A stretch of DNA of 64,000 nucleotides from Thalassococcus sp. S3 (GTDB lineage: Bacteria; Pseudomonadota; Alphaproteobacteria; Rhodobacterales; Rhodobacteraceae). Both the position numbers and the translations under genes were made by a program. Below the pieces are notes generated by a model, which made no database searches, was not told the origin of the DNA, and saw only the letters and a list, made by a program, of their open reading frames with translations. The stretch is from the NCBI RefSeq assembly GCF_004216475.1, contig NZ_CP022303.1:4709001-4773000 (forward strand). Direction: 5' to 3'. How positions within the stretch are numbered: position 1 is the first letter of the stretch; every line of letters starts with the position of its first letter. Below, in pieces: positions 1 through 64,000 of this stretch.

Positions 1-113
1 TCCTGCGCCGACAGTGATGCAATCGCCCGCGTTTCTTGTCCCGCATAAGGTTTGGGACTGGCCCAAACCAGCCCTGCCGCAAGCACGGCAAACAAGGCGA
101 GCAGACCGCGCAT
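1..113 (-). CDS. N-terminus of a secreted protein, possibly Spy/CpxP-like (partial)
   Basis: Only the first 37 codons are inside the window; the gene continues off the left edge. The visible part reads as a Sec signal peptide: MRGLL, then a hydrophobic stretch ending in VWA, with cleavage likely before SPKPYAG. The mature start (PYAGQETRAIASLSAQ) resembles short periplasmic Spy/CpxP-type metal-sensing or chaperone proteins of Rhodobacterales, which usually continue with a helical EIADL segment; that resemblance is from memory and not proven here. The ATG at 113-111 overlaps the TGA of the GFA-family gene in the arrangement TGATG, so translation is probably coupled to it. Confidence 0.5.
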   Translation of the reverse strand, partial: MRGLLALFAVLAAGLVWASPKPYAGQETRAIASLSAQ

Positions 114-568
114 CAATGGGCCTCCCCACCTGCGGCAACCATCGCCATAACGTCGGCTTCGGTCATCCGGTTGCGTTTGTCGTTGTCGGCAAAGGCGTGA
201 TCGCCCTGCATATGATCGACATAGACCTCGTTATTGAAGGTCAGACCCTCCAGACTGTCCAGCGACCCCGCCGACAGGCTCAGCAGCCCTTGCATCGGCC
301 CCTCGGCTGTCAGCTTCCAATAGAGGCTCGACCCGCAGAGCTTGCAAAACCCGCGCTCCGCCCATTCCGAAGACGAAAAGGTCCCGATATTCTCCTCACC
401 CGTCCAAGTGATCCCGCCCGGCGGCACCTCAAGGCCCAGCTCGATCCCGCCGCTGAACTTGCGGCACATCCCGCAATGACACGCGCCATAGCATTCCGGC
501 GCCGTTGCCAGCGTGTAACGCACTTTGCCGCACAGGCATCCGCCTTCGGTCGTTCCAGCCATTGTCAT
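113..568 (-). CDS. GFA-family zinc-binding protein (glutathione-dependent formaldehyde-activating fold)
   Basis: This 151-residue protein fits the GFA/CENP-V family of small zinc proteins. Cysteine motifs are in the expected order: GGCLCGKVRY near residue 10, CHCGMC near 31 and CKLCGS near 76. The founding member was proposed to speed the reaction of formaldehyde with glutathione, but most family members have no proven reaction, so only the fold is assigned. The start at 568 is preceded by AAAAGGACCG, a usable Shine-Dalgarno; a second in-frame ATG lies two codons on. It lies downstream of gltD on the same strand after a 275-base gap that holds two copies of a palindromic motif, so it may have its own promoter. 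Its stop overlaps the start of the next gene. Confidence 0.85.
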   Translation of the reverse strand: MTMAGTTEGGCLCGKVRYTLATAPECYGACHCGMCRKFSGGIELGLEVPPGGITWTGEENIGTFSSSEWAERGFCKLCGSSLYWKLTAEGPMQGLLSLSAGSLDSLEGLTFNNEVYVDHMQGDHAFADNDKRNRMTEADVMAMVAAGGEAH

Positions 569-672
569 CGGTCCTTTTCAGGGTTCGTTCACATTTCGTC
601 GAAAAAGGTCAGTCTTGTTGATCTACCGTGTTTACTCTTTCTTAACGCTTGGTCCGTCGGGCCTTGAAAGGC

Positions 673-771
673 GTTTCGTACGAAATCCGGTACAAACACC
701 CCAAAGTCGCGTTTTTGGCCCGTTTCAGGGGTTTTGGCGTCCCGTCGTTCCGTACGAAACTCCGTACGAAC
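673..771. repeat. Two imperfect 25-bp copies of a double palindromic motif
   Basis: Copies lie at 673-697 and 747-771, 74 bases apart in the same orientation, and match at 20 of 25 positions. Each holds two half-overlapping palindromes of the form TTCGTACGAA (the second one decayed in the left copy), flanked by GT at the start and AAC or GAAC at the end. They sit in the 275-base gap between the 3' end of gltD and the start of the GFA gene. No open frame of convincing quality covers them. They look like operator sites or a small repeat family. Confidence 0.6.
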
Positions 772-843
772 TGCCCAAGGCCCCGTGCGCGGATCGGGCG
801 GTGCACACCCGATTTTCAGCCGGGCGAAGGGTCCCGAAGCCGG

Positions 844-2304
844 TCATTCCGCCGCCACAACGGCGCTGGAATTCAACCGCTCCAGAATAGCCTCCGCACA
901 GTCGCGCCCGTCCCGGATCGCCCAGACCACAAGGCTCGCGCCCCGGACAATGTCGCCCACCGCATAGACACCGTCGAGCGCGGTCGCACCCGTGGTGAAC
1001 TCCGCCTTGATCGTGCCCCAGCGGGTGACCTGCAATTCCGGCTGATCCCACAGCGTCGGCAGATCCTCCGGCTCAAAGCCCAGCGCCTTGATGACCAGAT
1101 CGGCCTCCTCGACATAGTCAGAGCCTTCGATCAGTTCCGGAGCCTGACGCCCCGTCGCATCCGGCGCGCCCAGGCGCATCTTTTGCACCGTCACGCCAGT
1201 CACTTTCGCAGCCCCTTCGCTGCTGTCGGCCAGGTCCGTGACAAAACCCTTGGGCGCGCTCAGCCATTCAAAGATCACGCCTTCTTCCTCGGCATTCGCC
1301 ACCTCGCGTTGAGAGCCTGGCATATTCGCCCGGTCCCGACGGTAGAGGCATTTGACGCTGGTCGCCCCCTGCCGGACAGACGTGCGCACGCAATCCATCG
1401 CGGTGTCCCCGCCGCCGATGACGACAACACGCTTGCCTTCGGCGTTCATCCGACCGCTGTCGAAATCCTCGACCGCGTCACCAAAGCTTTTGCGGTTGCT
1501 CGCGGTCAGAAAATCAATCGCCTTTTCAACACCTTGAGCGGTGCTGCCATGCAGCTCCAGATCGCGCGACTTGTAAACGCCGGTGGCGATGATCACCGCG
1601 TCATGCGCGGCGCGGATGTCGTCGAAAAAGATATCCTCGCCCACATTGCAATTCAGTTTCAGCGTCACGCCGCCCTGCTCAAGCTGGTCGTTGCGACGCA
1701 TCACCACGTCCTTATCCAGCTTGAAGCCGGGTATGCCATAGGTCATCAGCCCGCCGGCGCGATCGTAGCGGTCATAGACAGTGACCTGCACGCCCGCGCG
1801 CCGCAGCACATCCGCCGCCGCCAGCCCTCCGGGTCCCGCGCCAATGATGCCCACGCTCTCGGGCCGTTCAGCGGGCGGTTTGATCGGCTGCACCCAGCCT
1901 TCCTCCCAGGCGGTGTCGGTGATGTATTTCTCCACCGCACCGATGGTGACGGTCCCATGGCCCGACTGTTCGATCACGCAATTGCCTTCGCACAGGCGGT
2001 CCTGAGGACAAATCCGCCCACAGATCTCCGGAAAGGTGTTGGTCGCCTGAGAGACCTCATAAGCCTCCCTCAACCGCCCTTCCGCCGTGAGCCGCAGCCA
2101 GTCAGGAATATTGTTGTGCAACGGACAATGCGTCTGACAATACGGCACCCCGCATTGCGAACACCGGCTCGCCTGCTCCTCGGCCTTCGCCTCGGCATAT
2201 TCCGCATAGATCTCCCGGAAGTCCTCCTTCCGCGCGTCCGCATCCCGCTTCTCCGGCATACCCCGCTCAACCTGCACGAACTTCAACATCCGCTGCTCAG
2301 CCAT
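844..2304 (-). CDS. gltD: Glutamate synthase (NADPH) small subunit
   Basis: GltD passes electrons from NADPH through FAD and iron-sulfur clusters to the large subunit GltB, which makes glutamate from glutamine and 2-oxoglutarate. The 486 residues match the family length. The N-terminal ferredoxin-like part has cysteines at about 48, 51, 56 and 60 and at 95, 99, 105 and 109 that bind two 4Fe-4S clusters. A FAD site (IGAGPGGLAAA) follows near residue 154 and an NADPH site (VIGGGDTAMD) near 297. The C-terminal YAVGDIVRGASLVVWAI block is typical. gltB is not in the window; in relatives it often lies close by, so it may be beyond the left edge. The gene is divergent from uppP. Confidence 0.96.
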   Translation of the reverse strand: MAEQRMLKFVQVERGMPEKRDADARKEDFREIYAEYAEAKAEEQASRCSQCGVPYCQTHCPLHNNIPDWLRLTAEGRLREAYEVSQATNTFPEICGRICPQDRLCEGNCVIEQSGHGTVTIGAVEKYITDTAWEEGWVQPIKPPAERPESVGIIGAGPGGLAAADVLRRAGVQVTVYDRYDRAGGLMTYGIPGFKLDKDVVMRRNDQLEQGGVTLKLNCNVGEDIFFDDIRAAHDAVIIATGVYKSRDLELHGSTAQGVEKAIDFLTASNRKSFGDAVEDFDSGRMNAEGKRVVVIGGGDTAMDCVRTSVRQGATSVKCLYRRDRANMPGSQREVANAEEEGVIFEWLSAPKGFVTDLADSSEGAAKVTGVTVQKMRLGAPDATGRQAPELIEGSDYVEEADLVIKALGFEPEDLPTLWDQPELQVTRWGTIKAEFTTGATALDGVYAVGDIVRGASLVVWAIRDGRDCAEAILERLNSSAVVAAE

Positions 2305-2427
2305 AGCCTTTCCTCCCTGAATGGTGGGTTTGGCTTGCTTAAAGGATGCTAAAAAGGAATAAAAGTCAAAAGTACTGACTTATATTGCGATCAGACACAC
2401 TTTTTACGAGAATTTTCGCATCGCCGC

Positions 2428-2460
2428 GTGATTTTTAGGTCCGGTTCGGCCATAAATCAC
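2428..2460. other. Stable imperfect hairpin in the gltD-uppP divergent region
   Basis: Outer arms GTGATTT (2428-2434) and AAATCAC (2454-2460) enclose an inner stem GG-CCG / CGG-CC (2438-2451) with one bulged T and a GTT loop. It lies about 70 bases before the uppP start and 125 bases from the gltD start. It could be a leader structure for uppP or an operator. The rest of the 227-base gap (2305-2531) is AT-rich and presumably carries both promoters, but I could not assign either with confidence. Confidence 0.35.
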
Positions 2461-2531
2461 AGCTTCCCTTTCGAAATCTGCCACTTATACCGAGAGCCTG
2501 TGAATTCACGTTACCACGATTCGGAAGAGAC

Positions 2532-3335
2532 ATGACGCTTTTTCACCTGATTCTCGTCGCTCTCATCCAAGGCGTTACCGAGTTTCTACCGATTTCGTCG
2601 TCCGGCCACCTTATCTTGCTGCCCGGGCTCACCGGTCTTGAGGATCAGGGCCAGTTCATTGATGTCGCAGTTCACGTAGGCACGCTTTTTGCTGTCATTT
2701 TCTATTTCTGGCCTGACGTGCGCGTGGCGTTAAGCGGGACCCTCCGTCTGATGCGGGGAAAGGTGGATACGCAGGGTGCATTCCTGGCTCTTTGTCTGGC
2801 CATCGCCACCGTGCCGGTCGTCATCGTGGGCCTCATCATCCATCTTGCCGATCTGGGCGCGGCACTTCGTTCCATTGCCGTTGTTGGCTGGGCCACGCTG
2901 ATTTTCGGGCTAGTCCTTTATTGGGCCGACCGCACCGGAGCCGAAGCGCGGCGCGCCGAGCAGTGGACATTGCGTCATGCCCTGATCATGGGGCTTTGGC
3001 AGGCCGTGGCACTGATCCCCGGCAGTTCCCGGTCCGGTGTGACGATCACAGGGGCAAGGTATCTGGGATATGCACGGGAGGATGCCGCGCGGCTGGCGAT
3101 GCTGATGTCCATCCCCACAATCCTGGCCTCCGGCACGGTGCTGGCGCTCGACACCGCCTTTGCCGCCGATCTTGCTGCCGCGCGGGATGGCGCGATTGCC
3201 GCTGTCTTTGCGTTCGTGGCCGCCCTGCTTGCCTTGGCACTGATGATGCGGCTGCTGCGAAGTGTGAGCTTTGCGCCCTATGTCGTTTATCGCGTGATCC
3301 TGGGGATCGTCCTGCTCGCGATCGCCTATACCTGA
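2532..3335 (+). CDS. uppP: Undecaprenyl-diphosphatase
   Basis: UppP (BacA) removes a phosphate from undecaprenyl pyrophosphate on the outer face of the inner membrane, recycling the lipid carrier used for peptidoglycan and surface polysaccharides. The 267-residue protein has about seven to eight hydrophobic segments. Both signature motifs are intact: QGVTEFLPISSSGHL near residue 13, with the catalytic glutamate, and PGSSRSGVT near 163, with the serine and arginine of the active site. The ATG is preceded by GGAAGAGAC. It is a single gene that converges on the NDUFA9-like gene; the 134 bases between them show no strong terminator. Undecaprenyl carrier supply would also serve the glycan cluster further right, which is an inference. 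Confidence 0.97.
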   Translation: MTLFHLILVALIQGVTEFLPISSSGHLILLPGLTGLEDQGQFIDVAVHVGTLFAVIFYFWPDVRVALSGTLRLMRGKVDTQGAFLALCLAIATVPVVIVGLIIHLADLGAALRSIAVVGWATLIFGLVLYWADRTGAEARRAEQWTLRHALIMGLWQAVALIPGSSRSGVTITGARYLGYAREDAARLAMLMSIPTILASGTVLALDTAFAADLAAARDGAIAAVFAFVAALLALALMMRLLRSVSFAPYVVYRVILGIVLLAIAYT

Positions 3336-3469
3336 CGCCGGATCATCAAGCGCAGCCCCACCTGCTCGCGGCAAACGGGCGAAAGAAAACCACCTAACCG
3401 CGATGCAGGAGAGCCGCAGCCAAAAGCCCGACCTGCGGCCACCTCAAAGACGAAACAGACGCCCCAAGG

Positions 3470-4450
3470 TCAGCCTTTCAGATTTTTCGCGGATTCCTTG
3501 ATGGCATCGTATTGCCCCGACGGACGGAACCGCCAGAGATAATCCGGCAAGACCGCCTCCATCGACGTTGGATCAATGCCCAGATCGGCAAAACCCTTGG
3601 CGTCCTCCGAGACCACGTTGTCACGCGCCAGGTTTTTGACCTGATCCCGCGTGATCTGGGCCGGGATCAGGCCCAGCGACAGCGTGTTGAGCGTATCAAA
3701 GCCGAACCCCATCAGGCCCGCCGCCCAAAACGGAATGTTGACCACAGCCCGTTTGCGACGGACCACGTCGAGCATCAGGCGCATCAACTCACGGAAGGTT
3801 TTCACGTCCGGCCCGCCCAGCTCGTATATACCGGGCTTGGCCGTTCCCAGAACTGCCTTGACCGCCGCCTGCGCGACATCATCGACATAGACGGGCTGAA
3901 ATTTCGTCTCCGCGCCGACGACCGGAAGGACCGGCCCCATCCGCGTCATACCCGCGAAGCGATTGAAGAACTGGTCTTCCGGCCCAAAGACGATCGAGGG
4001 ACGCAGGATCACCGCCTCCGGCATATGGCGCAGCACGCCGTCTTCGCCCGCCGCCTTGGTTTTGGAATATATACTGGCCGCGTCGGCATCGGCGCCGATG
4101 GCAGAGATCTGAACCATCCGCTCAATTCCCTGCTCCGCCGCGATCCGCGCGATCCGTTCCGCCCCTTCTGCCTGGACACTGCCAAAGGTGTTCTTACCGG
4201 TCTCCGCCAGGATACCCACGCAATTGACCACCGCATCCGCGCCCTGCATCACCGATGCGACCGAGGCGTCGTCGCGAATGTTGCACAGGACCGGCTCAAC
4301 CTGGCCCACAACGCCATAAGGCTTGACGAAGATCGCCTCGTTCGGGCGACGGACGGCGACGCGCACGCGCCATCCCTCTTTGGCCATGCGACGTGCGATA
4401 TATCGCCCGATAAAGCCCGAACCGCCATAGATCGTGACCAGTTTCGACAT
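3470..4450 (-). CDS. NDUFA9-like NAD(P)-binding protein (complex I accessory family)
   Basis: This is an atypical short-chain dehydrogenase of about 326 residues. The Rossmann motif YGGSGFIGRYIARRMA lies at the N-terminus, followed by a conserved VNCVGIL segment and a C-terminal region with a short hydrophobic helix (FWAAGLMGFGFDTL). This arrangement is that of the NDUFA9 family, which binds NADPH and stabilises respiratory complex I in mitochondria; bacterial members are annotated as complex I NDUFA9-subunit family proteins. Its role in bacteria is not settled. The frame stays open to 4534, but the ATG at 4450 (MSKLVTIYGG) is chosen because GGGAG lies 8 bases upstream and the earlier part has no family similarity. 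It is divergent from tRNA-Leu. Confidence 0.88.
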   Translation of the reverse strand: MSKLVTIYGGSGFIGRYIARRMAKEGWRVRVAVRRPNEAIFVKPYGVVGQVEPVLCNIRDDASVASVMQGADAVVNCVGILAETGKNTFGSVQAEGAERIARIAAEQGIERMVQISAIGADADAASIYSKTKAAGEDGVLRHMPEAVILRPSIVFGPEDQFFNRFAGMTRMGPVLPVVGAETKFQPVYVDDVAQAAVKAVLGTAKPGIYELGGPDVKTFRELMRLMLDVVRRKRAVVNIPFWAAGLMGFGFDTLNTLSLGLIPAQITRDQVKNLARDNVVSEDAKGFADLGIDPTSMEAVLPDYLWRFRPSGQYDAIKESAKNLKG

Positions 4451-4611
4451 GGGCAAGGCTCCCGATAGGCTGAAGTCAGTGGTGGATGTAGCTGGCACCC
4501 CCCTCGTAAACAAGGCGCAAAAACGCCGCGACAAAATCAGTTCACAGAATCAGCACCGACGCCATTGACTCCCTTTGCCCCGCCCCTTAAACGCACGGCT
4601 CACGACATCGT

Positions 4612-4698
4612 GCCCAGATGGCGGAATTGGTAGACGCGCTAGCTTCAGGTGCTAGTGTCCGTATGGACGTGGAGGTTCGAGTCCTCTTCTGGGCACCA
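4612..4698 (+). tRNA. tRNA-Leu(CAG)
   Basis: The 87-base gene includes an encoded CCA end. The acceptor stem GCCCAGA/TCTGGGC is perfect. The anticodon stem CTAGC/GCTAG holds the loop TTCAGGT with anticodon CAG. A long variable arm (about GTCCGTATGGAC) marks it as class II, and the T arm carries GGTTCGAGTCC. The body is very like the E. coli leucine CAG tRNA. It reads CTG codons, which are the main leucine codon in this GC-rich window. It lies divergent from the NDUFA9-like gene, and its 3' end is only 8 bases from the 3' end of the convergent AraC-family gene. No integrase or att-like repeat is seen beside it. Confidence 0.98.
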
Positions 4699-4706
4699 AA
4701 CCCCCC

Positions 4707-5654
4707 CTAGATTTGACCGAATTGCCTGTCCCGCCATTGTCGCGGACTGCTGCCGTATTGTCGACGAAATCGGGCTGAAAAGTGGCTGGCGGTCTGGAAC
4801 CCGCAGGCCAATGCGACATAGTCAATCTGCCATCGAGGTCGGGAGATCAGAAGGTGGGCCGCGGTATCCAGGCGAACGCCCCATATGCGGGCTGCCACGG
4901 TTTCGGCCTCCTCGGCAAAGGCCATCTGCAGATGACGCAGCGAACATCCCAGGCGAAGGGCAAGGCTGACGGGTGTCAGATCCGGATCGCAGGCTTCTGC
5001 GCGAATAATAGCGAGGGCGCGAGCGCGGGTGATCTCGCGTAGTGAGCCGGGCGCGGCCGCTCCTCGTGCCGCCAGATCCGCCAGAGCAAAGCGTAACACC
5101 GTCTCACTCAGCATGCCGTGCTGGTCGGCGAGGTCCCGCAATCCACCCTGCATTGCCCGAACCGCCTGAACCGCAAGCGCGCCGATGGCCGTACCATCAT
5201 CCACGCCTTGTGCACTGATCCGGCTCAGATCGCCGCCGAGCCGCGCGAGATAAGCGCGCGGCAGGCGCAGCACGAATTGCTCGAACGGGCCGGCAAAGTG
5301 CAACGCGTAAGGCCGCGCCCCGTCAAAGAGCGCCAGCCGGCCCGGGGTCAGCCTGACCTTGCGCCCGTCCTGCTCGGCCTCGCACGAGCCCGCGACCTGA
5401 AGATTTGCAAAGACATGATCCAACCCGTCCCGCCGCGCCATCTGCGGCGTGCGCACAACATCCTGCCGACCAGCCCGAACGCGGGCGACGAAGACCCCCT
5501 CACCGGCGACACCTTCTATACAATCCTGTTTGCTGAGCCTTGTGTTGCGCAGATCGAGTGTCAGAAACTGGTCGCGCACCACGTCGCTCCAGACAGATGC
5601 CCAGGCCCGTGGATGGGTTTCGCCCAGATCAAACCGAAAGGCGGAAGATGCCAT
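4707..5654 (-). CDS. AraC-family transcriptional regulator
   Basis: A 315-residue regulator. The first about 190 residues form a cupin-like sensor domain of the AraC-binding-like type (DGLDHVFANLQVAGSCEAE, then LTPGRLALFDGARPY). The last about 100 residues hold two helix-turn-helix motifs; the second ends in the family signature (YVALACGFQTASHFSARFRRQYGSSPRQWR). The ligand is unknown. It is divergent from a small cupin gene with 103 bases between the starts, the usual layout for a regulator and its target, so it probably controls that gene and itself. Its 3' end nearly touches tRNA-Leu. Confidence 0.92.
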   Translation of the reverse strand: MASSAFRFDLGETHPRAWASVWSDVVRDQFLTLDLRNTRLSKQDCIEGVAGEGVFVARVRAGRQDVVRTPQMARRDGLDHVFANLQVAGSCEAEQDGRKVRLTPGRLALFDGARPYALHFAGPFEQFVLRLPRAYLARLGGDLSRISAQGVDDGTAIGALAVQAVRAMQGGLRDLADQHGMLSETVLRFALADLAARGAAAPGSLREITRARALAIIRAEACDPDLTPVSLALRLGCSLRHLQMAFAEEAETVAARIWGVRLDTAAHLLISRPRWQIDYVALACGFQTASHFSARFRRQYGSSPRQWRDRQFGQI

Positions 5655-5757
5655 AGGGATGCGCGTAGAGAACAGAAATCATGCGCCTGACGGTAACATT
5701 GGTGCCGGATTCGAGTCCAATCTGGTGTCCATCGAAGGAGATAAGGGAGGTTTCGAC

Positions 5758-6135
5758 ATGGATGCGATCGTCAAACGGTTTCAGACCGGCAAGCTCGACA
5801 TGGAAGGGTTCGAGCCGTTTCACTACGAAGAGCCCGATACCGGCGCGCAGGCCTTCGGAGAGATCACGACCGTCCGGATGGAGGGTTCCTCCGGTCAGGT
5901 GCTTGCCGTCGGGCTTTGGCGTGTCGCCGAGGATACGACAAGCCCCGTCTACAGCTCGCAATTGGGCGATGAGACCTTTGTGGTGCTCGAAGGATCGGTG
6001 GATATCGAAGATCTGGACACCGGTCAGACGCACAGCTTTGGCGTGGGCGATATCGTAAGCTGGTCCAAGGGCATGCGCACCCGCTGGACCATCCATGCGC
6101 CGTTCAAGAAATTTGTCGTCGTCGCCGGAACATAG
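5758..6135 (+). CDS. Single-domain cupin protein
   Basis: A 125-residue protein with one cupin fold of the DUF861/cupin_3 type: GLWRVAE, then GDETFVVLEGSVDIED and FGVGDIVSWSKGMRTRW. Histidines usual for metal binding in catalytic cupins are sparse, so an enzymatic role is doubtful; members of this group bind small molecules or act in sugar or ureide metabolism. The frame is open further upstream, but the ATG at 5758 has a strong Shine-Dalgarno (AAGGGAGG, 7 bases away) and starts the conserved part. It is divergent from the AraC-family regulator, probably its controller. No terminator is obvious between it and rnd. Confidence 0.85.
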   Translation: MDAIVKRFQTGKLDMEGFEPFHYEEPDTGAQAFGEITTVRMEGSSGQVLAVGLWRVAEDTTSPVYSSQLGDETFVVLEGSVDIEDLDTGQTHSFGVGDIVSWSKGMRTRWTIHAPFKKFVVVAGT

Positions 6136-6212
6136 CGCACCCGCCACGCGCCCCCGTTGAGTTTATCGGTCAAAGACCGTATCTCGAGCCGATCAAGGCA
6201 AAGGATCGGCGC

Positions 6213-6827
6213 GTGGCGAACCATCTTTATAAGAACGACCTGCCCGATGGGCTCGACCTAGGGCCCGTTGTGGCGATTGATTGCGAGACGATGGGTCTGA
6301 ACCCGCATCGCGACAGGCTCTGCGTGATTCAGATGTCCGGGGGCGACGGTGATGCGCATATCGTGCAGGTCGCCATCGGCCAGACCGAGGCGCCGAACCT
6401 GTGTGCGATGCTGGCCAATCCCGATGTGCTCAAGCTGTTTCACTTTGGCCGGTTCGATATCGCCGCCATGCTGAACGCATTTGGCGTGCTGACGGCGCCG
6501 GTCTATTGCACCAAGATCGCAAGCCGGCTGGTGCGCACCTATACCGACCGGCACGGGCTCAAGAACCTCACGCAAGAGCTTTTGGGCCTCGATATCTCGA
6601 AGCAACAGCAGATGAGCGATTGGGGTGCTGCAGAATTGACCGAGGCGCAGCTGGACTATGCCGCATCGGATGTTCTGCATCTGCACGCCCTGCGCGATGA
6701 ATTGAACCAACGGCTGGCGCGCGAGGGCCGGACGGAGATGGCACAGGCCTGTTTCGATTTCCTGCCCATGCGTGCGAAACTCGACCTCGCGGGCTGGCCT
6801 GAAACCGATATCTTCGCCCATTCATGA
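6213..6827 (+). CDS. rnd: Ribonuclease D-type 3'-5' exonuclease (exonuclease domain only)
   Basis: A DEDDy-family exonuclease of 204 residues. The three Exo motifs are present: VAIDCETMGL near residue 20 (D, E), FHFGRFDIAAM near 77 (D) and LDYAASDVLHLHAL near 150 (Y, D). It lacks the HRDC domains of E. coli RNase D, as is usual for the short alphaproteobacterial form, which trims tRNA and other structured RNA 3' ends. The start is GTG with AAAGGA 7 bases before. That Shine-Dalgarno sits within a 7-bp inverted repeat GCCGATC/GATCGGC (6188-6194, 6204-6210). The stop overlaps the kdsD start by 4 bases (ATGA), so it heads the kdsD-lpt-hpf-ptsN run. Confidence 0.93.
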   Translation: MANHLYKNDLPDGLDLGPVVAIDCETMGLNPHRDRLCVIQMSGGDGDAHIVQVAIGQTEAPNLCAMLANPDVLKLFHFGRFDIAAMLNAFGVLTAPVYCTKIASRLVRTYTDRHGLKNLTQELLGLDISKQQQMSDWGAAELTEAQLDYAASDVLHLHALRDELNQRLAREGRTEMAQACFDFLPMRAKLDLAGWPETDIFAHS

Positions 6828-7786
6828 GCGGTTATCAGGATACCGCCCGCCGGGTGATCGAAACGGAGGCGGCCGCGTTGAACACGCTGGGCGGCGCGCT
6901 TGACGACCGTTTCGATGCCGCCGTTGCGCGCCTTCTGGACACAAAGGGCCGCGTGATCGTCACCGGCATCGGAAAGTCCGGCCACATCGCCCGCAAGATC
7001 GCGGCGACCCTGGCCAGCACCGGCACGCCCGCGCATTTCGTGCATCCGGCAGAAGCGAGCCACGGCGATCTGGGTATGATCACCAGCGCCGATACGGTTC
7101 TTGCAATCTCCAATTCAGGCGAGGCGCCCGAGTTGGCGAACCTTCTGATCTTTGCGCGCCGCTTCGATATCCCGCTGATCGGCATGACCAGCCGGATGGA
7201 GAGCACGCTGGCCCGTCAATCCGACATCGTGCTGCCCCTGCCTCAATTGTCCGAGGCTTGCGGCACCGGCGTTGTGCCCACCTGTTCGACCACGATGACG
7301 CTGGCGCTTGGCGATGCACTGGCCGTCGCTTTGATGGAGCATCGCCATTTCACAGCCGAGCATTTCCGGGAATTCCATCCCGGCGGCAAGCTGGGCGCAC
7401 AGCTCAGCCGGGTGCGGGACCTGATGCACGGGGCCGACGAGTTGCCGCTGGCCCCGCTGGGCACAAGCATGAGCGATGCGCTTCTCACCATGAGCGAGAA
7501 GGGCTTTGGCGTTGTCGGCGTCACCGATGCCAGCGGCGCGCTGGAGGGGATCATCACCGACGGCGACCTGCGCCGCCACATGACCGGCCTGTTGGACCGC
7601 ACCGTCGAAGAGGTCATGACCCGTGATCCCCGGACCGTCGAGTCCGAGGCTCTGGCAGAAAAGGCTGTGGGGCTGATGACCATGCCCAAACCACGCATCA
7701 CCTGTCTCTTCGTGGTCGATGCGGCCGATGCGCCTCCGGTGGGTTTGATCCATATCCACGACTGCCTTCGCGTCGGATTGGGCTGA
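6824..7786 (+). CDS. kdsD: Arabinose-5-phosphate isomerase (KpsF/GutQ/KdsD family)
   Basis: KdsD converts ribulose 5-phosphate to arabinose 5-phosphate, the first step to Kdo for lipopolysaccharide. The 320 residues comprise an N-terminal SIS sugar-isomerase domain (VTGIGKSGHIARKIAATLASTG near 45, then ISNSGEAPEL) and two C-terminal CBS domains, from about 200 (LRDLMHGADELPL) and about 265 (VEEVMTRDPRTV). Active-site histidines fall in HPAEASHGDLGM and EFHPGGKLG. It overlaps rnd by 4 bases and is followed 11 bases on by lptC. kdsB lies 12 kb further right. I do not see kdsA or kdsC in the window. Confidence 0.95.
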   Translation: MSGYQDTARRVIETEAAALNTLGGALDDRFDAAVARLLDTKGRVIVTGIGKSGHIARKIAATLASTGTPAHFVHPAEASHGDLGMITSADTVLAISNSGEAPELANLLIFARRFDIPLIGMTSRMESTLARQSDIVLPLPQLSEACGTGVVPTCSTTMTLALGDALAVALMEHRHFTAEHFREFHPGGKLGAQLSRVRDLMHGADELPLAPLGTSMSDALLTMSEKGFGVVGVTDASGALEGIITDGDLRRHMTGLLDRTVEEVMTRDPRTVESEALAEKAVGLMTMPKPRITCLFVVDAADAPPVGLIHIHDCLRVGLG

Positions 7787-7797
7787 TCGGGGGCGGG

Positions 7798-8397
7798 ATG
7801 GACGGCTATTCCCGCATTGTCGCCATTTTCAAGGTGGTGCTGCCTCTTGCAGCGCTCGCCATCCTCTCGACGCTTTTCCTGCTGTCGCGTGGGGCGGACG
7901 AGGATGCGATCATCCCATTCTCCGAAGCCGATATCGAGAACCGGCTGCGCGATCAGCAGATCACCGCACCGTTCTTTTCCGGCGTCACCCCGAACGGGGA
8001 GGAGGTCATGGTCACGGCAGAACGCGCACGGCCCGGTGTCGGTGGAAGCCTGCCCGGCGCAGAGAACCTGTCGGGCCGCATCAGACTGTCGAACGGGGCC
8101 GACATCACGCTGACAGCCACGGAGGGGACGATAGACCCTGCGGAAGACCGCGTGACCTTTGATGGCGCGGTGCGAATCGTCACCTCGACGGGTTTCGAGA
8201 TTACGACCGACACCCTACATAGCGCCTTAGACAAGATTGATGCCGCCACTCCCGGGCCCGTTTTTGGAACCGGCCCGATGGGAAGATTTGACGCAGGGCA
8301 AATGCGGATTACGGCAAAAAGCGAAACTGAAAACGTCCATTTGCTTTTTCAAAACGGCGTGAAGCTGATATACGACCCGAAACTGCAAGAAAGATAA
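7798..8397 (+). CDS. lptC: LPS export protein LptC
   Basis: LptC is the inner-membrane-anchored periplasmic part of the lipopolysaccharide bridge; it takes LPS from the LptB2FG extractor and hands it to LptA. The 199-residue protein has one N-terminal membrane segment (VVLPLAALAILSTLFLLS, residues 12-30) followed by a beta-jellyroll domain with LPS-bridge repeats such as FSGVTPNGEEVMVTAERAR and DITLTATEGTIDPAEDRVTF. The gene is 11 bases after kdsD and 3 bases before lptA. The permease genes lptF and lptG are not in the window, as is common. Confidence 0.93.
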   Translation: MDGYSRIVAIFKVVLPLAALAILSTLFLLSRGADEDAIIPFSEADIENRLRDQQITAPFFSGVTPNGEEVMVTAERARPGVGGSLPGAENLSGRIRLSNGADITLTATEGTIDPAEDRVTFDGAVRIVTSTGFEITTDTLHSALDKIDAATPGPVFGTGPMGRFDAGQMRITAKSETENVHLLFQNGVKLIYDPKLQER

Positions 8398-8400
8398 CCT

Positions 8401-8892
8401 GTGAATTACATGCGTGCATTGTTTTTGGGCCTTCTCTGCCTGACGCTCACAGCGGTTTCATCATTCGCACAAAACGCTCAGGTCTCTTTCGGATCGCTCC
8501 GCGCGGATCCAAGCCTGCCGGTGGAGGTGACCGCGGACACGCTGGACGTGGATCAAAGCACCGGACAGGCCGTGTTTTCCGGGAACGTGCTGATTGGGCA
8601 GGGAGAGATGCGTCTTGCCGCGCAACGCGTGCTTGTCATCTATACCGAAGGCGGTCGTGGGATCGAACGGATGGAGGCAACAGGCGGCGTGACGCTGGTC
8701 AGCGGGCCGGATGCCGCCGAAGCGGAACGCGCCGACTACACCATAGACAGCGGTGTCATCGTCATGACCGGCAATGTCCTGCTGACCCAGGGGCCAAGCG
8801 CGCTGGCAGCCGACCGCATGACCGTTAACTTAACATCAGGCACCGCGCAGATGGTGGGCCGCGTCAAAACGATCCTGCAGACAGGTGATTGA
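8401..8892 (+). CDS. lptA: LPS transport periplasmic protein LptA
   Basis: LptA forms the periplasmic filament that carries LPS to the outer-membrane LptDE complex. The 163 residues begin with a signal peptide (MRALFLGLLCLTLTAVSSFA, cut before QNAQ) and then an OstA domain with the typical LPVEVTADTLDVDQSTG and AVFSGNVLIGQGEMRL segments. The start given is GTG at 8401; the ATG at 8410 would remove three residues, and neither has a strong ribosome-binding site, as expected for a gene coupled to lptC 3 bases upstream. Its stop is next to the lptB start region. Confidence 0.93.
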   Translation: MNYMRALFLGLLCLTLTAVSSFAQNAQVSFGSLRADPSLPVEVTADTLDVDQSTGQAVFSGNVLIGQGEMRLAAQRVLVIYTEGGRGIERMEATGGVTLVSGPDAAEAERADYTIDSGVIVMTGNVLLTQGPSALAADRMTVNLTSGTAQMVGRVKTILQTGD

Positions 8893-8897
8893 AGGAC

Positions 8898-9656
8898 ATG
8901 ACGACACCCAGCTTACATGTGACCGAAGGCCAGGGCGGCCTGCGCATGGAAAAGCTGCGCAAGTCGTTCCGAAAGAAGATGGTGATCCGGGATGTCACCA
9001 TGAAACTGGACCGCGGCGAAGTCGTGGCCCTGCTGGGTCCCAACGGATCGGGGAAGACAACGACCTTTTACGCGATTGCGGGGCTCGTTTTTCCTGAAGC
9101 CGGCAGCGTCACCATTGATGGGCATACCGTCACCACTTTGCCGATGTATCGCCGCGCCCGTCTGGGCATCGGCTATCTTCCGCAAGAGATGTCGATTTTT
9201 CGCGGCCTGAGCGTCGAGGACAATATCTCGGCCATCCTGGATGTCGCCCTGGACGATCGTCACAAAAGGCGCGAGCGGCTGGAAGAGCTTTTGTCCGATT
9301 TCTCCATCGAGCATTTGCGCCGTGCGCCAGCGCTGGCCCTTTCTGGCGGGGAACGTCGGCGCGTGGAAATCGCGCGATGCCTGGCTGCTGATCCAAAGTA
9401 TCTGCTCCTGGACGAGCCCTTTGCCGGCGTCGATCCGATCTCCGTCAATGATATCCGGCATCTGGTCGGGGATCTGAAGAAACGGGGTATCGGCGTTCTG
9501 ATCACAGACCACAATGTGCGTGAGACGCTTGAAATCGTAGACCGCGCCTACATCCTGCATGATGGTCAGGTTCTGATGTCCGGCACCCCGCAAGAGGTTG
9601 TCGAGAACGAAAATGTCCGGCGCGTTTATCTGGGTGAAAACTTTCGCATCAGTTAA
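8898..9656 (+). CDS. lptB: LPS export ABC transporter ATP-binding protein LptB
   Basis: LptB is the ATPase that powers extraction of LPS from the inner membrane. The 252 residues contain all ABC motifs: Walker A GPNGSGKTT near residue 50, signature LSGGERRRVEIARCLA near 150, Walker B YLLLDEPFAGVD near 170, and the switch histidine in ITDHN. The start is uncertain: a TTG at 8889 overlaps the lptA stop (TTGA), and the ATG at 8898 begins MTTPSLHVTEG, the form I expect for relatives. In many proteobacteria lptB is followed by rpoN; here hpf follows after a 261-base structured gap. Confidence 0.96.
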   Translation: MTTPSLHVTEGQGGLRMEKLRKSFRKKMVIRDVTMKLDRGEVVALLGPNGSGKTTTFYAIAGLVFPEAGSVTIDGHTVTTLPMYRRARLGIGYLPQEMSIFRGLSVEDNISAILDVALDDRHKRRERLEELLSDFSIEHLRRAPALALSGGERRRVEIARCLAADPKYLLLDEPFAGVDPISVNDIRHLVGDLKKRGIGVLITDHNVRETLEIVDRAYILHDGQVLMSGTPQEVVENENVRRVYLGENFRIS

Positions 9657-9721
9657 CGCCGGGTGCGTAAAACGCGTGAAATCCCGCGCATTATCCAAAC
9701 GCGCAAGACCCGCTTTTCATT

Positions 9722-9885
9722 GACAGAGAGGGCACCTGTCGGCTCCAATATCACTATGGCGACCATGCTGCCCCTTGCATCTGAACTCAGCGACCTTTTG
9801 TTGGAAGGACGGGGTCAGATGCAAACCTGCAGCAGGCCCATGACAGTCACCCAACACTAGCTCCAAGCCCGGACAGAACACGGGC
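9722..9885 (+). other. Structured non-coding segment ahead of hpf
   Basis: The 261-base gap between lptB and hpf has no convincing gene but contains several nested inverted repeats: GACAG/CTGTC (9722-9726, 9736-9740), a perfect 10-bp pair TTGCATCTGA/TCAGATGCAA (9775-9784, 9815-9824) enclosing CCTT/AAGG (9794-9797, 9805-9808), CCTGC/GCAGG (9826-9836) and GCCCG/CGGGC (9867-9871, 9881-9885). A TTGACA at 9720-9725 could be a -35 element, without a clear -10. It is likely the untranslated leader of hpf-ptsN or a small RNA. Confidence 0.4.
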
Positions 9886-9917
9886 AACGGACGGGTGATC
9901 AATGCGAAGGAGATCAC

Positions 9918-10481
9918 ATGCGCTACCAAATCAGTGGAAAACAGATTGATATCGGCGAAGCTCTGCAGACTCACGTCAAGACAGAGCTTGGGTCGGTGGT
10001 TCAGAAATATGCCGAGCGACCAACTGACGCCAATATTGTATTTTCCCGATCCGCGCATGAATATGTCTGCGAGGCAACGGTACACCTTTCGACAGGCCTG
10101 ACCGCGCAGGCAAAGGCGCATGCCACTGAAATCTATGCCGCATTTGACGGCTGTTCAGACAAGATGGAAAAGCAGCTGCGGCGCTACAAACGCCGGCTCA
10201 AGGACCATCACCGCGAGCGCGCGGAACCTGTTGAACTTTTCGGAGCGTCCTCGTATATCCTCGCCGCTGAAGATGTGGCCGAGGATGCCGAGCCAGACAC
10301 GCTCCAACCTATGATCGTCGCCGAGATGGAAACGCAGATACAGTCGTTGTCTGTGGGCGAGGCGGTGATGCAGATGGAGCTGGCAGGCGCCCCGGTCCTG
10401 GTGTTTAGAAACGAAGGCAAAGACGGGTTAAACGTGGTTTACCGCCGCGACGACGGCAATATCGGCTGGATCGACCCGTAA
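9918..10481 (+). CDS. hpf: Ribosome hibernation promoting factor, long form
   Basis: Long HPF joins two 70S ribosomes into inactive 100S dimers during stress or stationary phase. The N-terminal about 100 residues form the S30AE/RaiA-type domain (MRYQISGKQIDIGEALQTHV), with basic helices (KMEKQLRRYKRRLKDH). After an acidic linker the C-terminal dimerisation domain follows (MQMELAGAPVLVFRN, then VVYRRDDGNIGWIDP). The 187-residue length fits the long form. AAGGAG lies 6 bases before the ATG. Upstream is a structured leader; ptsN follows after a 56-base gap holding a GCCCGC/GCGGGC hairpin (10501-10516). Confidence 0.96.
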   Translation: MRYQISGKQIDIGEALQTHVKTELGSVVQKYAERPTDANIVFSRSAHEYVCEATVHLSTGLTAQAKAHATEIYAAFDGCSDKMEKQLRRYKRRLKDHHRERAEPVELFGASSYILAAEDVAEDAEPDTLQPMIVAEMETQIQSLSVGEAVMQMELAGAPVLVFRNEGKDGLNVVYRRDDGNIGWIDP

Positions 10482-10537
10482 AGAGCAATAGGAAAGCGGT
10501 GCCCGCCCCAGCGGGCGCCGATATGGAGCATTCTCGT

Positions 10538-11002
10538 ATGAACCTGTCCGATATCCTCAAACCTGAGGCCGTCAAGGTATTGTCCGCGGTGTCGAGCAAG
10601 AAGCGGCTGTTTCAGGATATCGGCGAGCTGGTCGAGAGTGCATATAGTCTCAGCGCGTCTGCAACGGTGGACGCACTTCTTGACCGGGAAAGCCTGGGGC
10701 CAACCGGTGTCGGCCACGGCGTGGCGCTGCCCCATTCCCGCATCGCGGCGACATCTGACGTGATCGGCGCCTTCGTTCTTCTCGAACGGCCCATCGACTT
10801 TGGCGCAGTCGATCGTCAGCCGATCGATATCGCCTTTGCCCTTTTCGCCCCCGAGGATGCCGGCGTCGATCACCTCAAGGCATTGGCGCTTGTGTCGCGC
10901 ACACTGCGCGATTCCAAGCTGTGTTCGAAGTTGAGGGCGAATAGAGATCCCGCCACGCTTTATGCCATTCTGACCGAAGGTCAGTCCGTACAGGCCGCCT
11001 AA
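10538..11002 (+). CDS. ptsN: Nitrogen-regulatory PTS IIA protein
   Basis: PtsN (EIIA-Ntr) is the end acceptor of the PTS-Ntr phosphorelay and adjusts potassium, nitrogen and envelope functions by its phosphorylation state. The 154-residue protein has the IIA fold with the phospho-histidine in GVGHGVALPHSRI near residue 65. The ATG at 10538 (MNLSDILKP) is preferred because GGAG lies 9 bases upstream and this is the family start; earlier in-frame ATG codons at 10499 and 10523 add unrelated residues. It ends the rnd-to-ptsN run; its stop codon overlaps that of the convergent sulfotransferase. Confidence 0.95.
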   Translation: MNLSDILKPEAVKVLSAVSSKKRLFQDIGELVESAYSLSASATVDALLDRESLGPTGVGHGVALPHSRIAATSDVIGAFVLLERPIDFGAVDRQPIDIAFALFAPEDAGVDHLKALALVSRTLRDSKLCSKLRANRDPATLYAILTEGQSVQAA

Positions 11003-12432
11003 CCACCCTGGCGCCAGGCTCCGAACCCGAGCATCATGTAATCGCGCTGATAGACATCGCTGACCAGCGCTTCGATCTCGTCAGTGTAAACCGCGTCCAG
11101 CGTGAATGGCGTCTCTTCCTCCGACGCTCCAAGGTCGGGCTGGATATGGCATCCCACATCGGCAGCCACAATCTGCAGCCCCGTACCAAGCGTTTCTTCC
11201 CGCAAGACGAAGTCGGGGGCGACGAAATCGCCAAACCCCTGTAACGCCTGGGATTGGGTGCACCAGGTCGCGTCGACCCGCATGGCCGTCTGACCCGCCA
11301 GATTGGCCTTCAAAAACATGACAAAAGCCGTAAAAGCCGCGCGATGGGCATCAAGCGTCCAGTCCGGGCCCGGCTCTTTTTCGGGGATCGGTAATTTGTA
11401 ACGCCGCCGCAGGGTCCGCCGGATCTGCGCATAACTGCCCGGCCCGGTAGACAGGATTCTGCGGCAAAACGCGCGATGCACGCGCGTCACCGGGTGGGCC
11501 AGCACCGTAAAGCTGCGATGCCCGACATGCCGGCGCTTCCACTGCCGCAGATCCTTCTGGTTCAGTTTGGTGATCAAGTTGCCTTCGTCCACCTGATCCA
11601 GCGCCGCCAGCCAGGCCCTGACCTGCGCCTCGGGTCCGCCCCTCACAGGGAGGTAGATCAGCGGCGTGCGCGCCGCCGCGACATAAGACGGCACCGCCGG
11701 ACCATGGCGGGGTTCGAAATTCGGCGTGCGGGATATATTGAAGACATCAAGGCGCGCCAGCGCCGCCGCCATCTCCTCGGGGTTTTCGACTTTGGTTTCG
11801 ACCGGCGCCGGGTTTTGCCGCTTAAGCGTTTTATCAAGCGCATCAAGCGTTTCATCCACGCCCAGCCAGCGCGCAAGTCCGTTCATCACCTCGACGCTCT
11901 GCAGATCTTCGTAGGGAACGTAGAATGCCGTCTGTCCACTAACTTGCAGACGGTTCAGCAGACGAACCTGGAAATCCCGCAACGTCTGCACATGCTCGGC
12001 AAACTCGTCACCGTCAAAGGAAACCTTTGCGGCTTTCCGGGCTTTCACATTGGTCAGTTTCCATTGGCCCGTCGCTTGCGCGATCTTCCATGACACATAG
12101 CTGTCCAGCGGATTACGCGTTAGGATGATCTTGGCGCAGCGTGGATCATCCAGCATCCGATCAAGGATGCGGGGGTCGTGATCGTGAAAATACCGGAAAC
12201 CGGCCAGAACGCCCGGCTCCGCCTTGATCCGGGTCAGCAGCCGTTGGGGATCGTGATCCCGTTCAGCCTGGCTGACCCCGAGGATCATTTCTTGCCCCGG
12301 ATAGCCCATCAAATGCGGGTTGAACGCCTCTCCCAGGCAGCGCAGCCCAACGAATGCATTTAAATTGGTCTCAAGAAAATTGGACCCGGTCCGCATCTCG
12401 GCAAACACAACGAAATAGTCAAAGTCGGGCAT
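10999..12432 (-). CDS. Two-domain PAPS-dependent sulfotransferase
   Basis: A 477-residue protein that should move sulfate from PAPS to a sugar hydroxyl. The N-terminal half looks like an Stf0/NodH-type sulfotransferase: the 5'-phosphosulfate loop AEMRTGSNFLE near residue 11 and the 3'-phosphate site ILTRNPLDSYVSW near 103. The second half resembles the sulfotransferase family 2 fold (FTVLAHPVTRVHRAFCRRIL near 308), but its 3'-phosphate motif is degenerate: the usual Arg-Asp-Pro is Ala-His-Pro and the serine is missing. Thus the first domain is probably the catalyst and the second structural or acceptor-binding. It is the last gene of the glycan run, 6 bases after the GT14-like gene, and converges on ptsN with overlapping stops. 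Confidence 0.82.
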   Translation of the reverse strand: MPDFDYFVVFAEMRTGSNFLETNLNAFVGLRCLGEAFNPHLMGYPGQEMILGVSQAERDHDPQRLLTRIKAEPGVLAGFRYFHDHDPRILDRMLDDPRCAKIILTRNPLDSYVSWKIAQATGQWKLTNVKARKAAKVSFDGDEFAEHVQTLRDFQVRLLNRLQVSGQTAFYVPYEDLQSVEVMNGLARWLGVDETLDALDKTLKRQNPAPVETKVENPEEMAAALARLDVFNISRTPNFEPRHGPAVPSYVAAARTPLIYLPVRGGPEAQVRAWLAALDQVDEGNLITKLNQKDLRQWKRRHVGHRSFTVLAHPVTRVHRAFCRRILSTGPGSYAQIRRTLRRRYKLPIPEKEPGPDWTLDAHRAAFTAFVMFLKANLAGQTAMRVDATWCTQSQALQGFGDFVAPDFVLREETLGTGLQIVAADVGCHIQPDLGASEEETPFTLDAVYTDEIEALVSDVYQRDYMMLGFGAWRQGG

Positions 12433-12438
12433 GGTGTC

Positions 12439-14136
12439 TTATTTGACCAAATAGGGCTTCTGCTTCGGCTGTTCCTGATGCAGCGGAGCGGTGTCCACGG
12501 GAAAATCTCCCATCAGATAGGGGTGCATGCCCTGATTCTTCAGATTTTGCAAAAATTGGCCAAATCCGCTGAGATCCACCATTTTCGGAGCTTCGGCCAG
12601 GCGTCTGTTCTGCACCACCCCGATTTCGTCCAGAATGTTCTGAAGCGGCTCCATCGGCGCCTCGACGAATTCCGCCATCGTCCAGATGCGGATCCGTGCC
12701 TTGGTGCCCGGCCCGCGTAACACCGACAGATGCTTGTTCTCGATTCTCTGCAGATCCGCGGCCTGCGCCCTCAACTCGGCAAAATTATTGCTCGCCCGAA
12801 ACAGGGGAACCGCCCATGCACCCGTGATCACCGAAATCTGCGCGTTGGGATCGCGGGCCATCATCCATGCGGGTTTTTGATTGTCCGTCGGACCGTATTG
12901 AAAGCACTGGCGTTCCCCGCGGGTGTTCCAGATCAGGTTGGTCAGGAACGCCTTGGGGTCATAATCCCTGCTGGCGGCACTGTCGCTGAGGCACCCGTTG
13001 ATCATGGTTTGCCCGCCCGCGAACATCACGCGATCCGGATCGAAAATATGGCTATGCACCCGTGTCCCCGTGGCTTTCGCCAACCACGGTTCAAAGTCCT
13101 CGAAAAGCTCCGTGAAGCCCTGAAAAACCGAATAAGGACCGCATGTCACTCCGTTTTCCCAATCGAGGTTGGGGAACCGGCTTTGCATGTAAAGACCCGG
13201 CCGTCCGCGCGTTCGCCGCTCCACCGCTTTGGCAAAGATGCGGTCGATCTTGCCCGGGTTGGGCTCCGTCCGTTTCAACTCTGTTGCGTTCTCCGTCAGG
13301 AATGCGCGGTAGAGGCGATCGGCATGAGGCCAGATCTTGCGCGCCACGAAGCAATCCGACCGACGCAGCAGCTGCAGATGGTCATCATAGAAGATATGCG
13401 GTTTACCCTGAAAATCGAACTTCGAGAGCGTGAGCGACCGGCTTTCGATGTTGGTCGAATAAATGCGCACGAGGGACTGGAAATAGCTTTCGTCCGGGAT
13501 CCAGACCTTGCGAAAGTATCCGTCGTATGTTTCCCGGTGCGGATCCTCGAGGATCGACAAAAGCGTCTGGCGCGTCAAACACCACCATTGGCTGCCCATA
13601 TGGGGCACAAGACCCTGCGGCAGGCGACGCTTGAGCCCAAGGCGCCGTTGCAGCCGCACATAGATGTCAAAGAGTTTGCGCTGCCGCTTCCAGGAAAACG
13701 GGAAGCGCAGTGTGAACCGTTCCTCATCCAGGCCGCCGACCGTCCAGGGCACATCGGCGGTCGTGGCGCTTTCGATGAAGTCGGTTTGCGGGCGGGCTGC
13801 GAGGTAATCCACCATGTCCTGCACCGGCCGAAGCGGCAGACAGGAGCCGGAGGAGAGATAGACGTGATTGACCGCGCCGAATTGCTGAAGCAGTTGATGA
13901 GCCGCCTGCTGAGAGGCCGCGACGATCCCCCAGGTGCCCCATTCACAGCGATAGCGCTTTGAGAATGTGATCAGCGGGTCATTGGACAGCTTTTTGCGAA
14001 ACGCCTGAAAGACATCGCGGCGCACCTTCGCATCGACATGCAACACAACCGGGCACCCATTGGCCGTCCAATGGCGCGCGACCTGCTCTGCCCGGGGCAG
14101 CGCGGTATGAACCAGCATCACGATCCCGACGGTCAT
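12439..14136 (-). CDS. GT14-like beta-1,6-N-acetylglucosaminyl/xylosyltransferase-type enzyme with extra C-terminal domain
   Basis: A 565-residue protein. The N-terminal about 290 residues match the core-2/I-branching (GT14) fold: GIVMLVHTALPRAEQVARHW, then VHVYLSSGSCLPLRP-like sequence near 92 and a W-rich QWWCLT segment near 190. The C-terminal about 270 residues (from about ERRTRGRPGLYMQSRFPNLDW) form a separate domain, probably the one called DUF5927, of unknown role; it includes HSHIFDPDRVMFAGG, reminiscent of adhesin or sulfotransferase-neighbour proteins. Donor and acceptor cannot be told from sequence. It overlaps the upstream GT92-like gene by 4 bases and is 6 bases from the sulfotransferase, so the two products probably act on the same glycan. 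Confidence 0.8.
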   Translation of the reverse strand: MTVGIVMLVHTALPRAEQVARHWTANGCPVVLHVDAKVRRDVFQAFRKKLSNDPLITFSKRYRCEWGTWGIVAASQQAAHQLLQQFGAVNHVYLSSGSCLPLRPVQDMVDYLAARPQTDFIESATTADVPWTVGGLDEERFTLRFPFSWKRQRKLFDIYVRLQRRLGLKRRLPQGLVPHMGSQWWCLTRQTLLSILEDPHRETYDGYFRKVWIPDESYFQSLVRIYSTNIESRSLTLSKFDFQGKPHIFYDDHLQLLRRSDCFVARKIWPHADRLYRAFLTENATELKRTEPNPGKIDRIFAKAVERRTRGRPGLYMQSRFPNLDWENGVTCGPYSVFQGFTELFEDFEPWLAKATGTRVHSHIFDPDRVMFAGGQTMINGCLSDSAASRDYDPKAFLTNLIWNTRGERQCFQYGPTDNQKPAWMMARDPNAQISVITGAWAVPLFRASNNFAELRAQAADLQRIENKHLSVLRGPGTKARIRIWTMAEFVEAPMEPLQNILDEIGVVQNRRLAEAPKMVDLSGFGQFLQNLKNQGMHPYLMGDFPVDTAPLHQEQPKQKPYLVK

Positions 14137-15143
14137 GCCCAGTTCCCCTTGGACATAAGCCCCAGGATCTCAAGTTGACGCCAGTTGATGTATTTCTCTG
14201 ACCACTTGCACCACAATTCCGGGTCATCGCGAAGGGTCTCTGCATAGGCCTTGTATTCGACCGAGGCGGAGTAGTGCTGCTTCCGGTTCAACTCCTCACT
14301 TGCCTTGGCATTGAAGGTGTCCAGAAACTTTGTGTGCAGCAGGATGCCTGACGCCTTCTCGCCCCCCCATTCGTCGTAGACGAGGTTCAGACCACGCGGC
14401 AACAGCATGTGGGTTGAGCTGACGTAAGCGTAACGCCGGTCCCATTTCACCAGCGGGATCTTGTTCAGCGCGGGTGCCAGTTGGGGTTTGTCGTAAAAGA
14501 AGACACGGCTGCGCGGCCCGCCCTGAATCCACAGATTGCCGTACCGCTTGTTACGCCGCATCGTGTAATTGCCACTGTCGAACCAGGAGGCGATCTCCAT
14601 CGGATCCTGGCCCTCGCGATAGGGCTGCTCGTCCAGACGCCCTTTGGGATACATGTCGAGCAGCATGGCACTGAAGGACTTGATGGAAGAGGCGTCGAGC
14701 CAGTCGGTCAGCGCCCGCAATGGGCGTGTGTCGCAAAACGGGTAGATGAAGAATTCATCCGGGTCCACGGTCAGCGACCAGTGTCCGTGCGCGTGGCGCA
14801 TCTGCAGCCAATTCAACCAATCCACGCCGAAGCGGGCACGCTTGTATCCGGATTTGGTATGCCAGACCGACACGTCCGGCTGCGACTTGAGATAGTCCAG
14901 ACCGCCATCGGTGCTGTCATTGTCCACGATCAGGAAATGATTAACGCCGAGGTCGCGATAGTATTTCAGGAAGTAAGGCAGGCGTACCCGTTCGTTACGC
15001 ATGGTCGAGAATAGCAGGATATCGCCGCTTTGGATGCCATCGGTCCGGTCGGCAATCGGCATCAATTCGCGCCGCTTACGGATCGCACGGATGCGCCAGC
15101 GTTTACGTTGAAGCCTGAGGCGATAGGACTGCCAAACGCCCAA
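14133..15143 (-). CDS. Glycosyltransferase family 2/92-like protein
   Basis: A 336-residue protein with a GT-A type catalytic core: LLFSTMRNERVRLPYFLKYY near residue 42, then HFLIVDNDSTDGG and the metal-binding motif VDPDEFFIYP near 126. It belongs to the Glyco_tranf_2_4/DUF23-type group, members of which are found in bacterial surface-glycan loci. The N-terminus is very basic (RLRLQRKRWRIRAIRKRRE), perhaps for membrane or lipid association. No membrane segment is seen, so it should be cytosolic. It lies 48 bases after the GT4 gene and overlaps the GT14-like gene by 4 bases. The substrate is unknown. Confidence 0.82.
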   Translation of the reverse strand: MGVWQSYRLRLQRKRWRIRAIRKRRELMPIADRTDGIQSGDILLFSTMRNERVRLPYFLKYYRDLGVNHFLIVDNDSTDGGLDYLKSQPDVSVWHTKSGYKRARFGVDWLNWLQMRHAHGHWSLTVDPDEFFIYPFCDTRPLRALTDWLDASSIKSFSAMLLDMYPKGRLDEQPYREGQDPMEIASWFDSGNYTMRRNKRYGNLWIQGGPRSRVFFYDKPQLAPALNKIPLVKWDRRYAYVSSTHMLLPRGLNLVYDEWGGEKASGILLHTKFLDTFNAKASEELNRKQHYSASVEYKAYAETLRDDPELWCKWSEKYINWRQLEILGLMSKGNWA

Positions 15144-15191
15144 AAACCTTGCCCTTTTTTACCTCGGTGTTCCTGCTTTGCTATGCGCTTA

Positions 15192-16421
15192 TCAGGTCAA
15201 CGTTAACACGGTGTTGAAGTGCTTGTCCCAACTCGGCGGCTGAAACCTCGCGCGCCACTCAATGCTGTCCTGTTCTTTTGGCGCCCCCATCAAGCGCTGT
15301 ATTTCGTTTCTCCATAGATAACGGTCTGTTTCTTTTACGTAAACGGGAATATCGCCCATTGTTTCCCGGTAGATAGGTAATTCAAGGCAGACGGGTCGGG
15401 TCCCCACTGCAAGTGCCTCCAAAGGCGGCAAACCGTAGCCTTCGGCAAGGCTGGGGCAAAGCAAAGCTCTGGCGCCCGCGACCAGACTGTGAACGGCGCC
15501 GTCGGGCAGGTCGGACAATTCGGTCACCCGGGTCGCCGGTCCAAGCGCATCAAGTCGGCGAAAAACAGCTTCATTCTGCCATCCCCGCGCGCCGCACACA
15601 AAAAGCCTCGGCGCGTCCTCGCCGAGATCGTCCCAAACGTCGAGCAAAAGGTCATGCCCTTTGCGTGGCTCGATCGTGCCCACGGTCACGAAATAGGGAT
15701 CGGAAAGGTCCAGCGCCGCTGGAACCGCACCGGGATCAAGGCGCGGTACATCAATGCCCAACGGAACGACCGCGCTGTCCGGGACATCTCCCCAAGCGCT
15801 CATATGCGCCTCAGCCCGGTCCCGGCTGTGCTCGGAGTTATAGAGGATCAGGTCAGCACAGCGCCGGACGCGCTGCAGCTTGGCGCGAAAGGCGTCTGGT
15901 ACTCCGGGGCGCTGAAACTGCGGGAAATCCAGTGGGATCGCATCATGCAATAGGACCGCTATGCGGCCACCGCATTCCTGGACGGCACCCAGCATGCGCT
16001 CTGTCAGGTTGCTGTGCCCGACATTGAGATAGGCAAAGCCATCCGGCAGATGCCGCGCGAGCATCGCCCGCAAACGCCCCGGCACCGCCCGCGCGCAGGC
16101 AAAACGGCGCAGATCGGCCTCGGCCCGGCGGCCCAGGCCAAGAAGCTCAATCAGATCGGGAGGGCCCCATGCGGCGTCTCCGGTCAGCCGCTCAGCAAGA
16201 GCTTTCGCGCCATCTGGTCCGACGAGGACATAGCCCAGCCGCGTCCGTGCTATCAGGTAAAGAGGGACCGGGTCTTTTTGCAGGTGAACCAGATAGGCCA
16301 ACTCAACACGATCGACCCCGGTCAATACCCGGCCCACCCGTCGGATCAGCCGCGTCAGATCCAGCAGACGGGCCTTGGGTCTATTTGTCGTAATGGCCAG
16401 CTTGGTGCCATCTCCATGCAT
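15192..16421 (-). CDS. Glycosyltransferase family 4 (GT-B) protein
   Basis: A 409-residue retaining glycosyltransferase. The C-terminal half has the GT4 hallmarks: FVTVGTIEPRKGHDLLLDVW near 240 and the nucleotide-sugar motif ALLCPSLAEGYGLPPLEALA near 315, with the E-x7-E pattern. The N-terminal part begins LLDLTRLIRRVGRVLTGVDRVELAYL, seen in similar roseobacterial glycan enzymes, and includes LLHDAIPLDFPQF. The ATG at 16421 lies 41 bases inside galE; the true start could be a few codons later, since family similarity begins around residue 17. It is followed by the GT92-like gene. Confidence 0.85.
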   Translation of the reverse strand: MHGDGTKLAITTNRPKARLLDLTRLIRRVGRVLTGVDRVELAYLVHLQKDPVPLYLIARTRLGYVLVGPDGAKALAERLTGDAAWGPPDLIELLGLGRRAEADLRRFACARAVPGRLRAMLARHLPDGFAYLNVGHSNLTERMLGAVQECGGRIAVLLHDAIPLDFPQFQRPGVPDAFRAKLQRVRRCADLILYNSEHSRDRAEAHMSAWGDVPDSAVVPLGIDVPRLDPGAVPAALDLSDPYFVTVGTIEPRKGHDLLLDVWDDLGEDAPRLFVCGARGWQNEAVFRRLDALGPATRVTELSDLPDGAVHSLVAGARALLCPSLAEGYGLPPLEALAVGTRPVCLELPIYRETMGDIPVYVKETDRYLWRNEIQRLMGAPKEQDSIEWRARFQPPSWDKHFNTVLTLT

Positions 16422-17364
16422 CTTCGATCATGGTATGCAGCGTAGAGCGCGTTGGTGTCCAGCCCAGCTCTTCGACCGCGCGCACAGAACCCGAAACCAG
16501 CTTCGTGCAATCGCCCGGACGCCGGGGCCCTTCGACATACGGAACGTCGCGATTCGTGACCGCCCGGGAATGGTCGATCACCTCGCGCACCGAAAAGCCG
16601 CTTCCCGTGCCCAGATTGAACACCCGGCTCCCCTTTCCCTCTTCCAGCCATTTCAGGCCAAGAACATGCGCGTCAACCAGATCGCAGACATGAACGTAGT
16701 CGCGGATACAGGTGCCGTCAGGCGTCTCGTAATCTGTCCCGAACACTGTCAGGGCATCCCGCTTTCCCTCGATCGCATCCAGCATCAGTGGAATCAGATG
16801 CGTTTCCGGCCGATGGAACTCGCCCACCTCGGCCTCCGGATCGGCACCGGCCACGTTGAAATACCGAAAGATCACATGGCGCAGGCCATAGGCTGCTTCG
16901 AAATCCTTCAATATGTCTTCGATCGCCTTCTTCGAGGCGCCGTAAGCATTCAAAGGCTCCTGATTCGTCTCTTCATCCAGCACGACATTGTCGTGCTCGC
17001 CATAGGTCGCGCAGGTCGAAGAGAACACGAAATCAAGGCAGCCCGCTGCGACCGCCGCTTCGATCAGGCTCAAAGAGCCTGTGACGTTGTTGTGCCAGTA
17101 CTTGCCTGGCTCCTTCATCGCTTCGCCCACCTGGCTGAGCGCCGCGAAATGCATCACCGCAATCGGCTTATATTCCGCGAACGCCGCATCGAGCGTGGCG
17201 CGATCAGTGAGGTCGCCCTGCACGAACGGGCCGAACTTTACGGCATCCTGCCATCCGGTGATGAGATTGTCATAGGTGACGGGCACGTAGCCCGCCGCTT
17301 TCAAGGCCTTGCAGGCGTGCGAGCCGATATAGCCCGCGCCACCTGTCACGAGAACATGCGTCAC
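16381..17364 (-). CDS. galE: UDP-glucose 4-epimerase
   Basis: GalE interconverts UDP-glucose and UDP-galactose using bound NAD. The 327 residues show the Rossmann motif VTGGAGYIGSHACKAL at the start, the catalytic SSTCATYGE near 122 and the Y-x3-K pair in NAYGASKKAIED near 146, plus the FRYFNVAGADP segment near 165. It is 14 bases after galU, so the pair makes UDP-glucose and then UDP-galactose. It overlaps the start of the GT4 gene. The precursors most likely feed the adjacent glycosyltransferases. Confidence 0.95.
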   Translation of the reverse strand: MTHVLVTGGAGYIGSHACKALKAAGYVPVTYDNLITGWQDAVKFGPFVQGDLTDRATLDAAFAEYKPIAVMHFAALSQVGEAMKEPGKYWHNNVTGSLSLIEAAVAAGCLDFVFSSTCATYGEHDNVVLDEETNQEPLNAYGASKKAIEDILKDFEAAYGLRHVIFRYFNVAGADPEAEVGEFHRPETHLIPLMLDAIEGKRDALTVFGTDYETPDGTCIRDYVHVCDLVDAHVLGLKWLEEGKGSRVFNLGTGSGFSVREVIDHSRAVTNRDVPYVEGPRRPGDCTKLVSGSVRAVEELGWTPTRSTLHTMIEDAWRWHQAGHYDK

Positions 17365-17378
17365 GTTGTACCGTTATT

Positions 17379-18275
17379 CTATTGTGCTGCTTTGTCGATT
17401 TGGACGATTTCGCTGAGATACCGCGACAAGTCTTCCCGCAGATCATCCCGCGCCAGGCCAAAGGCCACAGTGGCTTGCAGGAACCCTGCCTTGGAACCGC
17501 AGTCAAAACGCTGGCCCCGGAAGCGATATCCGTAAACGCCGCCATCTTCCTTGCCGATTTCCTCGGCGATGGCATCGGTCAACTGGATTTCATTGCCAGC
17601 GCCGGTCTTCTTTTTATTCAGGTTGCGCAGAACCGCAGGTGTCAGGATATACCGTCCGATCACCGCGAGGTTGGAGGGCGCGTCTTCCGCTTTCGGCTTC
17701 TCGACCATGCCTTTGACCGACACGATGGATCCCATGTCCTCTTGAACATCGAGGATACCGTAGGACGAGGTCTTCTCCGGCGGCACTTCCATGGCTGCAA
17801 CCATGCTGGCACCGGTTTCTTCGTAAGCTTCCACCATCTGTTCGAGACAAGGCTTTTCAGCCGCGATCACGTCATCGGGCAGGATCACCGCGAAAGGTTC
17901 GTTCGCGATCAGCCGACGTGCGCACCACACCGCGTGGCCCAGGCCCAGCGCCTTGTGCTGCCGGATATAGGCAATTGCGCCGCTGTCCATATTGGTGTCT
18001 TGCAGCGTTTCGAGCAGATCCGTTTTCCCCTTACGCTCAAGCTCCTGCTCAAGGATGGGGGAATGGTCGAAATAGTCTTCCAGCGCGCTCTTGCCGCGTG
18101 AGGTGACAAAGATGAACTCCTTGATCCCGGCAGCACGCGCCTCGTCGATGGCGTACTGAACAAGCGGCCGGTCGACCAGGGTCATGATCTCTTTCGGGAC
18201 AGACTTCGTAGCGGGCAGGAACCGTGTTCCCATCCCAGCAACCGGAAAAATGGCTTTGGTAAGCTTTTTACGCAT
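17379..18275 (-). CDS. galU: UTP-glucose-1-phosphate uridylyltransferase
   Basis: GalU makes UDP-glucose from UTP and glucose 1-phosphate. The 298 residues have the nucleotide-binding loop FPVAGMGTRFLPATKSVPKE near residue 10, the VDRPLVQYAIDEA segment, AVILPDD near 128 and VEKPK near 190. The ATG at 18275 is chosen because GAGG sits 6 bases upstream; a TTG four codons earlier is also open. The 149-base gap before it contains a GCTGAC/GTCAGC hairpin and probably a promoter, so galU may start its own transcript. Confidence 0.95.
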   Translation of the reverse strand: MRKKLTKAIFPVAGMGTRFLPATKSVPKEIMTLVDRPLVQYAIDEARAAGIKEFIFVTSRGKSALEDYFDHSPILEQELERKGKTDLLETLQDTNMDSGAIAYIRQHKALGLGHAVWCARRLIANEPFAVILPDDVIAAEKPCLEQMVEAYEETGASMVAAMEVPPEKTSSYGILDVQEDMGSIVSVKGMVEKPKAEDAPSNLAVIGRYILTPAVLRNLNKKKTGAGNEIQLTDAIAEEIGKEDGGVYGYRFRGQRFDCGSKAGFLQATVAFGLARDDLREDLSRYLSEIVQIDKAAQ

Positions 18276-18296
18276 GTTCAACCTCAATCAAATATC

Positions 18297-18312
18297 GCTG
18301 ACAGCCGTCAGC
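18297..18312. promoter_or_regulatory. Short perfect hairpin/operator in the galU leader
   Basis: GCTGAC (18297-18302) and GTCAGC (18307-18312) pair around the four-base loop AGCC, 22 bases before the galU ATG. A 10-bp palindrome GCGCATGCGC follows at 18385-18394. Either could be a regulator site in the 149-base gap between the GT2 gene and galU. Inference from symmetry only. Confidence 0.35.
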
Positions 18313-18424
18313 ATTCAAATTCACCCTATACACACACGGTTCCCGGATTGCATGTACTCACACAGATATTTCTATGTGAAGTGCGCGCATGCGCAGCGGA
18401 ATCGCGCCAATAAGTGCTCAATAA

Positions 18425-19657
18425 TTACGCAGTTCCGCGCATAGTGCAATAACGCCTCTTTTCGCGACGGACGCGTCTTGTGAACGATGTTAAGCGAAAC
18501 AGCGGATCGTTTCGCAAACTCCTCCCGAATGTTCCCCCGGTTTGGCACCAATATCCGTCGCTTTCGAAAACAACGTGATGAAACAAGGCGGTCGGCGAAA
18601 AGAGAAACAGCGTTGTGATCCGTCCCGCCTGAACATGGGCCTTGGCCTCGGCGCGAAGGCGTGCGGCAGACCAGGATCGCCCTGCCAGCACAACATGCTG
18701 TCGTTTCGTGTTAGAAGGGAAAGGCTGAAACGCGGTCGCCGATCGGGGCAGGGCAGGCATCGCTATGGGCGGTCTCGTCAGACCTTCGGCATGTCCGGCG
18801 TCGAGGCTGCGCATCAATCTGCCGACATCGCGGGGTTCCAAAGCGCCTGTCACCATATGCCGAAGCGCGCGCGCCCGTTCACGCCGGCGAATCGCTATCC
18901 AGATCTCGGAGCGCATGTCCTCGGGACAATGCTTGTTCAAAAACACAGCCCAGCTTGCCCCGATCTGATGCAGATCCTTCGGCACCCTTGATCGGGTGCG
19001 TATCGCGTTTTCCTGAAACCCGTGATGCACCTCGGCCAGAGGCGCGATGGCGGTCTGCAAGCGGCGCGCGGCAAGGCGGAGGTTCAGATCGGTCTCGTCA
19101 TGGAAATAGTGAAAGTTAGGATCGAAACCGCCCATCTCAGCCAGAATCGACCGGCGGATGGCCATGTTGGTGCCTTCCGTCTTCACGGCCTGACCGGGTT
19201 GCGCGGTCAGGATCGTGGCGCGATGCGAATCGACATCAAGCGATGCGGTCTCTCCTGTGTGGTCGACCGACTGTGCCTGCCATTGCCAGGAAATGCCGTT
19301 TCGGCCGCGCACAAAACCACCGACCGCGCTGACGTCAGGGTCTGAAAACGGGCCAATCAGGTAAGTGAGCCACGCAGGCTCCGGCACCGCGTCGTCATCT
19401 ATGAAAGCGACGATCTCGCCGGCGGCCTCCGCCACGCCCATGTTGCGCGCCTGGGATATGTTGGCCTCGTCGAACACAACCAGTTTGAGATCATCCGCAA
19501 TCGGCAGACGTCTGACCGCACGAAGCCCTTCGGTACAGGCAACCACGATGATTTCGAACGGCGCGTAAAGAAGCTGAGAAATACCCGTCAGACACCGTGT
19601 CAGCGCTTTAGGCCGGCCACGGCTGACCACGACCACGCTGACCGGAGGGGACGTCAT
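18425..19657 (-). CDS. Glycosyltransferase family 2 protein
   Basis: A 410-residue inverting glycosyltransferase. The GT-A domain fills the first about 250 residues: VSVVVVSRGRPKALTRCL, then ISQARNMGVAEAAGEIVAF and the DxD motif FIDDDAVPEP near 90, followed by TEGTNMAIRRSIL and the acceptor-side HDETDLNLRLA near 190. The C-terminal part (about 160 residues) is rich in arginine and has no assigned domain. It overlaps kdsB by 4 bases, so it is co-translated with kdsB and cysQ. Sugar donor and acceptor are unknown. Confidence 0.87.
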   Translation of the reverse strand: MTSPPVSVVVVSRGRPKALTRCLTGISQLLYAPFEIIVVACTEGLRAVRRLPIADDLKLVVFDEANISQARNMGVAEAAGEIVAFIDDDAVPEPAWLTYLIGPFSDPDVSAVGGFVRGRNGISWQWQAQSVDHTGETASLDVDSHRATILTAQPGQAVKTEGTNMAIRRSILAEMGGFDPNFHYFHDETDLNLRLAARRLQTAIAPLAEVHHGFQENAIRTRSRVPKDLHQIGASWAVFLNKHCPEDMRSEIWIAIRRRERARALRHMVTGALEPRDVGRLMRSLDAGHAEGLTRPPIAMPALPRSATAFQPFPSNTKRQHVVLAGRSWSAARLRAEAKAHVQAGRITTLFLFSPTALFHHVVFESDGYWCQTGGTFGRSLRNDPLFRLTSFTRRVRREKRRYCTMRGTA

Positions 19658-20454
19658 TCCAATCCCATTGCCTGCATCATGGCCTCGATCTTGGGGATGT
19701 CTTCGGGGTTGTTCAACTCCCAGAACTGCCGGCCCCGTGCCTCAACCTCCACACAGAGGATGCTGCGCCCGCTTTCCATGAACCGCAGTTGCTCAAGCCC
19801 TTCGAGTGTTTCCAGCGGGCCAACGTCCCAGCCGGGATAGGCAGCCAGCGCGTCCGCGCGAAAGGCGTAAACACCGACATGGTGAAAGACCGGCGTGGGG
19901 GCGGTGTCGGCATAGGTCTCTGTGGTGAAGGGAATAACCTCCTTCGAGAAATAAAGTGCCCTGTTGGACTGATCGAAGACAGCGGTGGTGCCGCCGACGC
20001 GGCCCGCCTTTCGATCCGCCAGAAATCCGGCCAATGCCGCCCCATCGCAGCGCAGAACCGGCGTCGCGGCGCCGGCTTCCGGGGCATTCACCAGTCCCGT
20101 CACCAGATCTTCGATAAACCAGTGGGGCGTAAGCGGCGCATCGCCCTGCAGATTGACGACGATGTCAAACCCGCCGCCGAGCACCTGGTGTGCTTCGGCA
20201 CATCGTTCCGTGCCGTTGGCACAGGTGGGGGAGGTCATGACAACCTCCGCCCCGAAGGCTTGGCATGCGTCCTGGATACGCTGATCGTCTGTCGCCACCA
20301 CGACCCGGTCCACGCCGCTGACGGCCTGTGCCGCGCGCCAGGAGCGCTCAATCAGGCTGACCTTTTGCCCCTTCGCACCGGTCAATTCCGCAAGCGGCTT
20401 TCCGGGGTAGCGGGAGGAGGCAAAACGGGCCGGGATGACGATAAGGACGGACAT
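19654..20454 (-). CDS. kdsB: 3-deoxy-manno-octulosonate cytidylyltransferase
   Basis: KdsB activates Kdo as CMP-Kdo for lipid A or for Kdo-linked capsules. The 266-residue protein shows VIPARFASSRYPGKPLAEL near residue 6, VVATDDQRI near 51, VNLQGDAPL near 97 (one residue unlike the usual QGDEP) and HVGVYAFRADAL near 190. The GDAP variant and about 15 more residues than E. coli KdsB are mild oddities. It overlaps cysQ (TGATG) and the GT2 gene (4 bases). Whether it serves LPS alone or also the nearby glycan cannot be told. Confidence 0.9.
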   Translation of the reverse strand: MSVLIVIPARFASSRYPGKPLAELTGAKGQKVSLIERSWRAAQAVSGVDRVVVATDDQRIQDACQAFGAEVVMTSPTCANGTERCAEAHQVLGGGFDIVVNLQGDAPLTPHWFIEDLVTGLVNAPEAGAATPVLRCDGAALAGFLADRKAGRVGGTTAVFDQSNRALYFSKEVIPFTTETYADTAPTPVFHHVGVYAFRADALAAYPGWDVGPLETLEGLEQLRFMESGRSILCVEVEARGRQFWELNNPEDIPKIEAMMQAMGLE

Positions 20455-21251
20455 CAGGCGGGCTTAAGCTCCACACCCGGCGCATAGGCGATGAAGAAGG
20501 GGTTGGCATATCCTTCTTTGCCGTAGGTCAGTGGCGTCTGATCGTCAAAGCGGACAACCTGCCCGCCCGCACCCGCCAGCACCGCGTGACCTGCGGCCGT
20601 GTCCCATTCCATCGTGCGGCCCAGACGCGGATAGAGATCCGCCTCTCCGGTCGCAACAAGACAGAACTTCAGCGAGGACCCTGCGCTGGTCATGTCTTTC
20701 ACACTATATTTGCCGATATAGTCATCAGTTGCCTGATCGCGGTGAGATTTGCTGGCCACGACCATCAATCCCGCATTGTCGGGCTGTGAGACGGTGACCT
20801 TGCTGGCCTCTCCCATCTCTTCGGGGTTGAAGGGACCTTTTTCTTCGACCGTGCTGCCATCGGCGAGGGTCAGAAACATCCGCCCCTTGGCCGGCGCGTA
20901 AACAACTCCGCGCGTCGGCACGCCGTTTTCGACAAGCGCGATGTTCACCGTGAAGTCCCCGCGCCGATGAATAAACTCCTTGGTGCCGTCCAGAGGGTCG
21001 ACGATCAGGAATGTATCGCCTGTTTCCTTGTGCGAGGCGGACTGCTCTTCGGTCACGAGCATCACGTCGGGAAACGCGGCTTTCAGCCCATCCGAGATCA
21101 AAGCATCCGCAGCCTCGTCCGCGGCGGTGACCGGACTATCATCCGACTTGACCTTCACATCGAAATCATCGGCCTCGTAAATCTCCATGATCTTGTCGCC
21201 TGCCTCAAGCGCGAGGCGTCGTATCACGGGAATAAGTGCCTCATAGGTCAT
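20454..21251 (-). CDS. cysQ: 3'(2'),5'-bisphosphate nucleotidase CysQ
   Basis: CysQ hydrolyses PAP, the by-product of PAPS-dependent sulfotransferases, to AMP and phosphate, and so prevents PAP inhibition. The 265 residues show the inositol-monophosphatase-like metal site: LVTEEQS near 67 and the signature FLIVDPLDGTKEFIHR near 82, plus TMEWDTAAGHAVL near 212. ATG at 21251 has GGAG 9 bases upstream; longer in-frame starts exist up to 21314. Being first in a run that ends in a sulfotransferase is functionally apt. It is divergent from the ABC-2 permease with 122 bases between. Confidence 0.93.
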   Translation of the reverse strand: MTYEALIPVIRRLALEAGDKIMEIYEADDFDVKVKSDDSPVTAADEAADALISDGLKAAFPDVMLVTEEQSASHKETGDTFLIVDPLDGTKEFIHRRGDFTVNIALVENGVPTRGVVYAPAKGRMFLTLADGSTVEEKGPFNPEEMGEASKVTVSQPDNAGLMVVASKSHRDQATDDYIGKYSVKDMTSAGSSLKFCLVATGEADLYPRLGRTMEWDTAAGHAVLAGAGGQVVRFDDQTPLTYGKEGYANPFFIAYAPGVELKPA

Positions 21252-21373
21252 CCGGTCAATCTCCATTTCTTTCAGTTCATTGAAATATCGGGCAAAGCCG
21301 CTTATGCTGCGCAACTAACGGAACCGCAAGAATTCCGTGTCACAATTGGCAGCGTCACAGGGTCACGAGGGTC

Positions 21374-22195
21374 ATGTTCGATTCCAGAAGACGGCAATCC
21401 GGCTTCGGTGCCGCGGTCAATATATTCGAGCTCGTATATCATTCCATCGTTCGCAACGTTCGGAAATCTCACAGCAATGCATTCATGGCTGTGCTCACCA
21501 ACATGCTGCAGATCGTCATCTTCGTACTGGCCTTCTACATCATGTTCACCGTTCTGGGCCTGCGCAGCGCGGCGATCCGGGGTGATTTCCTGCTCTACAT
21601 CATGACCGGCATCTTTCTTTACATGACCCACGTAAAGACGTTGGCCGCCGTCGTCGCCTCGGAAGGGCCCGCAAGCCCGATGATGAAGCATGCGCCGATG
21701 AACACGGTCATCTCGATCCTGTCTTCGGCCTTTGGCGCACTTTATATTCAGTTGCTTTCGCTCTTTGTGATCCTTTTCGGGTATCACGTGATCTTCACGC
21801 CGATCGAGTTTGAAGATCCGGCAAGCACATTCGCGATGCTGATGGTTGCCTGGTTCACCGGCGCCGCGCTGGGTGTGCTACTTCTGGCCATCAAGCCCTG
21901 GTTTCCCACGGCCGTATCGGTCTTCACCCAGATCTATCAGCGCGCGAACATGATCGCGTCGGGCAAGATGTTCGTGGCCAATACGCTGCCCAGCTTTATG
22001 CTGGCGCTGTTTGACTGGAACCCGCTCTTTCACGCGATCGACCAGTCGCGCGGTTACGCCTTTATCAATTACAACCCCCGCTACAGCAGTTGGGAATACG
22101 CGATGTGGGTCGGCGTCATCCTCCTGATGATCGGCCTGATGGGCGAATTCTATACGCGCAAAAACACCTCGGCGAGCTGGTACGCCCGGAGATGA
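21374..22195 (+). CDS. ABC-2 type polysaccharide export permease (KpsM/Wzm-like)
   Basis: A 273-residue inner-membrane protein with about six hydrophobic segments, for example MLQIVIFVLAFYIMFTVLGL, FLLYIMTGIFLYM and GVILLMIGLMGEFY. The overall pattern fits permeases of capsule or O-antigen ABC exporters, which push lipid-linked glycans across the inner membrane. The partner ATPase is not in the window. Together with kdsB and the glycosyltransferases across the divergent gap it suggests export of a cell-surface glycan. The stop overlaps the SH3 gene by 4 bases (ATGA). Confidence 0.8.
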   Translation: MFDSRRRQSGFGAAVNIFELVYHSIVRNVRKSHSNAFMAVLTNMLQIVIFVLAFYIMFTVLGLRSAAIRGDFLLYIMTGIFLYMTHVKTLAAVVASEGPASPMMKHAPMNTVISILSSAFGALYIQLLSLFVILFGYHVIFTPIEFEDPASTFAMLMVAWFTGAALGVLLLAIKPWFPTAVSVFTQIYQRANMIASGKMFVANTLPSFMLALFDWNPLFHAIDQSRGYAFINYNPRYSSWEYAMWVGVILLMIGLMGEFYTRKNTSASWYARR

Positions 22196-22824
22196 GGGGG
22201 CTTCTCATCCTCCTTTTGTGTCTTGCCGCTCCGGCCTGGGCCACGCAAGATCAATGGCCCGCGCTCTTCGACGTCTCCGGTGTCGCGGACGACGATGTTC
22301 TGAACATTCGCTCCGCCCCTGATGCAAGCTCCGATATCATCGGATCGTTGGGCCCGTCGGATCGGGATATCGAGGTCATATCTCCAAACGACGCGGAAAC
22401 CTGGGGCCTCGTGAATACCGGCGAGGGGACCGGCTGGGTCAGCCTGCGCTTTCTCACCCGCCAGCCCGGCCAATGGTTGGGGGCCCTGCCACAACCGCTT
22501 TTCTGCTCGGGGACCGAACCGTTCTGGTCCTTCTCTTATGACAAAGAGAAGGCGGCGCAGTTCAGCACGCCCGATCTGCCGGAGCAGAGCGGCCTGATCA
22601 CCGGCCACTGGCCTGCACAAAACCGACGTGACCGCCATGCTTTGGTGGGGCAGGTGTCCTCCGTCGGTCAGATCGGCCCGGCAGAGATCGCAGCGATGCT
22701 GCGCCTTGGCCAATGCTCCGACGGGATGTCCGACCGAAGCTATGGCATTCACATCGACCTTCTGATCGGCGATCTTTCCGATGCGCGGCTTTTGTCGGGC
22801 TGCTGCAGCCTGAGCGGACCTTAG
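22192..22824 (+). CDS. Secreted SH3-domain protein with COG3650-like C-terminus
   Basis: A 210-residue protein with a Sec signal peptide (MRGLLILLLCLAAPAWA). Residues about 28-85 form a bacterial SH3 domain (VLNIRSAPDASSDIIGSL, then GEGTGWVSLRFL). The rest carries CSGTEPFWSFSY, typical of a conserved periplasmic domain of unknown role (COG3650-like), and five cysteines, of which the last two are adjacent. The start at 22192 overlaps the permease stop; an in-frame ATG at 22090 is inside the permease gene and rejected. It converges on alkB with a 4-base overlap. SH3 domains of this type often bind cell wall or peptides. Confidence 0.8.
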   Translation: MRGLLILLLCLAAPAWATQDQWPALFDVSGVADDDVLNIRSAPDASSDIIGSLGPSDRDIEVISPNDAETWGLVNTGEGTGWVSLRFLTRQPGQWLGALPQPLFCSGTEPFWSFSYDKEKAAQFSTPDLPEQSGLITGHWPAQNRRDRHALVGQVSSVGQIGPAEIAAMLRLGQCSDGMSDRSYGIHIDLLIGDLSDARLLSGCCSLSGP

Positions 22825-23420
22825 GTCACCACGCGCAAGGTCAGGTTCAGCCGCCCGCCCTTGGGCAGCAGCCTGGACGAGCCGAACCGGATCCGGTCCA
22901 CCCCGTGATAGGTCAGCCGGGCCGGCCCGCCCATCACCATCACGTCGCCCGAATGCAGCCAGACCGATTCCGTCTTGCCGCCGCGCGTGGTGTTGCCGAT
23001 CCGGAACAAGCCCTCATCGCCCAGCGATATGGATACGACGGGCCATGCGAAATCCGCCTCGTCCCTGTCCTGATGAAGGCCCATTTTCGTGCCCTCGCCG
23101 TAATAGTTGATCAGACAGCATTCCGGCGCGCGTTCCACGCCCGAAACCGAATCCCACACCGCCCGGATCGATGCCGGGATCTTGGGCCAGGGCGTGCCAG
23201 CAGGGTGCGTCTCGACATAGCGATAGCCGGTCTTGTCCGAAAACCAGCCATATTGCCCGGCTGCCGTGATACGGACCGACATGGGCTTGCCGTAAGGTGT
23301 CATCGGGCTGAAAAAAGGGGCTGCACGGACCACTGCGCGGATATCCTCCAGCATGCCGCGCTGCGCCTCGACACCCAGAAAGCTCTGGTGCAGCTTGAAC
23401 CCCCGGATCATCAGCGGCAT
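22821..23420 (-). CDS. alkB: AlkB-type 2-oxoglutarate/Fe(II) DNA repair dioxygenase
   Basis: AlkB removes methyl groups from 1-methyladenine and 3-methylcytosine by oxidative demethylation. The 199-residue protein contains the iron ligands HQD (in GLHQDRDEADF near 118) and the distal histidine in RLTYHGVDRI near 172, followed by the arginine that holds 2-oxoglutarate (RIRFG). The N-terminal nucleotide-recognition part includes MSVRITAAGQYGWFSD. ATG 23420 is chosen for GGGAGGG 9 bases upstream; the ATG at 23411 is an alternative. No ada gene is near. Confidence 0.92.
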   Translation of the reverse strand: MPLMIRGFKLHQSFLGVEAQRGMLEDIRAVVRAAPFFSPMTPYGKPMSVRITAAGQYGWFSDKTGYRYVETHPAGTPWPKIPASIRAVWDSVSGVERAPECCLINYYGEGTKMGLHQDRDEADFAWPVVSISLGDEGLFRIGNTTRGGKTESVWLHSGDVMVMGGPARLTYHGVDRIRFGSSRLLPKGGRLNLTLRVVT

Positions 23421-23558
23421 TCGAACCAGCCCTCCCCTGCCCGATAGTAGTGCGACGGAACCGGCCGGACCGCGCGTTGACCTTACGTCCCCGGAGCGCA
23501 GGCTCTCCGCACGGGACGTCGCATAAAGCAAAACCGGGCTTCAATACAGGATCAACGC

Positions 23559-24338
23559 ATGAGACATCTCTCCCTCGCCCTTGGCACTGCAACGCTGATG
23601 GGCGCCCAGACCGCTCAGGCCCAGGAATTCAGCATCGGACTTGGAGCGATAAACACGCCGCAATATTCCGGGTCTGCCGATGACGATACCGAAGCACTTC
23701 CCTTTATCGCCTACCGAAATGACCGGATCGGACTGCGAACGATCCCCGACGGGCTTGGGCTGCAACTTGACCTGATCGGGCCGGGCCTGCTGAGCGCAGG
23801 GCCATTGCTGCGGTACAGCGACGGGCGCGATCCGGGCGACATCGACAACCCCGCCGTCGCCGCCCTGCCAGAGATTGACGGCACCTTCGAGCTGGGCGGC
23901 TTTCTGGAAGCGGCCTTTCCCATCGCCCAAAGCGCGCGAGGCGGCACGATGGCCACCGGACGGCTGGCATTGCTGCAAGGAGTCGATGGGGGTCATGACG
24001 GTCTGGTGACCGAGCTGTCGGGCGGTATCCGCCACAGCACAGGCCCCTGGCAATTCGGCGCGAGCCTCTTTGCGACCTTTGGCGACGACAGCTATAACAA
24101 CACCTTCTACGGTGTCGCCCCCGGATCCGGCTTGCCCGCCTATCGCGCAGATGGCGGGATCTTTGAGAGCGGTGTTCGTCTGTCGGCGGGATATGAGATC
24201 AACGACAACCTGTCTGCCGTCGGATTGGCCAGTTTTTCCGTCCTGCAAGGCGATGCCGCCGACAGCCCCATCGTCACCAATGGGGGCGATGATCAGCAAG
24301 TGTCGGTGGGATTCGGGCTGGTCTATACGTTCAACTGA
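23559..24338 (+). CDS. MipA/OmpV-family outer-membrane protein
   Basis: A 259-residue protein with a signal peptide (cut after AQA) and a predicted beta-barrel of alternating short strands ending in a C-terminal aromatic residue region (GLVYTFN). The opening of the mature part (FSIGLGAINTPQYSGSADDDTEALPFIAYR) and GYEINDNLSAVGLASFSVLQGDAADSPI are typical of MipA/OmpV proteins, which act as scaffolds for peptidoglycan enzymes or as outer-membrane channels. AGGA lies 7 bases before the ATG. A GC-rich hairpin follows at 24383-24405. It is otherwise unlinked to its neighbours. Confidence 0.88.
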   Translation: MRHLSLALGTATLMGAQTAQAQEFSIGLGAINTPQYSGSADDDTEALPFIAYRNDRIGLRTIPDGLGLQLDLIGPGLLSAGPLLRYSDGRDPGDIDNPAVAALPEIDGTFELGGFLEAAFPIAQSARGGTMATGRLALLQGVDGGHDGLVTELSGGIRHSTGPWQFGASLFATFGDDSYNNTFYGVAPGSGLPAYRADGGIFESGVRLSAGYEINDNLSAVGLASFSVLQGDAADSPIVTNGGDDQQVSVGFGLVYTFN

Positions 24339-24382
24339 GGCAATCGCCAAAGCTGCCTAAAATTGGTCGAAAGTTGCACCCA

Positions 24383-24405
24383 GACGCGCCTGCATCGGGC
24401 GCGTC
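24383..24405. terminator. GC-rich hairpin after the MipA-like gene
   Basis: GACGCGCC (24383-24390) pairs with GGCGCGTC (24398-24405) around a seven-base loop. There is no T tract, so it may be a weak terminator for the porin gene or part of the dnaK upstream region. It ends 6 bases before the heat-shock -35 element. Confidence 0.4.
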
Positions 24406-24411
24406 GTAATG

Positions 24412-24440
24412 CTTGCAGGCCGAAATCTCCCTCCTTATAT
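24412..24440 (+). promoter_or_regulatory. Heat-shock (RpoH/sigma-32) promoter of dnaKJ
   Basis: CTTG at 24412-24415 and CTTATAT at 24434-24440 are separated by 18 bases, which fits the alphaproteobacterial RpoH pattern (CTTG, 17-18 bases, CYTAT-T). It lies 112 bases before the dnaK ATG, leaving an untranslated leader of about 100 bases. Confidence 0.75.
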
Positions 24441-24551
24441 ACCCGTGGAGCGCGAGAGACCTATGTCTTTCGCACACATGGATCGGGGCAAGGATGCCGC
24501 AATGGGTCTGCGCCTCGGGTAATCGCCTTGTTATAAAGAGGGATCGAACAC

Positions 24552-26468
24552 ATGACCAAAGTGATTGGTATCGACCTGGGGACGACAAACAGCTGCGTCG
24601 CCATCATGGACGGCTCCCAGCCGCGCGTGATTGAGAATTCCGAAGGGGCGCGGACAACGCCCTCCATCGTGGCCTTCACCGATGATGAACGCCTCGTCGG
24701 CCAGCCCGCCAAGCGGCAGGCCGTGACCAACCCCGACAACACGATTTTCGGAGTCAAGCGCCTGATCGGACGCCGGTTCGACGATGCGGACCTGGCCAAG
24801 GACAAGAAGAACCTCCCCTTCGCCGTCATGGACGGCGGCAATGGCGACGCATGGGTCGAAGCCAAGGGTGAGAAGTATTCGCCGTCCCAAATCTCCGCCT
24901 TCATCCTCGGCAAGATGAAGGAAACCGCCGAAAGCTATCTCGGCGAAGAGGTGACGCAAGCCGTCATCACCGTGCCTGCCTATTTCAACGACGCCCAGCG
25001 TCAGGCCACCAAGGATGCCGGGAAGATCGCGGGCCTCGAAGTGCTGCGGATCATCAACGAACCGACAGCCGCGGCGCTGGCTTACGGTCTTGATAAAGAG
25101 AACACGCAGACCATCGCGGTCTATGACCTTGGCGGCGGTACATTCGACGTCACCATCCTCGAGATCGACGATGGCCTCTTTGAAGTGAAATCCACCAACG
25201 GCGACACGTTCCTAGGTGGTGAAGACTTTGACATGCGCATCGTCAACTACCTTGCCGATGAGTTCAAAAAAGAAAACGGCGTCGATCTGACCAAGGACAA
25301 GATGGCCCTCCAGCGCCTGAAAGAGGCAGCGGAGAAGGCCAAGATCGAGCTCAGCTCCTCCAGCCAGACCGAGATCAACCAGCCGTTCATCTCGATGGAC
25401 GCCAAGTCCGGCACGCCGCTGCACATGGTCATGAAGCTGACCCGCGCCAAGCTGGAATCGCTGGTGGGCGACCTGATCAAGGCGTCGATGAAGCCGTGCC
25501 AGGCCGCGCTGAAAGACGCCGGCCTGTCGGCATCGGACATTGACGAGGTGGTCCTCGTTGGCGGTATGACCCGCATGCCCAAAGTGGTTGAGGAAGTTAC
25601 CAAATTCTTCGGCAAAGAGCCGCATAAAGGCGTGAACCCCGACGAGGTCGTCGCCATGGGCGCCGCCATCCAGGCGGGCGTTCTGCAAGGCGACGTCAAG
25701 GACGTGGTCCTCTTGGACGTGACCCCACTGTCGCTGGGGATCGAGACGCTGGGCGGTGTCTTCACCCGCCTGATCGACCGCAACACGACGATCCCGACGA
25801 AGAAGTCTCAGATCTTCTCGACCGCCGAAGATAACCAGAACGCCGTGACCATCCGGGTCTTCCAGGGTGAGCGTGAAATGGCCGCCGACAACAAGATCCT
25901 CGGCCAGTTCAACCTTGAAAACATCCCGCCCGCTCCGCGCGGCCTGCCCCAGATCGAAGTGACCTTCGACATCGACGCCAACGGCATCGTGTCGGTGGGC
26001 GCGATGGACAAGGGCACCGGCAAGGAGCAGAAGATCACGATCCAGGCATCGGGTGGCCTCAGCGACGAGGACATCGAAAAGATGGTCAAGGACGCCGAGG
26101 AAAACGCCGAGGCCGACAAGGAACGCCGCGAGCTGATCGAGGCGAAAAACCAGGCCGAAAGCCTCATCCACTCGACCGAAAAGTCGATGGAAGAGCATTC
26201 CGACAAGGTCGACCCGACCACGATCGAAGCGATCGAATTGGCCATCGCGGCACTCAAGGACGACCTCGAAAAGGAGGATGCGAGCGCCGACAAGATCAAG
26301 TCCGGCATCCAGAACGTGACCGAAGCGGCCATGAAGCTGGGCGAGGCGATCTATAAGGCCAGCCAGGAAGACGGCGATGACGAACCGGCGCCGGCGGATG
26401 GGCCGCGCGACGACGACGATATTGTCGACGCCGAATTCGAAGATCTGGACGACAACAAGCGTGCCTAA
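24552..26468 (+). CDS. dnaK: Chaperone DnaK (Hsp70)
   Basis: DnaK binds unfolded peptides in cycles of ATP hydrolysis driven by DnaJ and GrpE. At 638 residues it has standard length. The ATPase domain starts [16 protein letters not shown] and includes [14 protein letters not shown] near 196 and [13 protein letters not shown] near 336; the linker [11 protein letters not shown] is at about 386; the substrate domain and an acidic C-terminal tail (EFEDLDDN) follow. A heat-shock promoter is visible at 24412-24440. dnaJ lies 78 bases downstream with a hairpin between. grpE is not in the window. Confidence 0.99.
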
Positions 26469-26490
26469 GGCATGACCTAGGAGCCTGTGC

Positions 26491-26517
26491 GGGCCGGTCC
26501 GGATCACGGGCCGGCCC
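26491..26517 (+). other. Hairpin between dnaK and dnaJ
   Basis: GGGCCGG (26491-26497) pairs with CCGGCCC (26511-26517). No T run follows. It is probably a partial terminator or an mRNA processing/stability element that lets DnaK be made in excess over DnaJ; this is inference. Confidence 0.5.
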
Positions 26518-26546
26518 GATGCGTTCCGCCCCAAGGGGACCAAGAA

Positions 26547-27707
26547 ATGGCAAAACGAGACTTCTACGATGTGCTCGGCGTGTCCAAGGGCGCTTCCGCG
26601 GACGAGATAAAAAAAGCCTATCGCAAGAAGGCAAAAGAGCTTCATCCCGACCGCAACGCCGACAATCCCGATGCCGAGGCCCAGTTCAAAGAGGCCAACG
26701 AAGCGTACGAAATTCTCAAGGATGGCGAGAAGAAAGCAGCCTATGACCGCTTTGGCCACGCCGCGTTCGAAGGCGGCATGGGCGGTGGCGGACCACGCCC
26801 CGGCGCAGGAGGCTTCGGCGGCGGTCAGGGCGACTTTTCCAGCGCGTTTTCCGACGTATTCGACGATCTTTTCGGCGACTTCATGGGCGGCCAGCGCGGG
26901 GGCGGCGGCGGACGCCGGGCCGCGCGCGGCTCCGATCTGCGCTATAACCTGCGGGTGACTCTGGAGGATGCGTATTCAGGCCTCCAGAAGACGATCAAGG
27001 TACCCACTGCCGTGACCTGCCAGGCCTGCGACGGCAATGGCGCCGAAGGCGGGGCAGAACCGACGACATGTCCAACCTGTTCGGGCATGGGCAAAGTGCG
27101 CGCGCAGCAAGGGTTTTTCACGGTCGAACGCACCTGCCCCACGTGCAACGGGCTGGGTCAAATCATCAAGAACCCCTGCAAGGTTTGCGGTGGCGCGGGA
27201 CGGGTCGAAAAGGATCGCGCGCTGAACGTGAACATCCCCGCGGGGGTGGAAACCGGCACCCGCATCCGCCTTGCCGGCGAGGGCGAAGCAGGTATGCGCG
27301 GTGGCCCTCCGGGAGATCTCTACATCTTCGTGGAGGTCACCCAGCACGAGCTGTTCGAGCGCGATGGCCCGAACCTTTATTGCCGCGTGCCTGTATCGAT
27401 GTCCAAGGCCGCTTTGGGCGGGGCTATCGAAGTTCCCACGATCGACGGCGGACGGGGGCGTGTTCAGATCCCCGCGGGGTCTCAATCCGGTCGCCAGATG
27501 CGCCTGCGCGGCAAGGGCATGCCCGCACTGCGCGGCGGAGGTGTGGGCGACATGATGATCGAACTTGCAGTGGAAACGCCGGTCAATCTTACGTCCCGGC
27601 AGAAAGAGTTGCTTGAGGAATTCGACAAGCTGAGCGAGGACAACAACCCCGAAAGCAAGTCATTCTTCTCGTCCGTGAAATCCTTCTGGGACGGCATGAA
27701 GGGGTAA
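26547..27707 (+). CDS. dnaJ: Chaperone DnaJ (Hsp40)
   Basis: DnaJ delivers unfolded proteins to DnaK and triggers its ATPase. The 386-residue protein has all class A parts in order: J domain with HPD ([13 protein letters not shown] near 33), glycine/phenylalanine-rich stretch from about 78 to 130, four CxxCxGxG-type zinc repeats ([32 protein letters not shown], residues 155-220) and the C-terminal substrate domains. The ATG at 26547 has AAGGGGA upstream; an in-frame codon at 26487 lies in the intergenic hairpin and is rejected. A strong terminator follows at 27820-27845. Confidence 0.98.
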
Positions 27708-27718
27708 GCGGCGTCCCG

Positions 27719-27741
27719 GAAACGGTCCAGTGGACCGTTTC
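27719..27741. repeat. Perfect 10-bp stem palindrome, REP-like
   Basis: GAAACGGTCC (27719-27728) and GGACCGTTTC (27732-27741) form a perfect inverted repeat around AGT, 11 bases after the dnaJ stop. A GC-rich segment with CCCGGGGG/CCCGGG symmetry follows to about 27780. The shape is that of a short extragenic palindromic element. No second copy is seen in the window. Confidence 0.5.
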
Positions 27742-27819
27742 AGCCGCGAACGGGCGGAGCCCCGGGGGAACCCGGGCCGGAAATCCGCAGCGTCCTAAGA
27801 ACGCGATCTAGCTAAAACC

Positions 27820-27845
27820 AGACCCTCCCACCGGGAGGGTCTTTT
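27820..27845 (+). terminator. Rho-independent terminator of dnaKJ
   Basis: GACCCTCCC (27821-27829) pairs perfectly with GGGAGGGTC (27833-27841) around the loop ACC and is followed by TTTT. It closes the dnaK-dnaJ unit before the DUF2306 gene. Confidence 0.9.
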
Positions 27846-27922
27846 CACATCTGTCCGCACCCACTGGACATCCCAACCCCTCGCGCCAATCTTTTCTCAA
27901 AGCCCCCAACCCGTCTGACCAT

Positions 27923-28594
27923 ATGCTCGCCCGCCTCCGCCCTGTCATCGCACCCGCGCTCCTGATCCTGCTCGTCCTCCTGACGATCCCCTTTGGAATC
28001 TATTCGGCGAATTTCGGGGGCAACGGTCTCTCGGGGCAACTTGACGGTCTCTCCCGGTTTCAGATCGACACGATGCCGGTCACCAATGCCTCGATCTTTG
28101 CTCACATGCTCGCCGGCGCGCTCGTGACCTGTCTGGCCCCTTTGCAATTGATCGGCGCGATCCGGCGGCGCTGGCCACGCCTTCACCGGCTCAACGGGTA
28201 CATTCTGATCGTCGTCGCGACGCTCACGGCAATCGGCGGGCTGGTCTTTATCTCCAACCGGGGCACCATCGGCGGGCCGCTGATGAACATGGGTTTTACA
28301 CTTTACGGTGGGCTAATGCTGCTCTCGGCCATCCAGGCAATGCGCCACGCCCGCGCCCGCCGGTTCGATCTGCACATGGCTTGGGCGCTGCGCCTCTTCG
28401 TCCTTGCGATCGGTTCATGGCTTTATCGCGTGCATTACGGGCTTTGGTATGCGCTGACCGGCGGGGCCGCCAGCACAGCCGCATTCACTGGCCTTTTCGA
28501 TCAGATCCAGATGTTTGCCTTCTACCTGCCCTATCTCGCGCTGTTGGAAATCTGGCTCCAGCGTCGCGGCATCAACACGTTCGCCCGAGATTGA
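27923..28594 (+). CDS. DUF2306 integral membrane protein
   Basis: A 223-residue protein with about six to seven hydrophobic segments. Conserved features of DUF2306 proteins are visible: IFAHMLAGALVTCLAPLQLI near 58, RRRWPRLHRLNGYILIVVA near 85 (HR-x-GY motif) and FDLHMAWALRLFVL near 153. Histidines in these helices hint at a heme or metal role, but no function is established. It is a single gene after the dnaJ terminator. A TCGCACA/TGTGCGA hairpin (28600-28617) follows its stop and may end the transcript. Confidence 0.85.
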   Translation: MLARLRPVIAPALLILLVLLTIPFGIYSANFGGNGLSGQLDGLSRFQIDTMPVTNASIFAHMLAGALVTCLAPLQLIGAIRRRWPRLHRLNGYILIVVATLTAIGGLVFISNRGTIGGPLMNMGFTLYGGLMLLSAIQAMRHARARRFDLHMAWALRLFVLAIGSWLYRVHYGLWYALTGGAASTAAFTGLFDQIQMFAFYLPYLALLEIWLQRRGINTFARD

Positions 28595-28599
28595 TGTCT

Positions 28600-28617
28600 T
28601 CGCACAACCGTGTGCGA
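28600..28617 (+). terminator. Hairpin after the DUF2306 gene
   Basis: TCGCACA (28600-28606) pairs with TGTGCGA (28611-28617) around ACCG, 5 bases after the stop codon. No T tract follows, so termination is only possible. Confidence 0.35.
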
Positions 28618-28711
28618 TGAATGTGGAAATACTCGCCATAACGGGCCACATCCCGAGGGCCGGGGCAGGGTGTTTAACCGAATAGTAACCCTCCTCCCGC
28701 AGGCTTGGCCT

Positions 28712-29476
28712 ATGCCCGGATCCAACGCCTTTCGCGAAGCCCCCCTTCCGCTCTTCGACACGGACGAGGCTGTTCCCACGCCTCTCGACAAGGGCGCCCG
28801 GCTGCCCTCCTACATCGCCGAACACCGCAAGCGTCTGCGCGCGCGTTTCATGTCCGGCGGGGCCGATGCGATGCCTGATTACGAGCTGCTGGAGCTGATC
28901 CTGTTCCGCGCCATTCCCCGTCACGACGTCAAACCGCTGGCCCGTCGCCTGCTGGATCATTTCGGGGACTTCAACCGGGTGCTGACCGCCCCGCCAGAAC
29001 GCTTGCGCGACGTTCACGGCGTTGGTGACGCCGTTATCACCGACCTCAAGATCCTTGAGGCCTCGGCCCATCGCATGGCGCGCGCAAGAGTAATCCAGCG
29101 GCACGTGATCTCAAGCTGGGATGCCGTGCTGGACTATTGCCACACCACGATGGCCCACCGCGAAACGGAGCAGTTTCGCGTTCTCTTTCTCGACCGCAAG
29201 AACGTGCTGATCGCGGATGAGGCGCAGGCCAAGGGCACCGTCGATCACGTCCCCGTCTACCCGCGCGAAGTGGCCAAACGGGCGCTGGAACTGAACGCCT
29301 CCGCCCTGATCCTGGTACACAATCACCCGTCCGGCGATCCGACGCCATCGCAATCGGATATCGACATGACGGCACAGGTCCAGACCGCTTGCGATGCGCT
29401 GGGGCTGACGTTGCATGATCATCTCATTATCGGCAAATCACGCGAACTGAGCTTCCGGTCAGACGGATATCTCTGA
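28712..29476 (+). CDS. radC: RadC-family JAB/MPN domain protein
   Basis: A 254-residue RadC protein. An N-terminal helix-hairpin-helix region (LLDHFGDFNRVLTAPPERLRDVHGVGDAVI) precedes the JAB/MPN metalloprotease-like domain with the full zinc motif HNHPSGDPTPSQSD near 200 (H-x-H, then S and D). Despite the name, a direct DNA repair role is doubtful. The frame is open from 28610, but the ATG at 28712 is taken as start because family similarity begins just after. It stands alone between DUF2306 and the convergent PstS/OmpA fusion gene. Confidence 0.92.
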   Translation: MPGSNAFREAPLPLFDTDEAVPTPLDKGARLPSYIAEHRKRLRARFMSGGADAMPDYELLELILFRAIPRHDVKPLARRLLDHFGDFNRVLTAPPERLRDVHGVGDAVITDLKILEASAHRMARARVIQRHVISSWDAVLDYCHTTMAHRETEQFRVLFLDRKNVLIADEAQAKGTVDHVPVYPREVAKRALELNASALILVHNHPSGDPTPSQSDIDMTAQVQTACDALGLTLHDHLIIGKSRELSFRSDGYL

Positions 29477-29528
29477 CGAGAACAAGAAACGTCTTCTGCC
29501 TTGAAAGAATTCTTCGCCAGACAGACGG

Positions 29529-31088
29529 TTATCGCACCCAGACTTCGACCCGGCGGTTCACCTGACGGCCCCAGGCACTGTCATCACAGGCCATCGGCAA
29601 GATCTCCCCAAAGGCCTCAACCTCCATCTGTACGCGGTCCAGCGCCGCCGTCTCGGCTGCCGCCACGACGGCATCACGCACGGCCTCTGCCCGGCGCGCG
29701 GCGATGCGTTGATTGCCTTCCGCCGGTCCCTCGCCATCGCTGAACCCGACAAAAACAAGGCGTCGGGCGTCATATGTCCCCGCCTCCAGCTCACGGGCCA
29801 GCTGCGCCACATTTGAACGGGACTGCGCGTCCAGCCGGGTCGAGCCGGTTTCAAAGCGGAACGATGTCGTCAGCCTCGCGAGCGGGCGCAACCTGTCGAT
29901 CATCGCCTGCAGATCCTCCAGACCCACTTCCTCTCCGGACGCGGCGATTGCATTGGCAAAGCGGTCACCTTGTTCGTTCAGGGGGATCTCTTCCGGGGCC
30001 TGGTCGACAAAGCCAACGCGGCGGATCACGATCTGGGCGGCAGGCCCTCGGGCATAGGCAAGGAACTCCCGCGCGAGCTTGGGCAACCGCCGGGCTGGCG
30101 TATAGAGAAACATCGGGGAGGTCAGAGGGTAGTCTTCGGTCTTGATTGTCGTGCGGTTCGCTTCAAGCGAGAACCGGCAGCTTCCGGTCAGCGTCAATGT
30201 GCGGGCGCTGCCCGTCTCGGCATAGCTGGCAAGGCCCAGACCGAAGGGATCAACCACCACGGCACGGGCCAGCGCGCTGCTGCGATCATGCCTTGAGATG
30301 CCATCGGTCAGTTCAAATCCGACCGGCGCAAGCAATCGATCCTCCGCCGCTTGCGCAAGGCCGGAGCCTTCGGCGGGCAAGTACAGCGATATGGGGGCGT
30401 CCGGCCCGCCGAGCATGGACCAATTGGTCACCTGCCCCGAAAAGACCCGCGCCAGCATAGGGGTCGAGATCGTCCGGACCGGATTACCCGGAGCCACGAT
30501 CGGGACCATCGCGTCAAGAGCCAGCACGCGGCTGCGATTGCGGGCGGTCATGTCGCCCATGCCGGCCTCAGCCGCGCGTTGTCGTTCATCGGCCCGGATT
30601 TCACGCAGGGCCATCACAAGATCCGCCTCGTTGGCAAGCAGATCGGCGAAACCTTCATCGGTCGTGGTCACTCGAAAGCCAAGACGCCCGCGCGTGCGCC
30701 CCGTTTCTCCGTCAAGAAGGACATAGTCGAAATGCGTGTCGTCCCGTTCTTCCCGCCTGACCATGTACCCACTGCGCAAGGCAAACCCTTCGATCAGGGC
30801 GGGCATCAGAACTTCGGCCATGGTGGACGAACCTGAGAAATCGACCTCGGCGACATAGTCGGTCAGGCTGGGACAGCCGGGACCGTCGCATGATACACCG
30901 GATCCATCGACCGTTAGCTCTCCGTAAATGGTTTCGACGCGATAAAACTCGCCGTCAAAACCCAGAAGCGTCCCGCTGATCTCCACGCTGCCATCCCGTG
31001 ATGTCAGCGTCACATCTTGCGCCCAGGTCGCAAGCGCGGTTCCAAACGTAAAAAGTGCGGCGCAGAACGCCGCACGGATCAAAGCCAT
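29529..31088 (-). CDS. Periplasmic PstS-like binding domain fused to OmpA C-terminal domain
   Basis: A 519-residue exported protein (signal peptide ending ATWAQ). After a small N-terminal beta domain (DVTLTSRDGSVEISGTLLGF) comes a phosphate-binding-protein-like module from about 80 to 355, starting VDFSGSSTMAEVLMPALIEG, with FSGQVTNWSMLGG and RHDRSSALA as in PstS. The last about 120 residues are an OmpA peptidoglycan-binding domain (RFETGSTRLDAQSRSNVAQLA, then VFVGFSDGEGPAEGNQRIAARRAEAV). The fusion would hold a ligand-binding module on the cell wall. No pst transport genes are near. It follows the 31111-32082 gene by 22 bases, so the two probably form an operon. Confidence 0.87.
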   Translation of the reverse strand: MALIRAAFCAALFTFGTALATWAQDVTLTSRDGSVEISGTLLGFDGEFYRVETIYGELTVDGSGVSCDGPGCPSLTDYVAEVDFSGSSTMAEVLMPALIEGFALRSGYMVRREERDDTHFDYVLLDGETGRTRGRLGFRVTTTDEGFADLLANEADLVMALREIRADERQRAAEAGMGDMTARNRSRVLALDAMVPIVAPGNPVRTISTPMLARVFSGQVTNWSMLGGPDAPISLYLPAEGSGLAQAAEDRLLAPVGFELTDGISRHDRSSALARAVVVDPFGLGLASYAETGSARTLTLTGSCRFSLEANRTTIKTEDYPLTSPMFLYTPARRLPKLAREFLAYARGPAAQIVIRRVGFVDQAPEEIPLNEQGDRFANAIAASGEEVGLEDLQAMIDRLRPLARLTTSFRFETGSTRLDAQSRSNVAQLARELEAGTYDARRLVFVGFSDGEGPAEGNQRIAARRAEAVRDAVVAAAETAALDRVQMEVEAFGEILPMACDDSAWGRQVNRRVEVWVR

Positions 31089-31110
31089 GTCTATGCCTTA
31101 CATCAGCGGA

Positions 31111-32082
31111 TCACTTGGCCGCGATCTTCAAGTCATCCAGAAGATTATTCAACACCAGAAAATCACCCACCGCAGTGCAATTTGGCACCGGCAGCACAAG
31201 ATCGCGCGTGCGAAGATCACCGGTGCTGCGCATTTCAAGCGCTTGCGCCTCGACCTCTCTCCCACATGTGGCCTCGGTGATCTCTGCCTCCACGCTTAGC
31301 GCGATGAGCCCGGCGCGATCCGCTGTGGCCGACGGGAATGTATAGATCTCGACCATGCGGGGCATCAGCGTTTCGATGTCGCCAAGACGAACGACAAAGC
31401 CACCGTAGACCGCGTCGGCGGCGCCTGACCAGACATGACCGGCTTCACCATAAGTCGCACCGAATTCACGCGCATGGATCTGCAGGCCGCTCTTGCCCGA
31501 CCATTGCAGGCCGACGCGATCATAAAGCCGCAGCGTCGGAACCTCGGTCTGGGCGACACTGCCTTCGCCGTTTTCGAAGGCCACGATAAAGACAGCCGCT
31601 TCGGCCAGGGCGGGAACGTCGACATCGAGGTCACCATCTGCACCGGTCACGGCGGTGAACATCATGCCGCTATGATGCACGGTCAGCCGGGAATTCACGT
31701 AGCAGGGCGCACGTACGGACAACCTGACCATGGCACCGGGCATAGGTTCCGCGTCCGCCGAGACGTCACAGACAAGCTGTGGCGCGACCGGATCCTGTGG
31801 AAGCTCGGGCACCACACCGGAGAAATCGGCCTCGGGCGTGCCATCCGTGTCTGGCAGGTCCGCCTGGGCCGATGTCAGGGTGATATCTTCAAGGTTGAGC
31901 GGAAAGCCATCCGACGTTGGAGCAATCGGCTCCAGCTCTTCCATGACCGCCATCTGACTTTCGAGGTTGAGTGTCGAGACGGGATAGGCCGTCTCTCCCA
32001 TTTGCATAACATAGCCTATACTCAACGCACACGCCGCCGTTCCCGCGCTCATGGCGAGAAGCCGTAACTTCTTCTTCATCAC
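31111..32082 (-). CDS. Membrane-anchored or secreted protein of unknown function next to secA
   Basis: A 323-residue protein I do not recognise by domain. It begins with a basic stretch and a hydrophobic segment (LRLLAMSAGTAACALSIGYVM) that could be a signal anchor. Residues about 30-100 are acidic and proline-rich with low complexity, like a periplasmic linker. The remainder is beta-rich and has four cysteines, two in VCDVSA and APCYVN near 104-127 and two near the C-terminus (ATCGRE, VPNCTAV), which may pair. It is followed 22 bases on by the PstS/OmpA fusion and preceded by secA on the same strand, with a hairpin between. Confidence 0.7.
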   Translation of the reverse strand: MMKKKLRLLAMSAGTAACALSIGYVMQMGETAYPVSTLNLESQMAVMEELEPIAPTSDGFPLNLEDITLTSAQADLPDTDGTPEADFSGVVPELPQDPVAPQLVCDVSADAEPMPGAMVRLSVRAPCYVNSRLTVHHSGMMFTAVTGADGDLDVDVPALAEAAVFIVAFENGEGSVAQTEVPTLRLYDRVGLQWSGKSGLQIHAREFGATYGEAGHVWSGAADAVYGGFVVRLGDIETLMPRMVEIYTFPSATADRAGLIALSVEAEITEATCGREVEAQALEMRSTGDLRTRDLVLPVPNCTAVGDFLVLNNLLDDLKIAAK

Positions 32083-32131
32083 CTACTCCGTCACCACCCA
32101 TCCAGTCCCTCGATCGACAGTGGCGGAAGAA

Positions 32132-32152
32132 CGCGGCCAAGTTATGGCCGCG
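32132..32152 (-). terminator. Hairpin between secA and the following gene
   Basis: CGCGGCCA and TGGCCGCG (32132-32139, 32145-32152) form a perfect 8-bp stem. On the secA strand it is followed by TTCTTCC and not a true T run. It may be a weak terminator of secA. Confidence 0.45.
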
Positions 32153-32193
32153 GGGGGGAGTCATTTTGGCGCAAATGCGGCTTTGCAGTGATG

Positions 32194-34887
32194 TCAGACG
32201 AAGCGTCCGTGACAGTGTTTGAACTTCTTGCCCGATCCGCAGGGGCAGGGTTCGTTCCGGCCCGGATTGCCCCATGTGGTCGGATCGTCTTCGACAAATC
32301 CGTTCGCAGCAGGCTCCGCCGGTTCGGCGCCAGCCTCTTCCGCCGCGTGCTGAAGCTGCGCCTGCTGGGCGGCCATCTCGGCCATCATCGCGCGCTGCTC
32401 TTCCTCGGTCAGCGGGCGGACATGCGACAATTGCTGAGTTACGGTTTCGCGAAGACCGTCAAGAAGCCCTTCGAAAAGCTGGAACCCTTCGCTCTTGTAT
32501 TCGTTCAGCGGGTCCCGGTTGGCATATCCGCGAAACCCGACAACCGAGCGCAAATGCTCCAGCGTCAGCAAGTGCTCGCGCCACTTGTTGTCGATGGTCT
32601 GCAACAGCGACTGTTTTTCAATGAGCCGCATGTTTTCCGCACCGAAGTTCACGGCCTTTTTGGCCATGTGCTCATCGCTGGCCTTGATCAGGCGTTCGAT
32701 GATGTCTTCGTCATCGACGCCTTCTTCATCAGCCCATTCCATCACCGGCACGTCGATGCCCAGTTTCTCGATGGTCTGCGCATAAAGACCTTCGGTGTCC
32801 CACTGGTCGGCATAGGTGTTGGGCGGCAGGTGGTGTGCCACCATATCCTCGATCAATTGATGGCGCATGTCGCGGGTAATCTCCGACACATCCTCGGACG
32901 CCATGATCTCGCGCCGCTGGCTAAAGATCACCTTGCGCTGGTCGTTCATCACATCATCGAACTTCAGAACGTTCTTGCGCATGTCAAAGTTGCGGCCCTC
33001 GACCTTGGCCTGCGCCCGTTCAAGGGATTTGTTCACCCACGGGTGCACAATGGCCTCGCCCTCTTGCAGACCCAGTGTCTTGAGCACCTTTTCCAACCGG
33101 TCAGACCCGAAGATGCGCATCAGGTCATCCTCGAGGCTGAGATAGAAGGCGGACCGTCCGGGATCGCCCTGCCGGCCGGACCGTCCGCGAAGCTGGTTGT
33201 CGATCCGCCGGCTTTCGTGGCGTTCCGACGCGATGACGTAAAGACCACCGGCTTCGAGCACCTTTTCCTTTTCCGCGCCGTGTTCCGCTTCGATCCGCGC
33301 ACGGACCTCCTCGGGATCCGCTTCGGGATCGGCGGTGATCGCTTCCAGCACCTTCATCTCGACATTGCCGCCAAGCTGAATGTCGGTACCGCGACCCGCC
33401 ATGTTGGTGGCGATGGTGACCGCCCCGAACTTGCCGGCATCAGCCACGATCTGGGCCTCTTTCTCGTGCTGCCGGGCGTTCAGCACGTTGTGTTCCACCC
33501 CCGCTTCGGTCAGCAAACCACTCAGCATCTCGGACTTTTCGATGGATGTGGTACCCACGAGGACCGGCTGGCCCTTTTCATTGGCCTTTTTGATCTCGTC
33601 GATCATGGCCTGATACTTCTCACGCCCCGTGCGATAGACCTGATCGTCCTCATCGAGTCGCGCGATGGGCTTGTGGGTTGGCACTTCGACCACGCCCAGA
33701 CCATAGATTTCCTGGAACTCCTCCGCCTCTGTGGCGGCAGTCCCGGTCATGCCCGCCAGCTTTTCGTAAAGCCGGAAGAAATTCTGGAATGTCACACTTG
33801 CCAGCGTGACGTTTTCCGGCTGAATCTGTGCGCCTTCCTTGGCCTCGATGGCCTGATGCAGACCCTCGGACAGGCGGCGCCCCGGCATCATCCTGCCGGT
33901 AAACTCGTCGATCAGCACAACCTCGCCACCGCGTACGATGTAGTCTTTGTCTTTCTGAAACAACTTATGCGCGCGTAGACCCTGGTTCACATGGTGTACG
34001 ATCGTGGTGCTTTCCGGGTCGTAAAGCGACTGTCCTTCGGGCAGAAGACCCCGCGCGTGAAGCTGCTCTTCAAGGAATTCGTTGCCTTCATCGGTAAACG
34101 TGACCTGACGGTTCTTTTCCTCGATCTCGAAATGGTCCTCGCTCAGCGAGGGGATCAATGCGTCAACCGAGACGTACAATTCCGATCGATCCTGCGACGG
34201 ACCGGAGATGATCAGAGGCGTGCGCGCCTCGTCGATCAGGATGCTGTCGACCTCATCAACGATGGCGAAATAGTGGTCCTTCTGGAACAGCTCGTTCAGG
34301 TCCGACTTCATGTTGTCGCGCAGATAGTCAAAGCCAAACTCGTTATTGGTCGAGTAGGTGATATCGCACTCATAAGCCTTGATCTTGTTCGGCGGACCCA
34401 TCCCGCTGAATGCATGGCCCGTCGTCATACCCAACATATTATAGACTTTGCCCATCCATTCGGAGTCGCGCTTGGCCAGATAGTCGTTCACCGTGACGAT
34501 GTGCACGCCCCGCCCGGTCAACGCGTTGAGGTAGGCCGCGAAGGTCGCTGTGAGCGTCTTGCCTTCACCGGTCTTCTGCTCGGCGATGTTGCCCTGGTGA
34601 AGAAAGATGCCACCCATCAACTGCGTGTCGAACGCACGCAGACCCAGGGCCCGTTTCGCGGCCTCTCGGCAATTGGCGAAGGCTTCGGGCAGCAGATCGT
34701 CGAGGCTTTCGCCCCCTTCATGCCGCTTGCGGAATTCCTCCGTCTTGGCCTGCAGGTCGTCGTCGCTCAGCTTCTCGTATTCGGGCTCCAGCGCGTTGAT
34801 CTTTTCGATCACCGAGCGGGTCGCCTTGATCTTACGGTCGTTCGGTGTGCCGAACACCTTTTTGGCGAGTGTTCCGATACCCAGCAT
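32194..34887 (-). CDS. secA: Protein translocase ATPase SecA
   Basis: SecA drives preproteins through the SecYEG channel. The 897 residues cover all parts: the first nucleotide-binding domain with Walker [12 protein letters not shown] near 103 and [15 protein letters not shown] near 207, the preprotein cross-linking domain, the second nucleotide-binding domain with [10 protein letters not shown] near 508 and [12 protein letters not shown], the helical scaffold, and a C-terminal zinc motif [14 protein letters not shown] that binds SecB. ATG 34887 ([13 protein letters not shown]) has GGAG 5 bases upstream; the frame is open to 35022 but that part is not SecA. It is divergent from a parvulin gene, an envelope-folding partner. 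Confidence 0.99.
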
Positions 34888-35060
34888 GTGTTCTCCAGCG
34901 GATCTGACTTTTTCGTGCCTGGCGCAGACTTGCCCGCCCCGCACGCAGCTCGTAGATACGTTGGTGAAGACGGCCTTGGCCAAGCCCTGTCGCGATGTAA
35001 GGGGCGGGCCAAACCGTGTCAACGCCGCGTCCCGCCGTGGCCTGCTTATAGGATGAATGA

Positions 35061-35912
35061 ATGCGTAAAGGTCTCACATTTCTGCCAGCACTCGCACTTG
35101 CTGCCATAATGGCGAACCCGCTGGCCGCTGAGGATACCGCCGACCCAAGCACGGTCGTCGCCGTCGTCAACGGGACCGAGATCACGCTGGGCCACATGAT
35201 CGTGGCCCACGCCACTCTGCCCGAGCAGTATCAACAGCTTCCCCCCGAGGTGCTGTTTACCGGGATCCTCGACCAGCTTATCCAGCAAACCACGCTGGCA
35301 CAGTCGCTCGAAGGGGAACCGGCGGATCGTGTGACCCTGTCGCTTGAGAACGAGGAACGGTCCCTTGTCGCGGCGGAAGTGATCGAGCAGGTGATGGGCC
35401 AGCCGATCAGCGATGAAGAGGTCCAAGCCGCCTACGACGAGCAGTACCAAAGCGGGCCCGCGGGCGAGGAATACAACGCCTCGCATATCCTGGTGGAGAC
35501 GGAGGAAGAAGCCATCGCGATCAAGACAGAGATCGACGGCGGTGCCGACTTCGCAGAAACAGCCCGAGAGAAATCCACCGGCCCTTCGGGCCCCAATGGC
35601 GGAGAGCTGGGCTGGTTCGGGCCGGGTCGCATGGTCCCCGACTTCGAGGCTGCGGTCATCGCGCTAGAGCCGGGCCAGGTCTCGGACCCGGTGCAGACAG
35701 AGTTCGGCTGGCATGTGATCAAACTGAACGAAACCCGCGCCGTCACCGCGCCCGAGCTTGAGGAAGTGCGCGAGCAGATCCTGATGAGCCTGCGCCAGGC
35801 CGCGGTCGAAGACCGGGTGGAAGAGCTGACCGATGGGGCTGATATCGAACGCCCCGATGTCTCGGCCATTCCGCCTGAAACCATTCGCAATCTGGACCTG
35901 CTTGGCAACTGA
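35061..35912 (+). CDS. Periplasmic parvulin-type peptidyl-prolyl isomerase
   Basis: A 283-residue exported foldase. A signal peptide (cut after LAA) is followed by a SurA-like N-terminal helical part ([15 protein letters not shown]) and a rotamase domain at about 130-230 with [30 protein letters not shown] and [12 protein letters not shown], all diagnostic of parvulins. It probably helps fold exported proteins, which fits its position divergent from secA. argJ starts 2 bases after its stop, so they are likely co-transcribed. Confidence 0.93.
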
Positions 35913-35913
35913 C

Positions 35914-37140
35914 ATGGCCGGCAAGACCAGTCGGTCGCCTTTGGCGCCGGCCTCGTTTCCAGACATGCCTCGGATTGAAGGTGTCCGGTTCGCCAGCGTC
36001 GCGGCTGGCGTTCGCTATGCCGGTCGGCTTGACGTTATGCTGGCCGAGTTGGCGCCGGGCACATCCATCGCCGGCGTATTTACAAAGTCCTCTACGCGCG
36101 CGGCCCCCGTTCTGGACTGTCAGGCAAAGCTGGGCGGAGACCCAACAGGAGGGGCCGCAATTCTGGTGAATGCCGGAAATGCAAACGCGTTCACGGGTCA
36201 TTACGGCCAAACGTCAGTGGGCGCATTGACCGACGCCCTGGCAACCCGGCTTGATCTTCCGAAAGAACGGATCTTCACCGCCTCGACCGGTGTGATCGGG
36301 GAACCCCTGCCCCATGACCGAATTCTCGACCAACTGGATCATCTCGGCAACGCGCTTGATGGCGCAGGCATAGACGAAGCCGCGCAGGCGATCATGACGA
36401 CCGATACCTTCCCGAAGGGATCGGCCCGCGCGATTGAGATCAACGGCAAAGAGGTCCGTATCGCCGGCATCGCCAAGGGATCTGGCATGATCGCGCCGGA
36501 CATGGCCACGATGCTTGTCTACATCTTCACCGATGCGGCCTATGACCAATCACAGCTACAGACGGTCCTGACGCGCCTTACGGAAAAGACCTTCAACTGC
36601 ATCACCGTCGACAGTGACACATCCACATCCGACACTCTGATGGTATGCGCGACAGGTGCCTCTGGCGTGGATGCGACCGACGACCCGGTATTTTCCGACG
36701 CTCTGGGCGATGTCATGCTTGATCTGGCCCATCAAGTCGTTCGTGACGGCGAAGGCGCTTCGAAGTTTGTCGAGATCGTTGTGACGGGCGCCGTTTCGGA
36801 TGCAGAGGCCAAAACGCATGGCTTATCCATCGCCAACTCTCCGTTGGTGAAAACGGCAATCGCCGGTGAGGACCCGAACTGGGGCAGGGTGGTGATGGCG
36901 ATCGGCAAGTCTGGCGTGACCGCCGATCGTGATCGCCTCAGCATATGGTTTGGCGACATTCTTGTGGCGGAGAAAGGCTGGGTCAGCCCGGACTATGTCG
37001 AAGTCGATGCAGCCGCTTACATGAAGCAACAGGATCTTGTTCTTCGGGTTGATATAGGTCTTGGCGAGGGGTCGGCCAAGGTTTGGACCTGCGACCTGAC
37101 CCACGGCTACATCCAAATCAACGCGGATTACCGATCATGA
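35914..37140 (+). CDS. argJ: Bifunctional ornithine acetyltransferase/N-acetylglutamate synthase
   Basis: ArgJ recycles the acetyl group from N-acetylornithine to glutamate in arginine synthesis. The 408-residue precursor cleaves itself into alpha and beta chains at the conserved KGSGMIAPDMATML site, between Ala198 and Thr199, the threonine being the nucleophile. Other marks are AAILVNAGNANAFTG near 81 and the C-terminal EDPNWGRVVMAIGKSG near 323. Whether it is mono- or bifunctional cannot be seen. ATG at 35914 starts 2 bases after the parvulin stop; mutT overlaps its end by 4 bases. Confidence 0.97.
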   Translation: MAGKTSRSPLAPASFPDMPRIEGVRFASVAAGVRYAGRLDVMLAELAPGTSIAGVFTKSSTRAAPVLDCQAKLGGDPTGGAAILVNAGNANAFTGHYGQTSVGALTDALATRLDLPKERIFTASTGVIGEPLPHDRILDQLDHLGNALDGAGIDEAAQAIMTTDTFPKGSARAIEINGKEVRIAGIAKGSGMIAPDMATMLVYIFTDAAYDQSQLQTVLTRLTEKTFNCITVDSDTSTSDTLMVCATGASGVDATDDPVFSDALGDVMLDLAHQVVRDGEGASKFVEIVVTGAVSDAEAKTHGLSIANSPLVKTAIAGEDPNWGRVVMAIGKSGVTADRDRLSIWFGDILVAEKGWVSPDYVEVDAAAYMKQQDLVLRVDIGLGEGSAKVWTCDLTHGYIQINADYRS

Positions 37141-37535
37141 AGACAGTGCTGGTTTCGGCGGTTGCCCTTATCGATATCGACGGTCGCGTCCTTATCGCAC
37201 AAAGGCCCGAGGGCAAATCGATGGCCGGGCTTTGGGAATTTCCGGGCGGCAAGGTGGAACCGGGCGAGACACCCGAGCAGGCCCTCATCCGCGAACTGGA
37301 GGAAGAGTTGGGCATCAACACCTGGCGCTCGTGCCTCGCACCTCTGACATTCGCCAGCCACAGCTATGATGACTTTCACTTGCTGATGCCGCTGTTCGCT
37401 TGCCGGAAGTGGGAAGGAATCCCCGTCTCACGCGAGGGGCAGCGGTTGAAATGGGCGAAGGCGCAGGAATTGTCTGACTATCCTATGCCGAAAGCGGACA
37501 TTCCACTGATTCCCGTATTACGGGATTGGCTTTGA
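37137..37535 (+). CDS. mutT: 8-oxo-dGTP diphosphatase MutT
   Basis: MutT removes oxidised dGTP from the nucleotide pool. The 132 residues carry a complete Nudix box from GGKVEPGETPEQ to RELEEELGI near residues 37-59, with the RE-x2-EE-x-G metal ligands. Length and the start VSAVALIDIDGRVLIAQRP match the family. The ATG overlaps the argJ stop (ATGA). A hairpin overlaps the stop region. The secA-prsA-like-argJ-mutT order is common in relatives as far as I recall. Confidence 0.94.
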   Translation: MKTVLVSAVALIDIDGRVLIAQRPEGKSMAGLWEFPGGKVEPGETPEQALIRELEEELGINTWRSCLAPLTFASHSYDDFHLLMPLFACRKWEGIPVSREGQRLKWAKAQELSDYPMPKADIPLIPVLRDWL

Positions 37536-37562
37536 GGAGATCGGCGGTTCTTCGCCTCTCCT
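37535..37562 (+). terminator. Hairpin after mutT
   Basis: AGGAGA and TCTCCT (37535-37540, 37557-37562) enclose GGCG/CGCC (37543-37546, 37553-37556) with a small internal loop. No T tract; probable end of the parvulin-argJ-mutT transcript. Confidence 0.5.
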
Positions 37563-37719
37563 AGGATCCCTCTCAAAATACGGGCACCTTTTTCGTGATT
37601 TGCCTAGAATCGATGCAAAAATTCTCAAAAAAAACACATTTGTAACCGAATTATTGATGTTTTGTTAACCCCATATGATGTAATCTAAACCAGTCAGTTT
37701 CTTTTGGGGAGGACTAGAC

Positions 37720-37854
37720 ATGCTTCGTACTATCACTGTGGGCAGCTGTGTGTCTGTGCAGGGCACATATGTTCGTTCGCTTCCGGATGGACGGATTGCC
37801 GTCCGTGTCGGGCGCACAGTGTATGCGGGCAGCCCAGTTACACGGGCCGCTTAG
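37720..37854 (+). CDS. Small 44-residue protein of unknown function
   Basis: ATG at 37720 opens a 44-codon frame ending TAG at 37854. It has a near-ideal Shine-Dalgarno (GGGGAGGA, 6 bases before the ATG), an AT-rich upstream region with possible -35 TTGTAA and -10 TGTTAA spaced by 17 bases, and a perfect 12-bp terminator just after it. The protein begins MLRTITVGSCVSVQG and continues with alternating hydrophobic and polar residues (YVRSLPDGRIAVRVG, TVYAGSPVTRAA), which suggests a small antiparallel beta fold. One cysteine is present. No signal peptide is evident. I recognise no named family. Function unknown. Confidence 0.72.
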   Translation: MLRTITVGSCVSVQGTYVRSLPDGRIAVRVGRTVYAGSPVTRAA

Positions 37855-37876
37855 GCAATACACTCACGACAATACA

Positions 37877-37907
37877 AAAGGGGACAGATGAGCAGTCTGT
37901 CCCCTTT
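37877..37907. terminator. Bidirectional terminator between the small ORF and infB
   Basis: AAAGGGGACAGA (37877-37888) and TCTGTCCCCTTT (37896-37907) form a perfect 12-bp stem with a seven-base loop. A bases on one side and T bases on the other suit both strands, so it should end the small ORF transcript and the infB operon. Confidence 0.85.
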
Positions 37908-37952
37908 GTCGTTTCTGGGGCCAGGATGAAAGGTGCCTGACCCCAAGCTCTC

Positions 37953-40430
37953 TTAGTCGAGTGTGCGGGTCACTTCCTCACGCTCGAAGATCTCGATCAC
38001 ATCGCCAGCGCGGATGTCTTCGTAATTCTCGAACGCCATACCGCATTCCTGACCCGACTGAACCTCGGCCACTTCGTCCTTGAAGCGTTTGAGCGTTTTC
38101 AGCGTGCCTTCGTGGATCACCACGTTGTCGCGCAGAAGACGCACACCGGCGGACCGACGTGCGACACCTTCGGTGACCAGACACCCGGCGACCTTGCCAA
38201 CACCGGAGACCTTGAAGACTTCCTTGATCTCGGCATAGCCGATGAAGTTCTCGCGGATCTCGGCACTTAGCAGACCGCTTGCAGCCGCTTTGACGTCGTC
38301 GACCAGATCGTAGATCACCGAATAATACCGGATTTCCACGCCTTTCTGGTTCGCCGTGTTCCGTGCGGGCGCGTTGGCTCGAACGTTGAAGCCCATGATC
38401 GGCGCGCCGCTGGCTTCGGCCAGACCGACATCGGTTTCGGTGATCGCACCCACGCCCGAATGAAGGACGCGCACGCGCACCTCGTCGTTGCCGATCTTCT
38501 CCATCGCCTGAACGATCGCCTCGGCAGAACCCTGTACGTCGGCTTTGACCAGAATGGGCAATTCGCTGACATTCTCGTCCGCCTTGGCGTTGGCCATAAG
38601 CTGTTCCAGCGTCGTCGCGGCGCCAGCCGCGGCGCGTTTGTCCTTGGCCGCCTTTTCGCGATATTCCGCGATCTCGCGCGCCTGCGCTTCGGTCTCGACC
38701 ACGTTCAGAACATCACCCGCCTCGGGCGTACCATTGAGGCCCAGCACCTCGACCGGAACAGAGGGGCCTGCGGATTTCATCCGCTCACCCTTGTCGTTCT
38801 CCATCGCGCGGACTTTACCCCATTGCTCACCAACAACGAAAATATCGCCTTGTTTGAGCGTACCGGTCTGCACCAGAACCGTCGCAACCGGGCCACGACC
38901 CACATCAAGCTTGGCTTCGATCACAGCGGCTTGGGCCGAACGGTCCGGGTTGGCCTTCAGCTCAAGGATCTCGGCCTGCAGTGCGATCGCTTCCAGAAGG
39001 TCATCAAGTCCCTGACCGGTGATCGCAGAAACTTCGACATCCTGCACTTCACCGGACATCTTCTCGACAATCACTTCGTGTTGCAGAAGATCGGTGCGCA
39101 CCTTGTCCGGATTCGCATCCGGCTTATCCACCTTGTTGATCGCGACGATCATCGGCACTTCGGCGGCTTTGGCGTGATTGATGGCCTCAATCGTTTGGGG
39201 CATCACCGCATCATCCGCAGCAACCACCAGAACAACGATATCCGTCACCTGCGCCCCGCGGGACCGCATGGAGGTAAAGGCCGCGTGGCCCGGCGTGTCG
39301 AGGAACGACAGAACCGCGCCGCTTTCGGTTTTCACCTGGTAGGCGCCGATATGCTGCGTAATGCCGCCCGCTTCGCCCGCGACCACCTTGGCATCGCGGA
39401 TCGCATCCAGAAGAGACGTCTTTCCGTGGTCGACGTGACCCATGATCGTGATCACGGGCGGGCGACCTTCAAGATCGCCTTCCTCATCCTCGACCTGCTG
39501 GATGACGTCCTCGACATCCGCATCCGAGACCCGGACGATCTTATGCCCGAATTCCTCGACGATCAGTTCCGCGGTGTCGGCATCAATGGTCTGGTTTTGC
39601 GTCACCATCATGCCGTTGTTCATCAACGCCTTGACGACCTCGCCCACCTTTTCGGACATGCGGTTGGCCAGTTCGGAGACCACGATCGCCTCGGGCACCT
39701 GCACGTCGCGGACAACCTTTTCCCGCTCGACCTGGCCGCCCATTGCCTTTTGGCGTGCGCGCTCCTGCTTGCGTTTCATCGCAGCCATCGACCGCTGACG
39801 CCCGCCTTCACCACCCGAAAGCGCCTGATTGAGGGTCAGCTTGCCCGAACGACGACCATCGTCGCGGCCCTTGCCGCGCGTCTGGCGCTGATCGCGCTCC
39901 CGGTCGGTTTTCCGTGGCGTCGCAGCGGGCGCAGGCTTGTTGGGCGCGGTGCGTGCCTGGGGTGCGGGCGCAGGCTCGGCCGCGGCTCGTTTGGCAGCTT
40001 CCTCGGCCTCGCGGCGCTTGCGTTCTTCTTCCTCGGCTTTCGCCTTGGCGCGCTCTTCACGCTCTTTTTCTTCGCGTTCCTTGGCTTCCGCCTCCGCGCG
40101 TCTGCGTTCCCGCTCTTCTGCGCGGGCCTTTTCTTCGGCCGCGCGGGCGGCGGCCTCTTCGGCCTCGCGGGCCTTGGCAGCTTGCACGGCTTTCAACCGG
40201 CGCGCCATTTCCGCGTCGGAAATACCGGCGGGACGGCGGGACGGATCACCCCCGGCAGACACGCCAGAAGATCCCCCTTTGCCCGCACCAGGCTTGGGGA
40301 CCACAACGCGCTTGCGCTTGGTCTCCACCACGACATTCTTCGTCCGTCCGTGGCTGAAACTCTGTTTCACATTCCCCGGACGGGACCCGCCGCGCAAACC
40401 CAATGTCTTCTTGCCGTCAGTATCGCTCAT
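37953..40430 (-). CDS. infB: Translation initiation factor IF-2
   Basis: IF-2 is the GTPase that places initiator tRNA on the ribosome. The 825 residues have a long charged N-terminus rich in Ala, Glu, Lys and Arg (about 30-210, many [15 protein letters not shown] repeats), the IF2 N domain, and the GTPase domain with G1 [12 protein letters not shown] near 331, G3 DTPGHAAF near 377 and G4 NKVD near 431. Domains II-IV follow to the C-terminal VTRTLD. It is last in the rimP-nusA-rnpM-infB operon, 8 bases after rnpM. A bidirectional terminator lies downstream. Confidence 0.98.
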
Positions 40431-40438
40431 AAAGCTCT

Positions 40439-41059
40439 TTATCCTTCCCGGCGGCCCCTGCCGCCGTCTGTTGGGCGGAGGCCCTTCAGTCGCTGCGCTT
40501 CCTCTACAACACGTTGCGTGAGTCCACCAGAGGCGAGCGCCGCATGTATCACAGTTTGACGTCCAAAGGCCATGCCGAGCTCATCTGCCGTCAGCCAGCC
40601 TATGTAATGGCCGTAATGCGGCGTGCTCAGCTTGGACTTCCCACGCCCTGACCCGTCCACCGCCTGAATCAGCACTTCTGCCTCTTCCTTGGACAGCCAG
40701 TCTTTTGTCTTTTCGTAACCCGAGACCGCATCCCCGGATTTCCGCGCCAGGCTGATCAGATCGACCACCCGCCGCAGCAATTGCCGCTCAACCTCGTCTG
40801 CCAGACCGTCACCCACCTGCACCGGTTGCTTAAGGCCGCGGGCAAAGAGCTTTTTGCTCACCGCCCGCGCCAGTGCCTTGCGGTCTGAGGATACATATAC
40901 ACCGCGTCCGGGCAGTTTGCCCAGCACATCCGGTACGATTTGACCCTCAGGACCTGCCACAAATCGGATCAGCCCGTGTTTTGGCTGCACCTCACCCGTG
41001 GCAATGCACTTGCGATCCGGACCGTCCGTGCGGTCTTTCGAGGCGCCACCGCGACTCAT
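40439..41059 (-). CDS. rnpM: RNA-binding protein with YlxR/RnpM domain and L7Ae-like domain
   Basis: A 206-residue protein with two parts. Residues about 10-85 are the YlxR domain ([20 protein letters not shown], then [13 protein letters not shown]), recently named RnpM for binding to RNase P RNA in Gram-positive bacteria. The second part (about 95-190) looks like an L7Ae/L30e-type RNA-binding fold ([23 protein letters not shown]). The fusion is usual in alphaproteobacteria, where the two are separate in Bacillus. Role in the nusA-infB operon is likely linked to transcription, tRNA processing or translation. It is 23 bases after nusA and 8 before infB. Confidence 0.88.
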
Positions 41060-41082
41060 CTGGAACCCCCGGGGGCCTGAGA

Positions 41083-42705
41083 TCAGGCCCCGGTCTCCTC
41101 TTGCTCGGCTTCGACCTCTTCCCCTTCGGCTTCCTCAGCCTCCAGATCCGCAGGATCGACCCAACCCAGAAGGATGCGTGCGGTCATCACCAGTTGCTGT
41201 GCTTCCTCCAGCGACACGTCGAAGGGTTCGAGAATACCGTCATCCTTGACCCGCTCGCCATCCACCGTGGTCCAGCCGCCGGCCAGTTCCCAATCCGCGC
41301 AGGTGGCAAAGTCCTCCAGCGTTTTCACATCATCCTTGGCCAGAGCTTCGATCATCTGGGGTGTAAGGCCCTCGAATTCAACCAGGCTGTCCTCAACACC
41401 CAGCGCACGAGCATTTTCCAGCGCCGCCTTGTTCTGCGCTTCGAGGTAATCGCGCGCCCGGGCCTGCAGCTCCTCGGCGGTGCCTTCATCGACACCGTCG
41501 ATCACCAGCAATTCGTCAAGCTCGACATAGGCCACCTCTTCGAGGTTAGTGAAGCCTTCCGAAACCAGAAGCTGGGCAAAGAATTCGTCCAGATCGAGCG
41601 TGTCCATGAAGAGTTGCGTGCGCTCTTCGAATTCCTTCTGCCGGCGCGCGCTTTCCTCTTCCTCGGTCATGATGTCGATGTCGAGCGCCGTCAGTTGCGA
41701 CGCCAGCCGCACGTTCTGACCGCGCCGCCCGATAGCGAGGCTCAATTGTTCCTCGGGCACCACGACCTCGATCCGTTCGGCCTCTTCATCCAGAACCACC
41801 TTGGACACTTCGGCCGGTTGCAGCGCGTTCACAAGGAAGGTCGGCTGATCCTCGTTCCACGGGATGATGTCGATCTTCTCGCCCTGCAATTCGTTCACCA
41901 CCGCCTGCACGCGGGAGCCGCGCATACCCACGCAGGCGCCCACCGGGTCAATGGAGTTATCGTACGAAATGACCGCGATTTTAGCACGGGAGCCGGGGTC
42001 GCGCGCGACCGCCTTGATCTCGATGATGCCGTCGTAGATCTCCGGCACTTCCATCTTGAAGAGCTCGGCCATGAACTCGGGCGCCGTGCGGCTCAGGAAG
42101 ATCTGGGGGCCGCGCGGCTCGCGGCGCACGTCCTTGATGTAGACGCGGATGCGGTCATTCGGCCGGTAGCTTTCGCGTCCGATCTTCTCGTTGCGCCGCA
42201 GGATCGCTTCGCCCGCGCCCACATCGACGATGACGTTGCCGTATTCTTCGCGCTTGACCAGACCGTTGATGATCGTGCCCGCGCGGTCCTTGAATTCCTC
42301 GTATTGCCGGTCCCGCTCAGCCTCGCGCACCTTTTGCAGGATCACCTGCTTGGCGCTTTGGGCGGCGATGCGGCCCATTTCGACCGGGGGCACTTCCTCA
42401 ACAAAGGTGTCGCCGACCTGGGGGTCATCCAGATATTGCTTGGCCTGTTCGACGGTGAATTCCGCCTGATAATTCTCAAGCTCTTCGTCCTCGACCACCG
42501 TGCGCACACGCGTGAACGTCGCCTTGCCGGTCTTGCGGTCGATGGACACGCGAATGTCCATCTCCGCGCCGTAGCGGGACTTGGCCGCTCGGGCGAGCGA
42601 TTCTTCCATCGCCTCGACCACCAGACCGGGGTCGATCATCTTTTCGCGGGCCACAGCCTCGGCGGTTTGCAACAGCTCCAGCTGGTTTGCGGATGTAATG
42701 GCCAT
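41083..42705 (-). CDS. nusA: Transcription termination/antitermination factor NusA
   Basis: NusA binds RNA polymerase and modulates pausing, termination and antitermination. The 540 residues show the N-terminal polymerase-binding domain, an S1 domain (VKREEYGNVIVDVGAGEAILRR near 150), two KH domains (VGACVGMRGSRVQAVVNEL near 253; IGRRGQNVRLASQL near 325) and C-terminal helix-hairpin-helix repeats with an acidic tail (EAEEAEGEEVEAEQEE). Its ATG overlaps the rimP stop by one base (TAATG). The order rimP-nusA-rnpM-infB is the classic one. Confidence 0.98.
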   Translation of the reverse strand: MAITSANQLELLQTAEAVAREKMIDPGLVVEAMEESLARAAKSRYGAEMDIRVSIDRKTGKATFTRVRTVVEDEELENYQAEFTVEQAKQYLDDPQVGDTFVEEVPPVEMGRIAAQSAKQVILQKVREAERDRQYEEFKDRAGTIINGLVKREEYGNVIVDVGAGEAILRRNEKIGRESYRPNDRIRVYIKDVRREPRGPQIFLSRTAPEFMAELFKMEVPEIYDGIIEIKAVARDPGSRAKIAVISYDNSIDPVGACVGMRGSRVQAVVNELQGEKIDIIPWNEDQPTFLVNALQPAEVSKVVLDEEAERIEVVVPEEQLSLAIGRRGQNVRLASQLTALDIDIMTEEEESARRQKEFEERTQLFMDTLDLDEFFAQLLVSEGFTNLEEVAYVELDELLVIDGVDEGTAEELQARARDYLEAQNKAALENARALGVEDSLVEFEGLTPQMIEALAKDDVKTLEDFATCADWELAGGWTTVDGERVKDDGILEPFDVSLEEAQQLVMTARILLGWVDPADLEAEEAEGEEVEAEQEETGA

Positions 42706-43280
42706 TAGGTGTCCTCCTCTGACCCAGTCGTCTCTATCTCGTCGAATTTGTCTTCGTTCAGCGTGCCCGCCGCCTTGCGCTGGCGCAGCATTTCCTTGAT
42801 CAGATCGTCGGTCAGCACGAGTTTCGCATCACTCAGCCAATCGAATTGCAGCCCGATCGTGCCTTCCTCGATATTGATCAGAACCTCGTCATCCTCGACC
42901 CCTGCAAGCACGCCCTTGAAGCGGCGGCGCCCGTCGATCAGTTCAGCCGTTTCCAGCTTGGCCTCGTACCCTTCGAAGGTCTCGAAATCCTTCAGCCGTG
43001 TCAGCGGACGGTCGATGCCCGGGCTCGACACTTCCAGCGTGTAGGCATCCAGGATCGGATCCTCGACATCCAGGACCGCGCTCACCGCGTTGGAAATCTC
43101 GGCGCAATCGTCCACCTCGATGCCGCCATCGGCCTTGTCGGCCATGATCTGCAGCGTTGTGGATTTGCCCGACATCAGCCGCACGCGCACCAGCTCATAC
43201 CCCATCCCTTCGATCACGGGGGTGATGATCTCCGCCATCCGGCGGTCAATGGCTGCTTTGGCAATCAGATCGTTGCTCAT
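42705..43280 (-). CDS. rimP: Ribosome maturation factor RimP
   Basis: RimP assists assembly of the 30S subunit. The 191-residue protein has the N-terminal domain ([19 protein letters not shown] near 18; [21 protein letters not shown] near 77; [12 protein letters not shown] near 102) and a C-terminal SH3-like domain. The ATG at 43280 has GGATCAAG just before it. Notably, a strong terminator-like hairpin ends only about 14 bases upstream of this start codon, so expression of the whole operon may be controlled by attenuation, or its promoter must overlap the hairpin. Confidence 0.96.
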
Positions 43281-43293
43281 CTTGATCCAAACA

Positions 43294-43318
43294 CAAAAAA
43301 ACGGGCCCGCGGCCCGTT
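43294..43318 (-). terminator. Terminator or attenuator immediately before rimP
   Basis: On the minus strand AACGGGCC and GGCCCGTT (43318-43311 and 43307-43300) form a perfect 8-bp stem with a three-base loop, followed by a run of T to 43295. It ends about 14 bases before the rimP ATG. It may simply end the pip-solute-binding protein transcript, or it may act as an attenuator inside the rimP leader. Confidence 0.8.
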
Positions 43319-43403
43319 ACACTTTCCGGTGGAGCCTCAGGAGAGCCTGACGCGCCGCTGTTATGCTGCATATACGGAGACCTGCGAGAGTCCGCAACCC
43401 CGA

Positions 43404-44213
43404 TTATGACTGCGCGCGCATCCACCAGCGTTCGGCGATGCGCCCGTTATCGAGAGGCGCCTGCGCCCCGATCACTTTCGGCAATCCCACATCGGCATGT
43501 GTGGCCAACGCCATGTCATCGGCAGAGGGATGAAAAATCAGCCCGCCCTCGGCCCTTAATCCTTGCGGAGAGGGAAGCTGTGCCACGTCGACGAATCCAT
43601 CCCGCAAAGCCTCCGCCCGCACCTCCGGGTCTGGGATCGCGATGATCTCTACTGCGTCGAACCAGCCCGCCGTGCCATCCTTGTAATGCTCCGCGACCCG
43701 TTTCCCAAGAAAGTGCCGCCCCGGCTGATGCCGCTCGACGCGGTAAAGACCGGTGCCGATATCACCCCCCCGCGCAACCGACGCCGCCGGGTCCGCCAAC
43801 CGATAGGGCAAATGCGGATCGCTCTGGTCCAATGTCAGCCGCAACGCTGATGCCCCGGTCTGTGCGATCTCATAGTGATCGCCCAGCGCGGCAACGACAT
43901 GCTCTGGGTTCAGCAGCGATCCATCGTGAAACCGCACCCCCTCGCGCAACACAAAATCCCAGACCCGCGCCGCATCATCCGATTGCCAAGAGAGAGCCAA
44001 CTCAGCCTGCAGCACCCCGTTTGGCGCCACCTCCGTCAACGTGTCAAAGACCGCACCCTGCATCGCAGGCAAAACGCCATCATCCGACCTGGGCACGGCG
44101 AGACGCAGTTTGCCACCCGATTGGGGCGCCGCCTCCAGCGATACACCCGTGGCCGCCAGCAAGGCAGCGGCGGCACCAGAGGTGAAAAGCGCGCGGCGGT
44201 CGATCCGGGTCAT
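43404..44213 (-). CDS. Short family-5-like solute-binding protein
   Basis: A 269-residue exported protein. The N-terminus (DRRALFTSGAAAALLAATG) looks like a Tat signal. The mature part resembles the first lobe of peptide/nickel-type (family 5) binding proteins: GKLRLAVPRSDDG, AVFDTLTEVAPNG, VWDFVLREGVRFHDGSLLNPEHV and GTGLYRVERHQPG. Usual members are about 500 residues, so roughly half of the protein is absent, yet there is no frameshifted remainder downstream. No permease or ATPase is near. It overlaps pip by 4 bases, so both are translated together; a link to peptide use is plausible but inferred. Confidence 0.75.
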   Translation of the reverse strand: MTRIDRRALFTSGAAAALLAATGVSLEAAPQSGGKLRLAVPRSDDGVLPAMQGAVFDTLTEVAPNGVLQAELALSWQSDDAARVWDFVLREGVRFHDGSLLNPEHVVAALGDHYEIAQTGASALRLTLDQSDPHLPYRLADPAASVARGGDIGTGLYRVERHQPGRHFLGKRVAEHYKDGTAGWFDAVEIIAIPDPEVRAEALRDGFVDVAQLPSPQGLRAEGGLIFHPSADDMALATHADVGLPKVIGAQAPLDNGRIAERWWMRAQS

Positions 44214-45193
44214 GCGATGCTTACCGTTTCGGCAATCCGGTCCATGGCGCGCACAAGCTCTGCACTGATGCCCGGCTCCGACAGGGCATGCCCCGCGTTG
44301 CGCACCATTTTCAGGTCGCAGGCCGGCCAAAGTTCTGCAAGTTTCCAGGCCGACGAGGGCGGGCAAATCATGTCATAGCGGCCCTGCACGATCACGCCCG
44401 GAATGTGGGAAATCCGGCCCATATGGGCGAGGATCTGACCGTCAAACTCCAGAAAACCGCCATTGATGAAATAGTGATTCTCAAGTCGGGCAAATGCTCT
44501 CGCATAATCGCCAGGGCTTTCCCCGGACGTCCCGTTGGAATGGATGGAGGCCAGCGCGTTCTCCCATGCGGACCAAGCCCGGGCAAAACGGGTTTCCTTG
44601 CTCAGATCACCGCTAAAGAGCCTTCGGTTGTAGGCCGCGATCAGATCGTCCCTCTCGGCCTCCGGGATCATCGAAATGAACCGCGTCCAGGTTTCAGGCC
44701 AGAACTTCCCGGCCCCTCCGCCATAGAACCAGTCCAGCTCTGCCTTGGTCATCAGGAACACACCGCGCAGGATCAGATGCGCCACCCGATCGGGATGCTG
44801 CTGCGCGTAGATCAACGCCAAAGTGGCGCCCCAGCTGCCGCCGAAGACAAGCCATATATCGATATCCAGCAACCTGCGGATTTTTTCGATATCATCCACA
44901 AGGTGCCAGGTGGTGTTGTGCGTGACCGACGCATGCGGTCGGGATCGACCGCAGCCTCGCTGATCGAAAAGAATCACACGATAGACACGCGGATCAAAGT
45001 AGCGGCGCATGGCCGGGCTGCATCCGCCCCCCGGACCACCATGCAGCACGACAACCGGTATCCCGTTGGGATTGCCGCATTGTTCCACGTAAATCTGATG
45101 ACCCTGGCCCACATCGACCATCCGCTGATCGAACGGATCGACCGGCGGATAAAGATACTGAACTGCGCGCTTTTGGTCCGAGAACTTATCCAT
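44210..45193 (-). CDS. pip: Proline iminopeptidase
   Basis: Pip removes N-terminal proline from peptides. The 327-residue alpha/beta hydrolase has the oxyanion motif VVLHGGPGGGCSP near 47, FDQRGCGRSRPHA near 75, the nucleophile elbow FGGSWGATLAL with serine near 119, and late aspartate and histidine in QGRYDMICPP and NAGHALSEPG. All match S33-family prolyl aminopeptidases. It is divergent from ubiG with a 49-base gap and overlaps the short solute-binding protein gene. Confidence 0.95.
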   Translation of the reverse strand: MDKFSDQKRAVQYLYPPVDPFDQRMVDVGQGHQIYVEQCGNPNGIPVVVLHGGPGGGCSPAMRRYFDPRVYRVILFDQRGCGRSRPHASVTHNTTWHLVDDIEKIRRLLDIDIWLVFGGSWGATLALIYAQQHPDRVAHLILRGVFLMTKAELDWFYGGGAGKFWPETWTRFISMIPEAERDDLIAAYNRRLFSGDLSKETRFARAWSAWENALASIHSNGTSGESPGDYARAFARLENHYFINGGFLEFDGQILAHMGRISHIPGVIVQGRYDMICPPSSAWKLAELWPACDLKMVRNAGHALSEPGISAELVRAMDRIAETVSIA

Positions 45194-45242
45194 GGATGAC
45201 CTATATAGCCCTTAAAGGCCAAAAGAGCATATGGAGTGAGGA

Positions 45243-45989
45243 ATGCAAGCGCATCAAACCACCGTTGACGCGTCGGAGATCGCAAAATTCGAGGCGATGG
45301 CCGCTGAATGGTGGGATCCGAAGGGCAAGTTCAAGCCTTTGCATATGCTCAATCCCTGCCGGCTGGACTACATCACCTCACAGATCGCCGCCGAATTTGA
45401 TCGTGATCTCACGGCACCCAAGCCGTTTGAGCGGCTGCGCCTTCTCGACATCGGTTGCGGCGGCGGGCTGCTGGCCGAACCCATGGCGCGGCTGGGGGCG
45501 GATGTGGTCGGCGCGGATGCGGCAGAGCGGAACATCCCCGTGGCGCAAATCCATGCTGAACAATCCGGGCTGACCATCGACTACCGCCACACCACCGCCG
45601 AAGACATGGCCGCCGCGGGCGAGCAGTTCGACGTGGTGCTCAACATGGAGGTGGTCGAACATGTGGCCGACCCGCTGGCCTATCTCACAGCCTGCCAGCA
45701 GCTTCTCAAACCCGGCGGTTTGCACATCTGCTCGACCATCAACCGCAACCCGAAATCCTATGTGATGGCCATCTTCGGGGCCGAGGTGGTGATGCGCTGG
45801 CTGCCAAAGGGCACCCATGAATGGTCGAAATTCATCACCCCCGATGAGCTTTTCGATCTGATGTCCCAGGCCGGGCTGAACCCCGTGGATCGCAAGGGCT
45901 TCGTCTTCAATCCCGTCACCTGGAGTTGGAGCCTCTCGGACCGCGACCTCAGCGTGAACTACGTCACCACCAGCCTGAAACCCGCCTGA
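45243..45989 (+). CDS. ubiG: Ubiquinone O-methyltransferase UbiG
   Basis: UbiG performs both O-methylations in ubiquinone synthesis. The 248 residues open with the family marker [19 protein letters not shown] near 17, then SAM motif [20 protein letters not shown] near 67, and [14 protein letters not shown] near 131; the [15 protein letters not shown] segment near 190 is also typical. The gene stands alone; the divergent neighbour is pip. A CGCCC-GCAA-GGGCG hairpin (46001-46014) lies between its end and the convergent MarR gene. Confidence 0.97.
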
Positions 45990-46000
45990 CACCGCGAAGA

Positions 46001-46014
46001 CGCCCGCAAGGGCG
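46001..46014. terminator. Small GNRA-loop hairpin between ubiG and the MarR gene
   Basis: CGCCC (46001-46005) and GGGCG (46010-46014) pair around GCAA, a stable GNRA tetraloop, in the 39-base convergent gap. No T tract; a weak shared terminator at most. Confidence 0.35.
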
Positions 46015-46028
46015 GATGAGCAGCCCGC

Positions 46029-46472
46029 TCAATCGCCGCTTTCCAGCTTCTGACGCAGATCCCTCAGGATCGGCAGGACCGAGCGGACCTTCTCCCCGCC
46101 CAGGTCCCCCACCACCCTGGTAATCATGGGGGTGATTGCAGAAATCGCCTGATCTCTTGCCCTTCGCCCGGCAGGGCTGATGGCCACCAACTTGCGTCGG
46201 GCATCGTCCCAGTCGGGACGGATATGGATATATCCCGCCCATTCCAGCTTGTTCAGCGTGTTGGTCATCGCGCCGCGTGTGACATGAAACGTGTCCGCCA
46301 GCTGTGCGGGTGTCCGCTCGTCAGCCACAAAGGCCAGGTGGTTCAGCACCGAAAAATGTGAAATCTCCATACCCTTTGGCAACACCTTGCTCAGGCGGTT
46401 CCGCAAAAGCTGATCCGCTGTCAAAATCTCACTGAACAGGGCGACCGCAAGGGGGCCGGTCTCTTCACTCAT
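46029..46472 (-). CDS. MarR-family transcriptional regulator
   Basis: A 147-residue winged-helix regulator. The DNA-binding region spans about 45-100: HFSVLNHLAFVADERTPAQLADTFHVTRGAMTNTLNKLE, then the wing GYIHIRPDWDDARRKLVAISPAGR with the DxR motif of MarR proteins. N- and C-terminal helices make the dimer. The ligand is unknown. It overlaps the upstream nitrilase gene by 4 bases and is thus at the 3' end of the grxC-nitrilase-marR run, so it may be autoregulated with them. Confidence 0.9.
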   Translation of the reverse strand: MSEETGPLAVALFSEILTADQLLRNRLSKVLPKGMEISHFSVLNHLAFVADERTPAQLADTFHVTRGAMTNTLNKLEWAGYIHIRPDWDDARRKLVAISPAGRRARDQAISAITPMITRVVGDLGGEKVRSVLPILRDLRQKLESGD

Positions 46473-47302
46473 GAAGGTCCATCAAATGCACGCACATGCT
46501 TAAGCGCGGGCACCTTGCGCCGCGCGTCATGCACGGAACTAGCATCAATGTCGAAAATGTGAATGCCGGGATCGGTCGCAGCCTCTGCCAGGATCTCTCC
46601 CCATGGCGACACCGCAAGGCTGTGCCCATAGGTCCGGCGTTCCTTTCCCCTTGCCGCAGCGTGCCGCCCGGCTTGGGCCGGTGCCAGCACATAGCATCCC
46701 GTCTCGATGGCCCGGGCGCGCAGAAGCGCGTGCCAATGGGCCTCACCCGTCACCGGGGAAAATGCCGACGGGACAGTCAACACCATCGCGCCCGCTTGCG
46801 CCAAACTGTGATAGAGGTGCGGAAATCGGACATCATAGCAGATGCTCAGTCCAATCTTGCCAAAGGGCATCTCCGCGCAAACCGCGCGCTGGCCCGGCCG
46901 ATACCCCGCGGATTCGCGATACGTCTCTGTCTTGGACACCTCGACGTCGAACATGTGGATCTTGTCATACCGCGCCGCAATCCGCCCGGCGGGATCAATC
47001 AGAAAGGACCGGTTGGCGAACCTGCCATCGGCGTCCTCCGTCTTCAGGGCAAGGGACCCGATCAAGAGCCAGATACCGCGTTTTGCGGCCTGTTCCTGCA
47101 AGGCGGCGAGGGTTGTATCGTCTTTTTCGTGCCGCAGTACGTCCACTTGGCGCGTCCGGCTGGCCGACACGCAATTGGTCACTTCAGGGGTCAGAACGAA
47201 TTCAGCACCTGCATGGGCGGCCTCGTCGATCAGACCTTGGGTGACTGGAAGATTTGCGGCCGGATCGTCACTTGAACAAAGCTGGACGAGCGCGGTTCTC
47301 AT
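46469..47302 (-). CDS. Nitrilase-superfamily amidohydrolase (Nit1/deaminated glutathione amidase-like)
   Basis: A 277-residue carbon-nitrogen hydrolase. The Glu-Lys-Cys catalytic triad is visible: VLTPEVTNCV near 38, YDKIHMFDVEV near 110 and ICYDVRFPHLYH with the cysteine near 152. Similarity to the Nit1/NitFhit branch suggests hydrolysis of deaminated glutathione or omega-amides. The grxC gene overlaps its start by 4 bases, which fits a glutathione-repair role; this functional link is inference. Confidence 0.9.
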   Translation of the reverse strand: MRTALVQLCSSDDPAANLPVTQGLIDEAAHAGAEFVLTPEVTNCVSASRTRQVDVLRHEKDDTTLAALQEQAAKRGIWLLIGSLALKTEDADGRFANRSFLIDPAGRIAARYDKIHMFDVEVSKTETYRESAGYRPGQRAVCAEMPFGKIGLSICYDVRFPHLYHSLAQAGAMVLTVPSAFSPVTGEAHWHALLRARAIETGCYVLAPAQAGRHAAARGKERRTYGHSLAVSPWGEILAEAATDPGIHIFDIDASSVHDARRKVPALKHVRAFDGPS

Positions 47303-47559
47303 GAACCGGCCAGCAGAGGGTCCAGCTTGCCCGCCCGGTCAAGCGCGTAAAGATCGTCGCACCCGCCGACATGGGTCTCACCAACAAAGATCTGCGGAAC
47401 CGTGCGACCGCCATTGGCGCGCTGGATCATCTCGGCCTTGCGCCCCGGATTGGCCATCACGTTGATTTCGGAAAAGGATACACCCTTTTCCTTCAACAGC
47501 CGTTTGGCCGAATGACAAAAGCCGCAAAGGGGTGAGGTGTAGATTTCGACCGGTTGCAT
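47299..47559 (-). CDS. grxC: Glutaredoxin 3
   Basis: An 86-residue glutaredoxin that reduces disulfides and glutathione mixed disulfides using glutathione. The active site is CGFC at residues 12-15 (TSPLCGFCHSAKRLL), where CPYC is most common, so the middle residues are unusual. The cis-proline segment GGRTVPQIFVGETHVGGCDDL near 50 binds glutathione. It lies between comF (39 bases upstream) and the nitrilase gene (4-base overlap). Confidence 0.94.
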   Translation of the reverse strand: MQPVEIYTSPLCGFCHSAKRLLKEKGVSFSEINVMANPGRKAEMIQRANGGRTVPQIFVGETHVGGCDDLYALDRAGKLDPLLAGS

Positions 47560-47598
47560 GACGTCCGTTTCCCTTGAAGATGTCTCTTTGTCTCGGAC

Positions 47599-48327
47599 TT
47601 AAGCCTCCTTTGCAACGCGCGCCAGTGTCAGGACGCAAACCTCTCTTGCGCCACCCGCAAGGCACGCCTCGGCAGAAGCTGCCAGGGTCGCGCCCGATGT
47701 CATCACGTCATCGACAAGCAGCACGGATCGCCCTGACATCCGATGACGACGTTTTGGGTTGGCCTGAATGGCGCCCTGCAGGACGTCGAACCGTTGCGCC
47801 TGTGTTTTTCCGTCAAGCGATACGGTGCGGCGTCCCCGCAGCAGAAGATCAGGGCAGAGGGCCATGTCGATTTCTGCGGCCAAAGCCTGCGCCAGAAGGG
47901 CAGATTGGTTATACCGCCTTTTCACAAGCCGGCTCCAATGCAGCGGAACCGGCGCAATCAGCGTGTCCCTCGCCCTGATGTCGCTTGCCGCCTGGGCCAG
48001 CCACTTTGCGGCAGGACGTGCAATCTCCGCCCGGTCCCCATGCTTTAGCGCAAGAACCATTTTCCGCGCGCGGCCCTGATAGAGAAGGGCGGATCGCCCC
48101 TTGCTCCATGGTCGGGGGCGACGCATGCAATCATCGCAGCTTAACACCTCGCCCCCCGATGGGCCCGGCAACGGCACGCCGCATGCGTCGCAGATGGTTC
48201 CGCCGATGAATGGCGTATCGCCCCAACAGGCGCCGCATAGCCCAAAATCGCTTTCGACAAGCCCCCCGCAGCTCAGGCAACGAGGGGGATAGAGCATCTG
48301 CAGCGCGGTTTGAAACTTAGCCAACAT
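47599..48327 (-). CDS. ComF-family phosphoribosyltransferase-like protein
   Basis: A 242-residue ComF protein. N-terminal zinc-finger cysteines (PPRCLSCGG, GLCGACW, CDACG, CDDC) are followed by a phosphoribosyltransferase fold with LIAPVPLHWSRLVKRRYNQSALLA near 120 and the PRPP loop VLLVDDVMTSGATL near 200. ComF helps process incoming single-stranded DNA in natural competence and may act in DNA uptake by gene-transfer agents in this group. The start at 48327 is chosen over 48375 because zinc-domain similarity begins soon after. Divergent from the methyltransferase-like gene with an 17-base gap. Confidence 0.9.
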   Translation of the reverse strand: MLAKFQTALQMLYPPRCLSCGGLVESDFGLCGACWGDTPFIGGTICDACGVPLPGPSGGEVLSCDDCMRRPRPWSKGRSALLYQGRARKMVLALKHGDRAEIARPAAKWLAQAASDIRARDTLIAPVPLHWSRLVKRRYNQSALLAQALAAEIDMALCPDLLLRGRRTVSLDGKTQAQRFDVLQGAIQANPKRRHRMSGRSVLLVDDVMTSGATLAASAEACLAGGAREVCVLTLARVAKEA

Positions 48328-48344
48328 CGCCTTACTTTCCGTCC

Positions 48345-49163
48345 ATGTCCCGACCCGCTCCTCTTTTTGACGCAAACGCGTTGCGCCTTCATCGTACCCG
48401 CGCCCGACCCGACGCCTGTTTTCTGCAAGAGGCCGCGCTTGATGAGGTCGAAGATCGCCTTTCGATGGTTAACAGGCCGTTTACAAAGATCGGCGTCGTC
48501 TCCCCGTATCCGGACCTCTGGTCGACGCGATTTCCCATGGCCGAGCATATCGCCGACGATGACGTGCTCGCCTGGTCTGGCGAGGGATACGATCTGATCG
48601 TTCACGGGATGGCCCTGCATTGGGCAAACGACCCTGTGGGCCAGTTGATCCAGTGCCGCCGCGTCCTGCGCGAGGATGGCCTGTTCCTTGCGCTGTGTCT
48701 GGGGGGACAAAGCCTGACCGAGCTGCGCGCGGCCCTGTCCGAGGCCGAAATCAGCGAGACCGACGGGCTGTCACCGCGCATATCGCCGATGGCGGAGATT
48801 CGGGATCTGGGCGCCCTTCTGCAGCGCGCCGGTTTTGCCTTACCCGTTGCCGACACCCTCAAGCTGACGGCGGAATATCGTGGCCTCATGCATTTGATGC
48901 GGGATCTACGACATATGGGTGAAACCAATGCCCTGGCATCGCGCCTGCGCAGGCCGACCCGCCGGACCGTCTTTGACAAGGCGCAAGAGATCTACCTTGC
49001 CGCGTACGGGCAACCGGATGGCCGGCTTCCGGCCACCTTTGAATTGATAACGCTCACAGGATGGGTGCCGTCGGCCACACAGCAAAAACCGCTGCGTCCC
49101 GGCTCGGCCCAGCAGCGTCTGGCCGACGCCCTGAACACGCGCGAAACGTCGCTGCGCGATTGA
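48345..49163 (+). CDS. NDUFAF5/BioC-like methyltransferase-fold protein with degenerate SAM motif
   Basis: A 272-residue protein. The C-terminal half fits the NDUFAF5 (C20orf7) group: DLIVHGMALHWANDPVGQL near 83, EDGLFLALCLGG near 110, and GLMHLMRDLRHMGETNAL near 185, the last being the best marker. The usual glycine-rich SAM-binding motif I is missing; the corresponding region reads IGVVSPYPDLW. NDUFAF5 in mitochondria hydroxylates an arginine of complex I, so an assembly role is a fair guess. It is divergent from comF and 52 bases before hemH. Confidence 0.8.
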   Translation: MSRPAPLFDANALRLHRTRARPDACFLQEAALDEVEDRLSMVNRPFTKIGVVSPYPDLWSTRFPMAEHIADDDVLAWSGEGYDLIVHGMALHWANDPVGQLIQCRRVLREDGLFLALCLGGQSLTELRAALSEAEISETDGLSPRISPMAEIRDLGALLQRAGFALPVADTLKLTAEYRGLMHLMRDLRHMGETNALASRLRRPTRRTVFDKAQEIYLAAYGQPDGRLPATFELITLTGWVPSATQQKPLRPGSAQQRLADALNTRETSLRD

Positions 49164-49215
49164 CGGGCAGGCAAAAGCCTATATCTCCCCGATAAGCGAC
49201 GTTATTCAGGACCGC

Positions 49216-50280
49216 ATGATGCTGGACACCACCAAGAAAGCCACCTGCCCTATTCACGCGCCCGAGGACCATCCGCCGGTCCCGGCTGAAAAGGTAGGCA
49301 TTCTGCTGGCCAATCTGGGGACACCCGATGGCTACGATTACTGGTCCATGCGGCGCTATCTGAACGAATTTCTGTCCGACAAACGGGTGATCGACTATTC
49401 CGCCTGGGTCTGGCAGCCGCTGTTGCAGCTTATCATCCTGACCAAGCGCCCGTTCAGTTCCGGCGCCGCCTACAAGTCGATCTGGAATGAAGACGAGGGC
49501 GAAAGCCCCTTGATGACCATCACCAAAAAGCAGACCGCCAAGCTGACCAAGCGGATGCATCAGGAATATGGCGATCAGGTCATGGTCGATTTCTGCATGC
49601 GCTACGGCAACCCGTCGACCAAATCGAAAGTTCGCGAAATGGTAGAGGCGGGATGTCAGAAGATCCTGTTCTTTCCGCTATATCCTCACTACGCAGGCGC
49701 AACATCGGCCACCGCGAACGACCAGTTTTTCCGGGCCTTGATGGAAGAGAAATGGCAGCCCGTCACCCGCACGGTTGAGCCCTATTTCGAGCATCCGCTT
49801 TACATCGAAGCGCTCGCGCAATCGGTTGAGCGGACTTATGCCGATATGGAGACCAAACCCGACATTCTGGTCTGCTCCTATCATGGCGTGCCCAAGCGTT
49901 ACCTGATGGAGGGTGACCCATATCACTGCCAGTGCCAGAAAACGACTCGTCTCCTCAAAGAGCGTTTGGGATGGGATGACACGCAGATCACAACCACATT
50001 CCAATCCCGGTTCGGGCCAGAGGAATGGCTAAAACCCTATACCGTGGAAGAAGTCGCCCGGCTGGCCGAAGACGGTAAGAAAAACATCGCGGTCTGTGCG
50101 CCGGCCTTCTCGGCCGATTGCATCGAAACGCTCGAAGAGATCAACGAAGAGATCAAGGAAAGCTTTGAAGAGGCCGGCGGTGAGCATTTCACCTATATTC
50201 CGTGCCTCAATGACGATGACGCACATATCGCAGCGCTGTCTGCCGTGATCGACAACAATCTTAAAGGCTGGCTGCGCTAG
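49216..50280 (+). CDS. hemH: Ferrochelatase
   Basis: HemH inserts iron into protoporphyrin IX, the last step of heme synthesis. The 354 residues show VGILLANLGTPDGYDYWSMRRYL near 27, ILFFPLYPHYAGATSAT near 155, ILVCSYHGVPKRYL near 217 with the key histidine, and NIAVCAPAFSADCIETLEEI near 294 with the catalytic glutamate. CAGGA lies 5 bases before the first ATG. It ends at a strong bidirectional terminator. Confidence 0.97.
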   Translation: MMLDTTKKATCPIHAPEDHPPVPAEKVGILLANLGTPDGYDYWSMRRYLNEFLSDKRVIDYSAWVWQPLLQLIILTKRPFSSGAAYKSIWNEDEGESPLMTITKKQTAKLTKRMHQEYGDQVMVDFCMRYGNPSTKSKVREMVEAGCQKILFFPLYPHYAGATSATANDQFFRALMEEKWQPVTRTVEPYFEHPLYIEALAQSVERTYADMETKPDILVCSYHGVPKRYLMEGDPYHCQCQKTTRLLKERLGWDDTQITTTFQSRFGPEEWLKPYTVEEVARLAEDGKKNIAVCAPAFSADCIETLEEINEEIKESFEEAGGEHFTYIPCLNDDDAHIAALSAVIDNNLKGWLR

Positions 50281-50297
50281 GCCTTTTCGAGCGCAAC

Positions 50298-50332
50298 AAA
50301 AAAAGGCGGTGGAGTGCTCCACCGCCTTTTTT
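50298..50332. terminator. Bidirectional terminator after hemH
   Basis: GGCGGTGGAG (50305-50314) and CTCCACCGCC (50317-50326) form a 10-bp stem with A7 before and T6 after, so it works on both strands, ending hemH and the small secreted peptide gene. Confidence 0.93.
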
Positions 50333-50352
50333 CTATTCGATTTGACCGAAAA

Positions 50353-50535
50353 TCAGTCAGCAGCAACAGCTGCAGCAACCAGAACCAGCAGCAGCAACGG
50401 CAGCAGGATGCCCTGCGAGGAGCCGGTCGTCTCTTCAACGATGACCGGCGCTTCGACGACGGGCTCTACAATGTTGCCCGCGAAGGCGGTCGATGCTGCA
50501 CCGGCGAAGGCTGCGGCGAGAACGAGTTTTTTCAT
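50353..50535 (-). CDS. Small secreted or membrane peptide (60 residues)
   Basis: The peptide has a clear signal peptide (MKKLVLAAAFAGAASTAFA, cut before GN), a short acidic proline/valine part (IVEPVVEAPVIVEETTGSSQ) and a C-terminal hydrophobic helix (ILLPLLLLVLVAAAVA) ending in D. So after export it would be a 41-residue membrane-anchored peptide. GGAGG lies 5 bases before the ATG and a terminator follows, so this is a genuine monocistronic gene. Similar short proteins exist in roseobacters as far as I recall, without known function. Confidence 0.8.
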   Translation of the reverse strand: MKKLVLAAAFAGAASTAFAGNIVEPVVEAPVIVEETTGSSQGILLPLLLLVLVAAAVAAD

Positions 50536-50674
50536 ATTAACCTCCAGAATTTGCGCGGCCTAACTACGTTAAACCACGCACCCAAGACTTTCCTCGTGAC
50601 TTCTAGTAATCAACAAAGCGTCGGGATTGCAATTGCTTGTTAGACAGCGGCGCCCGGTCTTCGCCACAATGTCG

Positions 50675-51277
50675 TCAAATAAGCAACACCTGTGTGCCGA
50701 CTTTGGCCAACGCGAAGAGTTCGGAGATATGTTCGTTGTAGAGGCCGATACACCCGTTGGACGATTGCCGCCCGATTTTACGCGTGTCGTGCGTTCCGTG
50801 GATCCGGTAGTACGTCCAGCTCAGATAAAGCGCGTGTGTCCCCAGTGGATTGTTCGGCCCCGGCGGAACGTAGGGCGGCCAGTCGGGATTGCGCTTGAGC
50901 ATCGAAGGCGTCGGTCGCCAATCCGGACCCTCGATCTTGCGAACCACACGCGTTCGGCCCCTCCGGGTCAAATCCTCGGTCAAAGGAACGCTCGATGGAT
51001 AAAGCTTGTAGGTCGCGCCGTCCGCGCTCCAGTAATGCAGCGCCCGCGACGTGATATCGACCAGGATCGCACCGTTGCTCAGGTTGTCGAAATACGGCTG
51101 CCAATCCAGAGACCGGAAGCTGGACACGTTCCGCCGCACACCCTGGGTCAGATCACCCTCCCCTCGGGTGGTTTGTGGACCATTGTAAGTCTGCGCAAGC
51201 GCCGGTGTGCTCAAAAGCGCGGCCCCTCCGGCCAAAAAGGCGCGCCGGGAGGGCGTGAAAACGGATCTGCCTGTCAT
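50675..51277 (-). CDS. L,D-transpeptidase (YkuD family), Tat-exported
   Basis: A 200-residue periplasmic enzyme of the ErfK/YbiS type that makes 3-3 peptidoglycan cross-links or attaches proteins to the wall. The Tat signal is SRRAFLAGGAALL. The catalytic motif HGTHDTRKIGRQSSNGCIGL has histidine near 158 and cysteine 176. Upstream part (PPGPNNPLGTHALYLSW) is typical. It is divergent from the CAP-domain lipoprotein gene; another L,D-transpeptidase lies 700 bases on. Confidence 0.93.
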   Translation of the reverse strand: MTGRSVFTPSRRAFLAGGAALLSTPALAQTYNGPQTTRGEGDLTQGVRRNVSSFRSLDWQPYFDNLSNGAILVDITSRALHYWSADGATYKLYPSSVPLTEDLTRRGRTRVVRKIEGPDWRPTPSMLKRNPDWPPYVPPGPNNPLGTHALYLSWTYYRIHGTHDTRKIGRQSSNGCIGLYNEHISELFALAKVGTQVLLI

Positions 51278-51443
51278 AGTTGGGCTCCAACGATCATAAA
51301 ATCGACGTGATCACGGCATCATATGGCTCGAAAGACGCAGTCGCAATCCAATCCTGCCTATTGAACCTGTTGACGACTTTGTGGGTTTGAAACGGATCGC
51401 AGGTCAGGCTATGGCCAGCGGTAGGCAACAAAAAGGGTATGCT

Positions 51444-51992
51444 ATGGCGCGCATTTGGTCTGCTTTGATGGTCGGATTGCTGGTTTTTCTGGCGGCTTGC
51501 ACGACACCCACAACCGAACCTCGCCTGGGTGCCGACGGCAAACCCCTTCCACAAGTATACCGCATCCGCGCAAGCGACGAAGGTCGACTGCAGTTCCGCA
51601 TGGTCGATTCCGTCAACGCCTTGCGACGCGCCTCCGGCGTGTCCCCCGTACAGCTCGACCCCAAACTGAACGCTGCGGCTGCCACCCATTCGCGCGACAT
51701 GTCGGTTCAGAACCGGCCTTGGCATTTCGGCTCGGACGGATCGTCGCCGATCGACCGGGTGCGGCGGGCCGGATATACCGGCGCGATGCTCGGAGAGGCG
51801 ATCTCCGAGACTTACGAGACCGAGCTTGAGACGCTGGCCGCCTGGATGGAAGAGCCAGGAACACGCTCGGTCATCCTTGAACAGCGCGCCGTGAATATGG
51901 GCTTTTCCTGGTATCAGGAAAACAACGGCAAGATCTGGTGGACCTTGGTGATGGGCGGCCCGGCAAACGGTGCCTTTACGGGCGGATCGTGA
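51444..51992 (+). CDS. CAP-domain lipoprotein
   Basis: A 182-residue protein with a lipobox (VFLAAC, cysteine near 19), so it should be a lipid-anchored envelope protein. The rest is a CAP/SCP-PR1 domain: RMVDSVNALRRASGVSPVQLDPKLNAAAATHSRDMSVQN, then HFGSDGSSPIDRVRRAGY and GEAISET, with the histidines and glutamates of the family. ATG at 51444 is preferred because AAGGG lies 7 bases before and the lipobox falls at the right place; the frame is open from 51381. It converges on the second L,D-transpeptidase with a 17-base overlap. Confidence 0.88.
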   Translation: MARIWSALMVGLLVFLAACTTPTTEPRLGADGKPLPQVYRIRASDEGRLQFRMVDSVNALRRASGVSPVQLDPKLNAAAATHSRDMSVQNRPWHFGSDGSSPIDRVRRAGYTGAMLGEAISETYETELETLAAWMEEPGTRSVILEQRAVNMGFSWYQENNGKIWWTLVMGGPANGAFTGGS

Positions 51993-52473
51993 TCACCGTT
52001 CCGTTGTTTACCATCGCGTAAATCTGCTCCATCTCGCGGTTTTTCACCGCGATGCAACCCCAGGTCCAATCATCGCCCTTGGCCTTGAACGCATTGGGCT
52101 GGCCGTGGATGAAGATATCCCCGCCCGGTTTTTTGCCCATAGCCTTGGCAAAAGCGATATCCTGTTCGTTGGGATAGGATATGCCCAGCGACAGGTGAAA
52201 CCGGCTGTTCGGATTGCGTCGGTCGATGATGTAAGTGCCTTCCGGGGTCTTTCCGTCTCCTTCGAACTGCTTGTGTCCCACCGGCGCAAATCCCAATTCA
52301 AAGCGATAATCCTTCAGCACCCGATCATGGTGCAGCAGGTACATCTTGCGATCGCTCTTGTTGACGACGATCGAAGTCACTTCGGGGCCGCGATAGCGGC
52401 GAAATTTGCTCGTGCTGCAGCCGGCCAGCGCAATCGCCGACACGGCCATTAGTCCAAAAGTCCGTCTTTTCAT
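51976..52473 (-). CDS. L,D-transpeptidase (YkuD family), lipoprotein
   Basis: A 165-residue YkuD protein with a lipobox (ALAGC, cysteine 19). The catalytic part reads GDIFIHGQPN then DDWTWGCIAVKNREM, with histidine near 123 and cysteine near 140. The segment GDGKTPEGTYIIDRRNPNS is typical. It thus differs from the Tat-exported paralogue at 50675 by its lipid anchor. Its 3' end overlaps that of the CAP lipoprotein. The 66 bases to the channel gene show nothing notable. Confidence 0.92.
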   Translation of the reverse strand: MKRRTFGLMAVSAIALAGCSTSKFRRYRGPEVTSIVVNKSDRKMYLLHHDRVLKDYRFELGFAPVGHKQFEGDGKTPEGTYIIDRRNPNSRFHLSLGISYPNEQDIAFAKAMGKKPGGDIFIHGQPNAFKAKGDDWTWGCIAVKNREMEQIYAMVNNGTVITIRP

Positions 52474-52539
52474 TATCTGCTCTGCCTGCCTGATCTGTCC
52501 CCCATGCGCTGATTACCGCCGATGGGTCAAATCTCAAAA

Positions 52540-53319
52540 TCACATTTTGGCGTGATCGGACTGTTGCAGCTTTTTCTCAATCGCTTCAAGCCTGCGCAGC
52601 ACTTCGTCGCGATAGGCGTCGGTTGCTTCACCGCTTTCCTGGCTATGCGCATCCTGCATCGAATTCACGATCAGACCGACCAGCAGGTTCACCACCGCGA
52701 ACGTGGTAACCATGATAAACGGGACAAAGAACATCCAGGCGTAAGGATAGACATCCATCACCGGTCTGACGATGCCCATCGACCAGCTTTCCAGCGTCAT
52801 GATCTGAAAAAGCGTATAGGCCGACAGACCCAGTGAGCCGAACCATTCCGGGAAGGTCGACGCAAAAAGCTTCGTCGCCATCACCGCGCCGATGTAGAAA
52901 ATGATTGCCATCAGCAGGAAAACCGACCCCATGCCCGGCAGTGCCGTGATGAAGCCTTCGACCACCCGCCGCAGACGCGGCGCGACCGAGATCACGCGAA
53001 GCACCCGCAGGATCCGCAGCGCGCGCAGAACCGACAGGCCCTGGGCATTGGGCACAAGAGCAATGCCGACGATCAGGAAATCAAAGACGTTCCAGCCATT
53101 CAGAAAGAACCGTCCGCGATAGGCGATCAGCTTCAGGATGATCTCCATCACGAAGATGCTCAGGCACAGACGGTCAATGGTCAGGATCAGCGTGCCGGCT
53201 TCGGCCATGACGCTTGGCACCGTCTCCAGACCCAACGTGACGGCATTGATAATGATCACGGCGATGACCGCGTTGCCGAACCACGGATGTTCCAGAAATC
53301 TCGTCAAGCGTTCCCGCAC
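52540..53319 (-). CDS. Bacterial voltage-gated sodium channel (NaChBac/BacNav type)
   Basis: A 259-residue six-helix ion channel subunit that forms tetramers. The S4 voltage sensor has arginines at every third position (R99, R102, R105, R108). The selectivity filter is TLESWSM at 175-181, the glutamate-ring filter of bacterial sodium channels. S6 (FVPFIMVTTFAVVNLLVGLIVNSM-like, about 198-220) leads into a C-terminal coiled coil (VLRRLEAIEKKLQQ). In marine and alkaliphilic bacteria such channels support motility and pH balance. It lies between an L,D-transpeptidase and an RNA methyltransferase gene, all leftward, 18 bases from the latter. Confidence 0.95.
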   Translation of the reverse strand: MRERLTRFLEHPWFGNAVIAVIIINAVTLGLETVPSVMAEAGTLILTIDRLCLSIFVMEIILKLIAYRGRFFLNGWNVFDFLIVGIALVPNAQGLSVLRALRILRVLRVISVAPRLRRVVEGFITALPGMGSVFLLMAIIFYIGAVMATKLFASTFPEWFGSLGLSAYTLFQIMTLESWSMGIVRPVMDVYPYAWMFFVPFIMVTTFAVVNLLVGLIVNSMQDAHSQESGEATDAYRDEVLRRLEAIEKKLQQSDHAKM

Positions 53320-53337
53320 GTGTAACCCTCCGCTCCT

Positions 53338-54576
53338 TCAGTCACCCGCTGCCATATGGGCAAGCGTGAAAGAGGCGGCAAGCTCAATGTGGGAAGACCA
53401 GCGGAATTGATCGACCACCTGCACCCAATTCAGGCGATAACCGGCAGAGATGAGCGTTTGCGCATCCCGCGCAAAGGTCAGCGGATCGCAGGAAACATAG
53501 GCGATGCGAGGGATTTGGGACTTGGCAATCTCGGCCACCTGCGCCTCCGCTCCGGCGCGCGGCGGGTCGATAACGAGGGCGTCAAAGCGGGCCAGTTCAT
53601 CCGGCAGCAAGGGCCGGCGAAAAAGGTCCCGTGCTTCACCAGTTACCCGTTTGAGACCCTTGGCTTTCCGCCAGCCTTGATCGAGAGCGGCGATCATCTC
53701 GGCCTCGCCCTCGACCGCGTGAACCTCGGCCCCTTCGGCGAGAGGCAGGGTAAACGTCCCGCATCCCGCGAAGAGATCGGCGATATGTTTGGCGTTTGCG
53801 GTGGCTTCGGAAACAGCCTCTAACAAGGCTTGTTCTCCGTGTTTCGTGGCTTGCAAGAACGCACCGGGCGGCGGAACAACCTGTGCTGCGCCAAAACACT
53901 GCACCGGTGGTGCGCGCATGGCGACGACCTCACTCTCCCAGGCCAGACGCGCGAGGCGCAGTTGCTCTGTTGCTTGCGCCAGATCCGCGCGCAGCGGCCC
54001 GTCCAGCGGTTTGCCATGCCTGACCGACACGTCCAGCCCACCCTCCGACACCGTTACCGTCACAGCGAGCTTGCCTTTGCGGCTGGCGCCCATCCCCGCA
54101 AGGCGCTCGATTACGGGCAGCGCATCCAACAGATCGGGGTGCATCACGTGACAATCGCTGATTGGGACAACCTCGAACGACGCGGCGCGGTGAAAGCCTG
54201 CCGTAACACCCTTCTTGGTCCGCTTCGCCGCCAACGTGGCACGCCTGCGCGTCCGGGGAGGGGAGGTTACGATGGGGCGCATCTCCGCCTCGATCCCGCG
54301 TGCGGACAGGGCGCGGCGCACGCCCGACACCTTCCACTCCGCCACGAACACGTCGGAGGCATGTTGAAGCTGGCAGCCTCCACAAGACCGCGCATGCCGG
54401 CAGGGCGGCTTCACCCGATGCTCCGACGGCTCGATGATCCGCACATCGGTCAAGGTCGGCGCGGCGACCTCCCCGCTCACGATCTCTCCCGGCAGCACAC
54501 CTTTGGCGTAAAGCCGGCCTTCGGTGACACCGTCCCCGTTCGGGACCAGGCGCTGGATCAGGTATTGAGCAGTCAT
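53338..54576 (-). CDS. RNA uracil-C5 methyltransferase (RlmC/RlmD/TrmA family)
   Basis: A 412-residue SAM-dependent enzyme. An N-terminal TRAM-like part precedes the 4Fe-4S cysteines CRHARSCGGCQLQH near 59-72. The methyltransferase core has IADLFAGCGTFTLPLA near 268, VIDPPRAGAEAQV near 332 and the catalytic cysteine in IAYVSCDPLTFARD near 361. This identifies the RumA/TrmA class, which makes 5-methyluridine in rRNA or tRNA; the exact target site cannot be seen. It sits 18 bases upstream of the channel gene and 39 bases after the exporter pair on the same strand. Confidence 0.93.
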   Translation of the reverse strand: MTAQYLIQRLVPNGDGVTEGRLYAKGVLPGEIVSGEVAAPTLTDVRIIEPSEHRVKPPCRHARSCGGCQLQHASDVFVAEWKVSGVRRALSARGIEAEMRPIVTSPPRTRRRATLAAKRTKKGVTAGFHRAASFEVVPISDCHVMHPDLLDALPVIERLAGMGASRKGKLAVTVTVSEGGLDVSVRHGKPLDGPLRADLAQATEQLRLARLAWESEVVAMRAPPVQCFGAAQVVPPPGAFLQATKHGEQALLEAVSEATANAKHIADLFAGCGTFTLPLAEGAEVHAVEGEAEMIAALDQGWRKAKGLKRVTGEARDLFRRPLLPDELARFDALVIDPPRAGAEAQVAEIAKSQIPRIAYVSCDPLTFARDAQTLISAGYRLNWVQVVDQFRWSSHIELAASFTLAHMAAGD

Positions 54577-54615
54577 GACAGGCTGATAGCGTCGGAGTTC
54601 GAGCCTTGAAAGAGC

Positions 54616-56448
54616 CTATTCCGCGGCTTCCGCCCGGATAAACCCGCCCGATTGACGATTCCAGTACTGCGCGTAAAGCCCGCCCTTGGCGAGGAGCGCG
54701 TCGTGCGTGCCGTCTTCCACGATCTGACCTTGATCCATCACGATGATGCGATCCATCTCTGACAGGGTCGACAGGCGGTGGGCGATGGCCAGCACCGTCT
54801 TGCCCTCCATCACCCGGTGCAGGGCTGTCTGGATCGACGCTTCCACCTCGGAATCAAGCGCGCTCGTCGCCTCGTCCAGCACCAGGATCGGCGCGTCTTT
54901 CAGCAGCGCGCGGGCCAGCGCGATCCTTTGCCGTTGCCCGCCCGACAGCTTCACGCCCCGCTCACCCAGATGCGCCTCGTACCCTTTACGACCCTTGTGA
55001 TCCTCAAGCCCCAGAATGAACTCATGCGCCTCCGCCTTCTGTGCGGCGGCGACCATCTCCTCCTCGGTCGCGTCGGGACGACCGTAAAGAATGTTCTCCC
55101 GTGCAGAGCGGTTGAACATCGCCGTTTCCTGCGTGACCATTCCGATCTGGCGTCTGAGACTTTCCTGGGTAATGTCCTCGACATCGACCCCGTCGATCGA
55201 AATCGACCCGTTTTCCCGTTGATAGAGCCGCAGAAGCAACGAAACGAGCGTCGACTTGCCTGCGCCCGACGCACCGACAACGCCCAGTTTCTCTCCGGCT
55301 TTCACGGTGAGGTCGATGTCGCGGATCCCGCCGCTTTGCCGTCCATAGGCAAAGGTCACATCGTCGAAAACGATCTCCCCTTCGCTCACGTCAAGATCAG
55401 GCGCGCCGTCCCTGTCGGGCAACCGCGTGCGCGGTGTGAGCGTGCGCATACCGTCCTCAATCTCGCCAATATTGGCGTAGATCACCATCAGGGTGAAGCT
55501 GACCCAGCCGGTCATCTGCGCGATCCGGATCGCCACGGCACCGGCAGCGACAATATCGCCTGTGGTGGCCTGACCGGCTTGCCAGAAAAACAGCGTGGCC
55601 CCGATCAGCAGAACCGGCAGCAGACCGGCGAGCGTCATCAGGCAGAACCGGAACCCGGCGGCAAGATAGCCATAGTCGATGGACCGATCCCGAAATTTGC
55701 CGATGGCACCCAAAGCCGCGCGGTCCTCGTGATCGGCGTGGGCGAACAGTTTGACCGTCTTGATGTTGGTGATCGTATCCACGATCTGGCCCGACACCAT
55801 CGCGCGCGTCGCTGCCCGTGCGGCCGAGCGTTCGCGCACCCGGGGCAGGAACCATTTGATCAGCGCGAAATAGGCGATGAGCCAAAGCAGAAACACCGCC
55901 GTGACCCTTGCGTTGATGGTCGACAACAGCAGGAGCGATCCAACCAGCGACGCCAGCGCAAAGGCCACCACATTGATCATCTCGACCGCGACATCCGTGA
56001 CCGCGCGCGCCGCTTGCATCTGCTTTTGCGCGATACGACCCGCGAAGTCATCGTCAAAAAAGCTCACCGACTGGCCCAGCGTCCATCGGTGAAGGCGCGA
56101 CAGGACCAGAGGGTTCACATTGGGCTGCACGATGATCGAGTTGGTAGCGGACGAGAGGCCAAAGAACACCGGACGCGCGAGCAGGAAGAACGCGACCGCC
56201 CCGACGATCATGCCCAGGTTGCGCCCGTCAAAGAACTGGTCCGGTCCGATGGCCACCGCCGCATCGACGACAAGGCCAAGCACCAATGCGGTGCCCGCCT
56301 CCATCGCGCCCGCAAGGGCCGAAAAGAAGGCTGCGAGGGCGAGCATCGGCCAGGCGCCTGACAGGCACCACCCCATGAACGCGGTGAGCGTCTGGGGTGG
56401 TGGACCCTCGGCGTGGCGGAAGGCGTCGATCCAGTTCTCGATCTTCAT
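54616..56448 (-). CDS. ABC exporter half-transporter (permease plus ATPase), second of a pair
   Basis: A 610-residue type IV ABC exporter subunit. Six membrane helices occupy about 30-320, and the ATPase domain has Walker A GASGAGKSTLVSLLLR near 390, Q loop, signature LSGGQRQRIALARALL near 500, Walker B ILVLDEATSALDSE and a switch histidine in AIAHRLS. All catalytic residues look intact. It overlaps the other half by 4 bases, so the two probably form a heterodimer. Substrate unknown; such pairs in proteobacteria export lipids or drugs. Confidence 0.92.
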   Translation of the reverse strand: MKIENWIDAFRHAEGPPPQTLTAFMGWCLSGAWPMLALAAFFSALAGAMEAGTALVLGLVVDAAVAIGPDQFFDGRNLGMIVGAVAFFLLARPVFFGLSSATNSIIVQPNVNPLVLSRLHRWTLGQSVSFFDDDFAGRIAQKQMQAARAVTDVAVEMINVVAFALASLVGSLLLLSTINARVTAVFLLWLIAYFALIKWFLPRVRERSAARAATRAMVSGQIVDTITNIKTVKLFAHADHEDRAALGAIGKFRDRSIDYGYLAAGFRFCLMTLAGLLPVLLIGATLFFWQAGQATTGDIVAAGAVAIRIAQMTGWVSFTLMVIYANIGEIEDGMRTLTPRTRLPDRDGAPDLDVSEGEIVFDDVTFAYGRQSGGIRDIDLTVKAGEKLGVVGASGAGKSTLVSLLLRLYQRENGSISIDGVDVEDITQESLRRQIGMVTQETAMFNRSARENILYGRPDATEEEMVAAAQKAEAHEFILGLEDHKGRKGYEAHLGERGVKLSGGQRQRIALARALLKDAPILVLDEATSALDSEVEASIQTALHRVMEGKTVLAIAHRLSTLSEMDRIIVMDQGQIVEDGTHDALLAKGGLYAQYWNRQSGGFIRAEAAE

Positions 56449-58283
56449 TCAGCAGCCTCCGGGTTGAGGAACCCGCCCGATTGACGCGCCCAGAAGCTGG
56501 CATATAGCCCGCCTTGCGCCAAAAGCGCGGAATGGCTCCCCTCTTCAACGATCCGGCCCTGATCCATCACGAGGATCCGGTCCATCTGCGCGATGGTCGA
56601 CAGGCGGTGCGCGATGGCGATCACCGTCTTGCCCTCCATCATACCGTAGAGCGTATCCTGAATGGCTGCCTCCACCTCGCTGTCCAGAGCACTTGTTGCC
56701 TCGTCAAGCAGCAGGATCGGCGCGTCCTTCAGGATCACCCGTGCCAAGGTCACCCTCTGGCGCTGACCGCCCGACAGTTTCACGCCGCGCTCGCCCACAT
56801 GGGCGTCATAGCCCTGCCTGCCCTGCGGGTCCTGCAGGTCGAGGATGAATTCATGCGCTTCAGCCTGTTTGGCGGCTGCGATCATCTGGTCCTCGGTGGC
56901 ATCGGGCCGACCGTAAAGCAGATTGTCCCGCACCGACCGGTGCAAGAGTGCGCTGTCCTGCTGGACCATGCCGATCTGCTGACGCAGGCTGTCCTGTGTC
57001 ACCTTGGCGATATCCTGACCGTCGATCAGAATGCGCCCATCCTCGACATCGTAGAACCGCAAAAGCAGCTTGACCAAGGTCGATTTGCCCGCACCTGACC
57101 GTCCGATCAGTCCGATCTTCTCGCCCGGATGGATCGTCAGGTCGATGTTGTCGAGCCCGCCGGACCCGCGCCCGTAATGGTGCGTCAGGCCCTGCAGTTC
57201 GATCTTGCCCTCAGTCAGCTGCAACTGACGGGCGTCGCCGTCATCCACCAGGTCAATCGGCTGGGCGATGGTCTCCATCCCCTCGGCTACGACACCCAGT
57301 TGCTGGAAGAACGAGGTCAGCGCCCACATGATCCAGCCCGTCATCGCGTTCAGCCGCAGTGTCAGCGCCGTTGCCGCGGCAACTACACCCACGCTGGTCG
57401 TGCCCTGCATCCACAGATAGATGGCCCAGCCCACGACGCTCACGATCAGAAGACCGTTCAGGGTCACAAGCGCGATATCCATCGTCGTGTAGATCCGCAT
57501 CTCCCGCTGCACGGTCGCGCGGGTGTTCTCGATGGCCTCGCGGGCATAGGCCAGCTCATGTTCATTATTGGCGAACATCTTGACCGAATGGATGTTGGTA
57601 TAACTGTCGACAACCCGTCCAGTCAGCGCCGACCGCGCGTCCGAGGCCGCTTGCGAGGCCGGACCGATCCGCCGGATCGTCCAGTTCACCAGCGCACCAT
57701 AAAGCACAAACCAGCCTAGCAGCGGGATCAGCAGGCGCGGATCCGACGTGGTCAGCAGGATCGCAGCACCCACCAGATAGGCGAGAGAGAAAGAGATTGC
57801 GTCAAAGACCTGAAACACCACCTCCCCCGCGGCGGGCGGGGTCTGCATGATACGGTTGGCAATGCGCCCGGCGAAATCGTTCTCGAACCAGCCCACCGAC
57901 TGGCGCAGCACGTGTTTATGAGCGCGCCACCGGATCAGCGTTCCGAAATTGGGAAGGATCGAGTTGTTCAGAAACAGCACATCCACCGCCTGGATCAACG
58001 GGCGCAGGAGCAGCACGAAGAGCGCGAGTAGAATGAATTCCAGCCCGTTATCGGCCCAGACCTGTTCGGGCGTATCACCCAACAAGTCCACCACCCGGCC
58101 CATGTAATAGATCAGGCCAATCTCGATCGCAGCGACCACGACAGACAGACCGGCAGTAATCGCAAAGACCTTGTGGAACGGCCGTGCGTATTCGCGCATG
58201 AACGGCCATAGCTTGGTGGGCGGCGTATCCGTTTCCGGATAGGAGACAAAAGGATCGACGAGGTTTTCAAAGAAACGAAACAT
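56445..58283 (-). CDS. ABC exporter half-transporter (permease plus ATPase), first of a pair
   Basis: A 612-residue paralogue of the downstream gene with the same plan: six membrane helices, then an ATPase domain with GRSGAGKSTLVKLLLR near 392, LSGGQRQRVTLARVIL near 503, ILLLDEATSALDSE and AIAHRLS. Both halves end in a nearly identical GGLYA-x-W-RQSGGF segment, which supports recent duplication. Its Shine-Dalgarno lies inside a 16-bp palindrome (58285-58300), and two further symmetrical sites lie upstream, so expression may be regulated. Confidence 0.92.
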   Translation of the reverse strand: MFRFFENLVDPFVSYPETDTPPTKLWPFMREYARPFHKVFAITAGLSVVVAAIEIGLIYYMGRVVDLLGDTPEQVWADNGLEFILLALFVLLLRPLIQAVDVLFLNNSILPNFGTLIRWRAHKHVLRQSVGWFENDFAGRIANRIMQTPPAAGEVVFQVFDAISFSLAYLVGAAILLTTSDPRLLIPLLGWFVLYGALVNWTIRRIGPASQAASDARSALTGRVVDSYTNIHSVKMFANNEHELAYAREAIENTRATVQREMRIYTTMDIALVTLNGLLIVSVVGWAIYLWMQGTTSVGVVAAATALTLRLNAMTGWIMWALTSFFQQLGVVAEGMETIAQPIDLVDDGDARQLQLTEGKIELQGLTHHYGRGSGGLDNIDLTIHPGEKIGLIGRSGAGKSTLVKLLLRFYDVEDGRILIDGQDIAKVTQDSLRQQIGMVQQDSALLHRSVRDNLLYGRPDATEDQMIAAAKQAEAHEFILDLQDPQGRQGYDAHVGERGVKLSGGQRQRVTLARVILKDAPILLLDEATSALDSEVEAAIQDTLYGMMEGKTVIAIAHRLSTIAQMDRILVMDQGRIVEEGSHSALLAQGGLYASFWARQSGGFLNPEAAE

Positions 58284-58284
58284 A

Positions 58285-58300
58285 TTCAGGAGCTCCTGAA
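58285..58300 (-). promoter_or_regulatory. 16-bp palindrome covering the exporter Shine-Dalgarno
   Basis: TTCAGGAGCTCCTGAA is a perfect palindrome ending one base from the exporter ATG at 58283. On the minus strand AGGAG, the only Shine-Dalgarno, is inside it. In RNA it can fold as TTCAGG/CCTGAA with an AGCT loop and hide the site. Confidence 0.5.
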
Positions 58301-58339
58301 GAGCAGATAGGGTGCGAAATGTAGATGGTGAACGCGCCG

Positions 58340-58368
58340 GATCACCAAAACACGGGGGTCAGGTGATC
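58340..58368. promoter_or_regulatory. Inverted repeat GATCACC/GGTGATC upstream of the exporter
   Basis: Seven-base arms at 58340-58346 and 58362-58368 are separated by 15 bases, about 57 to 85 bases before the exporter start, a likely place for an operator. Confidence 0.4.
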
Positions 58369-58471
58369 AGGCGAAGCTGAACCAAATCCCGTGATACATA
58401 TGCAACCCTCCCGAATCTGAGACGCTGAAAGGCTTATCCAAGGACAGCGATTTTGTCACCCCCGGGCATCC

Positions 58472-58491
58472 TGCAAATTTGCACATGTGCA
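58472..58491. promoter_or_regulatory. Two overlapping 12-bp palindromes with three TGCA units
   Basis: TGCAAATTTGCA (58472-58483) and TGCACATGTGCA (58480-58491) share one TGCA, so three TGCA blocks are spaced at 8 bases. The array touches the end of cca (stop at 58493) and is about 190 bases upstream of the exporter pair. It looks like a multi-site operator. Confidence 0.45.
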
Positions 58492-58492
58492 G

Positions 58493-59650
58493 TTAATCTC
58501 TTTTCGACAGCAGGTCCGCCTTGGTCAGCCGAAAGCCTGACGCCACCCAACGCTCGGTCAGTTCCTTCAATCGCGCACCCAACGCCGCGCCCTGATAGTC
58601 CGGCATCAAGTCCTTTGCAGTGACCGGGCATTCGGCGGCGGCGCCGGCATGCGCGGCCTCGATTTCGGTGGCTTCAACCGGCTGCGCCATGATCGCGCCG
58701 CGGAGCGCCAGAATATCTTTGGCAAGCACAACTCCATAGCGAAATCCCAGAGAGCCCGCCTCTGCACCGTCTTCCAAAGCTGTTCGAACCTCGTCCAGAT
58801 AGCGCGCCAGCGGCTTGGACAACCGCAAGCTATGGGCCACGTCCTGCCCGGCCAGCGCGGCCAGGCGACGCTCCGCCTTTGGCGCAAGGCTCAGATCCGT
58901 CTCAAGATGGACCAATGGTGCAAGAGCCCTTGGATCTGCGCCCGGTAAGAGAGCTGCCAGCACCCCAGCTTGCGCCATCGCCGCGACAGACGGCGCCGGA
59001 TCCGGCGCGTTCAGCAGCTTTAACATCTCCGCCCCGACCCGCTCTTTTGCAAGGGTGGCAAGCCCGTCGAGATTTCCAGCAATCGCAGCCAGCGCGTCGG
59101 GGTCGAGCCCATCCTCCGCCGCGCCGTACCATGCGTGGAACCTAAAAAAGCGCAGGCTCCTCAGGTAATCCTCCCGGATCCGGTCCTGCGCATCGCCGAT
59201 GAACCGCACGCGCCGCGCCCGAAGGTCCGGCAAACCGCCTAACGGGTCGATCACCTCACCGCTTGGATCGGCATAAAGCGCGTTCATGGTAAAGTCGCGC
59301 CGCGCTGCGTCCTCTTTTATATCGCGTGAAAACGCGACAACGGCGCGTCGGCCATCTGTTTCAATGTCTTTTCGGAAGGTGGTCACCTCATGTGGGATTC
59401 CGCCCGAGATCACCGTAACCGTTCCATGGGCAAGCCCTGTTGGAACCGCCCTCAGACCCGCGGCCTCCGCCCGCTCCAACACGTCCTCGGGACGCAAATC
59501 AGTCGAGATGTCGATATCCGCAACCGGCTGGCCCAAAAGCGCATTGCGCACGCAGCCCCCCACGAAAAGAAGTGTGGCATCCTCCTGGCCCAGCGCGTCA
59601 AAAACGGCCTGCGTCTCCGCCCTTTGCAGCCAGGTGCCGGTGATCCGCAT
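58493..59650 (-). CDS. cca: CCA tRNA nucleotidyltransferase/poly(A) polymerase family protein
   Basis: A 385-residue class II nucleotidyltransferase that adds or repairs the CCA end of tRNAs. The head domain shows LLFVGGCVRNALLG near 28 and VADIDIST near 44 with the metal-binding aspartates, HGTVTVI, RRDFTMNALY near 117 and DPLGGLPDLRARRVRFIG near 136. Only one such gene is seen, so it may act alone. ATG 59650 overlaps the TGA of the Nudix gene (TGATG), and GGAGG lies 4 bases before; a GTG one codon earlier is less likely. It is part of a leftward hslO-Nudix-cca run. Confidence 0.92.
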   Translation of the reverse strand: MRITGTWLQRAETQAVFDALGQEDATLLFVGGCVRNALLGQPVADIDISTDLRPEDVLERAEAAGLRAVPTGLAHGTVTVISGGIPHEVTTFRKDIETDGRRAVVAFSRDIKEDAARRDFTMNALYADPSGEVIDPLGGLPDLRARRVRFIGDAQDRIREDYLRSLRFFRFHAWYGAAEDGLDPDALAAIAGNLDGLATLAKERVGAEMLKLLNAPDPAPSVAAMAQAGVLAALLPGADPRALAPLVHLETDLSLAPKAERRLAALAGQDVAHSLRLSKPLARYLDEVRTALEDGAEAGSLGFRYGVVLAKDILALRGAIMAQPVEATEIEAAHAGAAAECPVTAKDLMPDYQGAALGARLKELTERWVASGFRLTKADLLSKRD

Positions 59651-60246
59651 CACTCCTCCATCCGTGCGGCCAACCCTCTCAGCATGCGCGCCGTGGCGCC
59701 CCAGATATAATAGGGACCGAACGGAACCGTGAAAAACCGGCGCTGCTGGCCGCGCCAGGCGCGGGCCTCGATCTGGTAGTTCTCAGGCTGCAGCAGATGC
59801 GGCAGCGGCACGCGAAAAACCTCTGCCACCTCTCCCGGTTCCGGTTGGGTAGCGAATTCATCCCGGATAACTGCGACAACCGGCGTGACGGAAAAGCCGG
59901 TCACCGTCTCATGTGTGGGAAGGTCACCCAGGACATCGACGTGAGATGCGGGCAAGCCGATCTCCTCCCGCGCTTCGCGCAGCGCAGCAGCGCGGACGTC
60001 CCTGTCAGTCTCATCCTGTTTGCCGCCGGGAAAGGCGATCTGGCCGGGATGATGCTTAAGCGCGGATGAGCGTTTGGTCAGAATGACCGTCGGCACCTTT
60101 TCAAAACTCGTCACCCCCACAAGAACCCCGGCCGGGCGCAGCTTGCGCCCCGCCGGCAAAGCCACATCCGGGTTCAGATCAAAGTCAGAGGAGGCATGGC
60201 CGGGGCGCGCCAGAGCGGCGCGCAACCGGTCTTCGACATCATTCAC
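59650..60246 (-). CDS. CoA pyrophosphatase, Nudix family
   Basis: A 198-residue Nudix hydrolase of the NudL/YeaB group, which cleaves CoA and its derivatives. The marker LTKRSSALKHHPGQIAFPGG near 56 (upstream of the Nudix box) and the box GGKQDETDRDVRAAALREAREEIGL-type region at about 74-97 are present. C-terminal YYIWGATARMLRGLA is typical. It overlaps hslO by 8 bases and cca by 3 bases, so the three genes are co-transcribed. Confidence 0.92.
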   Translation of the reverse strand: MNDVEDRLRAALARPGHASSDFDLNPDVALPAGRKLRPAGVLVGVTSFEKVPTVILTKRSSALKHHPGQIAFPGGKQDETDRDVRAAALREAREEIGLPASHVDVLGDLPTHETVTGFSVTPVVAVIRDEFATQPEPGEVAEVFRVPLPHLLQPENYQIEARAWRGQQRRFFTVPFGPYYIWGATARMLRGLAARMEE

Positions 60247-61225
60247 CGGGCGCTTTCTCCGCCTCGAACCCCAAGGTCTTGGGGTCCAGATCGTAATGAG
60301 CGCTGCAGAACTGGCAATCCGCAGTGACGCGACCGTCCTCGGTCTGCATCTTCTCGATATCCCTTTGGGAATAGATCGACAGGCTCTGTCGCACTCGTTC
60401 TTCGGAACAGGTACATCCGAACCTTACCGCCTGCGCGTCAAAAACCCTTGGCTGTTCTTCGTGAAACAGCCGGACCAGCAGATCGGTGGGCGGCACGGTG
60501 GGGCCGATCAATTCCATCTCTTCGACGGTGCCGAGCAGGATGTTCACCCGGTTCCAGTTGTCGCCCTCCTCCCCATCGATCAGATCGGCGGGCTTCAGAA
60601 TCTCTCCGCTGCCATCCGCCTGCGCCACGAAGGGCGATGCCTTGGGCATGTGCTGCAACATGATGCCACCCGCGCGCCAATGCTCGGCCACGCCCGGCTC
60701 GGACGAGAGACCAAAGCTCAGCGAAAAGCGCGTTGGCAATTGCTCGGACTGGGCGAAATACGCCTCCGCACAAGCGCTCAGCGATCCGCCGTCCAGCGGG
60801 GTAATGCCCTGATAGGGTGTCGTGCCCTCGCCCTGGTCGATGAGGATCGCGAAATATCCATCTCCGATCTGGTCGAACGGCGCGCCATCGGTCAGACGTG
60901 CGGCATCAAAGCTGGCATAGGCCCGGATCTTCGCAGGCTCCCCGGTCTTTTCGGGTGCATAGTAATCCGTCGCAATCATCCGCACGGCGCCTTTGGATTG
61001 AACCTGAAGCGACAGCTTCCACCGCAGGTCGATGGTCTGCCCGATCAGTGCGGTCAGCAATGCCATCTCGGCTACCAGCGCCTCGACCTGAGACGGATAG
61101 TCGTGCTGTTTCAGAATACCGCTCAACACCCCGTCAAGCCGCGCGACGCGGCCGCGCATATCGGAGGCATCAAGCTGGAAGGGCAGGACGGTATCGTCCC
61201 ACGCGAGTTTCGATCCGAGTGTCAT
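60239..61225 (-). CDS. hslO: Redox-regulated chaperone Hsp33
   Basis: Hsp33 is a holdase chaperone turned on when oxidants convert its zinc-binding cysteines to disulfides. The 328 residues have the N-terminal binding domain and the C-terminal zinc site: FGCTCSEERV near 270 (CxC) and ADCQFCSAHY near 302 (CxxC). Length is a little longer than the 290 of E. coli. It begins the hslO-Nudix-cca run and is divergent from another Nudix gene with 79 bases between the start codons. Confidence 0.95.
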   Translation of the reverse strand: MTLGSKLAWDDTVLPFQLDASDMRGRVARLDGVLSGILKQHDYPSQVEALVAEMALLTALIGQTIDLRWKLSLQVQSKGAVRMIATDYYAPEKTGEPAKIRAYASFDAARLTDGAPFDQIGDGYFAILIDQGEGTTPYQGITPLDGGSLSACAEAYFAQSEQLPTRFSLSFGLSSEPGVAEHWRAGGIMLQHMPKASPFVAQADGSGEILKPADLIDGEEGDNWNRVNILLGTVEEMELIGPTVPPTDLLVRLFHEEQPRVFDAQAVRFGCTCSEERVRQSLSIYSQRDIEKMQTEDGRVTADCQFCSAHYDLDPKTLGFEAEKAPGE

Positions 61226-61304
61226 GGGGTTTCCTTACGCGCCACAGGTTGGCATACCGCGCCTATATAGGCGCATCAAGTTCACTGAAAAGAGACTGTC
61301 CGCT

Positions 61305-61742
61305 ATGATCAGGCGTTTTGGCTCGGCCCCTGAAAAAGGGCAGAAATACATATTGCGGCCCGGAGTTTACGCCATTCTGCCCAAAGGCGGTGCGCTATTA
61401 CTGACCTGCCAGAATGACGGCACACCGGATATTCAGCTTCCCGGCGGGGGCATCGATCCGGGCGAATCGCCACTCGTCGCCCTGCAGCGCGAGGTCTATG
61501 AAGAGACGGGATGGCTGATTGGTCGGCCTCGTCGGATCGGAGCATTTCGGCGCTATGCTTTCATGCCGGAATACGATCTCTGGGCCGAAAAGCTTTGCAC
61601 GATCTATACCGCGCTACCAACCCGCCGCCTGGGTCCCCCGCTGGAGGAGCATCACGAAGTCATGTGGATGACGCCGGACCGGGCCAGCAAGATGCTCGGG
61701 AACGCGGGTGATCGTCACTTCGTCAAAACCTTCGTCAGGTAA
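61305..61742 (+). CDS. Nudix hydrolase
   Basis: A 145-residue Nudix protein. The box is complete: PGGGIDPGESPLVALQREVYEETGW, of which GGGIDPGES and REVYEETG hold the metal ligands, at about 51-74. The C-terminal part (FMPEYDLWAEKLCTIYTA, EEHHEVMWMTPDRA) resembles NUDIX proteins annotated as NUDIX/RppH-like or MutT-like; substrate not clear. ATG at 61305 starts MIRRFGSAPEKG. It converges on the receiver-phosphatase gene with an 7-base gap. Confidence 0.88.
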   Translation: MIRRFGSAPEKGQKYILRPGVYAILPKGGALLLTCQNDGTPDIQLPGGGIDPGESPLVALQREVYEETGWLIGRPRRIGAFRRYAFMPEYDLWAEKLCTIYTALPTRRLGPPLEEHHEVMWMTPDRASKMLGNAGDRHFVKTFVR

Positions 61743-61749
61743 CGAAGTC

Positions 61750-63024
61750 TCAGGGCCCGAAATATTCGAACAACGTGGCTGAGACATCGTCACCCATTGT
61801 CTGGCTGGCGCTCATCTCTTCGGTCAGCCGCCAAAAGAGATCATCCAGAAACTCCTGCCCGTCCTTGATTGGACCGGCCTTGGAGATCAGGCGAAGCAGC
61901 CCGTCTTCTTCAAGCATCCCGCCCGATCCGATCTCACACTCGGTAAACCCGTCGGAGTAAAGCAAAAGCTTATCGCCCACCTCCATCTTCAGCTCAATCT
62001 GCTGATAGGAAATGTCGGGTAACAGACCGATGGGGACACCGCCCGACCCGATAAATTCATGTGTCCCATCACGCCGGAGCAGTAGCGGATGGGGGTGCCC
62101 GGCCTGTACCAGCTTGACCGATCCGGTCCTAAGATCGGCGATCCCGTAGACCATGGTAAAATACTCTTCGATGCCGGCATCCGCCGCCAGTCGATTGTTG
62201 AGGAGTGCGGCGACTTCTTCGGGCGGTCGGAGTGCAAAGAACTTGTTCAGGCGCAGCTCCATCGCGACGTTCTGATCGAAATGCTTGCTGCTTAGGTAAC
62301 TTCCTAGTCGCGCGGTCATCATCGCCGATGTGATGCCATGGCCAGACACATCGATGCTGTAGAACCCGACACGGTTCGGTCCGGGCGAAAACATTCCCAC
62401 AAGGTCGCCCCCGATGTGACCACATGGTTTGAGAAGAAGGCTCACCCGCGACTTGCCAAACTGCTCCGAAAGATTCGGAACCAGTGATTCCTGGATTTTC
62501 TTGGCCTGCATCAGGTCCTTGTCGATCGTGTCATAAACCTCCTGCAGTTTCCCCAGCGTCTTTGTGATCACCCGGTTCTTTTCGGACAGTTCACGCTGCA
62601 TCCGCAGGATGCGGTCGCCCGCGGAAATCCGGGCGCGAAGCTCATCGGAATTGACCGGTTTCGTGAGGAAGTCATCGGCCCCCGCATCAAGGCCCTCGGC
62701 AATCTCGCCCTTATCGCTTTTGGACGTTAGCAGAATGAAATAGCCATAGCTTTCATGCTTCAACCCCCTGAAAGTCTTGCAGAATTCCAGGCCCGACATC
62801 CCCGGCATCATCCAGTCGCTTAAGACCAGATCAGGCGGTGTCTTGGCGCAGATCTCAAGCGCGGCCTCGCCGCTTTCGGCCTGTAGAACCTCGAACCCCC
62901 AGCGGTTGAGCGAGCTGACAAGGATGCGGCGTTGCAACTTGCTGTCATCCACCACCAGAACACGCCGGATCGACGCCCCGACGATCTGCCTCGCCTCATC
63001 TGCCTGCTTTTCCAATTCGGTCAC
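61750..63024 (-). CDS. Response regulator with PP2C/SpoIIE-type phosphatase output (RbaY-like)
   Basis: A 424-residue two-domain protein. The receiver domain (about 20-140) has DD acidic pocket, phospho-acceptor D70 in LVLSDWMMPGMSG, the switch threonine in LLTSK and lysine in LTKPV. A coiled linker follows, then a SpoIIE-type PP2C phosphatase with GGDLVGMF, VSGHGITSAMMTARLG and GDKLLLYSDGFTE. This plan equals RbaY of Rhodobacter capsulatus, which acts in a partner-switch affecting gene-transfer-agent release; orthology is inferred. GTG 63024 is chosen since AGGGGG lies upstream and domain similarity starts soon after; an ATG at 63081 is possible. Divergent from the HPt gene. Confidence 0.85.
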   Translation of the reverse strand: MTELEKQADEARQIVGASIRRVLVVDDSKLQRRILVSSLNRWGFEVLQAESGEAALEICAKTPPDLVLSDWMMPGMSGLEFCKTFRGLKHESYGYFILLTSKSDKGEIAEGLDAGADDFLTKPVNSDELRARISAGDRILRMQRELSEKNRVITKTLGKLQEVYDTIDKDLMQAKKIQESLVPNLSEQFGKSRVSLLLKPCGHIGGDLVGMFSPGPNRVGFYSIDVSGHGITSAMMTARLGSYLSSKHFDQNVAMELRLNKFFALRPPEEVAALLNNRLAADAGIEEYFTMVYGIADLRTGSVKLVQAGHPHPLLLRRDGTHEFIGSGGVPIGLLPDISYQQIELKMEVGDKLLLYSDGFTECEIGSGGMLEEDGLLRLISKAGPIKDGQEFLDDLFWRLTEEMSASQTMGDDVSATLFEYFGP

Positions 63025-63085
63025 GGCCGCCCCCTGAGGTCGCCCCTGCGACCACTCGTATCGCACGCACCTTCGGCCCATTCGC

Positions 63086-63106
63086 TTAACCAACCGTGAA
63101 GGTTAA
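63086..63106. promoter_or_regulatory. Inverted repeat TTAACC-N9-GGTTAA in the divergent region
   Basis: TTAACC (63086-63091) and GGTTAA (63101-63106) are symmetrical around nine bases, 62 to 82 bases before the phosphatase GTG. TTAACC resembles a CtrA half-site. It may mark the promoter of the receiver-phosphatase gene. Confidence 0.4.
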
Positions 63107-63131
63107 AGTTGTAAGGGCTTTTCTCATCCAG

Positions 63132-63146
63132 TTAACCCGGCGTTTA
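63132..63146. promoter_or_regulatory. Candidate CtrA-type site (TTAA-N7-TTTA)
   Basis: TTAA at 63132-63135 and TTTA at 63143-63146 are separated by seven bases and match the CtrA consensus TTAA-N7-TTAA at seven of eight positions. It is 51 bases before the HPt ATG and 108 before the phosphatase start. Confidence 0.4.
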
Positions 63147-63196
63147 CGCCGATCGGGCCATCCTAGGGGGTGGGGTCGGAACAATCGGGTGTCGGA

Positions 63197-63532
63197 ATGA
63201 TCAAATGGGCGCGTGTGGCAGAACTACGCGAGGAAATCGGCGAAGAGGATTTTGACGAGGTAGTGGACCTGTTTCTGGAAGAGGTACAAGAGGTCGTCAC
63301 CAAACTTCGTACAAATCCCAGTTTGGCGGACCTTGAACAAGACCTCCATTTCCTGAAAGGCAGCGCATTGAGCCTGGGCTTTGCCCGCTTTTCCGAGCTG
63401 TGCCAAAATGGCGAACAACGCTCTGCATCGGGGGACGCGGCCAGTGTCGACCTGGCCGAGATCCTGACCGGTTTCGAGCAATCGAAGAAAGTGTTCCTTG
63501 CGGAACTCCAGGATCAGATGGCCAATACCTGA
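63197..63532 (+). CDS. Histidine phosphotransfer (HPt) domain protein
   Basis: A 111-residue all-helical HPt protein. The phospho-histidine is H51 in DLHFLKGSALSLGF, the usual HxxKGxxxxxG pattern. Such proteins relay phosphate between a histidine kinase and a response regulator; the divergently placed receiver-phosphatase is the obvious candidate partner. The start is uncertain: a GTG at 63170 would add nine residues, but the ATG at 63197 is closer to the conserved part. It converges on the SDR gene, 1 base between stop codons. Confidence 0.87.
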   Translation: MIKWARVAELREEIGEEDFDEVVDLFLEEVQEVVTKLRTNPSLADLEQDLHFLKGSALSLGFARFSELCQNGEQRSASGDAASVDLAEILTGFEQSKKVFLAELQDQMANT

Positions 63533-63533
63533 T

Positions 63534-64000
63534 TTACATCAGTTTATAGAAATTCTGGGGCTGCAGGGACCCCATGTCATCAATAGCCTTGGCGCGCAGC
63601 AATCTCATACCCTGCAACCAGCGCTCGTAATCCGTCGACTTCAGCCGCGTATATTCCTGCACCTCCTTGTGCGGCAGGATCAGAAAGACCTCTTCCTGAA
63701 TGCCCTGCATGATCGCCTTTGCCGCGTCATCTGGCGTCAGCAGGGATGGCCGCCCCTCTGCCGCCTCCTCGGTCAAGCCGATGAGCGGTGTGGCGACGTA
63801 TTGCGGACAAATCACCGAAACCTTGATACCGTCCATCCCGTGGGTGATCGCGAGGGATTCCGCAAAGCTGACCGCCGCGTGTTTTGTCGCCGAATACGCC
63901 GCATCGCCGATCTGGCACAAGAGCCCCGCCGCCGATGCCATCTGTACAAGATAACCCTCGCCCCGTTCGATCATTTTCGGAAGCACCGCGCGGGCCGCGT
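63534..64000 (-). CDS. Short-chain dehydrogenase/reductase (C-terminal part; runs off the window)
   Basis: About 155 codons are visible; the N-terminus with the NAD(P)-binding glycine motif lies beyond the right edge. The catalytic serine region (YLVQMASAAGLL) and the Y-x3-K motif (AAYSATKHAAVSFAESLA) identify an SDR. The segment VSVICPQYVATPLI follows as usual. The C-terminal tail (EYTRLKSTDYERWLQGMRLL) is longer than in fatty-acid-type SDRs and is seen in members annotated as acting on lipids or xenobiotics; substrate unknown. Confidence 0.88.
   Translation of the reverse strand, partial: AARAVLPKMIERGEGYLVQMASAAGLLCQIGDAAYSATKHAAVSFAESLAITHGMDGIKVSVICPQYVATPLIGLTEEAAEGRPSLLTPDDAAKAIMQGIQEEVFLILPHKEVQEYTRLKSTDYERWLQGMRLLRAKAIDDMGSLQPQNFYKLM

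Follow-up and report, generated by a model that had tools for sequence, protein, structure and literature searches.

The ten genes between positions 10999 and 22195 of the window, i.e., the whole 64,000-nucleotide stretch of the Thalassococcus sp. S3 chromosome analysed here, probably constitute one of the three places in the chromosome at which a dispersed pathway resembling that of group 2 capsules is encoded; its product would be a sulfated glycan anchored through Kdo. The pathway looks to be common to most of the sampled relatives in the family, a breadth that is unusual for a capsule. The comparison of genomes revealed the gene content of the pathway, the co-conservation of its parts, their shared absence and their physical linkage in two relatives.

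Gene content and the tandem sulfotransferase

Nine genes are encoded on the minus strand: a tandem sulfotransferase, STF (477 aa, 10999..12432), a GT14 (Branch, PF02485) glycosyltransferase with a C-terminal DUF5927 domain (12439..14136), a PF13704 glycosyltransferase previously called GT92-like (14133..15143), a GT4 glycosyltransferase (15192..16421), the UDP-glucose 4-epimerase gene galE (16381..17364), the UDP-glucose pyrophosphorylase gene galU (17379..18287), a GT2 glycosyltransferase (18425..19657), the CMP-Kdo synthetase gene kdsB (19654..20454) and the PAP phosphatase gene cysQ (20454..21314). The tenth gene, a KpsM/VexB-like ABC permease (21374..22195), is located on the plus strand, 59 bases from cysQ; it is the divergent KpsM/Wzm-like permease of the original prediction and weakly matches the VexB and KpsM models (45.2 and 33 bits, under the cut-offs). 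The position and strand of all ten genes agreed with that prediction, as did their tight packing. Its description of neighbours as overlapping or within 50 bases is correct for the leftward genes (6 bases between STF and GT14, −4 between GT14 and PF13704, 48 between PF13704 and GT4, −41 between GT4 and galE, 14 between galE and galU, −4 between GT2 and kdsB, −1 between kdsB and cysQ) except for galU and GT2, which are separated by 137 bases. The G + C content over positions 5000–28000 was 55 to 64%, which does not indicate recent import. Neither the promoter scan (1 against a mean of 4.2) nor the terminator scan (13 against 11.2, sd 3.6) gave counts above chance.

The N-terminal part of STF (residues ~1–245) is Stf0/NodH-like, with an intact R14-T-G-S-N18 loop and conserved E35, R106 and S114. 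It has the sulfotransferase fold with the 5'-phosphosulfate loop, the list of fold matches spanning residues 3–244, and the STF ortholog profile matches the solved structure 9vki, 'LPS sulfotransferase NodH' (E 1.1e-17). In the Pfam search, the window STF matched no family at E ≤ 0.001, and Stf0 was matched neither by this protein nor by the 56 members of A2. As the Stf0 match is absent, which sets the protein apart from the Stf0, NodH and LPS sulfotransferases, STF was classified as Stf0/NodH-like only. The C-terminal part (residues ~250–477) is Sulfotransfer_2-like and is missing the PAPS loop. Among the 56 A2 members, 46 had a match to Sulfotransfer_2 (PF03567) and the window STF had none; in three members with a placed match, the matches start at profile position 60–73 of 252. 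Likewise, the alignment of profile A4 with a true Sulfotransfer_2 protein begins only at A4 column 55 and protein residue 89, so that a full PF03567 domain including the PAPS loop is not present. Compared with M. smegmatis Stf0 (1tex) and NodH (9vki), STF carries this loop-less second domain in addition. The sequence-based PDB search revealed no relative of the C-terminal half.

The family matches of the glycosyltransferases were 543.4 bits for DUF5927 and 60.6 bits for Branch/GT14 (PF02485, cut-off 23.4) in the GT14 gene, 117.3 bits for PF13704 and 62 bits for GT4. GT14-DUF5927 had no relative in the PDB by sequence, its structure model was too poor for use (pLDDT 42.9), and the literature search gave no paper naming DUF5927.

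The remaining enzymes were assigned with curated models. CysQ exceeded the cut-off of TIGR01331 (265.9 against 228.8 bits), the only one of the five Inositol_P proteins in the genome to do so. GalE (415.6 bits) and GalU (341.5 bits) were both over the NCBIfam cut-offs, while KdsB passed those of two subfamily models and was 1.4 bits short of TIGR00466.

Conservation in the family

The four genes encoding STF, GT14-DUF5927, the permease and a KpsT-like ATPase located elsewhere in the chromosome were searched for in 120 genomes of the family (E-value limits of 1e-30 for STF and the permease, 1e-60 for GT14 and 1e-70 for the ATPase). All four were present in 95 genomes, none in 17, and a mixed profile was obtained for 8, five of which are under 90% complete. 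With independent genes, a calculation that ignores kinship gives 0.1 genomes without any of the four instead of the 17 observed. A strict STF ortholog was found in 97 of the 120 genomes, GT14 in 99 and the permease in 98. The co-occurrence of the sulfotransferase with the GT14-like gene, which had been proposed as a check, was thus borne out. The KpsC/KpsS family (PF05159) was missing in 9 genomes, all of them among the 17 without the module, the other 8 of which keep some PF05159 match. One genome (G069) retained the ATPase and had no ortholog of STF, GT14 or the permease.

The phylogenetic analysis, for which 53 of 60 rows had sufficient sequence in the first tree, was based on four flank proteins from 50 genomes, omitting three long-branched module-less rows (G059, G090, G014). 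Supported branches forced at least six changes of the trait, and 8–9 were counted over bootstraps. Averaged over six independent pairs, STF was followed by the ATPase in 5.2 and by the permease in 5.4, and no pair changed in opposite directions; the median p of the sign test was 0.0625.

The gene order was compared in 40 regions chosen by hand from 98 genomes with an STF match. The grouping goes beyond chance: STF, GT14 and PF13704 were found together on one strand, STF and GT14 side by side, in all 40 of these STF-selected regions, and GT14 was no more than 200 bases from STF in 79 of 80 named loci (the best 80 of 566). Ruegeria pomeroyi, a laboratory species, also has an STF locus. The GT4 slot is variable, occupied by GT4 in 25 regions, by a second PF13704 gene in 13 and by neither in 2, and GT2 was present in 24 of the 40. 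In all 36 regions holding both genes, cysQ and the permease were head to head on opposite strands.

The flank was examined in 16 of the 17 module-less genomes (G033 was left out) and in G069, several stretches ending soon after ptsN. Six module-less relatives retained between one and four of the genes cysQ, kdsB, galU and galE at the site: galE in G067, G063 and G102, galU in the same three as well as G051 and G048, kdsB in G063, G051 and G090, and cysQ in G067, G063 and G051. Four of them (G067, G063, G051 and G048) lack STF, the four glycosyltransferases and the permease there, while in G102, STF, GT14, PF13704 and GT4 were not found before the contig end. Moreover, cysQ is present in G057 and G074, where STF is missing and all other module genes are kept. 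These results exclude CysQ as the framing, dedicated partner of the sulfotransferase, as well as KdsB, GalU and GalE as dedicated parts; as the genome has no second kdsB, this gene is presumably used for LPS as well. Thus, the proposal of a sulfated-glycan locus was upheld for the co-conserved module of STF and glycosyltransferases and was revised for the four shared genes; the export partners had been missed. Clustering of unrelated housekeeping genes by chance is highly improbable: galE, galU, kdsB and cysQ are indeed kept in the manner of housekeeping genes, but STF, GT14 and the permease are jointly present or absent across the family through repeated changes, and at sites seen whole the other three glycosyltransferases are absent along with the module.

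As two relatives, G057 and G074, lack only STF among the module genes, sulfation seems dispensable. The same two genomes, together with the degenerate C-terminal sulfotransferase domain of STF, would also suit a sulfotransferase merely co-located with the genes of a capsule-like glycan and acting on another acceptor (glycan, lipid or protein). We regard this as quite unlikely given the near-constant adjacency of STF and GT14, and given that STF and the exporter change jointly in 5.2 to 5.4 of the six supported independent pairs.

STF matches outside these genomes were few. In a sample of the class reaching beyond the family, 6 of 289 genomes gave matches at E ≤ 1e-10 with STF as the query, four of them full-length and all within Rhodobacteraceae and two partial and outside the family. 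None of 72,556 plasmid records covered 80% of STF, and the scan of viral contigs for a paralogous sulfotransferase gave no relative.

Two other candidates were considered. APS kinase was uninformative as a co-occurring partner because it was found in 112 of 120 family genomes; three STF-bearing genomes (G019, G032, G113) had no match, and in G027 the match was weak. The idea of a gene transfer agent receptor was dropped, as GTA_TIM occurs in 88 of the 95 full genomes and in 9 of the 17 that lack the module, with no strict dependence; the association is loose (Fisher p 0.0002, related genomes not being independent).

Distant export and Kdo genes

Like STF, GT14 and the PF13704 enzyme, the divergent permease is dedicated to the module, a role that the original prediction did not recognise. 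The partners of the permease (the ATPase, the periplasmic and outer-membrane components and the Kdo transferases) are encoded elsewhere in the chromosome. One distant locus has the order kpsT-kpsE-kdsA-pgm and the second kpsS-kpsD-kpsC. KpsS and KpsC both exceed the cut-off of PF05159, and each of the two modules of KpsC matches a solved KpsC structure (E 1.2e-57 and 3.4e-54); the genome thus encodes beta-Kdo transferases of the KpsS and dual-module KpsC types. The KpsS model score was 217 bits, below the NCBIfam cut-off of 600, and no curated NCBIfam model matched KpsC at E ≤ 1e-20. The KpsD-like protein passes PF02563. Homologs of KpsM, KpsT, KpsE and KpsD are all present, each under its curated NCBIfam cut-off. 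In regions chosen by hand, kpsT and kpsE were adjacent in 12 of 12 and kpsS-kpsD-kpsC was beside ribE in 8 of 8. The three loci do not form a contiguous capsule locus of the E. coli layout; they are partially joined in G004, where pgm-kdsA-kpsE-kpsT abuts the STF gene, and in G115, where kpsT-kpsE lies ~5 kb from the permease. The Kdo link proposed earlier became likelier with the co-occurring KpsS/KpsC-type genes.

The flank of the locus contains, on the plus strand, a kdsD/KpsF-type arabinose-5-phosphate isomerase gene for Kdo synthesis (6824..7786, over the cut-off of the KpsF/GutQ subfamily model) and genes which we take to be lptC-, lptA- and lptB-like LPS export genes (7798..9656), names given from sequence and gene order rather than obtained in a family search. 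Of the 40 regions, 33 had an lptC-like match next to the locus and 34 an lptA-like one. With this neighbourhood, the sole kdsB inside the locus and the label 'LPS sulfotransferase NodH' given to relatives in some databases, the module might instead build or sulfate the LPS core or O-chain, the permease being an LPS-type (Wzm-like) exporter or unrelated. We consider this rather unlikely, because STF tracks the KpsT-like ATPase, the permease and the KpsC/KpsS family, which belong to capsule assembly, and because genes for KpsE- and KpsD-like partners accompany them.

Proposed pathway and known systems

We infer that all parts act on one glycan, which would be both sulfated and Kdo-anchored. The KpsS/KpsC-type enzymes of the distant locus would prime a lipid with a few Kdo residues, with CMP-Kdo supplied by KdsD, KdsA and KdsB, and the GT2, GT4, PF13704 and GT14 enzymes of the window would lengthen this chain, with sugars provided partly via GalU and GalE. 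A polymer of the group 2 capsule type would carry lyso-phosphatidylglycerol with an oligo-Kdo terminus. The tandem sulfotransferase would add PAPS-derived sulfate in the cytoplasm, while CysQ would clear PAP, as for any PAPS reaction. The window permease and the distant KpsT-like ATPase would form a pair, and the glycan would reach the surface through the KpsE- and KpsD-like parts.

This pathway resembles the ABC-transporter-dependent E. coli group 2 capsule system (KpsSC/KpsMTED; KpsC mechanism in PMC10148158) in its KpsS and dual-module KpsC-type Kdo transferases, the KpsM/T-like ABC pair, the KpsE- and KpsD-like parts and the supply by kdsA, kdsB and kdsD. Unlike that system, the genes occupy three chromosomal loci rather than one, the homologs score under curated NCBIfam cut-offs, and the STF-GT14-PF13704 trio, with a built-in sulfotransferase, hardly varies among the sampled family members. 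In pathogens, the corresponding part of capsule loci swaps rapidly. We describe the pathway as working like a group 2 capsule, since gene layout does not define the mechanism, and do not call it an E. coli-type group 2 locus. Rhodobacter capsulatus belongs to the same order as the window bacterium. Its capsule, the RcGTA receptor (rcc01081-01086), has Wza/Wzb/Wzc export according to a table in PMC10218006, whereas the window locus is of the KpsMT type, a distinction drawn from that description. An ABC-exported sulfated capsule with sulfotransferase genes inside the biosynthetic cluster is described for Vibrio sp. KMM 8419 (PMC11641403); that cluster has 80 genes, some of which the authors consider imported, and it includes cysNDC and lacks kpsC, for which they propose group 3. 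By comparison, the window holds a small module without PAPS-making genes, which most of the sampled genera keep in the same place. A literature search by title and the start of the abstract, with subscription papers outside its scope, found no paper on the locus among the matches listed.

A more specific reading is offered tentatively, as one that could well be right but about which we are somewhat doubtful. Most of the family may share a single capsule-type glycan, sulfated and Kdo-anchored, that is almost invariant and inherited vertically, a core-genome trait and not a variable serotype. The PF13704 and GT14 enzymes might build its fixed proximal unit, and the tandem sulfotransferase might cap this unit, with its dead second domain serving as an acceptor or GT14 docking part.

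If the proposed pathway is correct, a large bacterial group would have one common sulfated coat, whose genes are easily overlooked, as they lie at three separate sites. Likely partners would also be assigned to the separated exporter pieces and the DUF5927 proteins, and studies of phage receptors, algal contact, biofilms and bacterial sulfated polysaccharides would gain a concrete target.

Gene block of the window and its composition in relatives

The window (G000:C1:4709001-4773000; genome size 5.0 Mb) carries on the minus strand, in the listed order, the tandem sulfotransferase STF, GT14-DUF5927, a PF13704 glycosyltransferase, GT4, galE, galU, GT2, kdsB and cysQ, whose neighbours are spaced by -41 to 48 bases, except galU and GT2 (137 bases). 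The gene of a KpsM-like permease is divergent from cysQ, its start 59 bases away, and no ATPase gene adjoining it is present among the window gene calls. The left flank consists of a kdsD-type gene followed by genes that we take to be lptC-, lptA-, lptB-, hpf- and ptsN-like, while the right flank presumably comprises an AlkB-like gene and dnaK-dnaJ.

The block composition was counted in 40 regions selected for STF, some of which stop at contig ends. The slot after PF13704 was occupied by GT4 (25/40), a second PF13704 gene (13/40) or neither (2/40), and the presence of galE (16 regions), galU (35), GT2 (24), kdsB (24), cysQ (36) and the permease (36) also varied; the constant core is therefore STF-GT14-PF13704. 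In the four cases where the permease was missing from the region (G075, G010, G100 and G044), it lies elsewhere in the genome or on a different contig. The STF ortholog of G056 (L166:8602-9777) has just 391 aa with a match restricted to residues 8-221, so its second domain has diverged or been lost. The GT14 of G009 (L046:8993-10680; G009:C3:2832992-2834679) gave two overlapping match pieces in different reading frames, possibly a frameshift or sequencing error.

The gene for a second GT14 protein, with C-terminal DUF5928, is arranged head to head with that for a single-domain Sulfotransfer_2 protein (L077:8635-11176; G000:C1:3703634-3706175), and this sulfotransferase is related to STF's C-terminal half (hhalign 91%). 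The pair is also found in G107 (L078), and a second GT14 match in most of the listed family genomes.

Proposed partner loci outside the window

With KpsT of the small contig C3 as the query, a second KpsT-like gene, 36% identical, was found at C1:1386124-1386753. After it come a KpsE-like gene (TIGR01010 191.2 bits, below the cut-off of 437.5) and kdsA (over the cut-off), with a phosphoglucomutase/phosphomannomutase gene (pgm) in the same locus. The third locus (L162:5290-11660) contains KpsC-, KpsD- and KpsS-like genes between genes presumed to be ribD- and ribE-like, and both KpsC modules matched the solved KpsC. The C3 set itself (L076, G000:C3:10000-29999), named by eye as kpsM-kpsE-kpsT-like, adjoins genes, also named by eye, for a long RTX-like protein rich in repeats and for a large protein with a PF13704-like end region.

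In relatives' regions chosen by us for containing the match, kpsT and kpsE were neighbours in 12/12, with kdsA or pgm alongside in 10/12 (exceptions G045 and G115), and kpsS-kpsD-kpsC lay next to ribE in 8/8. STF is directly adjoined by pgm-kdsA-kpsE-kpsT in G004. In G115, kpsT-kpsE is separated from the permease by about 5 kb and lies on the far side of dnaK-dnaJ.

Distribution in the family and bystander genes

Using strict-ortholog limits set by us, STF was present in 97, GT14 in 99, the permease in 98 and the KpsT-like ATPase in 103 of the 120 family genomes; 95 had all four, 17 none (module-less) and eight were mixed. Five mixed genomes are <90% complete (G028, G068, G096, G098 and G119), unlike G057, G069 and G074. 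G069 keeps the ATPase without STF or orthologs of GT14 and the permease, while STF is the sole module gene missing from G057 and G074. In G074, two weak STF-like proteins are neighbours at another site (L165, G074:C1:1263500-1280499) and might replace STF. PF05159 occurs in 111/120 genomes; all nine without it are module-less, and 8/17 module-less genomes still hold some match.

The module label needed nine changes, at least six of them forced by supported branches, on a 50-row tree built from four flank proteins. STF was followed by KpsT in 5.2 and by the permease in 5.4 of six independent pairs, with no change in the opposite direction; the sign test gave a median p of 0.0625. A faster tree made before this one, which included three additional long-branched rows, gave three such pairs. 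Module absence in the four-genome clade at the tree root may reflect either loss or original lack.

Flank stretches of 16 module-less genomes, several of them short (G102, G109, G029, G008 and G014), contained no match to STF, GT14, PF13704, GT4, GT2 or the permease. Retained at the flank were galE, galU and cysQ in G067, these three plus kdsB in G063, galU, kdsB and cysQ in G051, galU in G048, kdsB in G090, and galE with galU, as far as the contig end, in G102. The fetched stretches of the remaining ten had none of these four, save a galU match about 9 kb away in G059. The original prediction of CysQ as the module's framing partner was not supported, as cysQ stays in module-less G067, G063 and G051 and in STF-less G057 and G074. 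These retention patterns are evidence of a bystander role for CysQ and the sugar-supply genes. APS kinase, present in 112/120 genomes and 14/17 module-less ones, does not track the module; STF occurs without an APS kinase match in G019, G032 and G113 and with a weak one in G027. Among five Inositol_P proteins of the source genome, CysQ alone exceeds the CysQ cut-off.

Proposed pathway and comparison with known systems

From homology and shared presence, the most likely account of the pathway is the group 2 mechanism, in which, according to PMC10148158, KpsS starts and KpsC extends a Kdo chain on phosphatidylglycerol. KpsS/KpsC-type enzymes would start the Kdo-lipid, the window's glycosyltransferases would extend it, sulfation would occur in the cytoplasm, and the window permease and distant ATPase would export the product with KpsE- and KpsD-like parts. 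A sulfated ABC-exported capsule is an already known kind, as in Vibrio KMM 8419 (PMC11641403). No paper about this locus was found among the open-literature matches listed, judged by title and abstract start. As far as searched, what is new is the three-locus split, the module nearly fixed across the family, the tandem sulfotransferase and the evidence for CysQ and sugar-supply genes as bystanders.
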